64,000 nucleotides of DNA from Shinella zoogloeoides (GTDB taxonomy: Bacteria > Pseudomonadota > Alphaproteobacteria > Rhizobiales > Rhizobiaceae), in the NCBI RefSeq assembly GCF_020883495.1, contig NZ_CP086610.1:3365001-3429000 (forward strand), in the 5' to 3' direction. Shown here piece after piece: positions 1-64,000 of this stretch (position 1 is the first letter of the stretch; each line of letters opens with the position of its first letter). The notes beneath the pieces were generated by a model. The model was not told where the DNA came from. It worked only from the letters and a program-made list of their open reading frames with translations, and did no database searches. The position numbers and the translations under genes were made by a program.

Positions 1-594
<594 letters not shown>

Positions 595-595
595 G

Positions 596-1834
596 TCATC
601 CCTCAGTTTGTTTAGCCGGCTTCACCCAGCTCCATTGCGTCACCGGCATGGCCGGCCGCCAGCCGGTCATCCGGCCGACGGGCGAGGCCCGCGCGATATC
701 GATGCGGACCAGCGAACCGCCGAGCCGGGCATGATGGGCCAGAAGCACGGCCTCCATTTCCGTCGTCACAGCATTGGCGACAAGCCGTCCGCCGGGTTTC
801 AGGCCGGAAAGCGCGGCTTCCACCACCCCCGCCTCGCTGCCGCCGCCGCCGATGAAGATGGCGTCCGGCGCGGCAAGCCCGGCCAGCGCCGCCGGCGCGG
901 CGCCTTCCACGACGGAAAGCCCCGGCACGCCGAAGCCTCGCGCATTACGGCGAATGCGGGCGGCGCGCTCCGGGTGACCCTCGACGGCAATCGCCCGAAG
1001 CGAGGGATCGGCCAGCATCCATTCGATGCCGATGGAACCGGACCCCGCGCCGATATCCCACAGAAGCGCGCCGCGCCGGGGCGCGAGCACCGAGAGCGTC
1101 AGCGCGCGGACCTCGCGCTTGGTGATCTGGCCATCATGCTCGAAAAGGCTGTCATCGAGGCCGGGCGTGAGGGCGAGGATGCGCGCGCCCTCGCCGGCCG
1201 CCACTTCCACGGCGCAGACATTGAGCATGTCCGCATCCGCAAGCGCAAATCGATCCGCCCGATGGCTGCTCACCCGTTCCCGCGCACCGCCCAGCGCTTC
1301 CAGCACGGTGAGGCACGATGCGCCAAAGCCGCTTTCGGCCAGAAGGGCCGCGAGCGCCGCCGGGCCATCGCTATCCGAGGTCAGCGCGAGGATGCGGCTG
1401 CCGGGATGGAGATGCGGACGGATGAGGTCGATGGGACGGCCGTGCAGGGAAACACACGCTGTATCCTGCAACGCCCAGCCCATGCGCGCGGCAGCGAGGC
1501 TGAAGGAGGAGGGCGCGGGGAAGACCCGCATTTCCGCCCGCGAAATGCGCCTGCAAAGCGTGACGCCGACGCCGTAGAAGAAGGGATCGCCCGAGGCGAG
1601 CACCGCGACGGGGCGCCCCCGCGCCGCCAGCACCGCCTCCACGGAACGCTCGAAGGGGCTCAGCCAGACGTGTCTTTCACCATGGATCGCCGCATCGGCA
1701 AGCTCCAGATGCCGCGCGCCACCGAAGACCAGAACAGCCGCAGCGATGGCGGCCTTGGCCTCGTCGCCGAGACCGGCTAGACCATCCTCGCCGATGCCGA
1801 CGATGGTGAGCCACGGGGGAGCTGGATCAGGCAT
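596..1834 (-). CDS. cobL: Precorrin-6Y C5,15-methyltransferase (decarboxylating)
   Basis: CobL methylates precorrin-6B at C5 and C15 and decarboxylates the C12 acetate, giving precorrin-8X. The 412 residues match the usual bifunctional length of about 410. The N-terminal half is a tetrapyrrole methylase ([15 protein letters not shown] near residue 8, then [11 protein letters not shown]). The C-terminal half is a Rossmann methyltransferase with [17 protein letters not shown]. The frame stays open upstream, but the start is placed at ATG 1834 because the conserved N-terminus begins there. This ATG shares the palindrome CATG (1832-1835) with the divergent cobK start, so the two coding regions overlap by two bases. 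cobM follows one base after the stop. Confidence 0.95.
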
Positions 1835-2603
1835 GGACAAGAGACGCATCCTCATACTGGGCGGCGCGACCGAGGCCCGGGACCTTGCGGCCCGGCTTGC
1901 TAGGCGAACCGATCTCGCCGTCACGCTGTCGCTCGCCGGCCGCACGCTCGATCCCGCGCCGCAGCCCGTGCCGGTGCGCAGCGGAGGGTTCGGCGGCGCA
2001 GAGGGACTTGCCGCCTATCTGCGCGGCGAAACCATCGATCTGCTCATCGACGCCACTCATCCTTTCGCAAGACAGATTTCCGCCAATGCCGGCATCGCCA
2101 GTAAGGCGGCCGGTATCCCCCTGCTGCGGCTGGAGCGCCTCGGCTGGGAAGAAACGGACGGCGACCGCTGGACGCGTGTCACTTCTATTGCCGAGGCGGT
2201 GACTGCGCTGGGTGGGGAGCCGCGCCGCGTCTTCCTCGCCATCGGCCGGCAGGAGGCCAAGGCCTTCGACGCCGCGCCGCAGCACCACTATCTCGTGCGC
2301 AGCGTCGATCCCGTCGATCCGCCGCTCGATGCACCCGATGTGGAGTACTTGCTCGCCCGCGGCCCCTTCGCCGTCGAGGCAGAGGTGGCGCTGCTGCGGG
2401 ATCGCCGCATCGACGTCATCGTCAGCAAGAATTCCGGCGGTGACGCCACCTATGGCAAGATCGTCGCCGCGCGCATCCTCAGCCTGCCCGTCCTTCTGGT
2501 CGAGCGGGCGGCGGCGGGCGATGGTCATCGCGCCGGGACGGTCGAGGAGGCGTTGCGGCTTGCCGATCATTTGCTCGGCGCCTTCAGGAAGCGCGGCGTA
2601 TAG
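1833..2603 (+). CDS. cobK: Precorrin-6A reductase
   Basis: CobK reduces precorrin-6A to precorrin-6B with NADPH. The 256-aa product begins [20 protein letters not shown], an N-terminal nucleotide-binding loop (LGGATEA) typical of the CobK/CbiJ family. It carries DLLIDATHPFARQISANA and VFLAIGRQEAKAF, and ends with the conserved IVSKNSGGDATYGKI region. It is the only cob gene on the plus strand. It overlaps the cobL start by two bases and the cobJ 3' end by 37 bases, so it lies antisense inside the minus-strand cob run. The same reversed cobK is known from the Pseudomonas denitrificans cobF-M cluster. Confidence 0.95.
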   Translation: MDKRRILILGGATEARDLAARLARRTDLAVTLSLAGRTLDPAPQPVPVRSGGFGGAEGLAAYLRGETIDLLIDATHPFARQISANAGIASKAAGIPLLRLERLGWEETDGDRWTRVTSIAEAVTALGGEPRRVFLAIGRQEAKAFDAAPQHHYLVRSVDPVDPPLDAPDVEYLLARGPFAVEAEVALLRDRRIDVIVSKNSGGDATYGKIVAARILSLPVLLVERAAAGDGHRAGTVEEALRLADHLLGAFRKRGV

Positions 2604-3331
2604 ACGAGGTCCGGCAGGTCCGGCCGCGCGATGACGCGGGTTTCCGGCGAGCCGATGACGACACAGGTCGCCATGTCGGCGCGCTCCGCCTCTGCTTCTC
2701 CGAGCGGCATGACCAGCATGCGCTCGTCCGGCCGGCCCGCCGCGCGGCCGAAGATGACGGGTGTCTCACCCGGCAGGACCTCTCGCAAAATCTCGAAGGC
2801 CTTGCCAAGCTGCCAGGGCCGTGCCTTGCTGATCGGGTTGTAGAGCGCGATTACGAGGCCGGCTTCGGCGACCATGCGCAGCCGCCTCTCGATGATCTCC
2901 CAGGGCTTCAGGTTGTCCGAGAGCGAGATGGCACAGAAATCATGACCGAGCGGCGCGCCGATGCGTGCCGCGACCGCCAGCATGGCCGTGACGCCCGGCA
3001 CCACGACGAGATCGACGGACTTCCATTCCTCCGGCCCGGCATCGATGGCCTCGCAGACCGCCGCCGCCATGGCGAAGACGCCCGGATCGCCGCCCGAGAC
3101 GACGCAGACATTCACACCCGTTGCGGCCCGCGCCAGCGCCGCCTCGGCACGGTTCAGTTCCTCGCGATTGTCGGAAGCGACCTTGATCTGGTCCGGCCGC
3201 AGATTCAGCCGGTCGATATAGGGGAAATAGCCGAAGAACTCGGTCGAGGCCTCGACGGCACGCAGCGCCTCCGGCGTCATCTGGTCCGGATTGCCGGGGC
3301 CGGTGCCAATCACATGGAGCCTGCCGGTCAT
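2567..3331 (-). CDS. cobJ: Precorrin-3B C17-methyltransferase
   Basis: CobJ methylates C17 of precorrin-3B and drives ring contraction to precorrin-4. The 254-aa protein has the methylase start RLHVIGTGPGNPDQMTPEAL, the CVVSGGDPGVFAMAAA loop, VVPGVTAMLAVAARIGAPLG and FCAISLSDNLKPWE, which are characteristic of CobJ/CbiH. The start ATG at 3331 overlaps the cobI stop by four bases (ATGA), indicating translational coupling. Its 3' end overlaps the convergent cobK by 37 bases. Confidence 0.95.
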   Translation of the reverse strand: MTGRLHVIGTGPGNPDQMTPEALRAVEASTEFFGYFPYIDRLNLRPDQIKVASDNREELNRAEAALARAATGVNVCVVSGGDPGVFAMAAAVCEAIDAGPEEWKSVDLVVVPGVTAMLAVAARIGAPLGHDFCAISLSDNLKPWEIIERRLRMVAEAGLVIALYNPISKARPWQLGKAFEILREVLPGETPVIFGRAAGRPDERMLVMPLGEAEAERADMATCVVIGSPETRVIARPDLPDLVYTPRFLKAPSK

Positions 3332-4059
3332 GGACGGCCGCTCCAGCCGGGCACGAGCACCAGCGAGAAATAGGGCGCGGTATCGTCGAGCTTTTCGGAA
3401 AGGCGCATGGACTTGCCTGAGGGCGTGGTGCCGCGCTCCACATAGACCGCCTCGCCGAGCCGCCCGGCATTGGCAAGCGCCCGGCGGATCTTCGGCAGGT
3501 TGCGCCCGACCTTCATGATGACGGCGGCCTCGGTATCTCCGAGCCGGCGCGACAATTGCTCCTCACCCATCGTGCCGGGCAGCACGGAGAGCACGTCGTC
3601 GCCCTGCACGATTGGCAGGCCGGAGAGCGACCAGCAGCCGGACATGGCGGTGATGCCGGGTATGACCTCCGTCGGGAACCGGCCGGCAAGGCGCACATGC
3701 AGATGCATGTAGGAGCCGTAGAACATCGGGTCGCCCTCGGAGAGGATCGCGACCGTGCGGCCGGCGGCAAGGTGTTCCGCGACGGCGGCGGCGGAAGCAT
3801 CGTAGAAGGCCGTGATCTGGCTCTTGTAGTCGTCGTGCTCCTTGTCGATCTCGACCGTCACCGGATAGTAGAGCGGCAGCTCCACCATGCCGGACTTCAG
3901 AAGGCCCTCGACGATGGCGCGGCCATTGCCGGAGCGGCCCGCCTTCGCGAAATAGGCCAGCACATCGGCTTCGCCGATAGCCCGCACGGCCTTCAGCGTC
4001 AGGAGTTCCGGATCGCCCGGGCCGGTGCCCACGCCATAGAGTCGTCCCGTCATAGTCAT
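3328..4059 (-). CDS. cobI: Precorrin-2 C20-methyltransferase
   Basis: CobI adds the C20 methyl to precorrin-2, the committed step toward the corrin ring. The 243-aa sequence shows GRLYGVGTGPGDPELLTLKA at the N-terminus, AILSEGDPMFYGSYMHLHV, EVIPGITAMSGCWSLSGLPI and VYVERGTTPSGKSM, all standard for CobI/CbiL. ATG 4059 overlaps the cobH stop by four bases, and the stop overlaps the cobJ start by four bases. It is therefore the middle of a tightly coupled cobFGHIJ unit. Confidence 0.95.
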   Translation of the reverse strand: MTMTGRLYGVGTGPGDPELLTLKAVRAIGEADVLAYFAKAGRSGNGRAIVEGLLKSGMVELPLYYPVTVEIDKEHDDYKSQITAFYDASAAAVAEHLAAGRTVAILSEGDPMFYGSYMHLHVRLAGRFPTEVIPGITAMSGCWSLSGLPIVQGDDVLSVLPGTMGEEQLSRRLGDTEAAVIMKVGRNLPKIRRALANAGRLGEAVYVERGTTPSGKSMRLSEKLDDTAPYFSLVLVPGWSGRP

Positions 4060-4688
4060 ACTCCCGGCCTTGCCAGCGAATTGAGGGCGGCGGCCGTCAT
4101 GGCGCTGCCGCCGAGGCGGCCGCGCACGATGGCGAAGGGCACGCCGTAGGAATTTTCCGCCAGCGCATCCTTCGATTCCGCCGCGCCGACGAAGCCGACC
4201 GGCATGCCGAGGATCGCCGCCGGTTTTGGCGCGCCGTCGCGCAGGAGTTCCAGCAGATAGAAAAGGGCTGTCGGCGCATTGCCGATGGCGACGACCGAAC
4301 CGGCCATGCGCTCCAGCCAGAGGCGGATGGCGGCGGCCGAGCGGGTGTTGTCGATCTCTTTGGCAATCTCCGGCGTGCGCGGGTCGCGCAGCGTGCAGAT
4401 CACGTCATTGTTTGCCGGCAGGCGGGCGGCGGTGACGCCGCGCGCCACCATTTCGGCATCGCAGAAGATCGGCGCGCCGGCCTGAAGCGCCGTGCGGGCC
4501 GAGCCCACGAAATCCGGCGAGAAGACGAAATGCGCCGCCGCCTCGACAAGACCGGCCGCATGGATCATGCGCACGGCGACATCCGATTCCGCCTCGGAAA
4601 AGCGGGAAAGATCGGCCTCGGCGCGGATGATCGCGAAGGATTTTTCATAGATGGCGGTGCCATCTTTTATGTAGTCGTAGTCTGTCAT
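4056..4688 (-). CDS. cobH: Precorrin-8X methylmutase
   Basis: CobH moves the methyl group from C11 to C12 of precorrin-8X to give hydrogenobyrinic acid. The 210-aa protein has the conserved DVAVRMIHAAGLVEAA segment holding the catalytic histidine, APIFCDAEMVARGVT, and the C-terminal AILGMPVGFVGAAESK motif typical of CbiC/CobH. Both ends overlap neighbours by four bases (cobG upstream, cobI downstream), consistent with one polycistronic message. Confidence 0.95.
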   Translation of the reverse strand: MTDYDYIKDGTAIYEKSFAIIRAEADLSRFSEAESDVAVRMIHAAGLVEAAAHFVFSPDFVGSARTALQAGAPIFCDAEMVARGVTAARLPANNDVICTLRDPRTPEIAKEIDNTRSAAAIRLWLERMAGSVVAIGNAPTALFYLLELLRDGAPKPAAILGMPVGFVGAAESKDALAENSYGVPFAIVRGRLGGSAMTAAALNSLARPGV

Positions 4689-6004
4689 TGCGGGCCTTGA
4701 TAAGCGGAAACGAGGGCGGCAGGTGCGGTGCGGTCGATAAAACTCTTCGCCGTCTCGCCCTCCTTGCGCTGCGCGCGCAAGAGAGTGCCGAGACGCCGGA
4801 TCGCGGATGGGAGGTCTTCGACGGGAAGGGCAGCGGCCGGCGCATCACCGGCACGCCCATCGAGCACAAGCCCGACGCCTGCGGCCGTGCCGCAAAGCGT
4901 GACGGCGGCGCGAGCGGGATGTGCGCAGCCCTTCGGGCAGCCGGAAATATGCACGTCGACGGAACCATCGAGCAACTCTCCGGCACCCCTCACGACGGCA
5001 TCGGCTGCGGCATGGGTATCGAAACGGGCCGAAGCGCAGCCGGCGGCACCGGCGCAGATCGAGATGGAGCGGCCGGGCGCGGTATCCGTGCACCAGAAAC
5101 CTTCAAGGCTGGCACAGGCTTCAGCCTCCGCCAGCCCTTCCCCAGAAAACCCACGCACGAGCAGCATGCGATGCGGCGCGAGCCGGAATTCGGAAGCACC
5201 ACAGGCGACAAGGCCTTTCACGAGGGCAGCGAGCTTATCGGCCTGCATCTGGCCATAGGCTGGGGCGATGCCGAGCACGCGTTCGCCACCTATACGGTGA
5301 ATGCCGAGCGGATGGCGGGAAAGAGCAGCGAAAGGGGGCGGTTCCGAGACCACACCGAATTCAGCGGCAAGCGCCGCAGCGTCGAGGTCACGCCCGCGGG
5401 CAGCCGGGCCGAGGGCGGCAAGGGCGGCGATGACGGTCATCGTACCGGCAATGACGCGATCTTCCGCCAGCACCGCGACGGGTCGCGCCGCCTGCCGATC
5501 ACCGCCGACCGACAGCCGCCAGCCGGCCGCAACCGCATCGAGCCGGATATCGGCCACCATGTCGCCAAGGGAGAGCACGCCGCCGCCATCGACGACGATG
5601 GCAAGCTTGGGCGCGAGAATGAGCGAAGCCGCCGCGATGGCCTTGCGCAGCGCATCGGCCACCGGCGTCGCATCGACAGTCTCGGAGGGGTCGATGCCCG
5701 AGAGCGGCGGGATTTCGATGGCGACGCCCGTCTGCGGCACGATGCCGGCGGCGGCTAGCCCTTCGGCAAGGCGCGGCACCGAAGCCTCCGTCAGGCCACG
5801 AAGCTGGAGATTGCCGCGGGCGGTGATCTCGATCAGGCCATTGCCGTGTTCGCGGGCGAGGTCGGCAAGGGTGAGCAGGTCTTCGGCCGCCAGCGCCGGG
5901 GCGGCGGGGCGCAGGCGCACGAGAAGGCCGTCGCCGGTCCGCATTGGCGCGGACAGCGAAGGGCAGGCGCCGCGGCGCAGGGTGTCCAGCGCAGGAACCG
6001 TCAT
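4685..6004 (-). CDS. cobG: Precorrin-3B synthase (oxygen-dependent, Fe-S)
   Basis: CobG hydroxylates precorrin-3A with molecular oxygen to give precorrin-3B, so its presence marks the aerobic B12 route. The 439-aa protein resembles nitrite/sulfite reductases: an N-terminal ferredoxin-like domain (GDGLLVRLRPAAPAL; GLIEITARGNLQLRG) and a C-terminal cluster site with cysteines in CAGAAGC and SGCPKGCAHP. The frame is open 54 codons further upstream, but the start is set at ATG 6004. There it overlaps the cobF stop by four bases and gives the normal N-terminus. Confidence 0.92.
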   Translation of the reverse strand: MTVPALDTLRRGACPSLSAPMRTGDGLLVRLRPAAPALAAEDLLTLADLAREHGNGLIEITARGNLQLRGLTEASVPRLAEGLAAAGIVPQTGVAIEIPPLSGIDPSETVDATPVADALRKAIAAASLILAPKLAIVVDGGGVLSLGDMVADIRLDAVAAGWRLSVGGDRQAARPVAVLAEDRVIAGTMTVIAALAALGPAARGRDLDAAALAAEFGVVSEPPPFAALSRHPLGIHRIGGERVLGIAPAYGQMQADKLAALVKGLVACGASEFRLAPHRMLLVRGFSGEGLAEAEACASLEGFWCTDTAPGRSISICAGAAGCASARFDTHAAADAVVRGAGELLDGSVDVHISGCPKGCAHPARAAVTLCGTAAGVGLVLDGRAGDAPAAALPVEDLPSAIRRLGTLLRAQRKEGETAKSFIDRTAPAALVSAYQGPQ

Positions 6005-6774
6005 GCGCCCTCCTCCTCGCCGGCCGGGCGGCGGATCAGGTAGGTGTCCATGATCCAGCCATGCGCCTCGCGCGCCTTGGCCCGGGTTTCCGTGATGGTC
6101 TCGGCAATGTCCGCAAGCTTGCCGGACAGCAGGATTTCGTGCGGCGTGCCAAGATAGGCACCCCACCAGATTTCCGCCTCCGGGTCTTCCACCGTGCGGA
6201 AGGCCTGCACGCCGTCGAGCATGACGAGCGCATCACGGGAGGATTCCGGCCAGCCCTCCGAAAGGCGGCGGCCGGTGGTGATCTCGACGGGCAGGCCGAT
6301 GCGGTTGAGCGCGATGCCATGGCCCGCGCAAAGCGCCTGCACGCTGGTGATGCCGGGGATGACCTCGGTTTCGAAGGCGACGTTTCCGGCAGTGCGCACA
6401 TGCTCGACGATGCGCAATGTGCTGTCGTAGAGCATCGGGTCGCCCCAGACGAGAAGACCGAGCGTCTGGTTCTCGCCAAGCTCGTTCAGAAGCGTGCGCT
6501 CGTAGATACCGGCAATGGCGCGGTGCCAGTCGTGAACGCCGTCCTCATAGGTGCCATCGGCGCGGCGCACCGGCACGGCATAGTCGAGGATACGGCATGA
6601 AGAATTTTCGAGGAAACGGTCGCAGATCTCGCGGCGCACGTCGGCAAGGTATGCCTTTTCCGCGCCCTTGGTCGGGATGAGCAGCACATCGGCCCGGTTC
6701 AGCGCCTTGATGGCCTGCACGGTCATGTGCTCGGGATTGCCCGCGCCGATGCCGATGACCAGTATCTTCCTCAC
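6001..6774 (-). CDS. cobF: Precorrin-6A synthase (deacetylating)
   Basis: CobF methylates C1 of precorrin-5 and releases acetate, giving precorrin-6A. The start is taken as GTG 6774, preceded by a GGAGA-type ribosome site; this yields 257 aa, close to known CobF. Motifs are ILVIGIGAGNPEHMTVQAI at the N-terminus, LGLLVWGDPMLYDSTLRI, and FETEVIPGITSVQALCAGHG. It is the promoter-proximal gene of the minus-strand cob run. The 132 bases upstream hold no B12-box-like GCCACTG, so I do not call a cobalamin riboswitch here. Confidence 0.93.
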   Translation of the reverse strand: MRKILVIGIGAGNPEHMTVQAIKALNRADVLLIPTKGAEKAYLADVRREICDRFLENSSCRILDYAVPVRRADGTYEDGVHDWHRAIAGIYERTLLNELGENQTLGLLVWGDPMLYDSTLRIVEHVRTAGNVAFETEVIPGITSVQALCAGHGIALNRIGLPVEITTGRRLSEGWPESSRDALVMLDGVQAFRTVEDPEAEIWWGAYLGTPHEILLSGKLADIAETITETRAKAREAHGWIMDTYLIRRPAGEEEGA

Positions 6775-6906
6775 ATCCGTCTCCCGTGCGGCTTGCGCTC
6801 CCGGTTCGCGGCCCTGTTTGGGTCCCGCACCTCTTCCTAATCCCAAAAGCCGGCGGAATACAGTCCCCGGATCGCGTCCTTTGCCGGTCTTTTTGAGACG
6901 TCGCGC

Positions 6907-7728
6907 TCAGGCGGCCTTGCGATCGGTGAGATAGACGCGCGGCGAGGTGCCGAGCATGCGCTTGAACATGGTGGTGAAGGCCGGCACGCTCTCGTAGCCG
7001 GCATCGAGCGCCACGCGCGTCACCGGCTCGCCGGCCGCAAGGCGCGGCAGGCAGGCGAACAGGCAGGCCTGCTGCCGCCAGGTGACGAAGCTGACGCCCA
7101 TTTCCTGCCGGAAGAAACGGGTGAAGGTGCGCCGGCTCATGTTGAGACGCCGCGCCCAGTCGTCGATCTTCACCGTCGGCGAAGGCTGCTCGACGAAATC
7201 GCGGCAGAGGCCGGCAAGCCGCCCGCTTTCCGGGAAAGGCAGGCCGAGGCGGCGCTCGGGCAGCCGGCCGATCTCGTCCAGAAGCAGCGCCATCACAAGT
7301 TCGGCCCGCGCGCGATCCTCCGCCATCGCCCCCTTGCGCACGGCCTCGGTGATGAGCTGGCGGGCAAGGTCGGTGACTTCGAGCACGGTCGGCTCCTGCG
7401 AGGCGGCCCGGCCCTCCGGCGAATAGATATAGACCGAGCGCATGCTGACATCGCTGTACATTTCGACCGAATGTTCGAGGCCGCGGGGGATCAGCAGCGC
7501 ATGGCCGGGCGGGATCATCCAGCGCCCGCGCCCCGTCGCCACCAGCACGACACCGGAGAAGACGCAGAGGAACTGCGTGCGGCGATGCCGGTGCGGCGGC
7601 ACGGTATAGCCGCCCGGAATATCCGAACTGTGGACCAGAACGTCCTCGTTCGACTGCTCCATGCGGGCGAGGTTATGGACGTGGTCCTCGTCCAGCGCCT
7701 TGAGGCGCGCTGCGGTCAGTTTTTCCAT
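6907..7728 (-). CDS. AraC-family transcriptional regulator with cupin sensor domain
   Basis: The 273-aa protein has an N-terminal AraC-type cupin domain (GGYTVPPHRHRRTQFLCVFS, about residues 40-110). A C-terminal double helix-turn-helix follows (DDWARRLNMSRRTFTRFF, then VTRVALDAGYESVPAFTTMF, about 185-270). The frame is open further upstream, but ATG 7728 is chosen because earlier starts would run into the divergent transporter. It is divergent from the MFS exporter at 7838, with a 109-base shared control region, and therefore probably controls that gene. The inducer is unknown. Confidence 0.9.
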   Translation of the reverse strand: MEKLTAARLKALDEDHVHNLARMEQSNEDVLVHSSDIPGGYTVPPHRHRRTQFLCVFSGVVLVATGRGRWMIPPGHALLIPRGLEHSVEMYSDVSMRSVYIYSPEGRAASQEPTVLEVTDLARQLITEAVRKGAMAEDRARAELVMALLLDEIGRLPERRLGLPFPESGRLAGLCRDFVEQPSPTVKIDDWARRLNMSRRTFTRFFRQEMGVSFVTWRQQACLFACLPRLAAGEPVTRVALDAGYESVPAFTTMFKRMLGTSPRVYLTDRKAA

Positions 7729-7837
7729 TTTGGCCCACTCGCGTAAGAAATGGACCTCAGCACAAAAGCAGGCCGCAAGCAATCCTTGTATTTGAGCAAA
7801 AAATGCCGAGCCGGGCATCTCATCTTTCGAGGCAACC

Positions 7838-9040
7838 ATGTCGACTGTCGTTCCCGCGGCGCCCCGTAGCGCCGCTGCCGCCACCACCTATTCCGTCATC
7901 ATCGCGGTCAGCGCCTGCCACATGCTGAACGACATCATGCAGTCGCTGCTGACGTCGATCTATCCGCTGCTGAAGGAGAACTACGCGCTCGACTTCGTGC
8001 AGATCGGCCTTCTGACCATGGCCTTCCAGGTCACGGCCTCGCTGCTGCAGCCGGCCATCGGCATGGTGACGGACCGCTGGCCGATGCCCTTCTCCCTGCC
8101 GGTCGGCATGGGCAGCAGTTTCGTCGGGCTCATCCTGCTCGCCTATGCGCATTCCTTCCCCATGCTGGTCCTCGGCGCCTGCATGATCGGTCTCGGCTCG
8201 GCGATCTTCCATCCCGAATCCTCGCGCGTCGCACGCCTTGCCTCCGGCGGGCGGCATGGCCTTGCGCAGTCCATGTTCCAGGTCGGCGGCAATGCCGGCA
8301 CGGCAATCGGCCCGCTGCTTGCCGCCTTCATCGTGCTGCCCTTCGGCCAGACGAGCGTCGCCTGGTTCTCGGCGGTGGCGCTGATCGGCATGATGATCCT
8401 GACCTGGGTCGGCAACTGGTATGCCGGCGAGCGCCGCAACGCCGCAAGCCGCCCCGCCATCAGCCGCACGCTGCCGCTGCCGCGCGGCCGGGTCGCCTGG
8501 GCGCTCATCGTGCTCATCGTTCTGACGACCACGAAGAACGCCTATCTCTCCAGCCTCTCCAGCTACTTCACCTTCTACACGATCGGCCGCTTCGGCCTCG
8601 ACGTGCGCGATGCGCAGTTGATGCTGTTCCTCTTCCTCGGCTCCTCGGCAGTCGGCGTCTTCCTGGGCGGCCCGATCGGCGACCGCTTCGGCGCGCGCTT
8701 CGTGATCTGGTTCTCGATCCTCGGTGTCATCCCCTTCGCGCTGATGCTGCCCTATGCGAACCTGTTCTGGACGGGCGTGCTGACGGTGCTGATCGGCCTG
8801 ATCTTCTCCTCGGCCTTCTCCGCCATCGTCGTCTTCGCGCAGGAACTGGTGCCGGGCCGCGTCGGGCTGATCGCCGGCATCTTCTTCGGCTTCTCCTTCG
8901 GCGCGGGCGGCCTTGCCGCCGCCCTGCTCGGCGGCGTCGCCGACAGCCACGGCATCGACTATGTCTACAAGCTCTGCTCGTACATGCCGCTGCTCGGCAT
9001 CCTCACCATCTTCCTGCCGCGCCTGCCGGCAAGGCACTGA
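7838..9040 (+). CDS. fsr: MFS transporter, fosmidomycin-resistance (Fsr) type
   Basis: This is a 400-aa inner-membrane permease with about twelve hydrophobic segments. The sequence around residues 120-155 (AIFHPESSRVARLASGG, then AQSMFQVGGNAGTAIGPLLA) is the hallmark of the Fsr subfamily of major facilitator proteins. These export fosmidomycin and probably other anionic compounds. A cytoplasmic basic loop (GERRNAASRPAISR) separates the two six-helix halves. It is divergent from an AraC regulator, a common arrangement for regulated exporters. A strong terminator follows at 9061. The true physiological substrate cannot be told from sequence. Confidence 0.9.
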   Translation: MSTVVPAAPRSAAAATTYSVIIAVSACHMLNDIMQSLLTSIYPLLKENYALDFVQIGLLTMAFQVTASLLQPAIGMVTDRWPMPFSLPVGMGSSFVGLILLAYAHSFPMLVLGACMIGLGSAIFHPESSRVARLASGGRHGLAQSMFQVGGNAGTAIGPLLAAFIVLPFGQTSVAWFSAVALIGMMILTWVGNWYAGERRNAASRPAISRTLPLPRGRVAWALIVLIVLTTTKNAYLSSLSSYFTFYTIGRFGLDVRDAQLMLFLFLGSSAVGVFLGGPIGDRFGARFVIWFSILGVIPFALMLPYANLFWTGVLTVLIGLIFSSAFSAIVVFAQELVPGRVGLIAGIFFGFSFGAGGLAAALLGGVADSHGIDYVYKLCSYMPLLGILTIFLPRLPARH

Positions 9041-9060
9041 GCACCTCCAGCTCAGACGAA

Positions 9061-9092
9061 AACGCCCGGCGAAAGCCGGGCGTTTCTGTTTT
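9061..9092 (+). terminator. Rho-independent terminator of the fsr-like gene
   Basis: A perfect 10-bp stem, AACGCCCGGC / GCCGGGCGTT with a GAAA loop, lies 20 bases after the exporter stop. A T-rich run (TCTGTTTT) follows. It sits between convergent genes; the reverse strand also has a short T-run, so it may act for puuB as well. Confidence 0.85.
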
Positions 9093-9103
9093 AGGCATTG
9101 CCC

Positions 9104-10408
9104 TCAAAGACCGAAGGCATCCTTGAACTGGTACCACCAGGAACCGATGGTCGAATACTGCGCACGGAACATGCGACCGCCCGGGAAGGGAATCCAGGGC
9201 AGCTTCTCGAACTGGTTGAAGCGCGACAGATCGCCGTGAATCGCTTCGCTCAGGATCTGGCCGAAGAGATGCGAGCCGGTGACGCCGTGACCGCTGTAGC
9301 CATGGGCGAAATAGGTGTTCTTTCCGATCTTGCCCATCTGCGGCACGCGCGAGAAGGAGAGCGCGAAATTGCCGCTCCAGGCATAGTCGATCTTCACGCC
9401 CTTCAGCGACGGGAAGACTTTTTCGAGGTTCGGGCGGATTTTCGCCCTGACGTCGGCCGGGTCCGTGCCGCCATAGACGGTGCCGCCGCCGAAGATCATG
9501 CGCTTGTCGGCCGAGAGGCGGAAATAGTCGAGGATGTAGCGCACGTCCTCCACGCACATGTCGCTCGGGATCAGTGCATCGGCGCGATCACCCAGCGGCT
9601 CGGTGGCGATCATCTGGGTCGAAACCGGCATGACGCGCGAGACGAGCTTCGGCACGACATGGCCGAGATAGGCGTTGCCGCAAAGCACGGCGGCATTCGC
9701 CGTCACGCTGCCTTTCGCGGTATGAATGACGGGCTTTTCCGCCTCATGCTCGACGCGGATGACGGGCGACTGTTCGTAGATCACGCCGCCGAGCGATTCC
9801 AGCGCCTTCGCCTCGCCGAGGGTCAGGTTGAGCGGGTGCATGTGGCCGCCGCTCGTGTCCAGCATGCCGCCGATATAGGCGTCGGTATTCACCAGCTTCT
9901 GCATGGCAGCCTTGTCCAGCAACTGGTAATCGTCCATGCCGTAGCTCTTCCACAGCGCCTTCTTGTGCTCCAGCTCCTTCATATGGGCGGGCGTATAGGC
10001 GGCGTAGATATTGCCATTCTTCAGGTCACAGTCGATCTGGTACTGCGAAACGAGGCGGCGGATGATCTTGCCGCCTTCCTGCACCAGACCGCCGATGAAG
10101 GCGCCGGCCTCGTCGCCGTAGCGGCGCTTGATCGTGTCGAGGCTGGCATTGAGGCCATTGACGAGCTGGCCGCCATTGCGCCCGGACGCGCCCCAGCCGA
10201 TGCCGGCGCCTTCCACCATCACGACCTTGTAGCCCTTTTCGGCAAGGTGGATGGCGGTGGAGAGGCCGGAATAGCCGGCGCCGAGCACGGCGACATCGGC
10301 CGTGACCGCGCCCTCCAGCACCTTCGGCGTGCGGATGATGTTGCGGGAAGCAGCGTAGTAGCTGTCGGGATATTCGCCGTTGCCGGCATAGGAAGCTTTG
10401 TTGGCCAT
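9104..10408 (-). CDS. puuB: FAD-dependent oxidoreductase, gamma-glutamylputrescine oxidase-like
   Basis: The 434-aa protein is a DAO-family flavoenzyme. It has an ADP-binding Rossmann loop (VAVLGAGYSGLSTAIHLAEK) near residue 40, IGWGASGRNGGQLVNGLN, and the C-terminal FAD contact FAHGYSGHGVTGSHLFGQIL. PuuB oxidises gamma-glutamylputrescine to the aldehyde, releasing H2O2 and ammonia. The start is ATG 10408, which overlaps the upstream glutamine-synthetase-like gene by one base. Linkage to that PuuA-type ligase is the main support for this substrate; other amine substrates are possible. The frame remains open upstream but only as an antisense extension into puuA. Confidence 0.85.
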   Translation of the reverse strand: MANKASYAGNGEYPDSYYAASRNIIRTPKVLEGAVTADVAVLGAGYSGLSTAIHLAEKGYKVVMVEGAGIGWGASGRNGGQLVNGLNASLDTIKRRYGDEAGAFIGGLVQEGGKIIRRLVSQYQIDCDLKNGNIYAAYTPAHMKELEHKKALWKSYGMDDYQLLDKAAMQKLVNTDAYIGGMLDTSGGHMHPLNLTLGEAKALESLGGVIYEQSPVIRVEHEAEKPVIHTAKGSVTANAAVLCGNAYLGHVVPKLVSRVMPVSTQMIATEPLGDRADALIPSDMCVEDVRYILDYFRLSADKRMIFGGGTVYGGTDPADVRAKIRPNLEKVFPSLKGVKIDYAWSGNFALSFSRVPQMGKIGKNTYFAHGYSGHGVTGSHLFGQILSEAIHGDLSRFNQFEKLPWIPFPGGRMFRAQYSTIGSWWYQFKDAFGL

Positions 10409-11751
10409 CAGACGATTTCCAGGTAGGCGCTGAATTCGAAGTCGGTCACCTGTTCGGCGAAACCGGCGATTTCCTGCCGCTTGCAGGCGATCAGCATGGA
10501 GCGGAGATCCGCATCGAAGATTTCCGAGACGATCGAGCCGTTCTCGAAGGCGGTGACGGCAGAGCCCCATTCGCTGGGAATGCGCGGCAACTGCGAAAGA
10601 TAGGCCCGGCCCGAGACCGGCGCCGGCGGCTCCCACTTGTTGCGGATGCCGACGAGGGCAGCGCCGAGAATGGCGGCCATGACGAGATAGGGGTTGGCGT
10701 CGGCGCCGGCGACACGGTGCTCGATGCGCCGCGCCTTGTTGTTGCCGCCCGGAATGCGGATGGCGGCCGTGCGGTTCTCATAGCCCCAGGAAATCGAGGT
10801 CGGCGCATGGGTGTCCGGGCGCAGGCGGCGATAGGAATTGTAGTGCGGGGCGAAGAGCAGGGTCGATTCCGCCATGCCGCGCGTCAGGCCGGCGACGGCA
10901 TGTTTCATGATGGCCGAGCCTTCCGCCGTGCCGTCGTCGAAGACATTGTTGCCGTCCTCGTCGATCACGCTGAAATGCATGTGCATGCCGCTGCCCGAGC
11001 GCATGCCGTAGGGCTTGGCCATGAAGGTGGCGGCAAAGCCGTGCTTGCGCGCGATGCCCTTGACGATGCGCTTGAAGAACAGCGCGTCGTCGGCCGCTTT
11101 CAACGGATCGTCGGAATGCATCAGGTTGATTTCGAACTGGCCGATGCCGTTTTCCGCGACGGCCGAATCCGCCGGCACGTTCTGCCGCTCGCATTCCGCA
11201 TAGACGTCGGAGAAGAACTGGCCGAAATCGTCGAGTTCGTCGATGGAGAGGATGGCGTCGGAATCGAGGCGCTTGCCGGTATAGGGCGAGATCGGCGGCT
11301 CGGCATGATCCGGCTCGGCGTCGATCAGGTAGAATTCCATTTCCGAGGCGACGACCGGGCGAAGGCCCAGCTCGTTATACTGCCGCACGATATTGGCGAG
11401 CGCCTGACGCGGATCGGCAAGGAACGGCTCGCCGCTCTCCTTGAACAGCCAGAGCGGCACGACGGCGGAAGGCTTCAGCGTCCAGCTGACGGGCAGCGGC
11501 CCGCGGCCGGTCGCCGCGCAGATGCCGTCCATGTCGCCCGAGGCGAAGACGTGGCTCGAGCCGACGATATCCTCACCCCACACATCGACGCCGACGATGG
11601 ACAGCGGCATGCGGATACCGCCCTTCAGCACCTTTTCCGCCTGCCCTACCGGCACGCGCTTGCCGCGCAGAATGCCGTTCAGGTCGCAGACGACGGCCTG
11701 GATGCTCTCCACGCCATCGGCATTGATCAGCCAGTTGGAATCGTCAGTCAC
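10408..11751 (-). CDS. puuA: Glutamine synthetase family protein, probable gamma-glutamylputrescine synthetase
   Basis: This 447-aa class I glutamine-synthetase fold protein starts at GTG 11751 behind GGAAGGGG. It shows the catalytic-domain motifs VVASEMEFYLID, AENGIGQFEINL, FMAKPYGMRSGSGMHMHFS and the ATP/metal region AIRIPGGNNKARRIEHR. PuuA-type enzymes ligate glutamate to putrescine using ATP. The N-terminal domain is short, as in PuuA rather than GlnA, and the next gene encodes a PuuB-like oxidase. The gene is divergent from a GntR regulator, with palindromic operator-like sequence between them. Confidence 0.87.
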   Translation of the reverse strand: MTDDSNWLINADGVESIQAVVCDLNGILRGKRVPVGQAEKVLKGGIRMPLSIVGVDVWGEDIVGSSHVFASGDMDGICAATGRGPLPVSWTLKPSAVVPLWLFKESGEPFLADPRQALANIVRQYNELGLRPVVASEMEFYLIDAEPDHAEPPISPYTGKRLDSDAILSIDELDDFGQFFSDVYAECERQNVPADSAVAENGIGQFEINLMHSDDPLKAADDALFFKRIVKGIARKHGFAATFMAKPYGMRSGSGMHMHFSVIDEDGNNVFDDGTAEGSAIMKHAVAGLTRGMAESTLLFAPHYNSYRRLRPDTHAPTSISWGYENRTAAIRIPGGNNKARRIEHRVAGADANPYLVMAAILGAALVGIRNKWEPPAPVSGRAYLSQLPRIPSEWGSAVTAFENGSIVSEIFDADLRSMLIACKRQEIAGFAEQVTDFEFSAYLEIV

Positions 11752-11769
11752 GTCAAATCCCCTTCCGTA

Positions 11770-11794
11770 TCACATAATTATTTTTGTGATCACA
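11770..11794. promoter_or_regulatory. Candidate GntR operator between puuA and gntR
   Basis: The AT-rich intergenic stretch contains TCACA (11770-11774) and TGTGA (11785-11789) as an inverted repeat. The second arm forms a perfect 10-bp palindrome, TGTGATCACA (11785-11794). FCD-type GntR repressors usually bind short palindromes in their own divergent promoters. This location, between the two divergent starts, fits that role. No binding data are available. Confidence 0.45.
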
Positions 11795-11892
11795 TTTTCC
11801 AGATATGCACACTTTCTTGTCACGGGTCAAGCTGCTAGAACCTGTCACGAAGGACAGGCTGGCACCCGACAGCCTTTCACAGGAGGTATGGA

Positions 11893-12588
11893 TTGGGCAA
11901 CTTGGCGCTGGAATCGCTGGAGCGGCCGGAAGGCATGACGACGCATGAATATGCGCATCGCCGCCTGCGCCAGGCCATCATGGTCGGCTCGATCCGCCCC
12001 GGCGAATCGCTGACCATCCGCGGCATTGCCGAGGCGATGGAGAGCAGCCCGACGCCGGTGCGCGAGGCGCTGCGCCGTCTCTCCGCGGAAGGCGCGCTGC
12101 GCGTGCTCGACAATCGCCGCATCATGGTGCCGCGCATGACGGCGGACCGTTTCAGCGAACTCGTCTCGCTGCGCTCCATGCTGGAGCAGCACGCCGCCCG
12201 CCGGGCCGTGCCGCATATCACCGAGCGCCGCATCGACCAGCTCGCCGAGATCGACCGCGCGCAGGACGAGGCCATCGCCCGCAAGGACAACGGCACCGCC
12301 CTCCTCCTGAACCAGGAATTCCATCGCACGCTATACACCGCCAATCCCGAGCAGGTGATCATGCCGATGGTGGAGAGCATCTGGCTCCAGCTCGGCCCCT
12401 TCCTCGGCATCGCCATGGAGCATGTCGCCCAGCTCTATTTCGTCGATCGCCACCAGGAGGCCATCGAGGCGCTGCGCAAGCGCGACGAGGACGCCGTGGC
12501 CACGGCGATCAAGGCCGACATTTCCGAGGGCATCGGCGGTTTCGAGCGTTCGGCCATCGAGAATCTCTTGAAACTTGCAGGACAATAA
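11893..12588 (+). CDS. GntR-family (FCD) transcriptional regulator
   Basis: This 231-aa regulator has an N-terminal winged helix (THEYAHRRLRQAIMVGSIRP, then SSPTPVREALRRLSAEGAL, residues about 16-75). A helical FCD effector domain follows (SLRSMLEQHAARRAV; LNQEFHRTLY). The start is TTG 11893, seven bases after AGGAGG (11881-11886). The ATG at 11888 is in another frame and too close to the Shine-Dalgarno. It is divergent from puuA and followed 39 bases later by an FAD oxidoreductase, so it probably controls polyamine or amino-acid oxidation genes on both sides. Confidence 0.9.
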   Translation: MGNLALESLERPEGMTTHEYAHRRLRQAIMVGSIRPGESLTIRGIAEAMESSPTPVREALRRLSAEGALRVLDNRRIMVPRMTADRFSELVSLRSMLEQHAARRAVPHITERRIDQLAEIDRAQDEAIARKDNGTALLLNQEFHRTLYTANPEQVIMPMVESIWLQLGPFLGIAMEHVAQLYFVDRHQEAIEALRKRDEDAVATAIKADISEGIGGFERSAIENLLKLAGQ

Positions 12589-12627
12589 ACGCACCGGCCA
12601 AAGGCCGGGCAACAGGGGGAATGGCAG

Positions 12628-13881
12628 ATGAAGGCGGATGTGATTGTTCTCGGCGCGGGCGTGGTCGGCATTTCGGCGGCGATCCATCTGGCCCGGCGCG
12701 GCAAGAAGGTGGTGATGATCGACCGCCGCGGCCCGGCCGAGGAAACCTCCTACGGCAATGCCGGCCTCATCCAGCGCGAGGGCGTCTTCCCTTACGGCTT
12801 CCCGCACGATTTCGGCGCGCTCTTCCGCTACGCGCTGAACAACACCATCGACGCCCATTATCACCCCTCGGCGATCCCGAGCATCATTCCCTTCCTCGCC
12901 CGCTACTGGTGGCATTCCGGCTTCCGCCAGCACCAGAGCATCGCCCATCTCTATGCCCCGCTCATCGAACATTCGATCAGCGAACACGCCGACCTCATCG
13001 CCGCCTCCGGTGCCGACGACCTCATCCGCAAGGACGGCTGGATGAAGGTCTTTCGCACGGAGAAGGAGCGGGACAAGGCCTATGCGGAGGCGGAAAAGCT
13101 TTCGGCCAATTTCGGCGTCAACCACCAGAAGCTGACGACGGCGGAAGTGGCCGCCGCCGAACCGCATATCCGCGCGGAACTGACCGGCGGCCTGCGCTGG
13201 ACCGACCCATGGTCGATCCGCGATCCCCAGAGCCTCCTCAAGCGCTACCTCGCCTATTTCCAGTCCCTCGGCGGCGAATTGAAATCCGGCGACGCGGCGA
13301 CCATCGAACATGTGCTTGAAGGCGAAGGCTGGCGCATCGCGACGCCCGAGGGACCGCTGGAAGCAAGGGACGTCGTCGTCGCGCTCGGCCCCTGGGCCGA
13401 TACGGTGACGCGCAAGCTCGGCTATCGCTTCCCGCTCGCCGTCAAGCGCGGCTACCACATGCATTACGGCGCGGAAGAGGGCGCGACGCTCAACAACTGG
13501 GTGCTCGACGCCGAGCGCGGCTATTTCCTCGCCCCCATGCTGCGCGGCATCCGCCTCACCACCGGCGCGGAGTTCGCCAGGCGCGACACGCGCAAAACCC
13601 CGGTCCAGCTTCGCCGCGCCGAAAAGGTCGCCCGCGAATTCTTCCCGCTCGCCGAACGGCGCGACGAGGAACCGTGGATGGGCGCCCGCCCCTGCACGCC
13701 GGACATGATGCCGGTCATCGGCAAGGCCCCACGCCATGCCGGTCTCTGGTTCGCCTTCGGCCATGCCCACCACGGCATGACCCTCGGCCCCATCACCGGC
13801 CGCGTGCTGGCGGAAAAGATGCTGGGCGAGCGCACGGTGATCAATATCGGGCCGTACCGGCCGGAGCGCTTTATCGCCTGA
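12628..13881 (+). CDS. FAD-dependent amino-acid oxidoreductase, DadA-like
   Basis: The 417-aa protein belongs to the DAO superfamily. The FAD-binding loop is VIVLGAGVVGISAAIHLARR at residues 5-24, and RRGPAEETSYGNAGLIQ is characteristic of D-amino-acid dehydrogenase-like proteins. The C-terminal FAD contact is FGHAHHGMTLGPITGRVLAE. A good ribosome site (AGGGGGA) precedes ATG 12628. It follows the GntR gene in the same direction. It probably oxidises a D-amino acid or a secondary amine, passing electrons to the quinone pool; the substrate is not determined. Its 3' end overlaps the convergent Lrp-type gene by 11 bases. Confidence 0.82.
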   Translation: MKADVIVLGAGVVGISAAIHLARRGKKVVMIDRRGPAEETSYGNAGLIQREGVFPYGFPHDFGALFRYALNNTIDAHYHPSAIPSIIPFLARYWWHSGFRQHQSIAHLYAPLIEHSISEHADLIAASGADDLIRKDGWMKVFRTEKERDKAYAEAEKLSANFGVNHQKLTTAEVAAAEPHIRAELTGGLRWTDPWSIRDPQSLLKRYLAYFQSLGGELKSGDAATIEHVLEGEGWRIATPEGPLEARDVVVALGPWADTVTRKLGYRFPLAVKRGYHMHYGAEEGATLNNWVLDAERGYFLAPMLRGIRLTTGAEFARRDTRKTPVQLRRAEKVAREFFPLAERRDEEPWMGARPCTPDMMPVIGKAPRHAGLWFAFGHAHHGMTLGPITGRVLAEKMLGERTVINIGPYRPERFIA

Positions 13882-14311
13882 TCCGCGTCGACAGGATGAT
13901 CGACGACAGCGTGCGCTCCACGCCGTCGATGGCGCCGATGCGGTCGATCAGGTGGTCGAGTTCCGCAATGGACGCCGCCTCGACCACGGCGATGAGATCG
14001 AAGCTGCCGCTCACCGAATGCAGCGTGCGCACGGCGGAAATGGCGTGCAGCTCCGTCGTGATGCGGGCGAGGGTCTTGGGCGCGATGGTGATCAGCACAT
14101 GGGCCTTCACCATGCCGCTCTCATAGGCGTCGGAAAGCTTGACGCCGTAGCCGGCGATCACGCCGTCGCGCTCCAGCCGGTCGATCTTCGCCTGCACGGT
14201 CGTGCGCGACAGGCCCAGCTTGCGGGCGATGGTCGCCGTCTGTTCGCGGGCGTTCTCGCTGAGGATGGCCAGAAGCGCGCGATCCTTGGCGCCTAGCGTC
14301 GAAATGCTCAT
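13871..14311 (-). CDS. Lrp/AsnC-family transcriptional regulator
   Basis: The 146-aa protein has the usual small Lrp architecture: an N-terminal helix-turn-helix (DRALLAILSENAREQTATIA, then LGLSRTTVQAKIDRLERDGV) and a C-terminal ligand-sensing RAM domain (VKAHVLITIAPKTLARI; SGSFDLIAVVEAASIAELDH). ATG 14311 is preferred over the in-frame GTG at 14317. It is divergent from the saccharopine-dehydrogenase-like gene, so lysine or a related amino acid is a plausible effector. Confidence 0.88.
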   Translation of the reverse strand: MSISTLGAKDRALLAILSENAREQTATIARKLGLSRTTVQAKIDRLERDGVIAGYGVKLSDAYESGMVKAHVLITIAPKTLARITTELHAISAVRTLHSVSGSFDLIAVVEAASIAELDHLIDRIGAIDGVERTLSSIILSTRIRR

Positions 14312-14330
14312 TTTCACCGTCGTTCTGCCG

Positions 14331-14348
14331 ATAATGATAACGCATTAT
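14331..14348. promoter_or_regulatory. Inverted repeat, candidate Lrp-type operator
   Basis: ATAATG (14331-14336) and CATTAT (14343-14348) form an inverted repeat with a six-base spacer. It lies between the divergent Lrp-type regulator and the saccharopine-dehydrogenase-like gene. The size is close to the roughly 15-bp Lrp-family sites, and it sits 20 bases upstream of the regulator start. This is inferred from position and symmetry only. Confidence 0.4.
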
Positions 14349-14423
14349 GCCAGATATGGCGCTTTAAATCGACAGCCCCTCCCCTCAAAATAAGTGCATC
14401 AATTCATGCCGGAGGGTAATCAC

Positions 14424-15524
14424 ATGAAGGACATCGTCGTCATCGGCGCAGGCAAGATCGGCTCGACCATCGCGCGCATGCTGGCCCATTGCGGAGACTA
14501 CCGCGTCACCGTCGCCGACCGCTCGGAAGACCAGCTCGCCGCCATCGAGAAGCACGATGCCGTTTCGACCGTCGTCGTCGACATCGCCGACGCCGTCGCC
14601 ATGAAGGCGCTGCTCACCGGCAAGTTCGCCGTTCTCTCGGCTGCCCCCTACCACCTGACGGTCGCCATCGCCGAAGCTGCCGCCGCTGCCGGCGTGCACT
14701 ATCTCGACCTCACGGAAGACGTCGAATCCACCCGCCAGGTCAAGCGCATCGCCGCGAACGCCAAGACGGCCTTCATTCCGCAGTGCGGCCTCGCACCGGG
14801 CTTCATCTCCATCGTCGCCAATGACCTCGCAAGCCGCTTCGACACGCTCGACAGCGTGCGCATGCGCGTCGGCGCCCTGCCGCAGTACCCGTCCAACGCT
14901 CTCAACTATAACCTGACCTGGAGCACGGACGGCGTCATCAACGAATATATCGAGCCCTGCGAAGCCATCGTCGAAGGCTCGCTGATCGAGGTTCCGGCCC
15001 TCGAAGAGCGTGAAGAATTCTCGCTCGACGGCGTCACCTACGAAGCCTTCAACACCTCGGGCGGCCTCGGCACGCTCTGCGAGACGCTGAAGGGCAAGGT
15101 TCGCACGCTGAACTACCGCACGATCCGCTATCCGGGCCACGCCGCCATCATGAAGGCGCTGCTCAACGACCTCGGCCTGCGTCACCGCCGCGAAGTCCTC
15201 AAGGACATCTTCGAAAACGCCCTGCCGACCACCACGCAGGACGTCGTGATCATCTTCGTGACCGTTTCCGGTCGCAAGGGCGGTCGCCTGATCCAGGAAA
15301 CCTACGCCAACAAGGTCTACAGCGCCCCGGTCGCCGGCGCCCTGCATTCCGCCATCCAGATCACGACGGCCGGCTCGATCTGCGCCGTGCTCGACATGCT
15401 GGCTGACGGTTCGCTGCGCGCCGAAGGCTTCGTACGCCAGGAAGAAATCGCCCTCGAGGCCTTCCTCGCCAACCGCTTCGGCCACTACTACGCCCAGGAA
15501 AACCGCGGCGCGCACGCCGCCTGA
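14424..15524 (+). CDS. Saccharopine dehydrogenase-like NAD(P) oxidoreductase
   Basis: The 366-aa protein starts at ATG 14424 behind a GGAGGG ribosome site. It opens with a Rossmann fold, KDIVVIGAGKIGSTIARML, followed by VLSAAPYHLTVAIAEAAAA and VHYLDLTEDVESTRQV. It belongs to the saccharopine dehydrogenase (LYS9-type) family: GLAPGFISIVANDLA and the later SGGLGTLCETLKGKVRTLNY support this. In this context, beside an Lrp regulator and upstream of aminoadipate enzymes, a role in lysine degradation is likely. Either saccharopine cleavage or a lysine-dehydrogenase activity is possible. A strong terminator follows. Confidence 0.82.
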   Translation: MKDIVVIGAGKIGSTIARMLAHCGDYRVTVADRSEDQLAAIEKHDAVSTVVVDIADAVAMKALLTGKFAVLSAAPYHLTVAIAEAAAAAGVHYLDLTEDVESTRQVKRIAANAKTAFIPQCGLAPGFISIVANDLASRFDTLDSVRMRVGALPQYPSNALNYNLTWSTDGVINEYIEPCEAIVEGSLIEVPALEEREEFSLDGVTYEAFNTSGGLGTLCETLKGKVRTLNYRTIRYPGHAAIMKALLNDLGLRHRREVLKDIFENALPTTTQDVVIIFVTVSGRKGGRLIQETYANKVYSAPVAGALHSAIQITTAGSICAVLDMLADGSLRAEGFVRQEEIALEAFLANRFGHYYAQENRGAHAA

Positions 15525-15540
15525 TTTTCCCGACCTCTTC

Positions 15541-15565
15541 AACGCCCCGGCCAAACCGGGGCGTT
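15541..15565 (+). terminator. Terminator after the saccharopine-dehydrogenase-like gene
   Basis: A 10-bp perfect stem, AACGCCCCGG / CCGGGGCGTT with a CCAAA loop, ends in TTTT beginning inside the arm. It lies 17 bases downstream of the stop codon. Confidence 0.8.
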
Positions 15566-15623
15566 TTCGCATCGTGGCCCAGCCGCGGGGAAGCAAAGAA
15601 CGCCACAAAGGCGCAAACCAATA

Positions 15624-15657
15624 AAAATGGGGCCTCCTGCGAGGCCCCTTTTCTTTT
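15624..15657. terminator. Bidirectional terminator between convergent genes
   Basis: The stem GGGGCCTC / GAGGCCCC (15629-15636 and 15641-15648, loop CTGC) is flanked by TTTTCTTTT on the plus strand and by a T-run on the minus strand (AAAA at 15624-15627). It lies directly after the MerR-ATPase stop on the minus strand and can serve both directions. Confidence 0.8.
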
Positions 15658-15661
15658 GGCA

Positions 15662-16618
15662 TCAGGCGGCGCTCGGCCGAAAGGCGATCACGCCCTCCGT
15701 CCGCGACCGCACGGCCGGCGTCGCAAGGCATGTCGCGACCGCCTCGTAGCCCCGCGCGCCCTTGCGCGGCGGCACGATCATCGGCATGTCGTGATTTGCC
15801 GGGCAGTAGAGGATGGTTTCGTCCGCGGACATATCGGCAAGATCGAGCATCGACGAGGAGCGCGTGAGCAGGAAAAGCGGACGCTCCCCGAAAGGCCGGC
15901 TTCGCAGATAGCGCCGCAACGCCTGCTGCGTGACCTGATCCAGCCCTTGCTCCACCATATCGATGACAAGGACTGCCGCCTCCGAGGCCTCGACGGCGAA
16001 GAGCAAGGCCGCCAAGGCCGGCGAGAAGTTCGCACCCTGTCCCAGAAGCCGGTGAAGATGACTGTCGCTTCGCGCCTCTACCACCGCATCGCCGTCCACC
16101 TGCCGCTCCAGCCCGATAAAGGCGGCATCCGGCAGGGCTTCCGAAATCGCCAGCGCCAACCGTGTCTTGCCGCTCCCCAGAGGACCGGTGATGTAGGTGA
16201 GGGGTTTCAGGGCCGGGAGCTCGAACCGCTCGCCACCCCATGGCCAGGGCAAATCCAGCGAGACGGCCGCCTCTACGGCCGACGCCACCTTCTTTCGCGC
16301 CGCCTCGACGGATTGAACCGTCTCGGCCATCCGGCCGATCTGGCTTTCGAGACCCGCCTGATGGGCGGCAAGCGCGGTATCGAGGCTACCGCCAGCCGAC
16401 AGGACACCCTTGATCTGCGTAAGCCCCATCCCGAGCCGCCGCAGGGCGGCAACCTCTCTTGCGCGCGCCAGTTCGGACGGGCCGTATATCCGCCAGCCGG
16501 CGGTGGTGCGCAGCGGGGTCAGCAATCCATTCTGCTCGTAGAGCCGGAGCGCCTTGGCCGAGACGCCGAGTTCCCTTGCCGCCTCGGCGGCGGTCAGATG
16601 AAGGCTGGACCTGCGCAC
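15662..16618 (-). CDS. MerR-type regulator fused to a P-loop NTPase domain
   Basis: This 318-aa protein joins two domains. Residues 5-75 are a MerR winged helix (LTAAEAARELGVSAKALRLY, then LRRLGMGLTQIKGVL), followed by a coiled-coil-like stretch (80-115). Residues 135-260 form a P-loop ATPase-like domain: TYITGPLGSGKTRLALA (Walker A 145-152) and VLVIDMVEQGLDQ as a probable Walker B with an aspartate. No ABC signature (LSGGQ) is visible, so it is not a normal transporter ATPase. It sits between two lysine-degradation genes and is bounded by terminators on both sides. It is thus transcribed alone; the target is unknown. The domain assignment is clear, the function is not. Confidence 0.82.
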   Translation of the reverse strand: MRRSSLHLTAAEAARELGVSAKALRLYEQNGLLTPLRTTAGWRIYGPSELARAREVAALRRLGMGLTQIKGVLSAGGSLDTALAAHQAGLESQIGRMAETVQSVEAARKKVASAVEAAVSLDLPWPWGGERFELPALKPLTYITGPLGSGKTRLALAISEALPDAAFIGLERQVDGDAVVEARSDSHLHRLLGQGANFSPALAALLFAVEASEAAVLVIDMVEQGLDQVTQQALRRYLRSRPFGERPLFLLTRSSSMLDLADMSADETILYCPANHDMPMIVPPRKGARGYEAVATCLATPAVRSRTEGVIAFRPSAA

Positions 16619-16693
16619 GAATCACCTCCCTGTCGTTCACCACCCTCTTATGCGGCCGGCCCCCGGGGCCGGGTCAAGCAGACGTTTCGGCAA

Positions 16694-16727
16694 AGAAAAA
16701 CCCGCCGCAGGCTGGCTGCGGCGGGTC
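16694..16727 (-). terminator. Terminator of the aminotransferase/semialdehyde dehydrogenase operon
   Basis: Read on the minus strand, an 11-bp stem ACCCGCCGCAG / CTGCGGCGGGT is followed by TTTTTC. It lies 24 bases after the aminotransferase stop, between that gene and the MerR-ATPase gene. Confidence 0.85.
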
Positions 16728-16750
16728 GGAAAGGCGAGGTGCGTGGCGGC

Positions 16751-17989
<1,239 letters not shown>

Positions 17990-19513
17990 TTACTCGATAT
18001 CGAAGGAGACGCCCTGGGCGAGCGGCAGGGCCTTCGAATAGTTCACCGTGTTGGTGGCGCGGCGCATATAGGCCTTCCAGGCGTCGGAGCCGGATTCGCG
18101 GCCGCCGCCGGTTTCCTTCTCGCCGCCGAATGCGCCGCCGATTTCAGCGCCCGAGGTGCCGATGTTGACATTGGCGATGCCGCAGTCCGAACCGTCGGCC
18201 GACAGGAAGCGCTCGGCTTCCTGAACGTTGAGCGTGAAGATCGACGAGGAGAGGCCGGCCGAAACGGCGTTGTGGTCTTCCAGCACGGCTTCGAAGTCGG
18301 AATACTTCATGACGTAGAGGATCGGCGCGAAGGTCTCTTCGAGAACCGGGCCGGCCTGCTTCGGCATTTCGACGATGGCGGGCTTGACGTAGTAGGCCGT
18401 GTCCTTGCCGGCTTCGGCAACGCGCTCGCCACCGGTGACGGAACCGCCCTCGGCCTTGGCCGCTGCGATTGCCTTCTGCATGCCGTCGAAAGCCTGCTTG
18501 TCGACCAGCGGGCCGACGAGAGCGGAGGTTTCCAGCGGGTTGCCGACGGAAACGCTGGTATAGGCCTTCTTCAGGCGCGGAACGAGCTGGTCATAGACGC
18601 TGTCATGCACGAAGAGGCGGCGCAGCGTGGTGCAGCGCTGGCCGGCGGTGCCCATTGCGCCGAAGGCGATGGCGCGCAGTGCCATGTCGAGGTCGGCCGA
18701 GGGGCAGACGATGCCGGCATTGTTGCCGCCGAGCTCGAGGATCGAGCGGGCGAAACGCTTGGCGAGACGCGGGCCGACTTCCTTGCCCATGCGGGTGGAG
18801 CCGGTGGCCGAGACGAGCGCGACCTTGTGGTTGTCGACGAGGGCTTCACCGATGGTGCGGTCGCCGATAAGGACGATCGACAGGTTTGCCGGGGCATCGC
18901 CGAAGCGGGCAAGCGCGCGCTCGAAGATCGCCTGGCAGGCGAGCGCCGTCAGCGGGGTCTTTTCAGAGGGCTTCCAGACGATGGAATTGCCGGCGACGAG
19001 CGCCAGAGCCGCGTTCCACGACCAGACGGCGACCGGGAAGTTGAAGGCCGAGATGATGCCGACGACGCCGAGCGGGTGCCAGGTTTCCATCATGCGGTGG
19101 CCGGGACGCTCGGTGGCGATCGTCAGGCCGTAGAGCTGGCGGGAGAGACCGACGGCGAAATCGCAGATGTCGATCATTTCCTGCACTTCGCCGAGGCCTT
19201 CGGAGGTGATCTTGCCGGCCTCGATGGAGACGAGGCGGCCGAGATCGGCCTTGGAGGCGCGCAGCTCTTCGCCGAGCAGGCGAACCAGTTCGCCGCGCTT
19301 GGGAGCCGGAACGAGACGCCAGGCCTTGAAGGCTTCGTGGGCGGCATCGATGGCCTTGTTCGTCTCGGCGGCCGAGACGGTCTTCAGCTTGCCGATCTCC
19401 TCGCCGCTGACCGGGCTGAAGGAGGCCATGTCGCCACCCTGCCAGTCGGCGCGGGCAACGCCGAGCTTGTCGAGAAGGGCTGCGGTTTCGGTTTTCACGT
19501 CGACTTTCGTCAT
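17990..19513 (-). CDS. amaB: ALDH7-type aldehyde dehydrogenase (2-aminoadipate semialdehyde / piperideine-6-carboxylate dehydrogenase)
   Basis: The 507-aa enzyme belongs to the aldehyde dehydrogenase superfamily. The motifs are GIISAFNFPVAVWSWNAALA, ELGGNNAGIVCPSADLD and the catalytic-cysteine region GTAGQRCTTLRRLFVHDSVY, which is characteristic of ALDH7/antiquitin. These oxidise 2-aminoadipate semialdehyde (from piperideine-6-carboxylate) to 2-aminoadipate with NAD. The ATG at 19513 has a GGGAGA site. The aminotransferase follows six bases after the stop, and HglS lies upstream on the same strand. The pathway assignment rests on this linkage and on the ALDH7 signature. Confidence 0.87.
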   Translation of the reverse strand: MTKVDVKTETAALLDKLGVARADWQGGDMASFSPVSGEEIGKLKTVSAAETNKAIDAAHEAFKAWRLVPAPKRGELVRLLGEELRASKADLGRLVSIEAGKITSEGLGEVQEMIDICDFAVGLSRQLYGLTIATERPGHRMMETWHPLGVVGIISAFNFPVAVWSWNAALALVAGNSIVWKPSEKTPLTALACQAIFERALARFGDAPANLSIVLIGDRTIGEALVDNHKVALVSATGSTRMGKEVGPRLAKRFARSILELGGNNAGIVCPSADLDMALRAIAFGAMGTAGQRCTTLRRLFVHDSVYDQLVPRLKKAYTSVSVGNPLETSALVGPLVDKQAFDGMQKAIAAAKAEGGSVTGGERVAEAGKDTAYYVKPAIVEMPKQAGPVLEETFAPILYVMKYSDFEAVLEDHNAVSAGLSSSIFTLNVQEAERFLSADGSDCGIANVNIGTSGAEIGGAFGGEKETGGGRESGSDAWKAYMRRATNTVNYSKALPLAQGVSFDIE

Positions 19514-19577
19514 CGGGTATCTCCCTGTTGTCTCTTGGGTCTCTTGGCGCCCGGCAGGCCCGGCGCTTTAATGGTTT

Positions 19578-19614
19578 CACCCCGGCCGTCCGCTTGCGCT
19601 TCCCGTCCGGGGTG
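19578..19614. repeat. Inverted repeat between hglS-like gene and amaB
   Basis: The 8-bp arms CACCCCGG (19578-19585) and CCGGGGTG (19607-19614) enclose a 21-base loop. No T-run follows, so this is a weak terminator or a structured leader at best. Confidence 0.4.
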
Positions 19615-19643
19615 TATCTGTCGTGGAAGGCCTTTGCCGTCCG

Positions 19644-21041
19644 TTATTCCGCGGCTGCCGCCATGTTGACGATGCCGAGGCACATTTCAAGCGAGGCGCG
19701 CTGGATGCCGGCATAGTGGGCGAATTCGTCCAGCACCGTGGCGCCCATATCGCGCTCGAACATCACCTGGTTCGGGCTGGCAACGAAATCCTGCGTCGCG
19801 TCGTCGCCGAGGTTCGACTGGAAGATGCCCGCGGCGCTGACCGGCAGGAAATCCTCGTAGACGATGGGGTCGAACTGGATCAACCCGGCTTCGATGGCGG
19901 TTTCGAGATCGGCGTTGCGGCCGGTGACCGCCTTGCCCTTCTCCGTCAGCGAGTAGCGGAAATAGCCGAGGCCCGCCTTGCGGATGCCGTCCCATGTGTC
20001 GGGGAAGGCCTTGAAGACATCGGCGAGCGCGGCTTCGTATTCGGCGGCATTGGAGCCGTCGGCGGCCGGGCGCACGCGGGCGCGGGTGTCGGTGAGAAGC
20101 CTGTCGTAGAGCGCGCGACCCTTCGGCGTCAGCGCGACGCCGCGCTGTTCGATCTCGCCGAAGCGGGCGGTGTGCGAGCCCTTCTGCCAGCTACCGTCTT
20201 CCGCGATGAAGGAGACGGCCTCTTCCAGCGCCTTGAACGAGGTCTGGCGCAGCAGGATCGGGCAGGTGCGGGTCGGCGGGCCCTCGACGATGGCCTTGGG
20301 GGCGATGCCCTCTTCCGGCATGCGCGCCTGCACCTTGTCGATGTCGAGCGTGCGCGGCGTCAGGTGATTGATGTGCGGCCCCTTGAAGGACACGACGTCG
20401 GCGATCAGGCGGTGCGCATCGTGCAGGCGCTTGTACATGTCGGCGCTGACGATGGCGTGGTCGTGCCAGCGGAAGGTTTCCAGCACCTCGGTGACGAAGC
20501 GGGCGGCGTCCGCGCGGTCCAGCCCGCCGTCGCGCTCGGCCTTCTCGACCAGGGCGATGGCGGCGCTGGTGAAGATCTTGCGGCCGGCGAGAACCGCGGC
20601 GGCTTCTGCGCGCAGCGCTTCATCCGCGATGAGATCGAGGCGGAGCAGCGAGGTGAAGACGCGGAACGGGTTGCGGCTGAGGCTTTCCGCGCCGACCGGA
20701 CGGAAGGCGGTGGAGTGAACCGGCACGCCGGCCGTCGACAGGTCGTAGTAGCCGACCGGGAACATGCCCATGACCGCGAAGACGCGGCGCATCATGGAAA
20801 GCTCTTCCGGCGTGCCGAGGCGGATGGCGCCATGGCGTTCCTCGGAAATACGCTCCAGCGAATCGGTCGCTTCGAGGCGGGTCTTCAGATGCGGGTCGGC
20901 GGCGAGCGTCTCGTCGTTGACCTTGGCGACCAGCGACATCAGCGTGCCGTAGGCCGGAACCTCGTCGCGATACATGGCGGACATGGCGGCGGAAAAATCC
21001 GAGCGGATCTTGTCGACGGAAATGTACGAATTTGCTTTCAT
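19644..21041 (-). CDS. hglS: 2-oxoadipate dioxygenase/decarboxylase (DUF1338, HglS/YdcJ family)
   Basis: HglS is a non-haem iron VOC-fold enzyme that converts 2-oxoadipate to D-2-hydroxyglutarate in lysine catabolism. The 465-aa product starts MKANSYISVDKIRSDFSAAM and continues with RDEVPAYGTLMSLVAKVN, typical of the DUF1338 family. Other family features are FKGPHINHLTPRTLDID (containing a probable iron-ligand His), GPPTRTCPILLRQTSFKAL and a late glutamate-rich region YEDFLPVSAAGIFQSNL. ATG 21041 gives the usual N-terminus; an in-frame ATG at 21056 also exists. It is divergent from a LysR regulator and upstream of amaB, consistent with the aminoadipate route. Confidence 0.9.
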   Translation of the reverse strand: MKANSYISVDKIRSDFSAAMSAMYRDEVPAYGTLMSLVAKVNDETLAADPHLKTRLEATDSLERISEERHGAIRLGTPEELSMMRRVFAVMGMFPVGYYDLSTAGVPVHSTAFRPVGAESLSRNPFRVFTSLLRLDLIADEALRAEAAAVLAGRKIFTSAAIALVEKAERDGGLDRADAARFVTEVLETFRWHDHAIVSADMYKRLHDAHRLIADVVSFKGPHINHLTPRTLDIDKVQARMPEEGIAPKAIVEGPPTRTCPILLRQTSFKALEEAVSFIAEDGSWQKGSHTARFGEIEQRGVALTPKGRALYDRLLTDTRARVRPAADGSNAAEYEAALADVFKAFPDTWDGIRKAGLGYFRYSLTEKGKAVTGRNADLETAIEAGLIQFDPIVYEDFLPVSAAGIFQSNLGDDATQDFVASPNQVMFERDMGATVLDEFAHYAGIQRASLEMCLGIVNMAAAAE

Positions 21042-21156
21042 GGGAAGCGGTCTCATCTTACAAGGAGGGAGGCCCTGTTCATTCTCAAAACGGATAATAC
21101 CGGATCGTTTCCTTCAGCGATTGCGACCGTTCTGACTATGTTGATGCGAGGAAAGA

Positions 21157-22053
21157 ATGAAGCTCAGTCGCAGGCTGATCCCGGACGTCACCACGCTGCA
21201 GGCGTTCGAATGCGCCGCCCGCCATGGCAGTTTCACGCAGGCCGCCCATGAGCTGAATCTCACCCAGAGCGCCGTCAGCCGCCAGATCAAGGACCTCGAG
21301 GAACAGCTCGGCGTGCTGCTCTTCGAGCGCGTGCGCCAGCGCGTCGTGCTGTCCGACGACGGCCGTCGCTTCCTGCCGGAAGTGCGCAAGCTGCTGCACC
21401 AGACGGAAGAGACCATGCTGCGCGCCATGGCCTCGGCCTCCTCCGAGCACAGCCTTGCCATCGCCACCCTGCCGACCTTCGGCAGCCGCTGGCTGACGCC
21501 GCGCATTCCGGCCTTCCTTGCCGAGCATCCCGGCACGATCATCAACATCGCCTCGCGCTCCGCGCCCTTCGATTTCGACGAGGAGAATTTCGACCTCGCG
21601 ATCCATTACGGCCAGCCCGTCTGGGCGCGCGCGGCCTGCTCTTATCTCTGCAGCGAGGAAATCCTGCCGGCGGCAAGCCCCGAACTCCTGAAATCCTGGC
21701 CCCTTTCCGAACCGAAGGACCTGGAGCAGGCGCCGCTGCTGCATCTCGCCACGCGGCCGAAGCTCTGGGCACAATGGTTCGAGCTGAACGGCGGCTCCGC
21801 CGACACCGCCTATCGCGGCCACCGCTTCGACCAGTTCGCCATGGTCATCGAATCGGCCGTCGCCGGCCTCGGCTTCGCGCTGCTGCCGAAATACCTGATC
21901 GAGCAGGAGCTTGCGACCGGCCGCCTCTGCGTCGTTTTCGACCGGCCGATGGAAATGGAGAACAGCTATTATCTCGTCGTTCCCGAGGGAAAGCTGGAGA
22001 ACCCGCTGAGCCAGGCCTTTCGCGCCTGGATCGCCAGGCAGATGCCGAAATAA
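21157..22053 (+). CDS. LysR-family transcriptional regulator (GcvA-like)
   Basis: The 298-aa LysR protein has its helix-turn-helix at residues 10-70 (LQAFECAARHGSFTQAAHEL, then LTQSAVSRQIKDLEEQLGV) and a periplasmic-binding-like effector domain. The C-terminal AGLGFALLPKYLIEQELATG is of GcvA type. ATG 21157 is preceded by GAGGAAAG. It is divergent from the HglS gene and followed by the pipecolate-oxidase-like gene, so it likely activates the lysine/aminoadipate genes on both sides, with a pathway intermediate as coinducer. Confidence 0.9.
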   Translation: MKLSRRLIPDVTTLQAFECAARHGSFTQAAHELNLTQSAVSRQIKDLEEQLGVLLFERVRQRVVLSDDGRRFLPEVRKLLHQTEETMLRAMASASSEHSLAIATLPTFGSRWLTPRIPAFLAEHPGTIINIASRSAPFDFDEENFDLAIHYGQPVWARAACSYLCSEEILPAASPELLKSWPLSEPKDLEQAPLLHLATRPKLWAQWFELNGGSADTAYRGHRFDQFAMVIESAVAGLGFALLPKYLIEQELATGRLCVVFDRPMEMENSYYLVVPEGKLENPLSQAFRAWIARQMPK

Positions 22054-22171
22054 CGGGACAGGCCCGCTTCATGCGGAGGGGGCATGACCCGGTGCCGATT
22101 TTTTGCTTTAGTGGAAGGGCCGCATCGTCGATGGTGCGATGACGATCCTCCTTCCGAAAAGACAGACCACC

Positions 22172-23455
22172 ATGCTCAACGACCCGCGCTCCCATGGCCT
22201 CTGGGAGATGACCGCCCCATCCGCCCCTGAAACTGTCGCCTTCTCCGGCAAGGCGGAAGCGGACGTGGTGATCGTCGGCGGCGGCTATACCGGCTTCTCG
22301 ACCGCGCTGCATCTTGCCGAACGCGGCACGCGGGTGATCCTGCTGGAAGGCGCGGAGATCGGTTATGGCGGCTCGGGCCGCAATGTGGGCCTCGTCAATG
22401 CCGGCATGTGGGTAATGCCGGACGAACTGCCCGGCGTGCTCGGCGACCTCTACGGCAGCCGCCTGCTCGAACTGCTCGGCAATGCACCGCGCCTCGTCTT
22501 CGACCTCGTCGAGAAACACCAGATCGACTGCGAGATCAATCCGGCCGGCACGCTGCACTGCGCCGTCGGCCAGTCCGGCCTCGACGAACTGAAGCAGCGC
22601 GCCGAGCAATGGGCGCGCCGCGGCGCGCCGGTGCGTCTGCTCGATGCCGCCGAGACGGCCGCCAAGGTCGGCACCGATGCCTATACCGGCGCGCTGCTCG
22701 ACATGCGCGCCGGCACGATCCAGCCGCTCGCCTATGCGCGCGGCCTTGCCCGCGCCGCGATTGCCGCCGGCGCGAATGTCTTCACCGGCAGCCCCGTGAC
22801 GGGCGCTGAGCGAAACGGCAAGCGCTGGACGGTCAACACCGCGCGCGGTTCCGTGACGGCGGACTGGGTGGTGGTCGCGACGAACGCCTATACGGTCGCC
22901 CCGTGGAACGAGGTGCGCGCCGAGCTCGTGCATCTTCCCTATTTCAACTTCGCCACCGTGCCGCTGTCGGCGGAGATGCAGGCGAAGATCCTGCCGGAAA
23001 AGCAGGGCGCGTGGGATACGCGGGAAGTCCTCTCCTCCTTCCGCTTCGACAAGCGCGGCCGTCTGGTCTTCGGCAGCGTCGGGGCGCTACGCGGCACCGG
23101 CACGGGCATCCACAAGGCCTGGGCGCGCCGCGCTCTGAAAAAACTGTTCCCTGAGATCGGCGACGTCGCCTTCGAGGCCGAATGGTACGGCAAGATCGGC
23201 ATGACGACCGACAACCTGCCGCGCTTCCATCGCCTTGCCGACAATGTCGTCGGCTTTTCTGGCTATAACGGCCGCGGCATCGCTCCCGGTACCGTCTTCG
23301 GCCGCACGCTCGCCCAGCTCGTTTCCGGCGAGATCGCCGAAATGGACCTGCCACTGCCGGTCACCGATCCGGAAGCCCAGTCCTTCCGCTCGGTGCGGGA
23401 AGGCTATTACGAACTCGGCGCGCAGATCGCCCATTTCGCCGGCGCGCGCATCTAG
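22172..23455 (+). CDS. amaA: FAD-dependent oxidoreductase, L-pipecolate oxidase-like
   Basis: The 427-aa flavoprotein of the DAO family begins MLNDPRSHGLWEMTAPSAPE, matching my memory of the Pseudomonas putida AmaA-type N-terminus. The FAD loop is VVIVGGGYTGFSTALHLAER, followed by IGYGGSGRNVGLVNAGMW and the C-terminal FSGYNGRGIAPGTVFGRTLA. AmaA oxidises L-pipecolate to piperideine-6-carboxylate, the substrate side of the ALDH7 enzyme nearby. An upstream in-frame ATG at 22139 is possible; 22172 is chosen by family N-terminus. A terminator follows. Confidence 0.8.
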   Translation: MLNDPRSHGLWEMTAPSAPETVAFSGKAEADVVIVGGGYTGFSTALHLAERGTRVILLEGAEIGYGGSGRNVGLVNAGMWVMPDELPGVLGDLYGSRLLELLGNAPRLVFDLVEKHQIDCEINPAGTLHCAVGQSGLDELKQRAEQWARRGAPVRLLDAAETAAKVGTDAYTGALLDMRAGTIQPLAYARGLARAAIAAGANVFTGSPVTGAERNGKRWTVNTARGSVTADWVVVATNAYTVAPWNEVRAELVHLPYFNFATVPLSAEMQAKILPEKQGAWDTREVLSSFRFDKRGRLVFGSVGALRGTGTGIHKAWARRALKKLFPEIGDVAFEAEWYGKIGMTTDNLPRFHRLADNVVGFSGYNGRGIAPGTVFGRTLAQLVSGEIAEMDLPLPVTDPEAQSFRSVREGYYELGAQIAHFAGARI

Positions 23456-23476
23456 GTAACCCGCCCTAAAAGCAGA

Positions 23477-23508
23477 AAGGCCGGCGTTTCCGCCGGCCTT
23501 TTCGTTTG
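23477..23508. terminator. Terminator between convergent amaA and purU
   Basis: A perfect 10-bp stem, AAGGCCGGCG / CGCCGGCCTT with a TTTC loop, is followed by TTCGTTTG on the plus strand. It sits 21 bases after the amaA-like stop and ends next to the convergent purU stop. Confidence 0.82.
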
Positions 23509-24393
23509 TCAGCCCATGCGCTCGGAGGCGTAGGAGCCGGGCGACGGCGGGAAGACGATGGTCTTGTTGCCGTTCATGAAGACGCGGTGATGGATATGGG
23601 CATGCACGGCGCGGGCCAGAACCTGGCTCTCCACGTCGCGGCCGATCGAGACATAGTCCTCCGCCGACTGCGCATGCGTGATACGCGCGACGTCCTGCTC
23701 GATGATCGGACCTTCATCGAGGTCCTCGGTGACGTAGTGCGCCGTCGCGCCGATCAGCTTCACGCCGCGCTCGAAGGCCTGCTTGTAGGGGTTCGCCCCC
23801 TTGAAGGACGGCAGGAACGAGTGGTGGATGTTGATGATGCGGCCCGACATCTTCTTGCAGACCGCATCCGACAGAACCTGCATGTAGCGGGCGAGAACGA
23901 TCAGCTCGGCGCCGGACTGCTCGACCACTTCCATCAGCCGCGCCTCAGCCTGCGGCTTGTTCTCCTTCGTCACCTTGATGTGGTGGAAGGGGATGTCGTG
24001 GTTGACGATGACCTTCTGGTAATCGAAGTGGTTGGAGACGACGCCGACGATGTCGATCGGCAATGCGCCGATCTTCCAGCGGTAGAGCAGGTCGTTGAGG
24101 CAATGGCCGAAGCGCGAGACCATGAGCAGCACCTTCATGCGCTCGTCGCTGTCGTTGAAGCGGTATGTCATCGCATATTTCTTGGCGACCGGGGCAAAGC
24201 CCGACTTGATGTCGTCTTCCGACACGCCTTCCTGCGACAGGAAGGTGAGGCGCATGAAGAACAGGCCCGTCTCCAGATCGTCGAACTGCGACGAATCGGA
24301 GATGTAGCACCCCTTCTCGGCGAGGTAGCCGGTGATCGCAGCGACGATGCCGCGGGTCGATTGGCAGGTTACGGTCAGGACGTGGCTTTTCAT
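23509..24393 (-). CDS. purU: Formyltetrahydrofolate deformylase
   Basis: PurU hydrolyses 10-formyl-tetrahydrofolate to formate and THF, balancing one-carbon pools. The 294-aa protein has an N-terminal ACT domain (SHVLTVTCQSTRGIVAAITG) and a C-terminal formyl-transferase-type hydrolase domain. The latter contains GRIINIHHSFLPSFKGANPY (His of the HxSxLPxxxG motif) and IGATAHYVTEDLDEGPIIEQ. ATG 24393 is the family start. It is transcribed alone on the minus strand. In Rhizobiaceae it often accompanies methylated-glycine catabolism, but no such genes are seen here. Confidence 0.93.
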   Translation of the reverse strand: MKSHVLTVTCQSTRGIVAAITGYLAEKGCYISDSSQFDDLETGLFFMRLTFLSQEGVSEDDIKSGFAPVAKKYAMTYRFNDSDERMKVLLMVSRFGHCLNDLLYRWKIGALPIDIVGVVSNHFDYQKVIVNHDIPFHHIKVTKENKPQAEARLMEVVEQSGAELIVLARYMQVLSDAVCKKMSGRIINIHHSFLPSFKGANPYKQAFERGVKLIGATAHYVTEDLDEGPIIEQDVARITHAQSAEDYVSIGRDVESQVLARAVHAHIHHRVFMNGNKTIVFPPSPGSYASERMG

Positions 24394-24699
24394 CGGTTTC
24401 AATCTCGCGTTCGGCCGGTGCGGGGGCAGGCAACGGCGATCCCCTCTTGATGCGCCGCACATAACGGCTCGGCGCATATTTCAGGCTGCCTGCGGCGGCG
24501 CAAGCCCTGCAATGGCGAGAAGCTACGCCTGCTCCTTTCAGGAATCCCTCCGGTTCGCGACATCCAATGCGTCGAAAATGCCAAGAGATGCGATCCGCTT
24601 TCCGCAAATGCCGGAATCGATGACGCAGAGGCAAATTCCCGCTAGACACTATTATGGACGCATGTTCTACATAATGGACATATTTGACCGGAGCACATC
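24394..24699. other. Intergenic control region between purU and the TIM-barrel gene
   Basis: No gene is supported in these 306 bases. The right end holds two copies of a TATGGAC-type sequence exactly 20 bases apart (24651-24660 and 24671-24680), described separately. It must carry both the purU promoter and that of the plus-strand gene at 24700. Confidence 0.6.
24651..24680 (+). promoter_or_regulatory. Direct repeat, candidate IclR operator (site 1)
   Basis: ATTATGGACG (24651-24660) and ATAATGGACA (24671-24680) match at 8 of 10 positions and are spaced two helical turns apart, just upstream of the gene at 24700. ATAATGGAC occurs again, exactly, at 34077-34085 in the IclR/ABC-transporter control region. 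The shared sequence suggests one regulator for both. Confidence 0.5.
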
Positions 24700-25887
24700 A
24701 TGCATCTTTCCATGTGGACCTATCCCTGGGACATTCAGGACCAGGGGCTCGAAACGCTCGCCGCCGACCTTGCCGGCCGCGCCGGGCTGAACACGGTCAG
24801 CATGGCGACCTCCTATCACGCCGGCCGCTTCCTGCAGCCGCGCAGCCCGCAGCAGAAAGCCTATTTCCCGGAAGACGGAACGATCTATTTCCGCCCGGAC
24901 GAAAGCCTCTGGCAGGGCAAGGAAATCCAGCCGCTGGTGGCGCAGAACCTCATCGAGCGCGGCGACATGCTAGAAGCGCTGACCAAAGCGCGCGCGACGA
25001 CCGGCCTCAAGGTCTCCTGCTGGACGGTCTGCCTGCACAATACCCGCCTCGGCACGCTGCATCCCGACCACGTGACCCGCAACGCCTTCGGCAACGCCAA
25101 CTACTACAATCTCTGCCCCTCCAGCCCGGCGGCGCGCGACTATGTCGTCACGCTCGTTCGCGACATCACGGTGAACTACAAGCCGGACATGCTGGAGCTG
25201 GAAAGCCCCAACTTCATGGGTTACGCCCATGAACATCATCACGAGAAGGACGGCGTCGGCCTCAATGCCGAGGACGATTTCCTGCTCTCGCTCTGCTTCT
25301 GCGACCATTGCACGGCCCGGGCCCAGAAGGCGGGCGTGCCCGTGGACGCCGCGCGCAAGACCGTGGTGCGCTTCATCGCGGAGACCTGCGAGCGGGCCGT
25401 GCCGGAAAAACAGTTCGCCGATTTCCCCGAAGCCGGCATCGACGCCTTCCGCGCCTATCCCGAACTCCACGCTTTCCTCGCATGGCGCACGGAGCCGGTG
25501 ACGAGCCTGATCGGCGCGATCAAGGCCGCCGCAGACCCGGCGACACGCATCGTGCTGATCGACCTCAAGGACGCCTGGCTCGGCGGCGTCGATCTCGACG
25601 CGGTCGGCAAGCTCTGCGACGGGGCGATCCTCTGCTGCTACGACATGACGCCGGAAGCCGTGGGCGAGGTCATCCGCACCGGCCGGGCGATTCTTGGCCC
25701 GGACAAATTCCTCGGACTGGGCCTGCGCGTCTTCTATCCGGAAGTCGACGGCCCCGAGATCCTGACGGCGCGCGTGAAAAACGCCGTCGAAGCGGGCGTC
25801 GACGGCGTCAATTTCTACAATTACGGTCTCATTCCCGCAAAACGCCTCGACTGGGTGGGCGAGACGGTCGCGGCCATCAGCCGCTGA
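24700..25887 (+). CDS. TIM-barrel-like protein of unknown function
   Basis: I do not recognise a characterised family. The 395-aa protein has no signal peptide and an alternating strand/helix pattern suggesting a (beta/alpha)8 barrel, resembling uncharacterised glycoside-hydrolase-like proteins. Notable features are LELESPNFMGYAHEHHHEK with a His cluster, a C-x-C-x2-C site (LCFCDHCTARA, possible metal site), LIDLKDAWLGGVDLDAVGKL and the late GVDGVNFYNYGLIPAKRL. GGAG precedes ATG 24700. It is convergent with the deacylase (11-base overlap) and carries the same putative operator as the distant transporter operon, so it probably acts in the same catabolic pathway. Confidence 0.7.
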   Translation: MHLSMWTYPWDIQDQGLETLAADLAGRAGLNTVSMATSYHAGRFLQPRSPQQKAYFPEDGTIYFRPDESLWQGKEIQPLVAQNLIERGDMLEALTKARATTGLKVSCWTVCLHNTRLGTLHPDHVTRNAFGNANYYNLCPSSPAARDYVVTLVRDITVNYKPDMLELESPNFMGYAHEHHHEKDGVGLNAEDDFLLSLCFCDHCTARAQKAGVPVDAARKTVVRFIAETCERAVPEKQFADFPEAGIDAFRAYPELHAFLAWRTEPVTSLIGAIKAAADPATRIVLIDLKDAWLGGVDLDAVGKLCDGAILCCYDMTPEAVGEVIRTGRAILGPDKFLGLGLRVFYPEVDGPEILTARVKNAVEAGVDGVNFYNYGLIPAKRLDWVGETVAAISR

Positions 25888-26890
25888 TCGGCTCGGCCGC
25901 CTGGATCAGGCAATCGCCCGCCTGGCTGTCGGTGTGCAGCCGATGGGAAATGACAATGCCGCCTTCGGCAAAGCGCAGCGCCTCTTCCGGCTGATCCAGC
26001 CGTTCCAGATCGTGATACCAGCCGGCAAGATCGCCGGCGGCAACACGCGCGCCGAGCGCAACCGCCGGCTCGAACCAGCCGCGCCGGTTGGCATAGATGC
26101 CCTGGCTGTGCCGCGAGAGCGAGAGAAGCTGCAGGTCCGGCGAGGCGGGCAGCGCCTGCCGCGAGAGAACCGGCCCCTCCGTAATGCCGAGCGCCACGAG
26201 CAGGCGGTCGATCGCCGCCGCCGTGAAGGCCATGCTGTCGGGCGTCACCGTACCGCCGCCGCCGAATTCGCCGGAAAGACCGATCGTGCCCGCACGGCCC
26301 GCCGCACCCATCGAGGTCGGCGCTGCCGGCCCGTTGTCGGCAATGAAGGCGTGGCCCGCGCCCATGGCCCGCATCAGCTCCAGCGAGCGCTGGAAACGCG
26401 CCGGATCGGCCTGCCGCTCGATGAGCGTGCAGGCGAGATGGGCCATGGAGGTGCCGCCTGAATGCAGGTCCAGCACAGCCTCGTGCTGCGGAAACAGGAC
26501 ATGCTCCAGGAAATGGGCAAGCCGCGCCGTCGGCGTGCCAGCGGGGTCGCCCGGGAAGGCGCGGTTGAGATTGCCGCCGTCGAAGGGCGAGCAGCGCCGG
26601 GCCGCCATCACCGCCGGCAGGTTCGCCATGGGCAGGATGGTGACAGCGCCGCGAATTTTTGCAACGTCGAGCAGCCGCATCAACCGGCCGAGTTGCAGTT
26701 CGCCCTCATATTCGTCGCCGTGATTGCCCGCCATGAGCAGGAGACTCGGCCCCGCGCCGTTCTTCAGGCGCAGGATCGGGATGCGAATCTGGTAATAGGG
26801 CGAGCGGTCGACGGAATAGGGGATGGCGAGATGGCCGTCCTGCCGACCCTCGGCCGCAAAATCGATCGGGTTGACGACGCCGCTATGCAT
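25877..26890 (-). CDS. Succinylglutamate desuccinylase/aspartoacylase-family deacylase (DoeB/EutE-like)
   Basis: This 337-aa zinc carboxypeptidase-fold hydrolase has the metal motif LLMAGNHGDEYEGELQLGRL (His and Glu ligands), NLNRAFPGDPAGTPTARLAH and the third-ligand region AVLDLHSGGTSMAHLA. The family removes acyl groups from N-acyl amino acids, for example N-acetyl-diaminobutyrate in ectoine use. Here, beside a D-serine-dehydratase-like enzyme and RidA, it probably frees an amino acid from an N-acylated substrate. It is the last gene of the minus-strand operon; the gap to RidA is two bases. Confidence 0.83.
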   Translation of the reverse strand: MHSGVVNPIDFAAEGRQDGHLAIPYSVDRSPYYQIRIPILRLKNGAGPSLLLMAGNHGDEYEGELQLGRLMRLLDVAKIRGAVTILPMANLPAVMAARRCSPFDGGNLNRAFPGDPAGTPTARLAHFLEHVLFPQHEAVLDLHSGGTSMAHLACTLIERQADPARFQRSLELMRAMGAGHAFIADNGPAAPTSMGAAGRAGTIGLSGEFGGGGTVTPDSMAFTAAAIDRLLVALGITEGPVLSRQALPASPDLQLLSLSRHSQGIYANRRGWFEPAVALGARVAAGDLAGWYHDLERLDQPEEALRFAEGGIVISHRLHTDSQAGDCLIQAAEPISG

Positions 26891-26892
26891 GG

Positions 26893-27237
26893 TCAGAGCG
26901 CCGCGACGGCGGTCATCTCGACGCGCAGGTCCGGGTCGGCAAGGCGTGCCTCGACGCAGGCGCGGGCCGGCGGGTTCACCGGGTCGATCCAGGCGTCATA
27001 GACGCTGTTCATGGCGTCGAAATCGACGATGGCCGGGAGGAAGACGTTGACGGCGAGGAGCTTCGAACGGTCTGTGCCGGCTTCCTTGAGCAGCGCGTCG
27101 ATCTTGCCGAGCACGTCGCGCGTCTGGTCCTCGATGCCGGCCTTGCGGTTTTCCGCGACCTGGCCGGCAATGTAGACGAGACCGCCATAGGAGACGGCCT
27201 GGCTCATGCGCGAGCCCTTCTGGTAACGCTGGATCAT
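26893..27237 (-). CDS. ridA: RidA-family enamine/imine deaminase
   Basis: RidA proteins hydrolyse reactive enamines and imines, such as 2-aminoacrylate, released by PLP dehydratases. The 114-aa protein has the family core GGLVYIAGQVAENRKAGIED, VNVFLPAIVDFDAMNSVYDA and the active-site arginine region NPPARACVEARLADPDL. Placement directly downstream of a D-serine-dehydratase-like gene is functionally coherent: the dehydratase makes the enamine and RidA clears it. It is a small cytosolic trimer by family knowledge. Confidence 0.88.
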   Translation of the reverse strand: MIQRYQKGSRMSQAVSYGGLVYIAGQVAENRKAGIEDQTRDVLGKIDALLKEAGTDRSKLLAVNVFLPAIVDFDAMNSVYDAWIDPVNPPARACVEARLADPDLRVEMTAVAAL

Positions 27238-27263
27238 GGTGTTTTCCTTTCGTCCTGGGAGGA

Positions 27264-28577
27264 TCAGCCGAAGCTGGTGAGGTAGGCCGTCACGACCTGA
27301 TGGTCGGGGTCGAGGCCGTAGAGGATGGCGTGCCGGTCGAGGCAGGTGCAGGGGTGGGAGATGCCGAACTCCACCACATCGCCCACGGCGACCGCGCTGC
27401 CGGCCGGAAGGGTGACAAAAGCGTGCTGGTCGTTGAGGCGCAGCACCTCGGCGCTGGTGAAGTCGGCGGCCTTCGCGCCGTCACGGTAAAGCACCAGCGG
27501 GCGCGGCAGGCCCTGGTCGATGGCGACGTCGCGCAGGCCCATGCCGCAGATGGCAAGGCCGGGCTCCGGCAGCGACAGCACTTCCGCCCAGACGCGCAGC
27601 GCCGGCTGGAATTCCCGCGCCGCCGAATGGACCTTGCCACCGAAGCGGAAGCCTTCGCGCGCATCGAGGCCGGACAGACCGCGCTCGTAGACGCCGTGAT
27701 CGTGGAGGAAGATCGCCCCGCTGCGCAGGATCAGTTTGCAATCGGGATCGGCCGAAACGGCGGCGGAAAGACCGGCGACGACACGGTCGAAGAAGACCGA
27801 GCCGCCGGCCGTGACGAGAAGCGGCCGCTCCTTGCCGATGCGGGCGCGCACCGTGGGGAGGAAGGCGGCGGTCAAGTCCATCAGGCCATCGATGCGGCGC
27901 AGCGTCTCGTCCGCATCCGCCGTTGCGGCCGCGCCCTCATAGGCGGCGATGCCGGTGAGCCTGAAGTTTTGGCTTTCGGCCGGAAGGATCACGTCGAGGA
28001 TCGCATTCGCGGCATCAGTGCTGCGGGCACCGGCGCGCCCGGCTCCGAACTCCACCAGCAGACCGAGCGGCGGCAGGTCGGCGCATCCGGCCCAGGCTGC
28101 GACGAGCGCTTCGGCAAACGGCACGGAATCGACAAAGATATGCACCTCAGCCGAGGGATAGCCGGCGAGCAGGGCGGCGAGGCGGCGGGCAGCGGCGGCA
28201 CCGCCGATCTCGTTGGCGAGGATCAGCCGGCGCTGGCCGGCCTTCAGCATCACGGCGGCCTGCCTGATATCGGCGACGGTCGTGCCCCAAGCACCGGCGG
28301 CCAGCAGCGCGCCGGAAATCGCCGTCGACATGGGCGTCTTGGCATGGGGCGCGATTTCGACGCCGTGATCCTTCACATAGGCCATCATCAGGTCAACATT
28401 CGTGGCGAAGGCCTGCTGGTCGAGCGAGATCAGCGGCAGCGCCATTTTCCCGTCATAGGGCTTCCAGCCCTTGCCGCCGATAGCCTCGAGCGGCAGCGGC
28501 GCATGGCCCGGCGGAAAGCCGCGGATGCGGTCGTCGATGACGGGATTGCCGGTTCCGGTGGTGTGAAGGTCATACAT
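27264..28577 (-). CDS. Alanine-racemase-fold PLP enzyme, D-serine dehydratase/D-threonine aldolase-like
   Basis: The 437-aa fold-type III PLP protein has the PLP lysine in VEIAPHAKTPMSTAISGALL near residue 80. Its C-terminal metal site is EFGISHPCTCLDRHAILYG (His-x-Cys), typical of the DSD1/D-threonine aldolase C-terminal domain. Such enzymes deaminate or cleave D-beta-hydroxy amino acids. The start at 28577 overlaps the upstream amidohydrolase by eight bases. With RidA next, a dehydratase/deaminase producing an enamine is the best reading; the exact D-amino acid is unknown. Confidence 0.83.
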   Translation of the reverse strand: MYDLHTTGTGNPVIDDRIRGFPPGHAPLPLEAIGGKGWKPYDGKMALPLISLDQQAFATNVDLMMAYVKDHGVEIAPHAKTPMSTAISGALLAAGAWGTTVADIRQAAVMLKAGQRRLILANEIGGAAAARRLAALLAGYPSAEVHIFVDSVPFAEALVAAWAGCADLPPLGLLVEFGAGRAGARSTDAANAILDVILPAESQNFRLTGIAAYEGAAATADADETLRRIDGLMDLTAAFLPTVRARIGKERPLLVTAGGSVFFDRVVAGLSAAVSADPDCKLILRSGAIFLHDHGVYERGLSGLDAREGFRFGGKVHSAAREFQPALRVWAEVLSLPEPGLAICGMGLRDVAIDQGLPRPLVLYRDGAKAADFTSAEVLRLNDQHAFVTLPAGSAVAVGDVVEFGISHPCTCLDRHAILYGLDPDHQVVTAYLTSFG

Positions 28578-29505
28578 GGTGCTCTCCCATCCCGAGACGG
28601 TAGGTCTCGTTGGCGGTGGTGAAGAAAAGGGCGCGCTGCTCGTCGAGCGAAAGACAGGCAGCCGCGTTGCGGAAGACGTCGTAGACCGCGTCGAAGGAGG
28701 CGTGCAGCCCGGCGACCGGGAAATCGCTGGCGAACATCGAGCGCGACGGGCCGAAACAGTCCAGGCAATGGTCGATCACCGCGCCGAGGCTTTCGGGCGT
28801 CCAGTCATTGTCGTAGGCGACGAGGTCGGAGATTTTCAGGCGGGCATTCGGCTCCCCGCCGAGGGCGCGCAGACCCTTGCGCCAGAGCGCCATGCCTTCT
28901 TCGCTGCGGTCGGCCGGGCTGCCGCCGTGATTGAGCACGAAGAGCGTGTCCGGGAAGGATCGCATGAGATGCAACGCCTCTTCCATCTGCCAGGGATAGA
29001 GCATGAGGTCGAAGACGAGGCCGAGGCGGGAGAGATGGGTTAGGCCCGCCCGCCAGACGGGATCGGCCATGCGGTGAGGACGGGGCGCGAAGCTCTTGGC
29101 CGGCTCGGGGTGCCAGCTCACGATATCGCGGATGCCGACGACATTCGGGTTCGCCGCCTCCGCTTCGAGGAGGCGAAGCGCATCGGGGCTGTCGAGGGGA
29201 ACGCGGGCGATGTAGCGCCGCGCGACGCCCGAGGTACGGTCGAGACCGTCGAGCCAGCGGCTTTCCTCCAGCGGGTGCGCATCCGACCAACCGGCCTCGA
29301 CATGCACGGTGGCGACGACGTTCTGGTGTGCGGCATCCGCCAGATAGTCCTCTATACCATAATCCCTGAGGATCTGCGCAAGGCTACCGAACACCATCTC
29401 GGTCCCCTCGCCGCGTGCCTTTTCCAGCCAGGGATGGCGGTTGAGCGAGAGGTCCCAGAGATGGTGGTGCGGGTCGATGACCGGCCCGCCGTAGCGCAGC
29501 GTCAT
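28570..29505 (-). CDS. Amidohydrolase-2 family hydrolase (lactonase-like)
   Basis: The 311-aa TIM-barrel hydrolase has the N-terminal metal motif VIDPHHHLWDL, an internal His in TLFVLNHGGSPADRS and a late aspartate in SMFASDFPVAGLHAS. These are standard for the 2-pyrone-4,6-dicarboxylate lactonase / L-rhamnono-lactonase branch of the amidohydrolase superfamily. It overlaps the permease upstream by four bases and the PLP enzyme downstream by eight. A lactone or cyclic amide substrate is likely, but unidentified. Confidence 0.83.
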   Translation of the reverse strand: MTLRYGGPVIDPHHHLWDLSLNRHPWLEKARGEGTEMVFGSLAQILRDYGIEDYLADAAHQNVVATVHVEAGWSDAHPLEESRWLDGLDRTSGVARRYIARVPLDSPDALRLLEAEAANPNVVGIRDIVSWHPEPAKSFAPRPHRMADPVWRAGLTHLSRLGLVFDLMLYPWQMEEALHLMRSFPDTLFVLNHGGSPADRSEEGMALWRKGLRALGGEPNARLKISDLVAYDNDWTPESLGAVIDHCLDCFGPSRSMFASDFPVAGLHASFDAVYDVFRNAAACLSLDEQRALFFTTANETYRLGMGEHHV

Positions 29506-30443
29506 CGCCGGGCCTCGCGGCCGGAAATGAGCAGGAGCGCCAGGATCAGCGTGCCGAACATGATGGAGCGCCAGCCGGGCGAGGCATTGACCACCGTGAT
29601 CAGCGCCGTCGTGGTGACGAGCAGGATCGCCCCCGGAATGGTGCCGGCATAGGTGCCGCGCCCGCCGAGGATGGAGGTGCCGCCGAGCACCACGGCGGCG
29701 ATCGACGTCAGCAGATAGGGATCGCCGATGCCGACATAGCCCTGCCGGTTCATGCCGAGCACGAGAATGCCGGCGAGGCCCGCGAAGAAGCCGGAGAGCG
29801 CATAGAGGATCAGCGTGTTGCGCGTGAGGCTGACGCCCGAAAGGCGAGCGGCGAGCGGATTGGCCCCGATGGCGAGGAACCGCGCGCCGATGGGCATGCG
29901 GTGGATCAGGATGAGCACGACGGCCGAGACGGCGAGCCAGAGGAGGACGCCGGCCGGCACACCGAGCGGACGCGCCTGCCCGAGCAGGATGACGGCCGGA
30001 TTGCTGACCGTGACGGCGCTGCCGCCGGCGACGATGACGAGCAACCCTTGCAGGAAGGTCGCCATGGCGAGCGTCATGATGATCGGCGGCACGCGAAGGT
30101 AGGCCGCGCCCGCGCCGTTGAGGAAGCCGATGCCGGTGGCGATGGCCAGCACGAGGGCGATGCCGACGAGGCCGGTCGGATCCCAGGCGGGCGAGATGAT
30201 CGGCAGCAGGATCGCGGTGACGGTGATGACCGCGCCGACGGAAAGGTCGATGCCGCCCATCAGGATGACGAGCGTCTGGCCGGCGGCGGCGATGCCGATG
30301 ACGGCGGCAAGCTCCAGCAGGTAGCGCAGGTGCCCGTAGGCCCCGAAGCCGCGCAGCGTGACGCTGGCGACAAGCCAGACCAGCGCCACGAGCACGAAGG
30401 TGAGGAGCGGGGGATTGCGGAACAGGGAACGAGCGGCATTCAT
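29502..30443 (-). CDS. CUT2-type ABC transporter permease (second)
   Basis: This 313-aa RbsC-like inner-membrane permease has 8-10 hydrophobic segments and the family motifs AAGQTLVILMGGIDLSVGAV, NPLAARLSGVSLTRNTLILY and SIAAVVLGGTSILGGRGTYA. ATG 30443 overlaps the stop of the first permease (ATGA). The two permeases probably form a heterodimer. The frame is open further upstream, but those codons are antisense-like readings of the first permease. Confidence 0.9.
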   Translation of the reverse strand: MNAARSLFRNPPLLTFVLVALVWLVASVTLRGFGAYGHLRYLLELAAVIGIAAAGQTLVILMGGIDLSVGAVITVTAILLPIISPAWDPTGLVGIALVLAIATGIGFLNGAGAAYLRVPPIIMTLAMATFLQGLLVIVAGGSAVTVSNPAVILLGQARPLGVPAGVLLWLAVSAVVLILIHRMPIGARFLAIGANPLAARLSGVSLTRNTLILYALSGFFAGLAGILVLGMNRQGYVGIGDPYLLTSIAAVVLGGTSILGGRGTYAGTIPGAILLVTTTALITVVNASPGWRSIMFGTLILALLLISGREARR

Positions 30444-31405
30444 CGCCTTGCCCTCCATTGTGCGAGCAGTTCCGGCACCGCGACGGCGCCGACGATGATC
30501 AGACCCTGCGCGACATATTGCGCGACCGGCGGGAAGCCGAGGAAGAACATCACGTTGATCATGACCGAGAGCAGCAGGCTGCCGCAGATCGCCCCACGCA
30601 TCGTGCCTTTGCCGCCGAGGAAGCCGACGCCGCCGAGCACGGCCGCGGCAATGGAATTCAGCGTGAAGGGTGCGCCGATGACCGGATCGCCCGAGCCCGT
30701 CTGCGCCGCGACGAAGAGGCCGGCAAGCGCGGCGAGCAGGCCCGACAGCGCGAAGGCGACGATCTTCACCCGCTCGACCGGCACGCCGGAGCGGAACGCG
30801 CCGACGGGATTGTCGCCGGCCGCATAGATGCCGAGGCCGAGTGGCGTAGCCAGGAACGCCTTCCAGAGAAGGAGGACGACGACGAGCAGCAGGAAGGCGA
30901 CGGGCGTGTGGCCGGCAAGCGTGTTGGACAGCCAGTCCGGAATGAAGCCGCCCGGGCGCGGCAGGAGGATCAGCGCGACGCCGGTGATGATGAAAGAGCC
31001 GGCAAGCGTGACGATGATGGCGGGGAGCCTCAGATGCGCGACGATGACGCCGATGACGGCACCGATGGCAAGGCCGGTGATCGCGACGGCGAGGAAGCCG
31101 CCGGGAACGCCGAGCGCCGTGCCCATGGTGGTTGCGGCGATGACCGCGCCGAGGCTGACGAGCGGGCCGATGGCGAGCGTGATGCCGCCGTTCAGCATGA
31201 GCAGCGCCTGCGCCATGGTGACGAGGGCGAGCGGGAACCAGTTCTGCGTGAACTTGGAGAAGCCGCCGACCGAGAGAATGCCGGGGAAGAGCACGGCATA
31301 GAGGATGAGGAAGGCGGCGACGACGAGATAGAGGCCGCCGAGGCTGCGGTTGCGGCGGCGCTGGATGGCGCCGTAGAGCCAGCTTGGGGACGAAACAGCG
31401 CTCAT
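30440..31405 (-). CDS. CUT2-type ABC transporter permease (first)
   Basis: This 321-aa RbsC-family membrane protein carries AQALLMLNGGITLAIGPLVS, DNPVGAFRSGVPVERVKIVA and NSIAAAVLGGVGFLGGKGTM, matching the ribose/xylose-type permease signature. Its start overlaps the ATPase stop by four bases and its stop overlaps the second permease by four bases. It is the partner of that permease in the same importer. Confidence 0.9.
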   Translation of the reverse strand: MSAVSSPSWLYGAIQRRRNRSLGGLYLVVAAFLILYAVLFPGILSVGGFSKFTQNWFPLALVTMAQALLMLNGGITLAIGPLVSLGAVIAATTMGTALGVPGGFLAVAITGLAIGAVIGVIVAHLRLPAIIVTLAGSFIITGVALILLPRPGGFIPDWLSNTLAGHTPVAFLLLVVVLLLWKAFLATPLGLGIYAAGDNPVGAFRSGVPVERVKIVAFALSGLLAALAGLFVAAQTGSGDPVIGAPFTLNSIAAAVLGGVGFLGGKGTMRGAICGSLLLSVMINVMFFLGFPPVAQYVAQGLIIVGAVAVPELLAQWRARR

Positions 31406-32910
31406 GCGGCCGCTCCTTCTGTGTTGACGCCCATGGCCGCGCCGACAATGGCCTCTTCGGTGATCGCCGTGCCGGACAATTGCGCGGCGACGCGTCCCTC
31501 GCGCAGCACCACGACGCGGTCGCAGAGATGCACGAGTTCAGGCGTGTCGGAGCTGACGATGACGATGAGCCGGCCTTCGGCGGCGAAGGCGCGCAGCATG
31601 TGGTAGATTTCGCGCTTGGTCTCGATGTCGACGCCGCGCGTCGGATCGTTGAGCAGCAGCACGGAAGGATCGAGCGGCAGCCACTTGGCAAGCGCCACCT
31701 TCTGCTGGTTGCCGCCCGAAAGCGCCTGCACCGGACGGGCGACATCGCCCTTGATGGTGAGGCGGCGGGCGAGATCGGCGATCAGGCCGGTCTCCGCCGT
31801 CCGGTCGCGAAGGCCGCCGCGGGCCAGCCGGCCGAGCGAGGGCAGGATGAGGTTGGAGGCGATGGAATGGGGCAGAACCAGCCCCTCATGCTTGCGGTCT
31901 GCCGGCACATAGACGAGGCCCGCGGCATTGGCCGCGCCGACATGGGCGGGAAGGCCGGGCTTGCCGGAAATCTCCGCCTTCGCCGCCTTGGCGGGAATGG
32001 CGCCGTAGAGGCCGAGCAGCAGGTCTTCCTGCCCCTGGCCCACCAGCCCGCCGATGCCGACAATCTCGCCAGCCCGCGCGGAAAAGCCGATATCGCGGAC
32101 AAGACCGGCGGAAAAGCCTTCGACGCTGATGCGCAGCGCGCCCGGACTGGAAACGGCGCGCGGCGGGAAGAGATCGCCCGTCTCGCGGCCGACCATCAGG
32201 CGCACCAGCCCCTCGCCGTCGATGCCGGAAAGCGACTGGTCGGCGGTCACGCCGCCGTCCTTCAGCACCGTGACATGCGAGCAGAGCGCCTGCACCTCGT
32301 TGAGGCGGTGGGAGATATAGAGAAGTGCTGTGCCGCGATCGCGCAGCGTCTCGATGAGGCGGGCGAGGATGCCGGCCTCATGGGCGGAGAGCGAGGAGGT
32401 CGGCTCGTCGAGGATGAGCACGCGCGGCTTGCGGTAGAGCGCCTTGGCGATCTCCACCATCTGGCGGCGGCCGAGCGCGAGATCCGCGACCGGCATGTCG
32501 AGCGGCTCGGTGAGGCCCACCATGTCGCAGACCTCCCGTACGCCGCGGTGAAGCGCGGCATAGTCGATGAGGCCGAAGCGGCGCGGGAAGGCGCCGAGGC
32601 CGATATTCTCGGCGATCGACAGGTCGGCCGTCAGGCTCAACTCCTGCTGCACCACGGCGATGCCGGCCGCGCGGGCGGCGGCCGGGCTGAAGCGCCCGGC
32701 CGGCTTGCCGTCGACGACGATGGCTCCGCTATCCGGCTGGAGGGCGCCGGAGAGAAGGTTGATCAATGTGGATTTTCCCGCCCCGTTCTCTCCGAGCAGG
32801 GCGTGAACCCTGCCCGGAAGAAGGGCGATATCGACGCCCTTGAGAACCGGATTGCCGAAAAATCCCTTGAACACCTGCCGGGCTTCCAGCAGGGGTTTTG
32901 CATCCGTCAT
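31402..32910 (-). CDS. CUT2-type sugar ABC transporter ATP-binding protein
   Basis: The 502-aa protein has two fused ABC domains, as in RbsA/XylG. Domain 1 has LLGENGAGKSTLINLLSG, LALGRRQMVEIAKAL and ILDEPTSSLSAHEA. Domain 2 has a degenerate Walker A (GLVGQGQEDLLLGLYG), a feature of this class, then QALSGGNQQKVALAKWL and NDPTRGVDIETKREIY. It energises the importer whose binding protein lies 21 bases upstream. Confidence 0.93.
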   Translation of the reverse strand: MTDAKPLLEARQVFKGFFGNPVLKGVDIALLPGRVHALLGENGAGKSTLINLLSGALQPDSGAIVVDGKPAGRFSPAAARAAGIAVVQQELSLTADLSIAENIGLGAFPRRFGLIDYAALHRGVREVCDMVGLTEPLDMPVADLALGRRQMVEIAKALYRKPRVLILDEPTSSLSAHEAGILARLIETLRDRGTALLYISHRLNEVQALCSHVTVLKDGGVTADQSLSGIDGEGLVRLMVGRETGDLFPPRAVSSPGALRISVEGFSAGLVRDIGFSARAGEIVGIGGLVGQGQEDLLLGLYGAIPAKAAKAEISGKPGLPAHVGAANAAGLVYVPADRKHEGLVLPHSIASNLILPSLGRLARGGLRDRTAETGLIADLARRLTIKGDVARPVQALSGGNQQKVALAKWLPLDPSVLLLNDPTRGVDIETKREIYHMLRAFAAEGRLIVIVSSDTPELVHLCDRVVVLREGRVAAQLSGTAITEEAIVGAAMGVNTEGAAA

Positions 32911-32931
32911 GACGGCGTCCTCGGGTCGGAA

Positions 32932-34002
32932 TTACTGGGCCAGAAGCTTGTCGAAAAGCGCCTTGTCGTAATCCGAGTAGATGTAGCCGTCGGCCGGGAA
33001 CTGGTCGGCGCGGGCGAGGTAGCTGTCGATGGTGCTGTCGTCGATGACCGGCAGCGGCACCTTGATGAAGGCCGGAACGTCCTTGCCTTCGAGCGCCTGG
33101 ACGGCCGTGTAGACCGAGAGCGCGCCCAGCCAGTTCGGCTGCATGGTGGCCCAGCCCTTCAGGCCCTTTTCCTTCCACAGTTCCAGGAACTGGCGGGCGT
33201 TTTCGCCGGTGATCGGAACCTGCTCGCGACTCTGGCGGTCGAAGGCCATGACGGAGCCGGCCGAAAGCGCGCCGCCGAGCGAAAGCACGCCGTCGATTTC
33301 CGGATTGGCGAAGAGCAGGCTCGTCATGGCTTCCTGCGCCGGGGCCGCGTTGTATTCGGTGTTCGTCTCGGTGATGATTTCGAGACCCGGATTGGCTTCG
33401 AGAACCGGCTGGGCGCCCTTGCGGCGGTCATCGCTGACGGAAATGCCGGCCGGGCCGTTCATGACAATGATCTTGCCCTTGCCGCCGAGCTGGTCGGCAA
33501 GCCACTTGGCGGCGCCCGCGCCCCATTCGTTGGAATCGGTGTTGATCTTCGCCGTCACCTTGTCGGTGTTGACGAGGCTGTCGAAGTTCACGACGGCGAT
33601 ACCCTTGTCGCAGGCGTCCGAGATGACGCGGTCGAGCGCGTTGGACGAGCCGGCAATGACGACGATGGCGTCGACATTGGCGTCGATCATCGACTGGATG
33701 TGCTGGATCTGCGTCTGGGCGTTGCCCTGCGCGTCCGTGATCATCAGGTCCTTGACGAGACCGGCCTTCTTCAGCTCCTCGACCTCGGCGGCGATGGTGC
33801 CTTCGGTCTGCTTCATCCAGGTCGGTACGGAATAGATGTTCGCCCAGCCGACCGTGTAGGGCGCCTTGCGATCGCCCTTGATGCAGTTCGCGGCCGCCGA
33901 AGCGGTGCCGGCGGACATGGCGAGAAGCGCGGCGGCAGCAGCGGCGCCGGCCAGAAGGCGGCCACGCAGCGTGGCGGACGAGCGGTTTGCAGAATTCTTC
34001 AT
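32932..34002 (-). CDS. Periplasmic substrate-binding protein of the CUT2-type transporter
   Basis: The 356-aa protein has a Sec signal peptide (RLLAGAAAAAALLAMSAG, predicted cleavage after ASA near residue 37) and a type I periplasmic-binding fold. Typical stretches are IQHIQSMIDANVDAIVVIAG, NFDSLVNTDKVTAKINTDSN and GKGKIIVMNGPAGISVSDDR. The start is ATG 34002 behind AAGGGGA. It is the first gene of the minus-strand catabolic operon, about 50 bases from a candidate IclR operator. The ligand is not evident. The downstream enzymes suggest an amino-acid derivative or lactone rather than a plain sugar. Confidence 0.9.
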   Translation of the reverse strand: MKNSANRSSATLRGRLLAGAAAAAALLAMSAGTASAAANCIKGDRKAPYTVGWANIYSVPTWMKQTEGTIAAEVEELKKAGLVKDLMITDAQGNAQTQIQHIQSMIDANVDAIVVIAGSSNALDRVISDACDKGIAVVNFDSLVNTDKVTAKINTDSNEWGAGAAKWLADQLGGKGKIIVMNGPAGISVSDDRRKGAQPVLEANPGLEIITETNTEYNAAPAQEAMTSLLFANPEIDGVLSLGGALSAGSVMAFDRQSREQVPITGENARQFLELWKEKGLKGWATMQPNWLGALSVYTAVQALEGKDVPAFIKVPLPVIDDSTIDSYLARADQFPADGYIYSDYDKALFDKLLAQ

Positions 34003-34049
34003 GGTGTTCCCCTTTTTGCGGCCAGCGTTCGGGCTTGCCATCCGTCATT

Positions 34050-34085
34050 GTCCAATATAATGTACAAGTGATCTTAATAATGGAC
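34050..34085. promoter_or_regulatory. Candidate IclR operator (site 2) between transporter operon and iclR
   Basis: GTCCAATAT (34050-34058) and ATAATGGAC (34077-34085) form an imperfect inverted repeat (8 of 9) with an 18-base spacer, between the divergent binding-protein and IclR genes. ATAATGGAC is identical to bases 24671-24679 at the other end of the locus. The stretch 34049-34066 is itself a partial palindrome. The role is inferred from recurrence and position. Confidence 0.5.
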
Positions 34086-34183
34086 GTCGCGATCTTATGC
34101 CGATTTTTCCAGCCCGCAAGAGGGGGGCAGGAAATTTCGTCCAGCCAGCGTCCGCGGGCGGATTGACAGATGGGACGGTGGGC

Positions 34184-34996
34184 ATGAGAAGCTTGGCCGA
34201 CGACAGCCGGGGAATGGATGCGATGGATGCGATTACCGACGAAGCAGGGGGAAAGCGCGCTCGCGGGCTGGACCGCGCCTTCGAGATCCTCGACTTCCTG
34301 CGGCAGAAGCGGCAGGCGCTGAAGCCCAACGAGATCGCCGCGCAGATCGGCGCGCCGCGCTCATCGGTCTATGAGCTGGTGAACCTGTTGCTGCGCAACG
34401 GCATCCTCGAATTCACCGGCGGCGAGGGCCGCGTCTATCTCGGCCGCAAACTCTATTTCCTCGGCGCGGCCTACGAGAACCATTTCGACTTCACCCGCGA
34501 ATGCGAGGCGGCGTTGGAAAGGCTGGCCGACGAAACGCGCGAGACCGCGCAGTTCTGCATGCTCGACGGCAACAAATACACCGTCGTGCGCATGCGCGAG
34601 GGCGCGCGACCCTTCCGCATCTCCGCCGATATCGGCCAGTCGGTGCCGATCCCGTGGACCGCCTCCGGGCGCCTGCTCGTCGCGCATATGACGGACGAGG
34701 AAATCCTCGCCTTCATTCCGCCGGAGGATTTTCGCCTGCCGAACGGCGAATGGCTCGAACCGGCGGCCTTCCTGGCGCAGGCGCGTCAGGCCTGGCGCGA
34801 CGGCTTCTTCACCTTCAACAGCATCGTCGACAGCTTCACGCACTGCTTCGCCGTGCCGGTGATGGACGAAGGCCACGCGGCCGCCACGCTCTGCCTCGTC
34901 GCCCCGCGCGCCGATGGCATCGCCAACCGCGACCGCTATCTCGACTCCCTGAAAATGGCCGCCGCCGGCCTCAGCCACGCCCCAAGGCGCGGCTGA
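34184..34996 (+). CDS. IclR-family transcriptional regulator
   Basis: The 270-aa protein (from ATG 34184; starts at 34214 or 34223 are also possible) has an IclR winged helix (LDRAFEILDFLRQKRQALKP, then IAAQIGAPRSSVYELVNLLL) and a GAF-like effector domain (RETAQFCMLDGNKYTVVRMR; PIPWTASGRLLVAHMTDEEI; CFAVPVMDEGHAAATLCLV). It is divergent from the ABC transporter/catabolic operon and presumably represses it until a pathway metabolite binds. Confidence 0.88.
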   Translation: MRSLADDSRGMDAMDAITDEAGGKRARGLDRAFEILDFLRQKRQALKPNEIAAQIGAPRSSVYELVNLLLRNGILEFTGGEGRVYLGRKLYFLGAAYENHFDFTRECEAALERLADETRETAQFCMLDGNKYTVVRMREGARPFRISADIGQSVPIPWTASGRLLVAHMTDEEILAFIPPEDFRLPNGEWLEPAAFLAQARQAWRDGFFTFNSIVDSFTHCFAVPVMDEGHAAATLCLVAPRADGIANRDRYLDSLKMAAAGLSHAPRRG

Positions 34997-35003
34997 CCTT
35001 CGC

Positions 35004-36218
35004 TTATTTCGCCTGATCGCATAGCCAGCTATCGATGCCTGCGGCTGCCGCACGGCCCGTCGCGAAACAGGCGGTCAGGAGATAACCGCCGGTCGGCGCT
35101 TCCCAATCGAGCATTTCGCCGGCGGCAAAGACCCCCGGCATCGCCTTCAGCATATAGGTCTCGTCGACCGCATCGAAGCGAATGCCGCCCGCCGAGGAAA
35201 TCGCCTCGGCGATGGGGCGCGGCCGGACAAGGGAAAGCGGCACGGCCTTGATCGCCGCCGCAAGGGCGTTCGCGTCGAGTGTCGATGCGGCAGGCACGCA
35301 TTCGCGCAGCAGCGCCGCCTGCACACCATCCAGCCCCGCCGCCTTGCGCAGGCGCGTGGAAAAGCTCGCCTTACCACCCTGCCGAGAGAGATCTGCGGCG
35401 AGCCGCTCCTGAGTCCGCCCCGGCACAAGATCGAGCACGAGGGTCGCGGCCCCGTCCTGCGCCAGCGCGTCGCGCAGGGCAGCGGCATGGGCATAGACGA
35501 GGCTGCCCTCGATGCCGGTTTTCGAAATGACGAACTCGCCCGGGATCGTCCCCGCCGCCGACTGCGCGGTGACACCCTTGACCGGCGCACCGGCGAAGCG
35601 CTCCGCGAGGAAGGGCGACCAGTCCACGTCGAAACCGCAATTGGCGGGACGGAGGGGGGCGATACCGACACCCTGCTCGGCCAGCTCCTCCACCCACGCC
35701 GCATCCGAGCCAAGCCGTGGCCAGCTCGCCCCGCCGAGGGCCAGCAGCACCGCGTCGAATGCCAGAACCGCCTCGCCCTCCGGCGTATCGACCCGAAGAC
35801 CATCCGGCGAAAAACCCGTCCAGCGATGACGCACGCGGATATCGACGCCCTGCTTTTCCAGCCGCGCGCGCCAGGCCCGCAGCAGGGGCGAGGCCTTCAT
35901 GACGGTCGGGAACACCCGGCCGGAGGTGCCGACAAAAGTCTCGGTGCCAAGCCCCAGCGCCCAGGCGCGAAGATCGTCCGGCGTGAAGGCGTCGAGCGCC
36001 GTGCGCAGCCGCGCGTTCGCCGCGCTAAAACGGGTGGCGAAGCGCGCATAGGGTTCGGAATGGGTGATGTTGAGGCCGGATTTTCCGGCGAGGAGGAACT
36101 TGCGGCCGATGGTCGGCATCGCCTCCAGCACCGTTACGGCATGGCCACGCGCCGACAGCACTTCCGCCGCCATCAACCCGGCCGGCCCGCCGCCGACAAT
36201 CCCGATCCGCCTTGCCAT
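35004..36218 (-). CDS. HI0933/BaiN-family flavoprotein (TIGR03862 type)
   Basis: The 404-aa FAD protein has the N-terminal loop RRIGIVGGGPAGLMAAEVLS, then GRKFLLAGKSGLNITHSEPY, the mark of the HI0933-like family. It also has LLALGGASWPRLGSDAAW and, at the C-terminus, GVFAAGEMLDWEAPTGGYLL. The cellular reaction is not established for this subfamily. It is convergent with iclR (gap of 7 bases) and transcribed alone. Confidence 0.85.
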   Translation of the reverse strand: MARRIGIVGGGPAGLMAAEVLSARGHAVTVLEAMPTIGRKFLLAGKSGLNITHSEPYARFATRFSAANARLRTALDAFTPDDLRAWALGLGTETFVGTSGRVFPTVMKASPLLRAWRARLEKQGVDIRVRHRWTGFSPDGLRVDTPEGEAVLAFDAVLLALGGASWPRLGSDAAWVEELAEQGVGIAPLRPANCGFDVDWSPFLAERFAGAPVKGVTAQSAAGTIPGEFVISKTGIEGSLVYAHAAALRDALAQDGAATLVLDLVPGRTQERLAADLSRQGGKASFSTRLRKAAGLDGVQAALLRECVPAASTLDANALAAAIKAVPLSLVRPRPIAEAISSAGGIRFDAVDETYMLKAMPGVFAAGEMLDWEAPTGGYLLTACFATGRAAAAGIDSWLCDQAK

Positions 36219-36296
36219 CGTTTCCGCCCTGAAATCCCTAGCGCCGTCATAAGCCGTCCGCCGCCGCTTCGCCAGCGGTGCGTGACCGGCAACCGG

Positions 36297-36764
36297 CTAG
36301 TCGGCCGGCGGAGAATATTTGCGCGTGAAGGGGATGCCGTTGAATGTGTGCGTGCAACAGGCGCAGCCGGGTTCCATATGCTCCACCCTGAGGTCAGGAT
36401 CGACCAGCCGCAGCCTGTTGTCCTCATCCACGAACAGGCCGGAATAATAGGAGCTTTCGCCGATCCGCACGAAGGGCTTTTCCTCCGCCTCGGACCGCGC
36501 GACCATCCAGAATACCGGCTCGTGCCTGTCGAGCCGCGCCGCTGCCTCGGCGAAGACCGTATCCCAATCCTCACCGACCCGCGACAGAAGGAACCTGAAG
36601 AGCGGCGTATAATCCAGCCCGTGGCGCTGCCCGCCGCGCATGGCTCCGTCATGCACGCGGTCCTCGCGCCGCCGCGACCAGCGGTATTCGCCGCCCGCGC
36701 CGTGGCGCACGCCATGGGTCCGCGTGTTGACGCTGCGATAAAGCGGTTTCTTCCGATCCGTCAT
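36297..36764 (-). CDS. Conserved hypothetical protein with CxCC motif
   Basis: I do not recognise a family. The 155-aa protein is soluble, with a basic N-terminus, FRFLLSRVGEDWDTVFAEAA, the aromatic-rich PVFWMVARSEAEEKPFVRIG and a C-terminal CACCTHTFNGIPF. The three clustered cysteines plus a histidine could bind metal. The coding frame fits the neighbours' high-GC codon usage. It lies between the flavoprotein and the ABC-F gene on the same strand. Confidence 0.65.
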   Translation of the reverse strand: MTDRKKPLYRSVNTRTHGVRHGAGGEYRWSRRREDRVHDGAMRGGQRHGLDYTPLFRFLLSRVGEDWDTVFAEAAARLDRHEPVFWMVARSEAEEKPFVRIGESSYYSGLFVDEDNRLRLVDPDLRVEHMEPGCACCTHTFNGIPFTRKYSPPAD

Positions 36765-36796
36765 CCCGCAGTGATAACCCGAAATGCGGGAATGCT

Positions 36797-38419
36797 CTAG
36801 CTGGCGAGGCCCGGCGCCTCGTGGCCGCTCTGGGCGACATATTCCATATAACCACCCGGATATTGATGCACGTCGTCGCCGTTGAGTTCCAGCACGCGGT
36901 TCGACAGCGCGCCGAGGAAATGGCGGTCGTGCGAGACGAAGAGCATGGTGCCCTCGTAGTCGGCCAGCGCCTTGATCAGCATTTCCTTGGTGTCGAGGTC
37001 GAGATGGTTGGTCGGCTCGTCGAGGATCAGGAAATTCGGCGGATCGAACAGCATGGCCGCCATGACGAGCCGCGCCTTCTCACCGCCCGAAAGCACCCGG
37101 CACTTCTTCTCGACGTCGTCGCCCGAAAAGCCGAAACAGCCGGCAAGCGTGCGCAGCGGCCCCTGCCCCGCGCGCGGAAACTCCTGCTCCAGCCATTCGA
37201 AGACCGTCAGGTCGCCGTCAAGCAGGTCCATCGCATGCTGTGCGAAATAGCCGACCTTGACGCTCGCCCCGATCGTCACGCTGCCCACATCAGGATTGGC
37301 CGCGCCGGCGACCAGCTTCAGCAGCGTGGACTTGCCCGCGCCGTTGACGCCCATCACGCACCAGCGCTCCTTGCGGCGGATCAGGAAGCTGAAATCCTTG
37401 TAGATCGTGCGGCTGCCATAGGCCTTGTCGACATTCTTGAGGTTGACGACATCTTCGCCCGAGCGCGGCGCCGGCTGGAATTCGAACATCACCGTCTGGC
37501 GCCGGCGCGGCGGCTCGACGCGCTCGATCTTGTCGAGCTTCTTCACCCGGCTCTGCACCTGCGCAGCATGGGAGGCGCGCGCCTTGAAGCGCTCGATGAA
37601 CTTGATCTCCTTGGCGAGCATCGCCTGCTGGCGCTCAAACTGCGCCTGCTGCTGCTTTTCGTTCTGCGCACGCTGCTGCTCGTAGAAGCCGTAGTCGCCG
37701 GAGAAGGTGGTGAGCGAGCCGGCATCGATCTCGATGATCTTGTTGACGATGCGGTTCATGAACTCGCGGTCGTGCGAGGTCATGAGGAGCGCGCCGTCAT
37801 AGCCCTTCAGGAACTGCTCCAGCCAGATCAGGCTTTCGATGTCCAGATGGTTACTCGGCTCGTCGAGCAGCATGACATCGGGCCGCATCAGCAGGATGCG
37901 GGCCAGCGCCACGCGCATCTTCCAGCCGCCCGAGAGCTTGCCGACATCGCCGTCCATCATCTCCTGGCTGAAGCTGAGGCCGGCGAGAACCTCGCGCGCC
38001 CGGCTCTCCAGCCCGTAGCCGTCGAGTTCCTCGTAGCGCGCCTGCACCTCGCCGTAACGCTCGATGATTTCGTCCATCTCGTCGAGCCGGTCGGGATCGA
38101 CCATCGCCGCCTCGAGTTCGCGCAATTCCGCCGCGACGGAACTCACCGGCCCGGCCCCGTCCATCACCTCGGTAACGGCGCTGCGGCCCTCCATCTCGCC
38201 GACATCCTGGCTGAAATAGCCGATGGAGACATGCTTCTCGACGGAAACCTGCCCCTCGTCCGGCAGCTCCTGCCCAGTGATCATGCGGAAGAGCGTCGTC
38301 TTGCCCGCACCGTTCGGCCCCACGAGGCCGATCTTCTCGCCGCGGTTCAGCGCGGCGGAGGCCTCGATATAGAGGATGCGGTGGCTGTTGGACTTGCTGA
38401 TATTCTCGATGCGGATCAT
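36797..38419 (-). CDS. ABC-F family ATPase (YbiT-like)
   Basis: The 540-aa cytosolic protein has two ABC domains and no membrane part. Domain 1 contains GLVGPNGAGKTTLFRMITG, KLSGGWKMRVALARILL and MLLDEPSNHLDIES. A linker of about 80 residues is rich in Gln, Glu and Lys (ARQ-type arm; NEKQQQAQFERQQAMLAK). Domain 2 contains MGVNGAGKSTLLKLVAG, LSGGEKARLVMAAML and LILDEPTNHLDLDT. ABC-F proteins act on ribosomes to relieve stalling or give antibiotic protection. The start is ATG 38419; upstream in-frame codons are not supported. Confidence 0.9.
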   Translation of the reverse strand: MIRIENISKSNSHRILYIEASAALNRGEKIGLVGPNGAGKTTLFRMITGQELPDEGQVSVEKHVSIGYFSQDVGEMEGRSAVTEVMDGAGPVSSVAAELRELEAAMVDPDRLDEMDEIIERYGEVQARYEELDGYGLESRAREVLAGLSFSQEMMDGDVGKLSGGWKMRVALARILLMRPDVMLLDEPSNHLDIESLIWLEQFLKGYDGALLMTSHDREFMNRIVNKIIEIDAGSLTTFSGDYGFYEQQRAQNEKQQQAQFERQQAMLAKEIKFIERFKARASHAAQVQSRVKKLDKIERVEPPRRRQTVMFEFQPAPRSGEDVVNLKNVDKAYGSRTIYKDFSFLIRRKERWCVMGVNGAGKSTLLKLVAGAANPDVGSVTIGASVKVGYFAQHAMDLLDGDLTVFEWLEQEFPRAGQGPLRTLAGCFGFSGDDVEKKCRVLSGGEKARLVMAAMLFDPPNFLILDEPTNHLDLDTKEMLIKALADYEGTMLFVSHDRHFLGALSNRVLELNGDDVHQYPGGYMEYVAQSGHEAPGLAS

Positions 38420-38608
38420 GGAAGGGCGGCCTCGTCGTGTTGCGCGCCCTATGCCATGGCGCAGGCGCTCCGTCCATGCGCAAAGCCCGCCGCGCCGCCG
38501 CAAATCGCAGATCCGAAGCGGAAATGACACGCATTCCGGAAGGAAGGCTTCGAGCCAGCTTCCGATGATACGTGCGCAGACAATGGACATCCGATTCAAG
38601 GGGCAGGC

Positions 38609-39259
38609 ATGAGAAGCCGCATTCTGGCGCACAGGGGCTATTGGCTGGAGCCGGGGGAGAAGAACAGTCTTTCCGCCTTCCGCCGCGCCTTCGAAGGCGG
38701 CTTCGGCATCGAGACCGATATTCGCGATCTCGACGGCGAACTGGTGGTTTCCCACGATCCGCCGACGCACCGGAACGCCCCCATGCCGTTCCCGGCCTTT
38801 CTCGACCTCTATCGCTCGATGAAAGCGGATGGCTGGCTGGCCCTCAACATCAAGGCGGACGGCCTTGCGCAGGCGGTCACCGAAAATCTTGCCGAATACG
38901 GCGTCGCCAATGCCTTCGTCTTCGACATGTCCGTGCCGGACATGCGGGGCTACCTGAAGATCGGCGCGACCACCTTCACCCGCCGGAGCGACGTGGAGAC
39001 CGCGCCTTCCTACTACGCGCCCAGCCAGGGCGTATGGCTCGATTGCTTCGAAATTCCCCACAGCCCCGGCGAATGGATCCGGCAGGCGCTTGCCGACGAC
39101 AAGCGCGCCGCCCTCGTCTCGCCGGAACTGCACGGGCGCAGCCACGAGGCCGCATGGGCGGAATGGCGCGAGACCGTGAACATGGCCGAGGACGAGCGCG
39201 TGATGCTCTGCACGGACATTCCCGAAGCCGCATTGACCTATTTCCGGGGTACGACATGA
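38609..39259 (+). CDS. Glycerophosphodiester phosphodiesterase-like protein
   Basis: The 216-aa protein has the GDPD catalytic start RILAHRGYWLEPGEKNSLSA (HRG and the EN/KN position), IETDIRDLDGELVVSHDPPT (E-x-D and the second His) and then WLALNIKADGLAQAV. It is shorter than usual GDPD enzymes (about 240-300 aa). It starts an operon: its stop overlaps the next ATG (ATGA at 39256). Neighbouring nucleotidyltransferases suggest a role in a cell-surface or phosphosugar pathway rather than lipid recycling; that is inference. Confidence 0.78.
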   Translation: MRSRILAHRGYWLEPGEKNSLSAFRRAFEGGFGIETDIRDLDGELVVSHDPPTHRNAPMPFPAFLDLYRSMKADGWLALNIKADGLAQAVTENLAEYGVANAFVFDMSVPDMRGYLKIGATTFTRRSDVETAPSYYAPSQGVWLDCFEIPHSPGEWIRQALADDKRAALVSPELHGRSHEAAWAEWRETVNMAEDERVMLCTDIPEAALTYFRGTT

Positions 39260-39882
39260 TCAAGGCCGTTCTTTTCGACATGGATGGTGTCCTGATCGAC
39301 GCCAAGGACTGGCACTACGAGGCCCTGAACCGCGCGCTCGATCTCTTCGGCATGGCCATCGAGCGCGACGCGCATCTGGCGACCTATGACGGCCTGCCCA
39401 CCCGCCGGAAGCTGGAAATGCTGACCAAGGTCAAGCGCCTGCCGGTCGAGCTGCACGGCTTCATCAACGAGATGAAGCAGCAGTTCACCGCCGAGCTTGC
39501 CCATTCCAACTGCAAGCCCGATTTCCGCCACCAGCGCGCCCTCTCCCAGCTCAAGCGCGACGGCATCCGCATCGCCGTCTGCTCGAATTCCATCCGCGCG
39601 ACGATCGAACTGATGATGAAGCTCTCGCGGCTCGAGGGCTATCTCGACGTCATCCTGTCGAACGAGGACGTGTCGAAGTCGAAGCCCGACCCCGAAATCT
39701 ATCTCAGCGCCATGAGCCAGCTCGGCCTGAAGCCCGAGGAATGCCTGATCCTGGAAGACAACGACCACGGCATCGCCGCCGCAAAGGCCTCCGGCGGCCA
39801 TGTCATGGTCGTCGGCGACACGGGGGACGTGCATTACGACGCCATTGCCGGCCGCATCGCGGCCATCAATGCCGCGGCCTGA
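39256..39882 (+). CDS. HAD-superfamily hydrolase (beta-phosphoglucomutase-like)
   Basis: The 208-aa protein has HAD motif I IKAVLFDMDGVLIDAKDWHY, motif II in IAVCSNSIRATIELMM, motif III lysine in SKSKPDPEIYLSAM and motif IV ECLILEDNDHGIAAAKASG. The alpha-helical cap after motif I places it with phosphoglucomutase/phosphatase members. It is translationally coupled to the GDPD-like gene and precedes the nucleotidyltransferases by 12 bases. It probably dephosphorylates or isomerises a sugar phosphate. Confidence 0.85.
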   Translation: MIKAVLFDMDGVLIDAKDWHYEALNRALDLFGMAIERDAHLATYDGLPTRRKLEMLTKVKRLPVELHGFINEMKQQFTAELAHSNCKPDFRHQRALSQLKRDGIRIAVCSNSIRATIELMMKLSRLEGYLDVILSNEDVSKSKPDPEIYLSAMSQLGLKPEECLILEDNDHGIAAAKASGGHVMVVGDTGDVHYDAIAGRIAAINAAA

Positions 39883-39894
39883 CGAGGACAGACG

Positions 39895-41412
39895 ATGACG
39901 AAACCCCTGCAGATCCTCATCCCGCTCGCCGCGCCCTCGCCCTTCTTCGATCCGGCCGAGTTCTTCTTCCCCAAGCCGCTGGTCGATGTCGGCGGCAAGT
40001 CGATGATCGAATATACGCTGTCGGCGCTTCAGGCGACGGTGGAGAACGCGCGCTTCTTCTTCCTCGTCCGGCAGGAGGATATCGCGAAATTCTCCATCGA
40101 TTCGATCCTGCGCCTACGCGCCGGCGAGGATTCCGTGGTGATCCCGATCGCCGCATCGACACAGGGCGCGCTCTGCTCATGCCTCCTTGCCGTCGACCAG
40201 CTCGACCTCGACGCGCCGCTCCTCATCAGCAACGGCGACCAGGTGGTGGAAGCCGACCTCTCCCAACTCTTCGACAAGGTGCGGGAAGAGGGCGCGGCAG
40301 CCGGCGTCGTCACCTTCCCCTCGGTCCATCCGCGCTGGTCCTATGTGCGCACGGGCAGCGACGGCAAGGTCAGCCAGGCGGCGGAAAAATCCGTCATCAG
40401 CGAGAACGCCATTGCCGGCCTCTACTATTTCGGGACCGCGCGCACCTTCATCGAGGCCGCCAAGGACACGATCCGCGCCAATGACCGCGTCGGCGGCCAG
40501 TTCTTCATCGCGCCCAGCCTCAACCAGGTCATTCTCAAGGGCGAGACGGTGACGGCCGTCTCCATCCCGGAAACGCGCTACCACAGCTTCTACACACCCT
40601 CGAAGTTCCACGACTATGTCGAGGGGCTGGAGCGCCGCGCGCAGAGCTACCGGATGATGAACACGGTGGTGGTCGTACCCGCGGCCGGCGAAGGCAGCCG
40701 TTTCGCCAAGGCCGGCTGGAAACGCCCGAAGCCCTTCATCGATGTCGGCGGCAAGTCGATGATCGAACATGTGCTGGACAATGCCCGCCCCAAGGGCAGC
40801 AAGCTCGTCACGCTCCTGCGCTCCGAACATGTCGCCGCCAGCCCCGACGTCGTGGCGCGGATCGAGACCATGGCCGACATAGTGAAGGTGGAGAAGCTGA
40901 CCGAAGGCACGCTCTGCACGATCATGCTGGCCCGTCGCTATTTCAACGACGACGACGCGGTGCTGGTGGCCAATTCCGATCAGGTCATCGATTTTTCCGT
41001 CGACGATTTCATCGAGGATTGCCGGAACCGCAATCTCGACGGTTCGATCCTCGTCTTCAGGGACCGGGAATTGAACCCGAAATGGTCCTTCGCCCGCATC
41101 AACAGCCGCGGCCTCGTCGAGGAGGTGGCGGAGAAGAAGCCGATCTCCGACCTTGCGACCGTCGGCGTCTATTTCTTCCGCAGGGCCGGCGATCTCTTCA
41201 AGGCGACCATCGACATGATCGCCAACAACGACCGGGTGAACAACGAGTTCTACACCTGCCCGGTCTACAACTACATGATCCGCGAGGGCGCCCGCATCGG
41301 CGTCTACGAAGTGCCGGCGGACGCCATGCACGGCCTCGGCATCCCGGAGGACCTGCGCACCTATCTCGACGATCAGGGCCTTGCGAAATCCGCCGACGAG
41401 CCCGACGCATGA
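39895..41412 (+). CDS. Tandem nucleotidyltransferase-domain protein
   Basis: The 505-aa protein contains two sugar-1-phosphate nucleotidyltransferase-like domains. Domain 1 (about 5-245) begins LQILIPLAAPSPFFDP with a degenerate glycine loop, then FFFPKPLVDVGGKSMIEYTL and LLISNGDQVVEADL. Domain 2 (about 258-490) begins VVVVPAAGEGSRFAKAGWKR, an intact signature, then PKPFIDVGGKSMIEHVLDN and VLVANSDQVIDFSV. Only the second domain looks catalytically complete. The stop overlaps the next gene by four bases. It probably makes an NDP-activated product; the nucleotide and sugar are unknown. Confidence 0.8.
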   Translation: MTKPLQILIPLAAPSPFFDPAEFFFPKPLVDVGGKSMIEYTLSALQATVENARFFFLVRQEDIAKFSIDSILRLRAGEDSVVIPIAASTQGALCSCLLAVDQLDLDAPLLISNGDQVVEADLSQLFDKVREEGAAAGVVTFPSVHPRWSYVRTGSDGKVSQAAEKSVISENAIAGLYYFGTARTFIEAAKDTIRANDRVGGQFFIAPSLNQVILKGETVTAVSIPETRYHSFYTPSKFHDYVEGLERRAQSYRMMNTVVVVPAAGEGSRFAKAGWKRPKPFIDVGGKSMIEHVLDNARPKGSKLVTLLRSEHVAASPDVVARIETMADIVKVEKLTEGTLCTIMLARRYFNDDDAVLVANSDQVIDFSVDDFIEDCRNRNLDGSILVFRDRELNPKWSFARINSRGLVEEVAEKKPISDLATVGVYFFRRAGDLFKATIDMIANNDRVNNEFYTCPVYNYMIREGARIGVYEVPADAMHGLGIPEDLRTYLDDQGLAKSADEPDA

Positions 41413-42104
41413 AGGTCATCGTCCCCCTCGCCGGCCCCGATTTCGTCAAGCCGGACGGTTCGGTAAAGGCCGAAATTCCCGTCGAGGGCCTCCCACTCCT
41501 GCGCCGCGCGCTGGAAAGCCGGTCCTGGTGGACGAGCGACCTCGTGACCGACGCCGACCTGGTCTTCGTGCTCCACGACAACCCGCCGAGCCGCCGCTTT
41601 GCGGAAAACACCCTCTCGCAATGGTATCCGGCGGCACGGCAGGTCTTCCTCTCGACCTACACCCGCGGCGCCGCCCTCACCGCCGCCGCCGGCTGCGCCC
41701 TGCTGTCCGATATGCACGAGGCGATCTGTCTCGACCTCACGGACATCCTGTTCGACTGCGAGATCGACCCGAAAGCCCTCTTCGACCAGCCCCACACCGG
41801 CGCCCTCGCCCTGACCTTCCCTTCCGACAAGCCGGTCTATTCCTACCTGCGCCGCAACGCGGCGGGAGAAGTCGTCGAAACCGCCGAAAAGCGGGTCATC
41901 TCCAGCGAGGCCTCCGCCGGCGTCTACTTTTTCCGCTCCACTGCTGTCTACCTCAAGGCCCTCGCCCACATCATGGACCACGAGGCCGCCTATACCCACC
42001 GCAACCTCTTCTTCGTCTGCCCCGTCCTCAACGGCGTCCTGCCGCAGGGTCTCGGTATCGAAGGCATTCCGGTTTCGAACATCCGGGACATCAAGGTCGA
42101 TTGA
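41409..42104 (+). CDS. Nucleotidyltransferase-like protein (degenerate signature)
   Basis: The 231-aa single-domain protein resembles the first domain of the preceding gene: MKVIVPLAGPDFVKPDGSVK in place of the glycine-rich loop, then GLPLLRRALESRSWW, EAICLDLTDILFDCEIDP and SSEASAGVYFFRSTAVYLKA. The usual G-x-G-T/S-R loop is altered, so catalysis is uncertain. It is coupled to the tandem protein through an ATGA overlap and ends the operon. It could be a regulatory or alternative-substrate partner. Confidence 0.72.
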   Translation: MKVIVPLAGPDFVKPDGSVKAEIPVEGLPLLRRALESRSWWTSDLVTDADLVFVLHDNPPSRRFAENTLSQWYPAARQVFLSTYTRGAALTAAAGCALLSDMHEAICLDLTDILFDCEIDPKALFDQPHTGALALTFPSDKPVYSYLRRNAAGEVVETAEKRVISSEASAGVYFFRSTAVYLKALAHIMDHEAAYTHRNLFFVCPVLNGVLPQGLGIEGIPVSNIRDIKVD

Positions 42105-42186
42105 ATCGACCCCGATCATCGGTATCGATTGATCGTATATCTCATTATGCTAATTTACATGCATGTCCTGGCCTTGGGAGGCTTCC

Positions 42187-43248
42187 ATGCGTGAACCAGA
42201 TATGCAGAAACTCGATGCGCTCGTCGGCCGCCTCGTGGGCGATGTCGGCGCGGCCGTCACCGGCGCGCTGGTCGTGCTCGGCGATCAGGTGGGTATTTTC
42301 AGGGCGATGGGCGACGGCGAGCCGGTGAGCGCCCGGGAACTGGCAGCGAAAACGGGCGTGAAAGAGCGCTACCTGCGGGAATGGCTCAGCGCGCAGGCCG
42401 CCGCCGACTATATCAGCTACGATGAAAGAACGGATCGCTTCAGCCTGACGCCGGAACAGCCGATGGTCTTTGCCGAAGAAAACAGCCCGGCCTTCTTCGT
42501 CGGCGCATTCGAGGTCGTCCAGTCCATGTGGATGGACGAGCCGAAAGTCGCCGATGCGTTTCGCACGGGCAACGGCCTCGGCTGGCATGAACACAGCACC
42601 TGTCTTTTCCGCGGAACGGAACGCTTCTTCCGCCCCGGCTACAACAGCCATCTGGTCGCCGAATGGATTCCGGCGCTCGACGGCGTCGAGGCAAAACTCA
42701 AGTCGGGCGCCCGCGTCGCTGACGTTGGCTGCGGACATGGCGCGTCCACCATCCTGATGGCGCAAGCCTATCCCGCCTCGCGGTTTACCGGGTTCGACTA
42801 TCACGGCGCGTCGATCGAGAGAGCAAAGGCTGCGGCCCAGAGCGCAGGGGTGGCCGACCGGGTCACATTCGAGCAGAGCGCCGCAGCCCGGTTTCCGGGG
42901 CGCGACTATGACGTCGTCGCGATGTTCGATTGCCTGCACGACATGGGCGACCCCGTCGGTGCCGGACGGCACGTCAGGGAAACGCTGGCCTCGAACGGAA
43001 CCTGGATGATCGTCGAACCTTTCGCGCACGATCATCTCAAGGACAATCTCAACCCGGTGGGCCGCGTCTACTATGGAGCCTCGACGATGATCTGCACGCC
43101 CGCGTCCCTCGCCCAGGAAGTGGGCCTCGGGCTCGGTGCGCAGGCCGGAGAAATGCGCCTTCGAAAGGTCGCCCTAGACGCCGGCTTCACCCATTTCCGC
43201 CGGGCAACGGAAACGCCGTTCAACATGGTGTTCGAGGTGCGCGCTTGA
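42187..43248 (+). CDS. SAM-dependent methyltransferase with winged-helix N-terminus
   Basis: The 353-aa protein begins at ATG 42187 behind GGGAGG. The N-terminal region (ARELAAKTGVKERYLREWLS) is a dimerisation/winged-helix domain like those of O-methyltransferases. The C-terminal half has motif I GARVADVGCGHGASTILMAQ, then GFDYHGASIERAKAAAQSAG and DVVAMFDCLHDMGDP. The substrate is unknown. It resembles the Rv2258c-type uncharacterised methyltransferases. The 82-base upstream region is AT-rich and probably its own promoter. Confidence 0.83.
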   Translation: MREPDMQKLDALVGRLVGDVGAAVTGALVVLGDQVGIFRAMGDGEPVSARELAAKTGVKERYLREWLSAQAAADYISYDERTDRFSLTPEQPMVFAEENSPAFFVGAFEVVQSMWMDEPKVADAFRTGNGLGWHEHSTCLFRGTERFFRPGYNSHLVAEWIPALDGVEAKLKSGARVADVGCGHGASTILMAQAYPASRFTGFDYHGASIERAKAAAQSAGVADRVTFEQSAAARFPGRDYDVVAMFDCLHDMGDPVGAGRHVRETLASNGTWMIVEPFAHDHLKDNLNPVGRVYYGASTMICTPASLAQEVGLGLGAQAGEMRLRKVALDAGFTHFRRATETPFNMVFEVRA

Positions 43249-43316
43249 GACCGTGCCATCCTGCAGGAAGGCAAATGCAACACGCGGCCGATCAGGAAAG
43301 CCGGTGACGGCCTCGT

Positions 43317-43532
43317 TCACCAGTTGCCGGGATCGGCCGTGTGGTCGGTCACCGCATATTCTTCCGCGATATCCCTATCGAGCGACAATTCCGTCGCCGT
43401 GTCTTTCCCATCCGTGACCCGATAGGCAAGCGGCACCGGCCCTCTGCTGAGCTCGCGATACATGAGCAAGGCGGCCTCCTCGGCAGTATCCGCCTCGATT
43501 TGAAGGCTGGTCGCGACTGTGAACGTCACCAT
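43317..43532 (-). CDS. Small acidic hypothetical protein
   Basis: The 71-aa protein begins MVTFTVATSLQIEADTAEEA and contains MYRELSRGPVPLAYRVTDGK and ELSLDRDIAEEYAVTDH. It starts at ATG 43532 with a GTGAGGA ribosome site. No family is recognised. Composition and ribosome site support translation. It lies at the edge of the chromosomal backbone before the gene-poor stretch and the restriction island. Confidence 0.55.
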   Translation of the reverse strand: MVTFTVATSLQIEADTAEEAALLMYRELSRGPVPLAYRVTDGKDTATELSLDRDIAEEYAVTDHTADPGNW

Positions 43533-44195
43533 GGCTGAATCCTCACCCGGCTGGTTTCGGTGCGATGGCAGTGTAGATCCCAGATGGATCGAAAGCCAGA
43601 TTTTCACCGCTCGTCGCCGGCATCCGGATGGATACGCTCAGTGCAGAGCATCGCCCGACAGAATGCCGGCACTATCCACGTGAATCCAAGGCCGGACGCA
43701 CGGAACATACCCGCTCTGGCGAGTCGCATCGGCTTGTTTGAGAGGAGAATAATCGTAACGGAATGGCGGAGGGAGTGTAACAAATACCGAACTCTCTCCC
43801 GTGTCGATGGCTTCGGCACGGGATCGCCGCAAAAATCTGCGCATCAACGACCGTCAGACACTCGGTCTTTAGCCTGAAGAGACGCTCCGCCCGCCCGTAC
43901 CATCAACCGTTACCAACTGGCGCACGGCCACCAGATGGCTCGATTGAGCTCCGCGGCGGCATGCTTCTCTGCCACCATCAGGTCATCCCGCCAGCGCGAG
44001 GGAATCTTCCCAGCACCTCGCTGAAGTGTCGGTCGAGAGAGACCACGCGGCCCCCGCTCGGACCATGCCGTCCGACAAAGCAGTTCTTCACACCTCTGAT
44101 GGGCGCGCTAGCAGTATGGCCCGCGATCAGCCGCGGCCAGCATTGGACTGGCTTGCCCCAGCTTACCCTGATATGGTCAAGAAAAAGAGGGCGAT
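43533..44195. other. Gene-poor stretch at the left edge of the restriction island
   Basis: These 663 bases contain only short open frames without ribosome sites or recognisable domains. One minus-strand frame around 43990-44150 reads sensibly for about 50 codons but has no identity I can support. No tRNA is seen. It is probably decayed sequence marking an insertion boundary. Confidence 0.5.
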
Positions 44196-44411
44196 ATGAT
44201 GGCGGATGCGGCTGACCAAGCCATGACCGTGCGAGATGTGGCTGGCTACCTGAACGTCGACGAAAAGACGGTTTATCGGCTCGCCAAGCGCGGCGATCTG
44301 CCGGGTTTCAAAGTGGCCGGCGCATGGCGCTTCAAGAGGTCAGACCTCGATGGCTGGATCGATCTGCAGAAAAAAGCTGCGAAAAAAGAAAGTTTGAGGG
44401 GGCCCGAGTGA
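44196..44411 (+). CDS. Small helix-turn-helix (excisionase-type) DNA-binding protein
   Basis: The 71-aa protein contains TVRDVAGYLNVDEKTVYRLA, then GDLPGFKVAGAWRFKRSDLD, an excisionase/MerR-like winged helix (HTH_17). It starts at ATG 44196 (or 44199) behind AAGAGG. Its stop overlaps the GTG of hsdM (GTGA, 44408-44411), so it is the first gene of the restriction operon. Such proteins commonly precede type I hsdM genes and probably act as controllers of the operon. Confidence 0.83.
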   Translation: MMADAADQAMTVRDVAGYLNVDEKTVYRLAKRGDLPGFKVAGAWRFKRSDLDGWIDLQKKAAKKESLRGPE

Positions 44412-46540
44412 GCGATCTGAACATCAGCAATTTTATCTGGAACATCGCTGATGATGTTCTGCGCGATGTCTATGTTCGCGGCAAATACCGGGACGTCATC
44501 CTGCCGATGACCGTCATTCGTCGGCTCGACGCCGTGCTTGAACCGACCAAGGACGCTGTCTTGGCTATGAAGGCGCAGCTGGATAAGGCAGGAGTCGCCA
44601 ACCAGCACGCGGCTCTTTGCCAGGCGTCGGGCGAAGCCTTCTACAACACATCGCAGTTCCGGCTTCGCGACCTCACGTCTCGCGCGCGCCGCCAGCAGCT
44701 GAAGTCGGACTTCGAGGCCTACCTCGACGGCTTCTCCCCGAACGTTCAGGAAGTGCTCGACAAGTTCAAGTTCCGCAATCAGATCCCAACGCTTGTCGAA
44801 GCCGACGCGCTCGGGTTCCTGATCGAAAAGTTCCTCGACCCATCAGTTAATCTCAGCCCTAAGCCCGTGCTGCACCAAGACGGAAGTGTGCGCCTGCCCG
44901 GGCTCGACAACCACTCAATGGGAACAATCTTCGAGGAGCTTATCAGGCGGTTTAACGAAGAGAACAACGAGGAGGCCGGAGAGCACTTCACGCCTCGCGA
45001 CGTGGTCGAGCTCATGGCGTACCTGATCTTCATGCCGATCGCGGATGAAATTCAGTCAGGCACCTATCTCGTCTACGATGGTGCCTGCGGCACGGGAGGC
45101 ATGCTGACGGTCGCGGAAGAGACGCTGATCAAGTTGGCGACCGACCACGGGAAAGAGGTGTCGGTCCACCTCTACGGGCAGGAGGTCAATCCCGAGACAT
45201 TCGCCATCAGCAAGGCGGACCTCATCCTAAAAGGTGAAGGGGCCGAAGCCGAGAACATGAAGTATGGCTCGACGCTCTCCAGCGATGCATTCCCATCGAG
45301 TGAGTTCGATTTCATGCTTTCGAACCCTCCTTACGGCAAGAGCTGGAAATCCGATCTCGACCGGCTCGGCGGCAAGAAGGACATCACCGACCCCCGCTTT
45401 GTGATCGAGCACGATGGCGATCCCGAGTACAGCCTGATCACGCGCTCCAGCGATGGCCAGATGGTGTTTCTAGCCAACATGCTGAGCAAGATGAAGAAGG
45501 CCACCAAGGTCGGCAGCCGGATCGCCGAGGTCCACAATGGCTCATCTCTGTTCACGGGCGATGCGGGATCGGGTGAGAGCAATGTGCGGCGCTGGGTCAT
45601 CGAGAATGATTGGCTTGAGGCCATCATCGCGCTGCCGCTGAACATCTTCTACAACACTGGTATCGCGACTTACATTTGGGTGCTCAGCAATCGCAAGGCA
45701 GATTCCCGCAAGGGCAAGGTCCAGCTGATTGATGCGACGGCGTGGTTCAAACCTCTGCGGAAAAACCTCGGCAAGAAGAACTGCATTCTCGGGCCAGATG
45801 ACATCAAGCGCATCTGCGACAGCTTCCTCAACAGCGAGGAAAGCGAGCAGTCGAAGATCTTCCCCAACGCGGCGTTCGGTTACTGGAAGGTGACGGTCGA
45901 GCGGCCCTTGCGCTTGAAGGTCGAACTGTCCGCGAGCGCGCAGCGTCGCTTCGCGAAGACGTGCGCGGAGGCTGCTGAAGAGCCCCTCACTGGCGTTGTG
46001 GAAGCGGTGGCTGAGCGGCTTGGCGAAGGCCCCCATCTCGATTTCAACCGCTTCCTTGAAGAAGCCGAAGCTGTGGCGGGCAAGCGCGGCGTCCGTATGA
46101 CAGCCAAGCGCCAGAAGCTCCTGATGGCAGGGTTGGGCATCAAGGATCCCGGGGCGGAACCGGTCATCAAGAAGGCGTCCAAGATCAAGCCGGGCGCCGA
46201 TGCTGAATCTGATGCGCTGTACGGCAACTACCATCGGACCGTCGGTGGCAAAACAGCGATCGTCGAATTCGAGCCGGACACGGAGTTGAGGGATACCGAA
46301 CAGGTGCCGTTTTTAGAAGACGGCGGTATCGAGGCGTTCTTCCGTCGCGAGGTTCTGCCTCATGCGGCCGACGCCTGGATCGATCCGTCCAAGACGGTTA
46401 TCGGCTATGAAATCTCTTTCACGCGGCACTTCTACAAGCCACAGCCGCTGCGGACACTTCAGGAGATCGAAGCCGACATCCGGGCGCTTGAGCAGGAAAC
46501 CGAAGGCCTTCTTGAAGACGTGCTAACGGGAGGCCGCTGA
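44408..46540 (+). CDS. hsdM: Type I restriction-modification DNA methyltransferase subunit
   Basis: The 710-aa N6-adenine methyltransferase starts at GTG 44408 after GAGGGGG. It has the helical N-terminal domain ([20 protein letters not shown]), the family mark [19 protein letters not shown] motif [19 protein letters not shown] (about 223-232) and catalytic motif IV NPPYG (306-310). It is longer than the usual 500-550 aa, with a charged C-terminal extension (about 540-710) of unknown role. With HsdS it would methylate adenines in a bipartite target; with HsdR it forms the restriction complex. DUF262 follows two bases later. Confidence 0.93.
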
Positions 46541-46542
46541 GC

Positions 46543-48339
46543 ATGGCCACCCAACGCTACTCCGTCACCCCCCATCCGATCGAAACCCTTCTCACCTGGG
46601 TGAAGTCCGGCGAGATCGCGATACCCGAAATCCAGCGCCCTTTCGTCTGGGATGCGACCAAGGTCCGCAACCTTCTGGACTCGCTCTATCAGGGCTACCC
46701 AGTTGGCTATCTGATCGCCTGGCGGAACCCGTCGGTCAGGCTTAAAGACGGTTCCACATCCTCGGGCAAGCGCATCTTGATCGACGGGCAACAGCGCGTC
46801 ACCGCGCTTATGGCCGCGTTGCTCGGCCAGGAGGTGCTGACCAAGGATTACGAGACCGTACGCATTCGGATCGCGTTCCACCCGGTCGAGGAGCGCTTCG
46901 AGGTTTCGAACCCGGCCATCCAGAAGGACGCCTCGTGGATCCCCGACCTGGCAACGGTCTTCGCGCCTGACGCCAGCCTGACCAAGCTTACGCGCGAATA
47001 TACAGCGCGCAATCCGGACGTTGATCAGGACCAGATTTCATTAGTGCTGGAGAAGGTCCGCAAGATCATCAACAATCAGGTCGGCATCATCGAGCTGGCC
47101 GAAGATCTCGACATCGAGACGGTCACCGAGATCTTCATCCGGGTGAATTCGGCCGGGGCATCGCTCAGCCAGGCGGATTTCGCTATGTCGAAAATCGCGG
47201 CGAACGACACCTATGGCGGCAACATGCTGCGGAAGGCGATCGACTATTTCTGCCACCTCGCCGTCGCGCCCGAATTCCTGCCTCGCATCGAGAAGGGCGA
47301 CAAGGCATTCGCCGCTTCCGAGTTCCTGCCAAAGATGCGTTGGCTGAAGGACGTGAACGACGACCTCTACGACCCGTCCTACACCGACATGCTGCGCGTG
47401 GCGTTCACGTCGGAGTTCCGCAGGGGCAAGCTTCAGGATTTGGTCGCCCTGCTGTCGGGACGTAACTTCGAGACGAAGCAGTACGAGGAAGCGGTCGCCG
47501 AGGAGGCCTTCGACAAGCTGAAGGCCGGTGTCCTCAACTTCATCAACAAGACCCACTTTGACAGGCTCACGATGATCCTGCGCTCGGCCGGGTTCGTCAC
47601 CTCCGGCCTGATCCGCAGCCAGAACGCCATCAACTTTGCGTACATTCTCTACCTTCGTGGCCGCGCCGAAGGCATGCCGGCCGCCGACATCGAGCGTCTC
47701 GTCCGGCGCTGGTACGTCATGTCGCTCCTGCGCGGGCGTTATTCTGGCAGCCCCGAAACGGCCTTCGATTTCGATATCCGTCAGATCGAGTCCCGCGGCC
47801 TGGCCACATACACCGATGCCGTGATCGACGCGGAGCTGCCCGAAAGCTTCTGGAACACTCTGCTGCCGCAGGAGATGGACACATCGTCCGCCTCGAGCCC
47901 CTATTTCCTCGTCTATCGGGCAGCGCAGGTGAAGCTCGGCGACCTCGGGTTCCTGTCGCGGGACATCACCGTGCGTGACCTGCTGTTGAACCGGAGCGAC
48001 GTGCATCACGTCTATCCGCGCAATCACCTCAAGGGCCAGGGGCTGACGCGCGGCCGCTATAACCAGATCGCCAACTTCGTCCTGGCCCAAAGCGAGATCA
48101 ACATTGGCATCGGTGACCGCGACCCGAAGACTTACTTCAGCGAGCTGGCGGACCAGTGCAACGGCGGTGCCAAGAAGTATGGTGGCATCACGACGATTGA
48201 GGAGATGCGGGCCAATCTTCGGATGAGCTGCTTGCCGGAGTGCATGCTGGACGGAGAGATCCCATCCTTCGATGACTTCCTGGAGCAGCGGCGCAAGCTG
48301 ATGGCGCAGAAGATCAAGACCTATTTCGAGGGGCTGTAA
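46543..48339 (+). CDS. DUF262 protein with C-terminal HNH-like domain (GmrSD-like)
   Basis: The 598-aa protein has the DUF262 core: [20 protein letters not shown] (27-46) and the DGQQR motif at 81-85, which in GmrS/ParB-like proteins serves nucleotide-driven activity. A His-rich nuclease-like site lies near residue 486 ([15 protein letters not shown]), followed by an Asn/Pro-containing stretch ([16 protein letters not shown]) like DUF1524 HNH. This layout matches single-chain GmrSD-type, modification-dependent restriction enzymes. It sits two bases after hsdM, inside the type I operon, which is unusual. It could cut glucosylated or otherwise modified phage DNA that escapes HsdR. Confidence 0.83.
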
Positions 48340-48379
48340 GGGGCACGATGAATGTATTGCATTGGTAGGGGAACGAGGA

Positions 48380-49414
48380 ATGGCTGAACGTGATGAACTT
48401 CTAGCCTCGATTGTCGAGACAACTGCTGACTATCGTGAAGGGGATCTTGCTGCGCCAACACCAGAACATGTCGAGCGTTGGGTCAGTCAATTTGACGAGC
48501 ATGTTCGCCTGCCAATCTTGCGCGAAATCGATCACGTCCTAAAGTCGACTTACTTTTCTCGCGCGAACACGCGCAAGTTTCTCTCTGGCCTTTTTCAAAC
48601 CGACAGCCTCGTAGGCGAGGATCCATGCAAGTTTTGGGGGGGAGTGAGTTTCCTTGATGTCCAAGGAGGTGGTGCAAGCCAGAAGGAAATGCTCGCGCTA
48701 TTCAGCAAAATCCTTGAGAAAAGATGTGGATACTCCGTCAGCGACTGCGGCGCCGATCCACACTCCTTTGTTTACTTGGATGACGCCAGTTTCACAGGAA
48801 ACCGTGTCAGACAAGACGTTGAAGGTTGGATCGCCAAGTCGGCTCCAAAGGATGCGACCCTACATATCATCGCAATCGCACTTCATAGCAATGGTTCCAA
48901 TTACGCGAATGGACGTATTCAAGCTGCCGCAAAGGCAGCCGGAAAATCGATCAAGCTGAAGTGGTGGCGCGCAATTGCCCTCGAAGATCAACTAGGCCAG
49001 ACAAATTCCTCGGATGTTCTCCGACCGACACAAATTCCAGAAGATGACTTGGTGAAGGCATACGTGGAAGCAATGACCCATAAGCCTCGCTTACGAGTTC
49101 CAGGGCAGGTAGGCGGAAATGGCATCTTTTCGAGTGATGAAGGTCGACAACTGCTCGAACAGGAATTCCTGAAGGCTGGAGCGCGCATTCGGAGTATGTG
49201 CCCACATCTAAACAAGTATCAAAGGCCGCTTGGAAATTCACTCTTGGAGACACTCGGCTTTGGCTCCCTAATTGTCACTTTCCGAAACTGCCCAAACAAT
49301 GCGCCGCTGGCTCTTTGGGCGGGGGATCCCTGGTACCCGCTCTTCCCCCGAACGACCAACAGCGACACCTCGATGCGCAGGTTCATGGCCATGCTGGCGC
49401 GGGAAGACTTCTAA
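48380..49414 (+). CDS. Phosphoribosyltransferase-fold protein of the conflict-system type (PRTase-CE-like)
   Basis: The 344-aa protein has a PRPP-loop-like sequence FVYLDDASFTGNRVRQDVEG, with Asp-Asp at 134-135 and Thr-Gly about five residues on. It is preceded by strands typical of type I PRTases and followed by LHIIAIALHSNGSNYANGRI. The ATG at 48380 is chosen (GGGG ribosome site); an in-frame TTG at 48362 is possible. PRTase-like proteins have been linked by comparative genomics to defence islands; catalysis is unproven. Its base composition is visibly poorer in GC than its neighbours. The stop overlaps the next start as TAATG, so it is coupled to the NADAR-HsdS gene. Confidence 0.7.
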   Translation: MAERDELLASIVETTADYREGDLAAPTPEHVERWVSQFDEHVRLPILREIDHVLKSTYFSRANTRKFLSGLFQTDSLVGEDPCKFWGGVSFLDVQGGGASQKEMLALFSKILEKRCGYSVSDCGADPHSFVYLDDASFTGNRVRQDVEGWIAKSAPKDATLHIIAIALHSNGSNYANGRIQAAAKAAGKSIKLKWWRAIALEDQLGQTNSSDVLRPTQIPEDDLVKAYVEAMTHKPRLRVPGQVGGNGIFSSDEGRQLLEQEFLKAGARIRSMCPHLNKYQRPLGNSLLETLGFGSLIVTFRNCPNNAPLALWAGDPWYPLFPRTTNSDTSMRRFMAMLAREDF

Positions 49415-51531
49415 TGTCCCAGCCCAGCCAAGTTCGCACATATGTCCCCATCGAAAGCGCCGTCTTCCTGAAGACGAACGAGCGCTATGGCGGGCTGTCG
49501 AACATGGCGCCTGGCTTTCCGCTTGTCGTGAACGGTGTTCGGATCCGGACGTCGGAAGCGCTCTACCAGTCTTGCCGCTTCCCCCACATGCCAGAGGTGC
49601 AGCGCATGATCATCGGGGAGCGGAGCCCGATGACCGCCAAGATGCGCAGCAAACCCTACCACCGGGCGTCCCGACCGGATTGGGATGGCGTACGGGTCAA
49701 GATCATGCGCTGGTGCCTGCGCGTGAAGCTGGCTCAGAATTGGGCCACCTTCGGACGGCTCCTCCTGTCCACCGGGGATCGGCCCATCGTCGAGAAGAAG
49801 GTGCGCCGCAAGGATTTCTGGGGTGCCACCGAACAGCCGGACGGCACGCTCGTCGGCATGAACGTGCTCGGGCGGCTGCTTATGGAACTGCGCGAGCAGC
49901 TGAAGGGCGATGAGGCGGAGAGCCTGCGGTTCATCGAGCCGCTGGCGATCTCCGAGTTCCTGCTGTTCGGTCAGCCTATCGAGGCGGTCCAGGCCGCGCC
50001 CAATGCCGAGATCCCCGGCTGGACCCCTCGGCGGCCATCCCGGGCCGATACCGCCCCACCGCAGCCCAGCGACCCCCAGCCCTCCTTATTTGAGCAGCCA
50101 ATGATTTCAGACGCCGAACCTGTCTCTGCCCCGTCGCTCCCCACTCTCGCCAGAGACGATGATTCACAGAAGCATCTCTCAGACTATCACCCAGCAGTGC
50201 GCGATTGGCTTGGCGATCTGCCAGGTCGGTGGGACGTGCTACGAAGCAAGTATCTGTTTCGCGAGATCGACGACCGGACCGACACCGGGACGGAAACCCT
50301 ACTGTCTATGCGACAGGCTCATGGTCTGATCCCCCATGCGAAGGTGTCGACCAAGCCAGTCACGCCGGAAGAGCTCAAGGGATACAAGCGCGTCCGCACC
50401 GGCCAGATGGTGCTGAACCGCATGCAAGCGTCGAACGGCATGTTCGCGGTTGCGCGCGAGGACGGTCTGGTCAGCCCGGACTATGCCGTCTTCCAGCCAC
50501 TCCGGCCGATGAATCCTGACTACTTCGTCGACCTCTTCAAGACCACTATCTACCGAGCAAAGTTTCGCCAGGAATCGAAAGGGCTAGGAACCGGCATGTC
50601 CGGCTTTCTGCGCCTATACTCGGATCGTTTCGGGGCCATCCATGTCCCGCAACCGCCTGAAGAAGAACAGCGTAAGATCGTGCAGTTCATCCGGGTCTAT
50701 GACCTGCGCGTCCGTCGCCTGATCCGCAACAAGCGGCGGCTGATCGGGCTGTTAAACGAGCAGAAGCAGGCGATTATAAACCGGGCCATCACGCGTGGCC
50801 TGAACCCGAATGTTGCAATAAAGCCAACCGGCATTGCTTGGATGCCGGAAATCCCTGAAGAGTGGGTAGTAACTCCGTTGCGGCACCTCTCCATTTGTCT
50901 AGACGGCAAGCGCGTACCGCTCGAAGCGTCTGCCCGCGAAAAGATGCTCGGTGAGATCCCGTATTGGGGTGCGAACCAAATCATCGACCATTTGAACGAC
51001 TTCTTGTTCGACGAAGATCTGATCCTGCTTGGCGAAGACGGTGCCCCATTCTTTGATCGCAACAAGCCAGTCGCTTTCTTCTCACAAGGAAAAGTCTGGC
51101 CGAATAATCACATCCATGTACTACGGCCAAAGCCCGGCAATAGACCTGAGTTTATTGTGCATGCCCTGAATTGCGTCGACTACACGAATTATGTTGGCGG
51201 CGCCACGCGTAACAAGCTCACGCAAAGCTACATGAAAGCAATTCCCATCCCAATACCTCCGGAGAACGAGCAAAACGCGATCCTGGAGTATTTGACCCGG
51301 GAATGTACTCCGTTGGACGAAACGGCCGAACGGGCTGCTCGCGAGATTGGGCTTATTCAGGAGTACCGAGAGCGCCTGATCGCTGACGTTGTTACCGGCA
51401 AGCTGGACGTTCGCCACGTCGAGATCGCAGCGCCCGAGGACGAGCCGATCTTGGATGAGGATGACGCGCTGGAGGAGGAGCTGGAAGGCGACGCCGCCGA
51501 GGTGATGGAGGGGGCCGATGCCGACGAGTAG
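49414..51531 (+). CDS. hsdS: NADAR domain fused to type I specificity subunit HsdS
   Basis: This 705-aa protein is a fusion. Residues about 10-165 are a complete NADAR (YbiA/COG3236-like) domain: YGGLSNM (25-31), TSEALYQSCRFPHMPEVQ (Glu at 48), KLAQNWATFGRLLLSTGD, DFWG (134-137) and GMNVLGRLLMELREQL. A Pro-rich linker (180-260) follows. The HsdS part then has TRD1 (266-412), conserved region PPEEEQRKIVQFIRVYDLRV with NEQKQAIINRAITRGLNP, TRD2 (about 473-613), the second conserved region PPENEQNAILEYLTRECTPL (615 on) and a very acidic tail. The reading frame is unbroken, with no strong internal ribosome site. NADAR proteins act on ADP-ribose-type N-glycosidic bonds, so the specificity subunit would bring that activity to DNA. 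Confidence 0.85.
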   Translation: MSQPSQVRTYVPIESAVFLKTNERYGGLSNMAPGFPLVVNGVRIRTSEALYQSCRFPHMPEVQRMIIGERSPMTAKMRSKPYHRASRPDWDGVRVKIMRWCLRVKLAQNWATFGRLLLSTGDRPIVEKKVRRKDFWGATEQPDGTLVGMNVLGRLLMELREQLKGDEAESLRFIEPLAISEFLLFGQPIEAVQAAPNAEIPGWTPRRPSRADTAPPQPSDPQPSLFEQPMISDAEPVSAPSLPTLARDDDSQKHLSDYHPAVRDWLGDLPGRWDVLRSKYLFREIDDRTDTGTETLLSMRQAHGLIPHAKVSTKPVTPEELKGYKRVRTGQMVLNRMQASNGMFAVAREDGLVSPDYAVFQPLRPMNPDYFVDLFKTTIYRAKFRQESKGLGTGMSGFLRLYSDRFGAIHVPQPPEEEQRKIVQFIRVYDLRVRRLIRNKRRLIGLLNEQKQAIINRAITRGLNPNVAIKPTGIAWMPEIPEEWVVTPLRHLSICLDGKRVPLEASAREKMLGEIPYWGANQIIDHLNDFLFDEDLILLGEDGAPFFDRNKPVAFFSQGKVWPNNHIHVLRPKPGNRPEFIVHALNCVDYTNYVGGATRNKLTQSYMKAIPIPIPPENEQNAILEYLTRECTPLDETAERAAREIGLIQEYRERLIADVVTGKLDVRHVEIAAPEDEPILDEDDALEEELEGDAAEVMEGADADE

Positions 51532-54500
51532 GCCCGCAATCCCAATCGAAATAAAGCGCGATGTGCTCTTCGAGGCTCGTCATCATTGCGCTGTCTGCTG
51601 CACGTCGCTGCCGCTCGAGTACGCGCACCTGATTCCATGGAGCAAGTCGCAAGACCATTCGCTCGAAAACCTCATTGCCCTGTGCGCAAACTGTCACGAG
51701 CGGGCGGACAACGAAAAATGGGGCGTGAGCTACCTCCAACGATACAAAAAGTCACCGTGCATCATTGCACGCGGTGATCCGCCGCCGATGACGGCAGAGC
51801 AGAAAATGCTGGTCGATCTGATCGTGGCGCGCGATCCGGATGAGATGAATCAGAAAGAGCGGCAGCGCCTGGTATCAATGGTAGCTGCTTATGTAGGTGT
51901 TCCATTCGGCCAAATAGGGATTTCATCCGTAACCCAAGCCAACAGCTCTCGAGTTCGTTTGGAAATGCCGTCTGACGCGGCGCGACGCTTGGTTGCTGGT
52001 TTCGAGGCCAAAGACCCAATGCTCGAGGCGTTCCTGAGCGAAGCGGGCCTAATTCGGGTCGATGCCGGCCCCTCGGTTCAAGGAGGCCGCGAAATGCGCC
52101 AGCACACCGACACAAGCGAAAAGGGCCTCGAAACCCTCATCGTCCGCTCGCTGATCGACGAGGCGGGTTACGTCGCTGGCGCCTCGAAGGATTTCGACCG
52201 GGACCACGCCATCGACCTGGCCAAGCTGTTCGATTTCCTGAACGCCACACAGCCAGAGGCCGTCGAAGCCCTCGGCATCGGAGAAGACGGTCCGAAGCGG
52301 CTGCAATTCCTTCACCGGGTGCAAGGCGAGATCGCCAAGCGCGGTGTCATCGACGTGCTGCGCAACGGCGTGAAGCACGGCCCTGGATCGGTCGAGCTGT
52401 TCTTCGGGACGCCGACCCCCGGCAACACGAAGGCCGAGGAGCTGTTCGCCGCCAACGTGTTCAGCGTCACCCGGCAGCTGCACTATTCCAAGGATGCGAC
52501 CAAGCTGTCGCTCGACGCTGCGCTGTTCATCAACGGCCTGCCCGTCGCCACCTTTGAGTTGAAGAACAGCCTGACCAAGCAGACGGTCGAGGACGCGATC
52601 GAGCAGTACAAGCGCGACCGCGATCCCAAGGAGCTGCTGTTCCAGTTCGGCCGCTGCGTCGTCCACTTCGCCGTGGACGACCACGAGGTGCGGATGTGCA
52701 GCCACCTGAAGGGCAAGGCGTCCTGGTTCCTGCCTTTCAACAAGGGCTGGAATGACGGCGCGGGCAACCCGCCGAATCCGCATGGTCTGAAGACCGATTA
52801 CCTTTGGAAGCAAGTCCTTACGAAGCGCAACCTCACCGACATCCTGGAGAACTATGCGCAGGTGGTCGAGGAAACGGACGAGCGAGGAAAGAAGAAGCCG
52901 CCGAAGCAGATTTTCCCTCGCTTTCACCAGCTCGACGTGGTGCGCAAGCTGCTGGCTGACGCCGAGGGCTCCGGCGCCGGGCGGCGGTACCTAATCCAGC
53001 ACTCGGCAGGTTCGGGCAAGAGCAACTCGATTGCTTGGCTCGGCCACCAGCTGATCGGGCTGGAGACCGGCGGCAAGCCGACCTTCGACACCGTCATCGT
53101 TGTCACCGACAGGCGCAATCTCGACAAACAGATCCGCGACACCATCAAGCAGTTCGCGCAGGTATCTTCCATCGTCGGCGCGGTCACCGAAGGCTCGCAG
53201 CAGCTGCGGACGTTCCTGCAGCAGGGCAAGAAGATCATCATCACCACGGTGCAGAAGTTCCCGTTCATCCTAGACGAAATTGGGGACGGCCATCGCGGGC
53301 GAACCTTCGCCATCATCATCGACGAGGCGCATTCCAGCCAGGGCGGCCGGACGTCAGCCAAGATGAACATCGCGCTTGCCGCGAATGGTGCCGAGGAGGA
53401 AGACGAAACCGTCGAGGATACCATCAACCGGCTGATGGAAGCGCGGAAGGTTCTGCCGAACGCGAGCTATTTCGCCTTCACCGCGACACCCAAGAACAAG
53501 ACGCTGGAGATTTTCGGCACGGCGGTCCCCGAGGGTGGGAAAGTCAGGCACGTCCCTTTCCACAATTATTCGATGAAGCAGGCCATCGAAGAGGGATTCA
53601 TCCTCGACGTTCTCAAGCACTACACGCCGGTCGAGAGCTACTACCGGCTCATGAAGACGGTGGAGGACGATCCGCAGTTCGACGCCAAGCGGGCGCAAAA
53701 GAAGCTCCGCCGATATGTCGAATCCCATGACCATGCCATCCGCAAGAAGGCAGAGATCATGGTCGACCATTTCCACGACCAGGTGATGGCCCATCGCAAA
53801 ATCGGCGGAGCAGCGCGCGCCATGGTGGTGACCAGCGGGATTCACCGGGCCATCCAGTACTTTCACGCCTTCGGGGAGTATCTGAAGGAGCGCAAGAGCC
53901 CATACCAAGCCATCGTCGCCTTCTCGGGCGAGCATGAATATGGCGGCCAGAAGGTCACCGAGGCGTCGCTCAACGGCTTTCCCAGCAACAAGATCGAGGA
54001 GTTGATACAGAAGGATCCGTACCGGTTCCTCATCGTCGCCGACAAGTTCCAGACCGGCTATGACGAGCCGCTGCTGCACACGATGTACGTGGACAAGACG
54101 CTGTCCGGCATCAAGGCCGTGCAGACGCTGTCGCGCCTGAACCGGGCGCATCCGCAGAAGCACGACACCTTCGTGCTGGATTTCATGAACGACGTGGATG
54201 GCATCAAGGCGTCGTTCGAGGACTATTACCGCACGACGATCCTGAGCGAAGAGACCGATCCGAACAAGCTGCACGACCTGAAAGCGCGGCTCGATGGCTA
54301 TCAGGTCTATTCCTGGGAGCGGGTGGAGGACCTCGTGGCGCTGTACCTCGGTGGCGCCGACCGCGACAAGCTCGACCCGATCCTCGATGCGTGCGTCGCG
54401 GTCTACAAAGCCGATCTCGATGAGGATGGACAGGTCGACTTCAAGGGCAAGGCGAAGGCATTCACGCGCACCTACGGATTTCTCGCGGCCATCCTGCCCT

Positions 54501-55072
54501 ATACGAACGCGGAATGGGAGAAGCTCTCGATTTTCCTGAACTTCCTGACGCCGAAACTGCCTGCTCCGGAGGAGCAGGATCTGTCGAAGGGCATTCTGGA
54601 GGCCATCGACATGGACAGCTACAGGGTCGAGGCGCAGGCGACGATGGCGATTGCGCTTCCCGATGCCGACGCGGAAATCGGCCCTGTGCCGTTGGGCGGA
54701 GGCGGTCGCAAGCCTGAGCCGGAATTGGACCTGCTCAGCAACATCCTCAAGACGTTCAACGAGATGTTCGGCAACATCGACTGGAAGGACGCCGACAAGA
54801 TCGGGAAGGTGATAGCTGAGGAGTTGCCCACGAAGGTCGCGGCCGACAAGGCCTATCAAAACGCGATGCAGAATTCGGACAAGCAGAACGCCCGCATCGA
54901 GCACGACAAGGCACTGGAGCGCGCGGTCATCGAACTGCTATCTGACCATACCGAGCTGTTCAAACAGTTCAGCGACAATCCATCTTTCAAGAAATGGCTT
55001 TCGGAGACGATTTTCGCGGCGACCTATGCCGACAAGGCGGCGCAGGCCGGTTCGGCTGCTACTCGCAGCTGA
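51518..55072 (+). CDS. hsdR: HNH nuclease domain fused to type I restriction subunit HsdR
   Basis: The 1184-aa protein starts at ATG 51518 (GGAGGGGG) and overlaps the HsdS end by 14 bases. Residues 15-65 are an HNH domain: CAVC (24-27), AHLIPW with His37, NLIALCANCHERAD with Cys56, Cys59 and His60. HsdR proper begins near residue 193 (MRQHTDTSEKGLETLIVRSL). It has a PD-(D/E)xK site (Asp333, then ATFELKNS with Glu347/Lys349), Walker A HSAGSGKS (495-502), DEAH (602-605) and FAFTATPKNKTLEIFG. The internal ATG 52094 is preceded by AGGAGG at perfect spacing, so both fused and shorter HsdR could be made. Confidence 0.9.
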   Translation: MPTSRPAIPIEIKRDVLFEARHHCAVCCTSLPLEYAHLIPWSKSQDHSLENLIALCANCHERADNEKWGVSYLQRYKKSPCIIARGDPPPMTAEQKMLVDLIVARDPDEMNQKERQRLVSMVAAYVGVPFGQIGISSVTQANSSRVRLEMPSDAARRLVAGFEAKDPMLEAFLSEAGLIRVDAGPSVQGGREMRQHTDTSEKGLETLIVRSLIDEAGYVAGASKDFDRDHAIDLAKLFDFLNATQPEAVEALGIGEDGPKRLQFLHRVQGEIAKRGVIDVLRNGVKHGPGSVELFFGTPTPGNTKAEELFAANVFSVTRQLHYSKDATKLSLDAALFINGLPVATFELKNSLTKQTVEDAIEQYKRDRDPKELLFQFGRCVVHFAVDDHEVRMCSHLKGKASWFLPFNKGWNDGAGNPPNPHGLKTDYLWKQVLTKRNLTDILENYAQVVEETDERGKKKPPKQIFPRFHQLDVVRKLLADAEGSGAGRRYLIQHSAGSGKSNSIAWLGHQLIGLETGGKPTFDTVIVVTDRRNLDKQIRDTIKQFAQVSSIVGAVTEGSQQLRTFLQQGKKIIITTVQKFPFILDEIGDGHRGRTFAIIIDEAHSSQGGRTSAKMNIALAANGAEEEDETVEDTINRLMEARKVLPNASYFAFTATPKNKTLEIFGTAVPEGGKVRHVPFHNYSMKQAIEEGFILDVLKHYTPVESYYRLMKTVEDDPQFDAKRAQKKLRRYVESHDHAIRKKAEIMVDHFHDQVMAHRKIGGAARAMVVTSGIHRAIQYFHAFGEYLKERKSPYQAIVAFSGEHEYGGQKVTEASLNGFPSNKIEELIQKDPYRFLIVADKFQTGYDEPLLHTMYVDKTLSGIKAVQTLSRLNRAHPQKHDTFVLDFMNDVDGIKASFEDYYRTTILSEETDPNKLHDLKARLDGYQVYSWERVEDLVALYLGGADRDKLDPILDACVAVYKADLDEDGQVDFKGKAKAFTRTYGFLAAILPYTNAEWEKLSIFLNFLTPKLPAPEEQDLSKGILEAIDMDSYRVEAQATMAIALPDADAEIGPVPLGGGGRKPEPELDLLSNILKTFNEMFGNIDWKDADKIGKVIAEELPTKVAADKAYQNAMQNSDKQNARIEHDKALERAVIELLSDHTELFKQFSDNPSFKKWLSETIFAATYADKAAQAGSAATRS
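52081..52096 (+). promoter_or_regulatory. Strong internal ribosome binding site within the HNH-hsdR gene
   Basis: AGGAGG (52081-52086) lies seven bases before the in-frame ATG 52094. That ATG corresponds to the normal HsdR N-terminus (MRQHTDTSEKGLE). This would allow translation of an HsdR lacking the HNH domain. It is probably the relic or working start of an originally separate hsdR. Confidence 0.65.
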
Positions 55073-55259
55073 ACCAGCGCATGGCGGTTTGGATCAGATG
55101 GTCATGATCCCCGCTAGTAGCCTCTTGGTAGAACGCATCGATCTCTTGCTGCGAGAGGCCCGCTTCTTTTGCGGCCCGTCGGCACAAGCCGAGGATCATA
55201 AACGCATTGCTGTCGTGTCCAGTCAGCTGGACTGTTATGTTTGGATACTTGGGGGGCAT
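55059..55259 (-). CDS. Small conserved protein of unknown function
   Basis: The 66-aa protein begins MPPKYPNITVQLTGHDSNAF and continues with ILGLCRRAAKEAGLSQQEID and ATSGDHDHLIQTAMRWF. It starts at ATG 55259 behind GAGGAG. I have seen this small family across bacterial mobile and accessory regions, without a known function. Its 3' end overlaps the hsdR end by 14 bases, convergently. It sits between the restriction operon and the phage lysis genes. Confidence 0.75.
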   Translation of the reverse strand: MPPKYPNITVQLTGHDSNAFMILGLCRRAAKEAGLSQQEIDAFYQEATSGDHDHLIQTAMRWFSCE

Positions 55260-55364
55260 TGATCGGCTCCTCCAGCGCAGTAGGTACAAAGCCTAGAGCG
55301 CTCATTTATTATTTATTATCAACAGGATAAGGCGATTTTGTTTGCGCTTTTTCCATTGCAGTGT

Positions 55365-55628
55365 TTATGGGCTTCGGCTGCGACAACTACGCGCCTGATC
55401 CCGCATGACGCTGTAATCGGCGATCATCTCGGCGATAGCCGACGCCTCCGGCAGCAGATTGAGCTCGTCGGCCGCGCGCGCCTGGAACTCACGGCTGTAC
55501 TCGATGACGGGAGGGCAGACGGTTGCGAGGCGCGGTTCAGAAGCGACCGTTGCGCAGCCGGTCAGCAAGCTCGTGGCGGTCGCGAGGACGGCGAGCCGCC
55601 GCATCCAGCATCCGGCGTTGAACATCAT
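55365..55628 (-). CDS. Rz1-like outer-membrane spanin lipoprotein
   Basis: The 87-aa protein starts at ATG 55628 (GGAGG site) and has a lipoprotein signal (MRRLAVLATATSLLTGC, lipobox LLTGC). A short, charged periplasmic part follows (VIEYSREFQARAADELNLLP). Its start lies inside the preceding Rz-like gene in another frame, overlapping by 92 bases. This is the classical embedded Rz/Rz1 architecture. It would link outer and inner membranes for the last step of phage lysis. Confidence 0.72.
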   Translation of the reverse strand: MMFNAGCWMRRLAVLATATSLLTGCATVASEPRLATVCPPVIEYSREFQARAADELNLLPEASAIAEMIADYSVMRDQARSCRSRSP

Positions 55629-55794
55629 TGGTTTCCTCCAATGTTTCGAGACGTTCGGCGAGGCGGCCCGTGCGTTCACCGGAGCGCCGGAGTGCGAACA
55701 GGAACAGGAGCACTGTGAGCGCGATGGCGCCGTAGCGGAGAGCCGTCCGGGCCCACGGGTTGGTGGCGAACCCAGCGAGGAGCGCACCAATCAT
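55537..55794 (-). CDS. Rz-like inner-membrane spanin
   Basis: The 85-aa protein has one transmembrane segment near the N-terminus (TALRYGAIALTVLLFLFALR) and a coiled-coil periplasmic region (GRLAERLETLEETNDVQRRM). The ATG at 55794 overlaps the stop of the peptidase gene by four bases. The topology, size and overlap with the lipoprotein gene fit an i-spanin. A small holin is a less likely alternative. Confidence 0.7.
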   Translation of the reverse strand: MIGALLAGFATNPWARTALRYGAIALTVLLFLFALRRSGERTGRLAERLETLEETNDVQRRMLDAAARRPRDRHELADRLRNGRF

Positions 55795-56465
55795 CGGCGG
55801 CCCCGCTTCCAATCGTCCAGCCGCGCGTAGATCGTGATCGCGATCCCGCCGAGCGCCACGGCGATGAACACCCAGCGGAGCGTGTCGAGGTACGGCACCA
55901 GCGGCAGGATGGCGGTCTGGGTCTCGGTCAGGACGCTGTGTGCGACCTCCACGCCGGCAGCGCCCAGCGTGGCGACACCGGCCGCCCCGCCACCCTTCAT
56001 GGTGCGGCTGTCGCCCAGCACTTCGCGCGCAGGCGGCGTTTCAGCCGCGAAGGCTGTCGCCCGGATTGGGAAGCACTCGCCCCACTGGCGAGCGGGCCCG
56101 AGATCGACATGGATGAATCCTGATCGCGGGTAGAATCCGAAGCCGAGGAACCCGACCTCCCGCGCTGCTGCCTCGAACGCCACCGGGTCATGGTTCGCCA
56201 TGGCGATGTCGAAGGCCGCGCCGTCGAGGTGCTTCGACCGGGTGGCGCCGCCCACGGCGCGGTTGTGCTCGGGGCTGCGATAGGCGGAACGCACGATCAG
56301 CGGTTTGCCCAACCGGTCGCGCAGCGCCTGCAGCCTGTCGAGCGCGGGCTCGTTGATGAGCAGCTTGCCGGTGCCCCGGCAGGCGATCTCCGCCGGGCTG
56401 AAGTTCGGCCAGCGCCAGGCGCTCTCCGGCACGTTGCGCCAGTGATCGTAGAAGGTCGTGGTCAT
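55791..56465 (-). CDS. Peptidase M15A-type endolysin with C-terminal membrane segment
   Basis: The 224-aa protein has the M15 zinc peptidase core: KPLIVRSAYRSPEHNRAVGG, KHLDGAAFDIAMANHDPVAF (His and Asp ligands) and GFIHVDLGPARQWG (second His). A glycine-rich linker leads to a C-terminal transmembrane helix (TLRWVFIAVALGGIAITIYA). It would cut peptide cross-links of the cell wall during lysis. GGAGG precedes ATG 56465. A terminator lies just upstream of the gene. Confidence 0.85.
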   Translation of the reverse strand: MTTTFYDHWRNVPESAWRWPNFSPAEIACRGTGKLLINEPALDRLQALRDRLGKPLIVRSAYRSPEHNRAVGGATRSKHLDGAAFDIAMANHDPVAFEAAAREVGFLGFGFYPRSGFIHVDLGPARQWGECFPIRATAFAAETPPAREVLGDSRTMKGGGAAGVATLGAAGVEVAHSVLTETQTAILPLVPYLDTLRWVFIAVALGGIAITIYARLDDWKRGRR

Positions 56466-56481
56466 GGGGTCCTCCGAAAAC

Positions 56482-56505
56482 GAAAAACCCGCCTCGAGGG
56501 CGGGT
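56482..56505 (-). terminator. Terminator between tail genes and the lysis cassette
   Basis: On the minus strand the stem ACCCGCC / GGCGGGT (loop CTCGA) is followed by TTTTTCGTTTT. It lies after the DUF6127 gene and before the endolysin gene, so tail transcripts may partly end here. Confidence 0.78.
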
Positions 56506-56538
56506 CATTGCGGGCTGATGAATGTGGATGGGGCGCGG

Positions 56539-56826
56539 CTACGGGCTGCCGCCGAAGATCTTGAGCTTGATCGCGATGCCGGCGAGCAGCGCCAGCATCA
56601 CGCCGGTGGTGATCATGCGGACGACCGTCTGCATGGCGGTGCGGCGCACGAGGCGGATGCAGTCGACCAGGGAGCGCAGATCGCGGATGTCGAGCGCGGC
56701 CTCGTCGCCGTCGAGCCCGACATCGGCCAGCGCGCGCTTCGCGCCTTCCTCGGCGGCGCGCGCCAGGATCGCCTCGAACTCGTGCTCGGGTATGCGGACG
56801 AAGCCCTCGGATCGGGGTGGGGTCAT
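56539..56826 (-). CDS. DUF6127-family phage protein
   Basis: The 95-aa protein begins MTPPRSEGFVRIPEHEFEAI and has a soluble helical part (LADVGLDGDEAALDIRDLRS). The C-terminal membrane segment is MQTVVRMITTGVMLALLAG. This small family regularly sits between the tail and lysis genes of alphaproteobacterial prophages. A holin-like or tail-assembly role is possible but not known. Confidence 0.72.
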   Translation of the reverse strand: MTPPRSEGFVRIPEHEFEAILARAAEEGAKRALADVGLDGDEAALDIRDLRSLVDCIRLVRRTAMQTVVRMITTGVMLALLAGIAIKLKIFGGSP

Positions 56827-56846
56827 TGAGATCCTCCCTCCGCCGC

Positions 56847-57923
56847 TCAGCCGACCTTGCAGCCCCAGAAGGACGTGTGGTCGGCGGCGAAATAGCCGTC
56901 CGCGACCCGGAAATATCCCTGCAGCTCCACGGTATCGCCCGCGGTGAGCGGCACCATGGTCTGCAGCCAGATCGCGGTGGCGAGCGAGACGTGGGTGGCG
57001 GAGATTTCGCCGAGGGAGCCGCGGATTTCCGTCGTGCCGTTCAGGACGAGCCGCCCGCGCATGCGGGCCGTGGCGCTGGCGTTGATCTTGTAGAGGAGCG
57101 TCGCGCCGAACAGGTAGGTGCCGTCGACGGGTGCCACGAAGTGGTTGTTCGCGGCGTCGAACGCCCCCTGATCGTTGTAGTCGGTGTTGTTCAGGCCGAT
57201 CTTCGTCCAGGTCCCCACGCCCACGTAGTTGTCGTAGTTGGTCCAGGCCTTGAACCGCGGCAGCCGGGGCTGATCGACGATGCCGGTGGCGTTGTCGACG
57301 CTGAGGCCATCGAAGAAGGTGCTGCCGTCGGCCGAGACCGCGAGGCGGAACCGGTCGGAGCCGAACAACCCCACCAGCGCCTTGGTCACGAAGCCGGTCT
57401 GCAGCGTCAGGCCGAGATCGTCGCCTGCCGCCTCCTTGTTCATGGTGTAGAACAGGTCGCCGGTGCCGCCCTCGGCCACGGTCTTCGCCGTCCAGAGCGC
57501 GGCGTTCAGCTTGGCCGAGAACGGGTTCGAGGTGTCCGCTGTGGTGCCAAGCCCCAGCAGCGCGAGGTTCTGCAACGCAGCCGGTGTCGTCCCAACCCAG
57601 CCCGCGCCGTCGTAGACCAGGAGCAGTCCCTGGTCCTCGACCCACGCGCGCCAGCCGGTGCGTGGCGGCAGGCGAAGCCAGGCGCCATCGGTCCAGAGCG
57701 CGACGTTCAGGTCCCACCCCGCCCAGTCGCCGGTTGCGCCCGAGGCGACGATGTAGCGGTCGCCATCGGCTGGCGAACCAGGCGGCGCAGTCAGGTCCCG
57801 GTCGAGAACGGAGAGCTGGACAAGCCCGTCGAGCAGCCGCAGCGCCTCGTTGTGGGTGACGTGTTTCTGGGCCTGCGCCGCGAGGATGTAGGGCAGCAGG
57901 AGATGGGTCGTGGCGTCGGACAT
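56847..57923 (-). CDS. DUF2793 phage tail-associated protein
   Basis: The 358-aa protein starts at ATG 57923 with the conserved DUF2793 domain (LLLPYILAAQAQKHVTHNEA, then LDRDLTAPPGSPADGDRYIV). The variable, beta-rich C-terminus (about 190-358) includes VDGTYLFGATLLYKI. Such proteins are putative tail-fibre or head-decoration components of alphaproteobacterial phages. The C-terminal C1q/TNF-like beta fold suggests receptor binding. It follows the large tail protein by 10 bases. Confidence 0.82.
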   Translation of the reverse strand: MSDATTHLLLPYILAAQAQKHVTHNEALRLLDGLVQLSVLDRDLTAPPGSPADGDRYIVASGATGDWAGWDLNVALWTDGAWLRLPPRTGWRAWVEDQGLLLVYDGAGWVGTTPAALQNLALLGLGTTADTSNPFSAKLNAALWTAKTVAEGGTGDLFYTMNKEAAGDDLGLTLQTGFVTKALVGLFGSDRFRLAVSADGSTFFDGLSVDNATGIVDQPRLPRFKAWTNYDNYVGVGTWTKIGLNNTDYNDQGAFDAANNHFVAPVDGTYLFGATLLYKINASATARMRGRLVLNGTTEIRGSLGEISATHVSLATAIWLQTMVPLTAGDTVELQGYFRVADGYFAADHTSFWGCKVG

Positions 57924-57933
57924 GGGATGGCCT

Positions 57934-60900
57934 TCAGAACAAGAGCGTGACGGTTTTCGGTGAGCCCTGCCCGACGAGGGCGGAGAGCTGGAAGATGCGG
58001 ATGTCGAGCGTGTCGCCGGGGGCGAGCGGCGCACCACAATCGGCGCTCTGCTGGGCGGCGGTGTAGACCGCGCTGGTGGTGGCGGTGCTCAGCACCCGCT
58101 TCACGGTGGCGCCGTCGAGGATCTCGACCTCGTAGGCTTCCAGTTCCTCGCCGAGCGGCACCTCGAGTCCGCCCCAGCTGTCGGCCGCGAGCGCGCGGGA
58201 CCGGCGCGTCCAGCGGATCGTCAGATCGCCGGGCGTGCGCGGCGTGCGCCACGGCTGCTCGACATGGGCGACGGAGAACGGCCGCAGCCCGATGCCTTCG
58301 GGCGTGAAGGCCTGCGCCACATATGTCTCGTCGCTGACCGGGCGGCTCGCGGGGCCCATGCGCCAGTTCCACGGAATGCCGAGATCGGCTTCGGCGATCG
58401 GCAGGGACGCAAGGCTGTCGTCCAGCACCACGACCCGAGCGCCTGTCGGAGCCGGGTTGCCCATCGCGCCCTCGGTGCCGCGCTGACCGCGCAGGAGCCG
58501 CGTCAATCTATACCGGCCAGGCGCCAGCAATTCGACCGCGCCCGCCTGGACGATCTCCCAGGTGCCGGACGTGCTCTCAATGGCGAGCGCATTTGCCCCT
58601 CCGAACAGTGTCAGGTCCGTGACGCTTTCGAGAGTGCCGGTCAGCAGATCGACCACCAGCGCATTGCCAAGATCGAAGCGCGACGTAGGGCCCGGGTAGA
58701 AGTCCGAGACCAGCGCGCCGATCCGGGCGCGGCTGCCGAACGTGGTCAGCAGTTCGAACCCGTCCGTCGACGGGCTGCGGAACACCGCCATCTCGCCCGG
58801 CCAGGGAACCGCGTGCGCCGCGACCAGCGGCCGATGTGCGGGCTGGTCCTCGGTCAGCTGCGGCAGGTCCATCAGCACTGCTTCCGGCGCGCCGAACACC
58901 ACGGCGCGCGTAAGTGACGCCGCCCGCGGATCGCCGGGCGGCAGGTCGTAGGTCGCCCGGTCCTGGCGGACCGCCTCGATGCCGCGCGCCTCGGCGTCGG
59001 CGATGGAGACGAGCCGCAGATCGACCAGCCGCCCGTTATGCTCCAGCCGGATCGCGTCGGCCGGATCGAGCGCGAGGCGCGAAGGCGGCAGACGGAACGC
59101 CGCCGTCTCGCGCCCCACCCACGCCTCCATCAATGCGCGGCGGCAGCGCCGCTCGGCCTCCTCGGGCGGAACGGCCATCGGGAAGGACTCGGAGGCGATG
59201 CGCGTCGTGTCCACGGTGATGCGCCGGGCCTCGACGAGGGCCGCGTCGTAGTCCTCGTCGGCGCGGGCGACCTGCCACTTCAGGGCCTGCGGCAGCTCCG
59301 TCTCCTGTCCGCGCGTCAGCTCCAGCACGTCGCCCTCTCGGGCCGCCACCAGATCGTCGGGCGCGAGGGTCGCGACAGAGGCCCGGCCACGCATGATGAA
59401 ACGGATCACGCCCTCGGTCTCCACGGCGTCGAAGCCGAAGTGGCGCGACAGCGTGGTGATCGACGCGCGCGGACTCTCCAGCGCCGTGATGGCGTAGCCC
59501 TCGACCGCGCCCCAGAGGCCGATGACGTCGATCCGCGCCTCGGGCAGCCCGGCGCGCAGGCAGAGGTGCCGCACGAGCGCCGCCAAAGACACCGCGCCAA
59601 GCCGTCCGGTCAGCCAATGCCCCAGTCGCCAGTTCGCCCCGTCCGTCCAGACATCGGTGAGCGCCGGAAAGAAGGGATAGGGTCGCGCGTCCCATGTCCA
59701 GGCGGCGCATTCCGGGACATGCACCATCCGGCCGCCGTAGACCGAGGACACAGGGTTGTTCCCGGTCTCGCCCCACCAGAGGTACGTCGCCTCGAGATAG
59801 GCGCGCTGGATCGCGTCGTCGCGCCAGCCCCGCGAGAAATGCGGCGTGAAGCTCTCCGACGACTTCGGGTCGAAGAAGACATTGGGCTGGTTGGTGCCCC
59901 GATCGATGGCCGGGCAGCCGAGCTCGGTGAACCAGACCGGCTTCGACTCCGGCGTCCATGCCGTCGCCGTCCCGCTCTCCACGCCACCGGGGCGGTCATA
60001 GTGCGGGTTCGACCACCAGCCGCGCAGGTCCTTGTAGCGGAAGACCCACGGCTTGCTGGCCGCACCATCGGTGATCGGGGTGCGCACCTGCGCGGAGCGG
60101 TCCGCTGCGCTGGCGTAGAACCAGTCGAAGCCTTCGCCGCCGACGATGTTCCCCTGCAGATAGGCCCGGTCGTAGATCGCGGGCCAGCCCTCTTGCGCGT
60201 CGAGATGCTCGAACCCGTCGCGCCAGTCCGAGAGCGGCATATAGTTGTCGATCCCGACGAAATCGATCTCCGGATCGGCCCAGAGCGGATCAAGGTGGAA
60301 GAACACGTCACCGCTGCCGTCGCCCGGCTGGTGGCCGAAGTACTCCGACCAGTCGGCCGCATAGCCGATCTTCGTTCCGGACCCGAGGATTGAGCGCACA
60401 TCCGCGAGGAGGTCCCGATAGGCCTGTACCGCCGGATAGGTGGTTGCGCCCGAGCGGATGGTGGTCAGCCCTGGCATCTCGGTCCCGATCAGAAAGGCAT
60501 CGACCCCGCCCGCTGCCGCGCAGAGATGGGCGTAGTGCAGCACCATTCGGCGCAGGCCCCAGTCGCCGGGCGTGCCTGTCCACGAAACCGACTGACCCGA
60601 GACGCTGAAGCTCGCGGGCGTGGCTGCGCCGAACAGCGCCGCGACCTGGCTTGCGGCCGTGGCGGTCTTGTCCACGGTCCCGGCGTAACCTGCGGCCGGA
60701 GAACAGGTGATCCGCCCCCGCCAGGGGAATGCGGGCTGGCCCGTCTCGGCGGCATTGTCGGAATAGGGGTTCGGCAGCGTGTTGCCGGGCGGCACGTCCA
60801 TCAGGATGAACGGATAGAAGGTCACCCGCAGCCCGCGCGCCTTCATCTCCTGGATGGCCTGCACCACCGCGAAGTCGGACGGCGTGCCACCATAGACCGG

Positions 60901-61899
60901 GCGGTCCTGGTCGTCACGGCTGACGAGAAAGGCGTTGGTGCGGCTGACGCCGTTCACCGACCAGCTGGCGGGCGTGGTCGACTTGGCCGACACCTCGACA
61001 CCCGGCCGCACTTTACAGGAGCCCGCGCGCAGGTCGTCGCCGAACCACGCCACCACAAGGCTCACGCTCTCGACCGCCGGGGCCATCGCCTGCAGCCGGT
61101 CGAGCGCCTCCACCATGTCGGTGGAGTCCGCCAGAGCGTTCAGGTTCTCGGGCGCCGTCGCGCCGCCATCGGTCTTTCGGATCGCCTGCGTGGCATAGGT
61201 GAACTCGCCCGAGGCCGGGATCATGGTGACGGCCTGCACCAGCCCCTCGGCGGTGTCGGGATCGGCGAGCGGGCGGAACACCTCGAAGGACAGCTGCGGC
61301 AAGCGGTTGCCGTAGGTCGAGAGCGCCAGTTCCTCGAAGACGACATAGGCGGTGCCGCGATAGGCGGGTGTGCTGGCCGCGCCCATCTTCGCCGAAATGA
61401 ACGGATCGGCCGCCTGCGTCTCGTCGCCCGGATACCAGCGCCAGGTGACGCTGGAGAGGTCCATCGGCTTGCCGTCGGCCCAGATGCGGCCGATGCCGGT
61501 GATCGGGCCCTCGCACAAGGCCACCGCGAAGCTCGCGTAATACAGATACTCGGTCGTCTTGACCTTGCCGCCCCCGCCGCCCTTGCCGCCGCCCTGCGTG
61601 GTGGTCTTGGTCTCCTCGCGGAAATCGGTCGCCCAGATGATGTTGCCGCCCAGCCGCATCCGGCCATAGAGCCGCGGGATGACCGCGCCTTCTGTAGCGG
61701 AGGTGATGCGCAGCGTGTCGAGCCGCGCGCCCTCGATGCGCTGCGTCGGCGCCAGCGACGAGATGATCCAGCTGTCGACGACCGAGCCGATGCTGGAGCC
61801 GATGAAGCCGCCGATCGTCGCGGCGCTGACGCCGAGGATCGCGCCGCCGATCGAACCGCCAATGGCGGCGCCGGCCGCGCCGAGAACGAGGGTGGCCAT
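57934..61899 (-). CDS. Large GTA-type phage tail/host-recognition protein (TIM-barrel-like)
   Basis: The 1321-aa protein starts with a hydrophobic glycine-rich segment (LVLGAAGAAIGGSIGGAILG, residues 3-45). It holds a Gly-rich loop (GGGKGGGGGKVKTTEYLYYA), a glycoside-hydrolase-like GTA TIM-barrel domain (about 440-740; FLIGTEMPGLTTIRSG, FVGIDNYMPLSDWRDGF) and a phage-tail-3-like region, then a C-terminal baseplate-type domain. This is the layout of the Rhodobacter capsulatus GTA gp15 family, a tail-tip protein. It is preceded by NlpC/P60 and DUF2163 genes, the normal GTA order. Confidence 0.88.
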   Translation of the reverse strand: MATLVLGAAGAAIGGSIGGAILGVSAATIGGFIGSSIGSVVDSWIISSLAPTQRIEGARLDTLRITSATEGAVIPRLYGRMRLGGNIIWATDFREETKTTTQGGGKGGGGGKVKTTEYLYYASFAVALCEGPITGIGRIWADGKPMDLSSVTWRWYPGDETQAADPFISAKMGAASTPAYRGTAYVVFEELALSTYGNRLPQLSFEVFRPLADPDTAEGLVQAVTMIPASGEFTYATQAIRKTDGGATAPENLNALADSTDMVEALDRLQAMAPAVESVSLVVAWFGDDLRAGSCKVRPGVEVSAKSTTPASWSVNGVSRTNAFLVSRDDQDRPVYGGTPSDFAVVQAIQEMKARGLRVTFYPFILMDVPPGNTLPNPYSDNAAETGQPAFPWRGRITCSPAAGYAGTVDKTATAASQVAALFGAATPASFSVSGQSVSWTGTPGDWGLRRMVLHYAHLCAAAGGVDAFLIGTEMPGLTTIRSGATTYPAVQAYRDLLADVRSILGSGTKIGYAADWSEYFGHQPGDGSGDVFFHLDPLWADPEIDFVGIDNYMPLSDWRDGFEHLDAQEGWPAIYDRAYLQGNIVGGEGFDWFYASAADRSAQVRTPITDGAASKPWVFRYKDLRGWWSNPHYDRPGGVESGTATAWTPESKPVWFTELGCPAIDRGTNQPNVFFDPKSSESFTPHFSRGWRDDAIQRAYLEATYLWWGETGNNPVSSVYGGRMVHVPECAAWTWDARPYPFFPALTDVWTDGANWRLGHWLTGRLGAVSLAALVRHLCLRAGLPEARIDVIGLWGAVEGYAITALESPRASITTLSRHFGFDAVETEGVIRFIMRGRASVATLAPDDLVAAREGDVLELTRGQETELPQALKWQVARADEDYDAALVEARRITVDTTRIASESFPMAVPPEEAERRCRRALMEAWVGRETAAFRLPPSRLALDPADAIRLEHNGRLVDLRLVSIADAEARGIEAVRQDRATYDLPPGDPRAASLTRAVVFGAPEAVLMDLPQLTEDQPAHRPLVAAHAVPWPGEMAVFRSPSTDGFELLTTFGSRARIGALVSDFYPGPTSRFDLGNALVVDLLTGTLESVTDLTLFGGANALAIESTSGTWEIVQAGAVELLAPGRYRLTRLLRGQRGTEGAMGNPAPTGARVVVLDDSLASLPIAEADLGIPWNWRMGPASRPVSDETYVAQAFTPEGIGLRPFSVAHVEQPWRTPRTPGDLTIRWTRRSRALAADSWGGLEVPLGEELEAYEVEILDGATVKRVLSTATTSAVYTAAQQSADCGAPLAPGDTLDIRIFQLSALVGQGSPKTVTLLF

Positions 61900-61908
61900 G
61901 TTCGGGTC

Positions 61909-62343
61909 TCAGCGTTGCGGGAACAGGAAGGCGAAGGCGATGCGCCGCCGCCAGGATGGGGTGAGCGGTTCCTCGATCACGCCGAGCCGCTCGTAGGCGT
62001 GGAGGAAGGAGTCGGGGCTCGTCAGTATCCCGACATGCTTGGCGATGGCCCGGGGCTTCATGCGGAAGAGGACCAGCGTGCCCGGGCCGGACTCTACGGG
62101 AGGCGCCTCGATCATCATGCGCCGCGCGCCCTCGGCCAGAACCTCGCGCGGCCCGGTCTCGCCCCAGTCCCGGCTGTAGGGCGGGATCGGGAACGGCTCG
62201 GGGCCGACGACCTCGCGCCAGACGCCCCGCGCCAGCCCGAGGCAATCGCAGCCGACACCGCGCAGGCTGGCCTGATCATGATACGGCGTTCCGAGCCAGG
62301 ACCGCGCAATGGTGATGACGTGCTGGGGATCAGCGGCGTTCAC
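61909..62343 (-). CDS. NlpC/P60-family tail peptidase (GTA gp14-like)
   Basis: The 144-aa protein has the catalytic cysteine in GVGCDCLGLARGVWREV, the histidine in AIAKHVGILTSPDSFLHAY and the P60 beta-barrel core. It is a cell-wall peptidase on the tail tip that helps DNA cross the peptidoglycan. The start overlaps the DUF2163 stop by four bases. Confidence 0.88.
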   Translation of the reverse strand: MNAADPQHVITIARSWLGTPYHDQASLRGVGCDCLGLARGVWREVVGPEPFPIPPYSRDWGETGPREVLAEGARRMMIEAPPVESGPGTLVLFRMKPRAIAKHVGILTSPDSFLHAYERLGVIEEPLTPSWRRRIAFAFLFPQR

Positions 62344-63224
62344 AGCACCGACCCCTCGTGCCCGCCGTCCTTCGTGGCGTAGCGCAGCACGGCATCCTGG
62401 CCCGGGATGTGCGGGAAACCCCGGAAGTTGACGGTGTTGGCGAACTTGGCGCCGCAGGTCTCCATGCGCTTGTCGCAGCCCGCGCGGATGGTGAAGGCGT
62501 CGCCCTCGGCGATGGACCGCACCGGCGCCTCGAGCAGGGTCAGGATCGCGACGCCGTCCGTCACGTCATGGCCCAGCACTTCCGCGCGACGCCCCGCATT
62601 CGCGTCGCTCGTCCATTCGATGGTGCCGAAGGTGAACCAGCCGGAAGCGAACCCGCCGAGCCCCGAGGCGGTGAAGGCCCGGTCCCGCAGGAGATCGATG
62701 ACGGCGCCCGTGCCCTTGAAGGCCGGGTGCTCCAGATCGACCCCGCAGCGCGCGTCGCCGAGCGCGGCATCGCAGGTCGCCTGGAAGGTCCGCCCGACCG
62801 TCTGGCCGAGTACGTGGGCGAGCGAGCGGACCTCGGCGACGAAGGCCAGCCTCCCGCGCCGGATCTGGCCGATGGCCCCGCGGCGCATCAGGACGCGCTG
62901 GCCGGTGTCGGCCCAGTTCACGCGCCAGACCTCGACTTGCGCCGCGTCCCAGCGGCCGTCGAGAATGTCGGTCTCGGTGATCCGGTCGGAGGTCAGCACG
63001 CCCTCGGCATCCTGTGCATCGACCGACAGGTCTGACCCCGAGCGCACCTCGGACGCCGTGAGCCCGCTCTCGGGCTCGAAGGCAGTGCCATCGAAGCTCA
63101 GCGTCCGGTCGTGGTCGGTGAAGCCGACGGTGACGCCATCAGCCCGGGTGATCCGCCAGCACCACGCGAGCGTCGTCGTGCCCTCGTCGAGATGGGCCTG
63201 CAGGTCAGGGTCGAGGGTCTTCAT
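62340..63224 (-). CDS. DUF2163 tail protein (GTA gp13-like)
   Basis: The 294-aa protein begins MKTLDPDLQAHLDEGTTTLA and has DGVTVGFTDHDRTLSFDGTA, TSDRITETDILDGRWDAAQV and a Cys-containing C-terminal domain (TIRAGCDKRMETCGAKFANT). This is the DUF2163/phage BR0599 family of GTA tail components. The ATG at 63224 overlaps the DUF2460 stop by four bases. A longer upstream frame is only antisense to DUF2460. Confidence 0.9.
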   Translation of the reverse strand: MKTLDPDLQAHLDEGTTTLAWCWRITRADGVTVGFTDHDRTLSFDGTAFEPESGLTASEVRSGSDLSVDAQDAEGVLTSDRITETDILDGRWDAAQVEVWRVNWADTGQRVLMRRGAIGQIRRGRLAFVAEVRSLAHVLGQTVGRTFQATCDAALGDARCGVDLEHPAFKGTGAVIDLLRDRAFTASGLGGFASGWFTFGTIEWTSDANAGRRAEVLGHDVTDGVAILTLLEAPVRSIAEGDAFTIRAGCDKRMETCGAKFANTVNFRGFPHIPGQDAVLRYATKDGGHEGSVL

Positions 63225-63847
63225 CGGCGCAGTTCCAGCAGCGGAATGGAGGTGATCGAGCCGAGCCGCTCGAGGTCGAGCGTCACGTCGAGCGCGTCGG
63301 CGTCGAAGCGGACGGGTACGTCGAACTCGAACCCGGCGGTGATCGCGACGCCAGCGCCCGGCGCGGCGCTGAAGGTGACGACGCCGGTCGTGGTGTCGAC
63401 CGACCAGCCGGAGGGCTGCTCGACGCCCGACAGCGCGATGCGCACGCTGCCCGCCACCGGCTTCGCGATGGCGCGCGTCCAGGATTGCGCGCCCGAGGCG
63501 TAGCGCTTCACCAGCTGGAAGGCGGTCGTCGCGCCATCGCCGGTGCCGATCGCCTGGTCGGTGGGCGACGGCGTTCCCGAAGGCAGGCAGGACTTGTGGT
63601 CGCCCCAGTCCTTGAAGCGGAAGCCGTGCAGCCGACCGTTGCGCGCCTCGAAGAAAGCCACGACAGCCGCCAGATCGTCCGCGCGGCGGATACCGTAGGC
63701 CACATCGTAGCGGCGGCGCGAATTGGCCCAGCTCGCGTTGCGTTCCTCGTCGCCCGAGGCGAGTTCGACGATCTGCGTGCGCCGCTCGGGCCCGCCGCGC
63801 GCGCCGCGGCTGATGTTGTCGGGAAACCGGACCTCGTGAAACGCCAT
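63221..63847 (-). CDS. DUF2460 tail protein (GTA gp12-like)
   Basis: The 208-aa protein begins MAFHEVRFPDNISRGARGGP, then YDVAYGIRRADDLAAVVAFF and RLHGFRFKDWGDHKSCLPSG, all typical of DUF2460. The start ATG 63847 overlaps the upstream stop by one base; a GTG at 63850 is also in frame. It is a distal-tail type component. Confidence 0.9.
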   Translation of the reverse strand: MAFHEVRFPDNISRGARGGPERRTQIVELASGDEERNASWANSRRRYDVAYGIRRADDLAAVVAFFEARNGRLHGFRFKDWGDHKSCLPSGTPSPTDQAIGTGDGATTAFQLVKRYASGAQSWTRAIAKPVAGSVRIALSGVEQPSGWSVDTTTGVVTFSAAPGAGVAITAGFEFDVPVRFDADALDVTLDLERLGSITSIPLLELRR

Positions 63848-64000
63848 CACATGCCCCTCCGCCCGAGCGACACGGCACGGGCGATGTCCGCGGCGACCTG
63901 CGTGCGGGACTGCCGGAAGCTCTCGGCGTCGCGGGCCATGATGGTGACGTTGACGCCGCCACCCGCGCCGTAGCTCTGCGCCTCACGCCGGGACAGCACG
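63847..64000 (-). CDS. Phage tail tape-measure protein, C-terminal fragment (runs off window)
   Basis: The last 50 codons are visible: GGGVNVTIMARDAESFRQSR, then TQVAADIARAVSLGRRGM, before the stop at 63847. This C-terminus is characteristic of the tape-measure protein that precedes DUF2460 in GTA/prophage tail clusters. The bulk of the gene is outside the window. Confidence 0.75.
   Translation of the reverse strand, partial: VLSRREAQSYGAGGGVNVTIMARDAESFRQSRTQVAADIARAVSLGRRGM

Follow-up and report, generated by a model that had tools for sequence, protein, structure and literature searches.

Gene organization of the operon

The window, i.e. the whole stretch of 64,000 nucleotides of the Shinella zoogloeoides genome that was analyzed, contains a type I restriction operon in which two additional genes and an unusual fusion accompany the hsd genes. 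The order is hsdM, a GmrSD-like gene, a gene for a phosphoribosyltransferase (PRTase), a gene encoding a NADAR domain fused to HsdS, and hsdR with an HNH stretch (Table 1). The stop codon of the PRTase gene and the ATG of the fusion gene overlap by one base, while hsdS and the beginning of hsdR share 14 bases. Of the 42 fusion operons, 19 contain a match to the GmrSD-like gene; one of these matches is only 96 aa long. Neither DarT nor DarG was detected in the window operon, with a single macrodomain-type DarT serving as the DarT query. The partner of NADAR is a PRTase-CE protein. The operon thus belongs neither to the DarTG nor to the DarT1-NADAR (DarTG1) systems, and could at best function in a DarTG-like manner.

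Table 1. Genes and features of the operon (positions in the window)
Feature	Position	Strand	Basis
hsdM, type I DNA methyltransferase subunit	44324..46540	+	N6_Mtase + HsdM_N; PADLOC MTase_I 843 bits
GmrSD_N (DUF262)-like gene, 598 aa	46543..48339	+	PF03235, 104.5 bits
PRTase-CE phosphoribosyltransferase, DS32_1 family, presumed writer	48362..49414	+	PF24390, NF053875
PRPP-loop-like stretch, PRTase residues 138-148	48773..48805	+	Y138, D140, D141, G146 identical in 79/79
NADAR-HsdS fusion, 705 aa	49414..51531	+	single open frame
NADAR part (DS32_2, residues 8-189), presumed eraser	49435..49980	+	NF053876; conserved residues
Disordered linker, residues 207-255	50032..50178	+	pLDDT under 50
QPSLF, residues 222-226, beta-clamp-binding-like motif	50077..50091	+	alignment A4
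HsdS part, two target recognition domains, residues 257-670	50182..51423	+	domain profiles, PADLOC, structure model
hsdR, HNH stretch near N-terminus	51518..55072	+	SWI2_SNF2, HSDR_N, HNH

The phosphoribosyltransferase

The PRTase gene lies directly upstream of the fusion gene and had been missed in an earlier, sequence-only reading of this DNA. Its product matched PF24390 with 194.5 bits and the DS32_1 model NF053875 with 424.1 bits (cut-off 250). The family profile, together with the conserved DD loop, places the protein among the PRTase-CE/type I phosphoribosyltransferases; residues 138 to 148 are presumably the PRPP-binding motif of the superfamily. Alignment A3 comprised the window protein and 60 of the 78 PRTases. 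The structure was predicted with a pLDDT of 94.4. Foldseek searches with the model revealed weak matches (best E value 1.6e-3, none at or below 0.001), and the fold thus tells nothing about the acceptor of the enzyme. Comparison by sequence with solved structures gave no match up to an E value of 10, and none was obtained at 1e-5 in 50,697 phage records.

The NADAR-HsdS fusion protein

The NADAR part exceeded the cut-off of the DS32_2 model NF053876 (272.6 bits, cut-off 240) and has the YbiA fold of the NADAR superfamily. It is followed by an HsdS with two target recognition domains (TRDs) and their conserved helices, with hsdM and hsdR adjoining. The sequence-only reading had described both parts as one unbroken frame, which was borne out, as neither a stop codon nor a frameshift separates them. 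Because the same join occurs in 41 of the best 80 of 182 related loci, a chance frame or an assembly artefact was rejected, and so was a fusion private to the S. zoogloeoides genome.

The residues E48, R55, K76, W90, E127 and W136 of NADAR are identical in all 81 sequences, so that the pocket is kept, as had been expected, and a degenerate domain retained as a scaffold was dismissed. Compared with the pocket of the Phytophthora nicotianae NADAR (E43, K50, E125, W133), E48, E127 and W136 are invariant while K50 is replaced by R55 in all 81 proteins, the residues being matched by their spacing without structural overlay. All NADARs of this set have arginine at the position of the catalytic K95. 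A K95R mutant of the E. coli C7 NADAR retained activity in vitro but left cells unprotected, which speaks against the function proposed below.

Between the two parts, the predicted disordered linker harbors the pentapeptide QPSLF, which agrees with the pattern Q-x-x-[LM]-F that clamp-binding proteins carry in disordered regions or at their ends and was compared with the beta-clamp consensus Q-L-x-L-F. In alignment A4 (the window and 32 of 41 fusion loci, eight near-copies and L066 being omitted), Q and S are conserved in 28, L in 32 and F in 31 of 33 sequences. By the strict pattern, the motif is present in 37 of 42 fusions and missing in the other five, in 12 of 25 solo proteins, and in all seven NADARs with another C-terminus. 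Neither the NADAR gene nor the DUF1156 gene of loci L136 and L137, where the two are unfused, has it, nor does the NADAR of genome G308. These absences speak against a general role of the motif. As a control, 19 NADARs without PRTase were inspected. The motif was missing even in three of them with long tails and in two with tails of 21 to 29 residues, though most of the 19 end a few residues after the domain and offer little room for it. Shuffles of the motif ignored the kinship of the sequences. From the pattern and its conservation, we infer that QPSLF may mediate clamp binding.

Distribution of the PRTase-NADAR pair

With two peptide patterns, 182 relatives were gathered, and architectures were read in the best 80. 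These comprise 41 NADAR-HsdS fusions, 25 solo NADARs, seven fusions to a DUF1156 methylase and seven proteins with another C-terminus, a mixture that this selection biases towards query-like proteins. In all 78 loci free of contig-edge cuts, the PRTase is located upstream of NADAR. The pairing was also seen from the PRTase side, as all three matches over the cut-off among 398 genomes of the phylum have an adjoining NADAR. A fourth match (G655) reached 25.9 bits, far under the cut-off, and NADAR is absent from the stretch read there. The active-site residues of both proteins are conserved across the loci. Solo pairs also occur on plasmids and prophages, and no further effector was identified beside any of the solo pairs. 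A DNA search of plasmids gave a single match covering 5% of the query.

DNA-directed parts of several kinds are attached to the presumed eraser, namely HsdS, the DUF1156 methylase, a helix-hairpin-helix and the clamp-like motif. It is conceivable that neighbouring genes merged incidentally and that NADAR works as if it were separate, as solo NADARs (L046, L051, L054) are nested in fusion clades of the tree and DarT-DarG stands unfused beside hsdS in sister operons. However, loci carrying the labels of eight phyla retain the fused form, the linker has retained the motif island, and the DUF1156 fusion arose as well, which makes an incidental fusion highly improbable. The phylum labels may in part be wrong because many loci are metagenome-assembled genomes; the near-identical L065 and L075 are labelled Chloroflexota and Pseudomonadota.

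Exchange of the TRDs behind a constant NADAR

In 44 pairs of proteins, NADAR is at least 90% identical while a TRD is less than 50% identical, and both TRD1 and TRD2 have been exchanged in this way. What NADAR does therefore probably does not hinge on any one recognition sequence, and a NADAR matched to a single sequence was rejected. The sequence-only reading had supposed that the TRDs aim NADAR at an ADP-ribose-type mark on phage DNA or that NAD status gates restriction. The NADAR pocket does resemble pockets accepting ADP-ribose, and the protein includes a DNA-reading part. On the other hand, the TRDs are swapped, the PRTase found next door in every readable locus would be left without a role, and the nearest NADARs without PRTase, searched class-wide, do not exceed the DS32_2 cut-off. 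With the PRTase so regularly adjoining, a PRPP-derived phosphoribosyl group is the likelier substrate of NADAR. That reading is thus partly supported: NADAR is probably brought to DNA, albeit not to a specific sequence, while the ADP-ribose mark and the NAD gate fared poorly and appear very doubtful to us.

DarT-DarG in sister operons

DarT-DarG or traces of it were detected in nine of 14 sister operons without PRTase-NADAR, compared to one of 42 fusion operons, which contained no DarT and a single DarG remnant (Fisher p 2.4e-6). This test compares differently drawn sets, since NADAR served to gather the fusions and hsdM the sister operons, and the grouping was made post hoc. The remaining five sister operons contain neither type of pair. 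Locus L145 has the gene plan of the window with DarT-DarG replacing PRTase-NADAR. On the hsdM tree, the three states are interleaved with eight changes. The 14 sister operons do not include L131, which lies at a contig edge, L135, in which hsdM alone was found, or G288:C76; the more distant L150 to L154 were not included in the count, and L155 was counted but lies outside the hsdM tree.

Proposed function

There are, in our estimation, about even chances that the locus is a type I operon with a built-in DS32 writer/eraser pair of the DarTG kind whose eraser is part of HsdS. This suggests a second, reversible marking defence inside an ordinary restriction system. The PRTase, which is presumed to be toxic, would use PRPP to attach phosphoribosyl to a base nitrogen in DNA, with guanine N2 as a guess, and the mark may block replication. 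NADAR would hydrolyse the N-glycosidic bond of the mark and so act as antitoxin, a role consistent with NADARs that reverse guanosine ADP-ribosylation and counteract DarT1 (excerpts of PMC11125620 and PMC11543638). HsdS, and perhaps the clamp-type motif too, would hold the eraser on host DNA. As the eraser is part of HsdS, loss of the restriction complex would also take the eraser away. A phage disabling the complex might therefore leave the PRTase unchecked, by analogy with the release of PrrC from EcoprrI; this guard is the least supported step. More tentatively, reversible DNA phosphoribosylation may be a chemistry of phage defence in its own right, with a PRPP-dependent writer, a NADAR on the sliding clamp or restriction complex that clears host DNA, and the HsdS tie as a guarded switch by which anti-restriction triggers a second weapon.

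We know of no PRTase shown to act on polymeric DNA, and none appeared among the literature records listed. The pair could instead be a toxin-antitoxin system whose PRTase acts on tRNA, some other RNA or a protein, or depletes the pool of PRPP or bases. NADAR would then reverse this action or bind the PRTase, and the fusion would serve only to link it to the restriction complex, as a guard or for addiction. Guanosine ADP-ribosylation of RNA is among the marks that NADARs reverse, a tRNA nuclease, PrrC, is tied to the type I enzyme in EcoprrI (excerpts of PMC3874165), and type III-A retrons typically have PRTase effectors. However, the eraser was repeatedly joined to DNA-directed parts, and the pair is exchanged with the DNA-modifying DarT-DarG, so that a target other than DNA seems unlikely, although it is the alternative to which we give most weight. 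PRTases mostly produce soluble nucleotides, and for NADARs in phages, soluble ADP-ribose derivatives have been proposed as substrates. PRTase and NADAR might produce and break down a small nucleotide that signals restriction or another effector to switch on, with NADAR-HsdS as sensor or off-switch. Such a signal needs a receiver, though, while the 25 solo pairs of the best 80 loci lack an identified effector, and the DNA-directed parts are on the side of NADAR, not of the PRTase. We consider it rather improbable.

Comparison with known systems

Both window proteins exceed the cut-offs of the models for the DS32 pair (NF053875, NF053876). A search of the literature revealed no HsdS of this architecture, as the sequence-only reading had stated, but the two-gene pair already has NCBIfam names. 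On these names rests its anti-phage role; 'DS-32' is absent from the main text of PMC13092281. While DS32 records of E. coli, Klebsiella and Vibrio show stand-alone pairs, the NADAR of the window is fused to HsdS inside a type I operon. For a pair that the sources consulted know only by an anti-phage name, the proposal offers a testable chemistry, in which NADAR should release any adduct formed by the PRTase.

DarT2-DarG, a pair with a macrodomain antitoxin that takes up this operon within the hsdM lineage of the window, resembles the window pair in combining a ribosyl transferase with a hydrolase, and its insertion in type I operons has been published (excerpts of PMC5179494). The families are unrelated, however, the donor is NAD+ instead of the presumed PRPP, and DarG is not fused to HsdS. 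PRTase-NADAR would thus be a second ribosyl writer/eraser module for operons already housing DarTG. In DarT1-NADAR (DarTG1) and YarT-YbiA, NADAR likewise serves as the hydrolase that accompanies a toxic transferase (excerpts of PMC11543638 and PMC11125620), but that transferase is an ADP-ribosyltransferase and the catalytic residue is lysine, in contrast to the PRTase and the arginine found here. In the E. coli ybiA-ybiB operon, a NADAR gene is accompanied by one for a DNA-binding protein of PRTase-like fold (excerpts of PMC11125620). YbiB is TrpD2-like, however, and has no restriction genes nearby.

In seven of the best 80 loci, this NADAR forms a fusion with a DUF1156 methylase and DUF499 is near, which recalls the DUF1156-DUF499 anti-phage-associated systems; in L136 and L137, NADAR and DUF1156 are encoded by separate neighbouring genes. 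These systems differ by another methylase and the lack of HsdS, and the scanned proteins were below the NCBIfam cut-offs of both models. If the clamp-like motif works, it would explain how such erasers reach host DNA without a restriction complex. EcoprrI/PrrC is similar in that a toxin encoded in a type I operon is held by the restriction complex (excerpts of PMC3874165), yet PrrC is a tRNA nuclease, while in the window the presumed antitoxin and HsdS are a single polypeptide. Because of this covalent link, the crosstalk of DNA methylation and DNA ribosylation, raised as a question in 2016 (excerpts of PMC5179494), becomes approachable.

Operon organization and the phosphoribosyltransferase partner

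The NADAR-HsdS gene of Shinella zoogloeoides is directly preceded by a gene whose family profile identifies it as a PRTase-CE phosphoribosyltransferase (PRTase), and the stop codon of the latter shares one base with the start codon of the fusion (TAATG). The sequence-only reading had recognized the fusion of NADAR and HsdS, which stands, and had overlooked the adjoining upstream PRTase. Both proteins exceed the NCBIfam cut-offs, PRTase as DS32_1 and NADAR-HsdS as DS32_2 anti-phage protein, and it is almost certain that they constitute one functional unit. GC content is 0.54-0.63 within the operon and higher in its flanks, with 0.63-0.65 for 38-43 kb and 0.68-0.72 onward of 56 kb. In the DefensePredictor paper, 42 validated units are named DSs, and NADAR domains and a PRTase are mentioned (PMC13092281). 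The term DS-32 is absent from the main text of that paper; DS32 of NCBIfam presumably corresponds to a DS-32 therein.

An HNH stretch was detected at the N-terminus of hsdR (residues 32-65, window 51518-51720); elsewhere among such operons hsdR comprises ~990 aa, seemingly without HNH. Directly to the right of the operon (55791-61899, minus strand) lie gene-transfer-agent tail genes (GTA_TIM, Phage-tail_3) and a peptidase M15 gene.

Coordinates of the operon genes and of the DarG remnant in a related locus
Feature	Sequence	Position	Remark
hsdM	window	44324-46540	
GmrSD_N-like	window	46543-48339	
PRTase	window	48362-49414	
NADAR-HsdS	window	49414-51531	
HNH-hsdR	window	51518-55072	
DarG C-terminal remnant	L094	7021-7629	between NADAR-HsdS gene and hsdR

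Distribution of the pair and of the fusion

Within the same class, 18 of 385 genomes contain a DS32_2 match at E 1e-3 or better, and three lie above the cut-off: the window's own genome, G060 with an identical operon plan and G308 with a stand-alone pair. DS32_1 exceeded its cut-off in 3/398 genomes of the phylum, each time with an adjoining NADAR gene (3/3). A genome_contigs scan of 84,980 species, one genome per species, yielded 182 relatives. The best 80 of these, which were kept, comprise 41 NADAR-HsdS proteins, 25 NADARs without a fused partner (solo), seven NADAR-DUF1156 methylases and seven proteins with another C-terminal part. PRTase is located just upstream of NADAR in all 78 of these 80 loci without a contig-edge cut, L035 and L062, which start at a contig edge, standing outside the count. 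The fusion was found under the labels Pseudomonadota, Acidobacteriota, Planctomycetota, Myxococcota, Thermodesulfobacteriota, Chloroflexota, Melainabacteria and Minisyncoccota, many of these genomes being MAGs, and the NADAR tree requires at least ten changes of the fusion label, three of them forced by starred branches.

Solo pairs reside on records filed as plasmids in Klebsiella, Vibrio and Methylobacterium. In E. coli, a NADAR DNA piece with 66% identity to that of Klebsiella (22% of the query) occurs in 62 of 5,426 genomes; in the one record opened, the PRTase-NADAR pair is flanked by lambdoid-prophage-type genes and both proteins exceed the DS32 cut-offs.

On viral contigs, PRTase is present at 13 of 16 loci. 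NADAR without PRTase was seen, in stretches of ~12.5 kb, on L191 (435 kb) and L192 (231 kb), at 6001-6570 in both, and on L193. The L191 gene adjoins genes for thymidylate synthase and dihydrofolate reductase, its product reaches 216 bits against DS32_2 (cut-off 240), and it could be a phage eraser countering PRTase. A Vibrio parahaemolyticus record of 882 kb (L127, 5144-6639) carries a NADAR gene without PRTase that adjoins a Dam-type methyltransferase gene.

Exchange of the pair with DarT-DarG

Apart from the window's own, close hsdM relatives (69-92% identity) are present in 10 of the 385 class genomes; in the phylum, 14 of the 398 genomes have a relative with an E value of at most 1e-150. 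Nine of 14 sister operons, which possess a related hsdM and lack the PRTase-NADAR pair, contain DarG or remnants of DarT-DarG: five encode full-length DarT and DarG (L132, L143, L144, L145, L155), L128 has DarG with a partial DarT, L148 DarG alone, and L146 and L147 fragments. Neither gene was found in the other five (L129, L130, L133, L134, L149). The DarT/DarG profile check covered L132 and L145. In L145, the order hsdM, GmrSD-like (598 aa), hsdS, DarT, DarG, hsdR is the gene plan of the window with the pair replaced by DarT-DarG. None of the 42 fusion operons, window included, gave a DarT match, and a single one (L094) gave a DarG match, 183 residues in the hsdS-hsdR interval whose end resembles the DarG C-terminus. 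This remnant looks like a fossil of a replacement of DarTG by PRTase-NADAR. Traces of DarTG differ between sister and fusion operons with a Fisher p of 2.4e-6, for sets drawn differently (by hsdM and by NADAR, respectively) and groups chosen post hoc. Eight changes are required to place the three states on the 57-row hsdM tree; for the pair, at least six are forced by starred branches. No description of a PRTase-NADAR pair replacing DarTG with the eraser fused to HsdS was found among the open-access papers listed.

A clamp-like motif and exchange of recognition domains

Among the best 80 of 182 relatives and the window, Q-x-x-[LM]-F follows the NADAR core in 37/42 fusions and 13/25 solo proteins, where it often forms the very C-terminus (e.g. 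QPALF, QSDMF), and in none of the seven DUF1156 fusions or the seven 'other' proteins. The total of 50/81 compares with 0.57 on average, and never more than 4, over 1000 shuffles, kinship being ignored. In the fusions the motif forms an island (Q 28/33, S 28/33, L 32/33, F 31/33) within a linker of otherwise low conservation and is absent beyond the first 75 residues of the 42 tails (18,780 residues). DUF1156 fusions carry it near the methylase C-terminal end instead (strict 6/7, relaxed 7/7). It is missing from NADAR and DUF1156 of loci L136 and L137, where the two are encoded separately, from six DarG and three DarT proteins, from the PRTase-linked NADAR of G308 and from all 19 class NADARs without PRTase, most of which have almost no tail. 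The E. coli pair terminates with GQSLSLF, one residue off the pattern and outside the count. According to PMC4549789, the beta-clamp consensus Q-L-x-L-F is mostly C-terminal and frequently lies in unstructured sequence. A helix-hairpin-helix domain was detected in L055 of the 'other' class.

By eye, L077 and L098 resemble L055, and the cyanobacterial 'other' proteins appear winged-helix-like by eye only; the one scanned (L099) gave no Pfam match above cut-off. The NADAR-DUF1156 DNA methylase fusions (L056, L076, L084, L086, L101, L105, L106) have DUF499 nearby and PRTase upstream.

Among 33 aligned fusions, 44 pairs combine NADARs at least 90% identical with a TRD below 50%; between the window and L029, identity is 98% for NADAR, 35% for TRD1 and 21% for TRD2. 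The reverse (NADAR <75%, a TRD >=80%) holds for seven pairs. Since TRDs differ behind near-identical NADARs, NADAR function is probably independent of the recognition sequence.

Proposed mechanism and comparison with known systems

Directly observed are the constant PRTase-NADAR pairing, conserved active sites, the recurrent attachment of the eraser to DNA-directed parts and the exchange with DarTG. NADARs, reportedly named by de Souza and Aravind in 2012, hydrolyse ribosyl N-glycosidic bonds, in riboflavin intermediates and guanosine-ADPr. In the proposed mechanism, PRTase would place a phosphoribosyl mark on DNA, and NADAR, held on host DNA by HsdS or the clamp, would erase it. PRTases transfer phosphoribosyl from PRPP (PMC5512222). 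The weakest part is a guard step in which anti-restriction would free PRTase, modelled on PrrC of EcoprrI (PMC3874165). Taken whole, this writer/eraser reading on DNA is given an even chance of being correct.

Neither a description of a NADAR-HsdS protein nor a paper on PRTase-CE was found among the open-access papers listed; in PMC11543638, hsdS is part of strain genotypes. Already known are the pair (NCBIfam), NADAR as an antitoxin and DarTG within type I operons. Within the reach of the open-access searches, the NADAR-HsdS fusion and its distribution are new, as are the exchange at this slot and the clamp-like motif.
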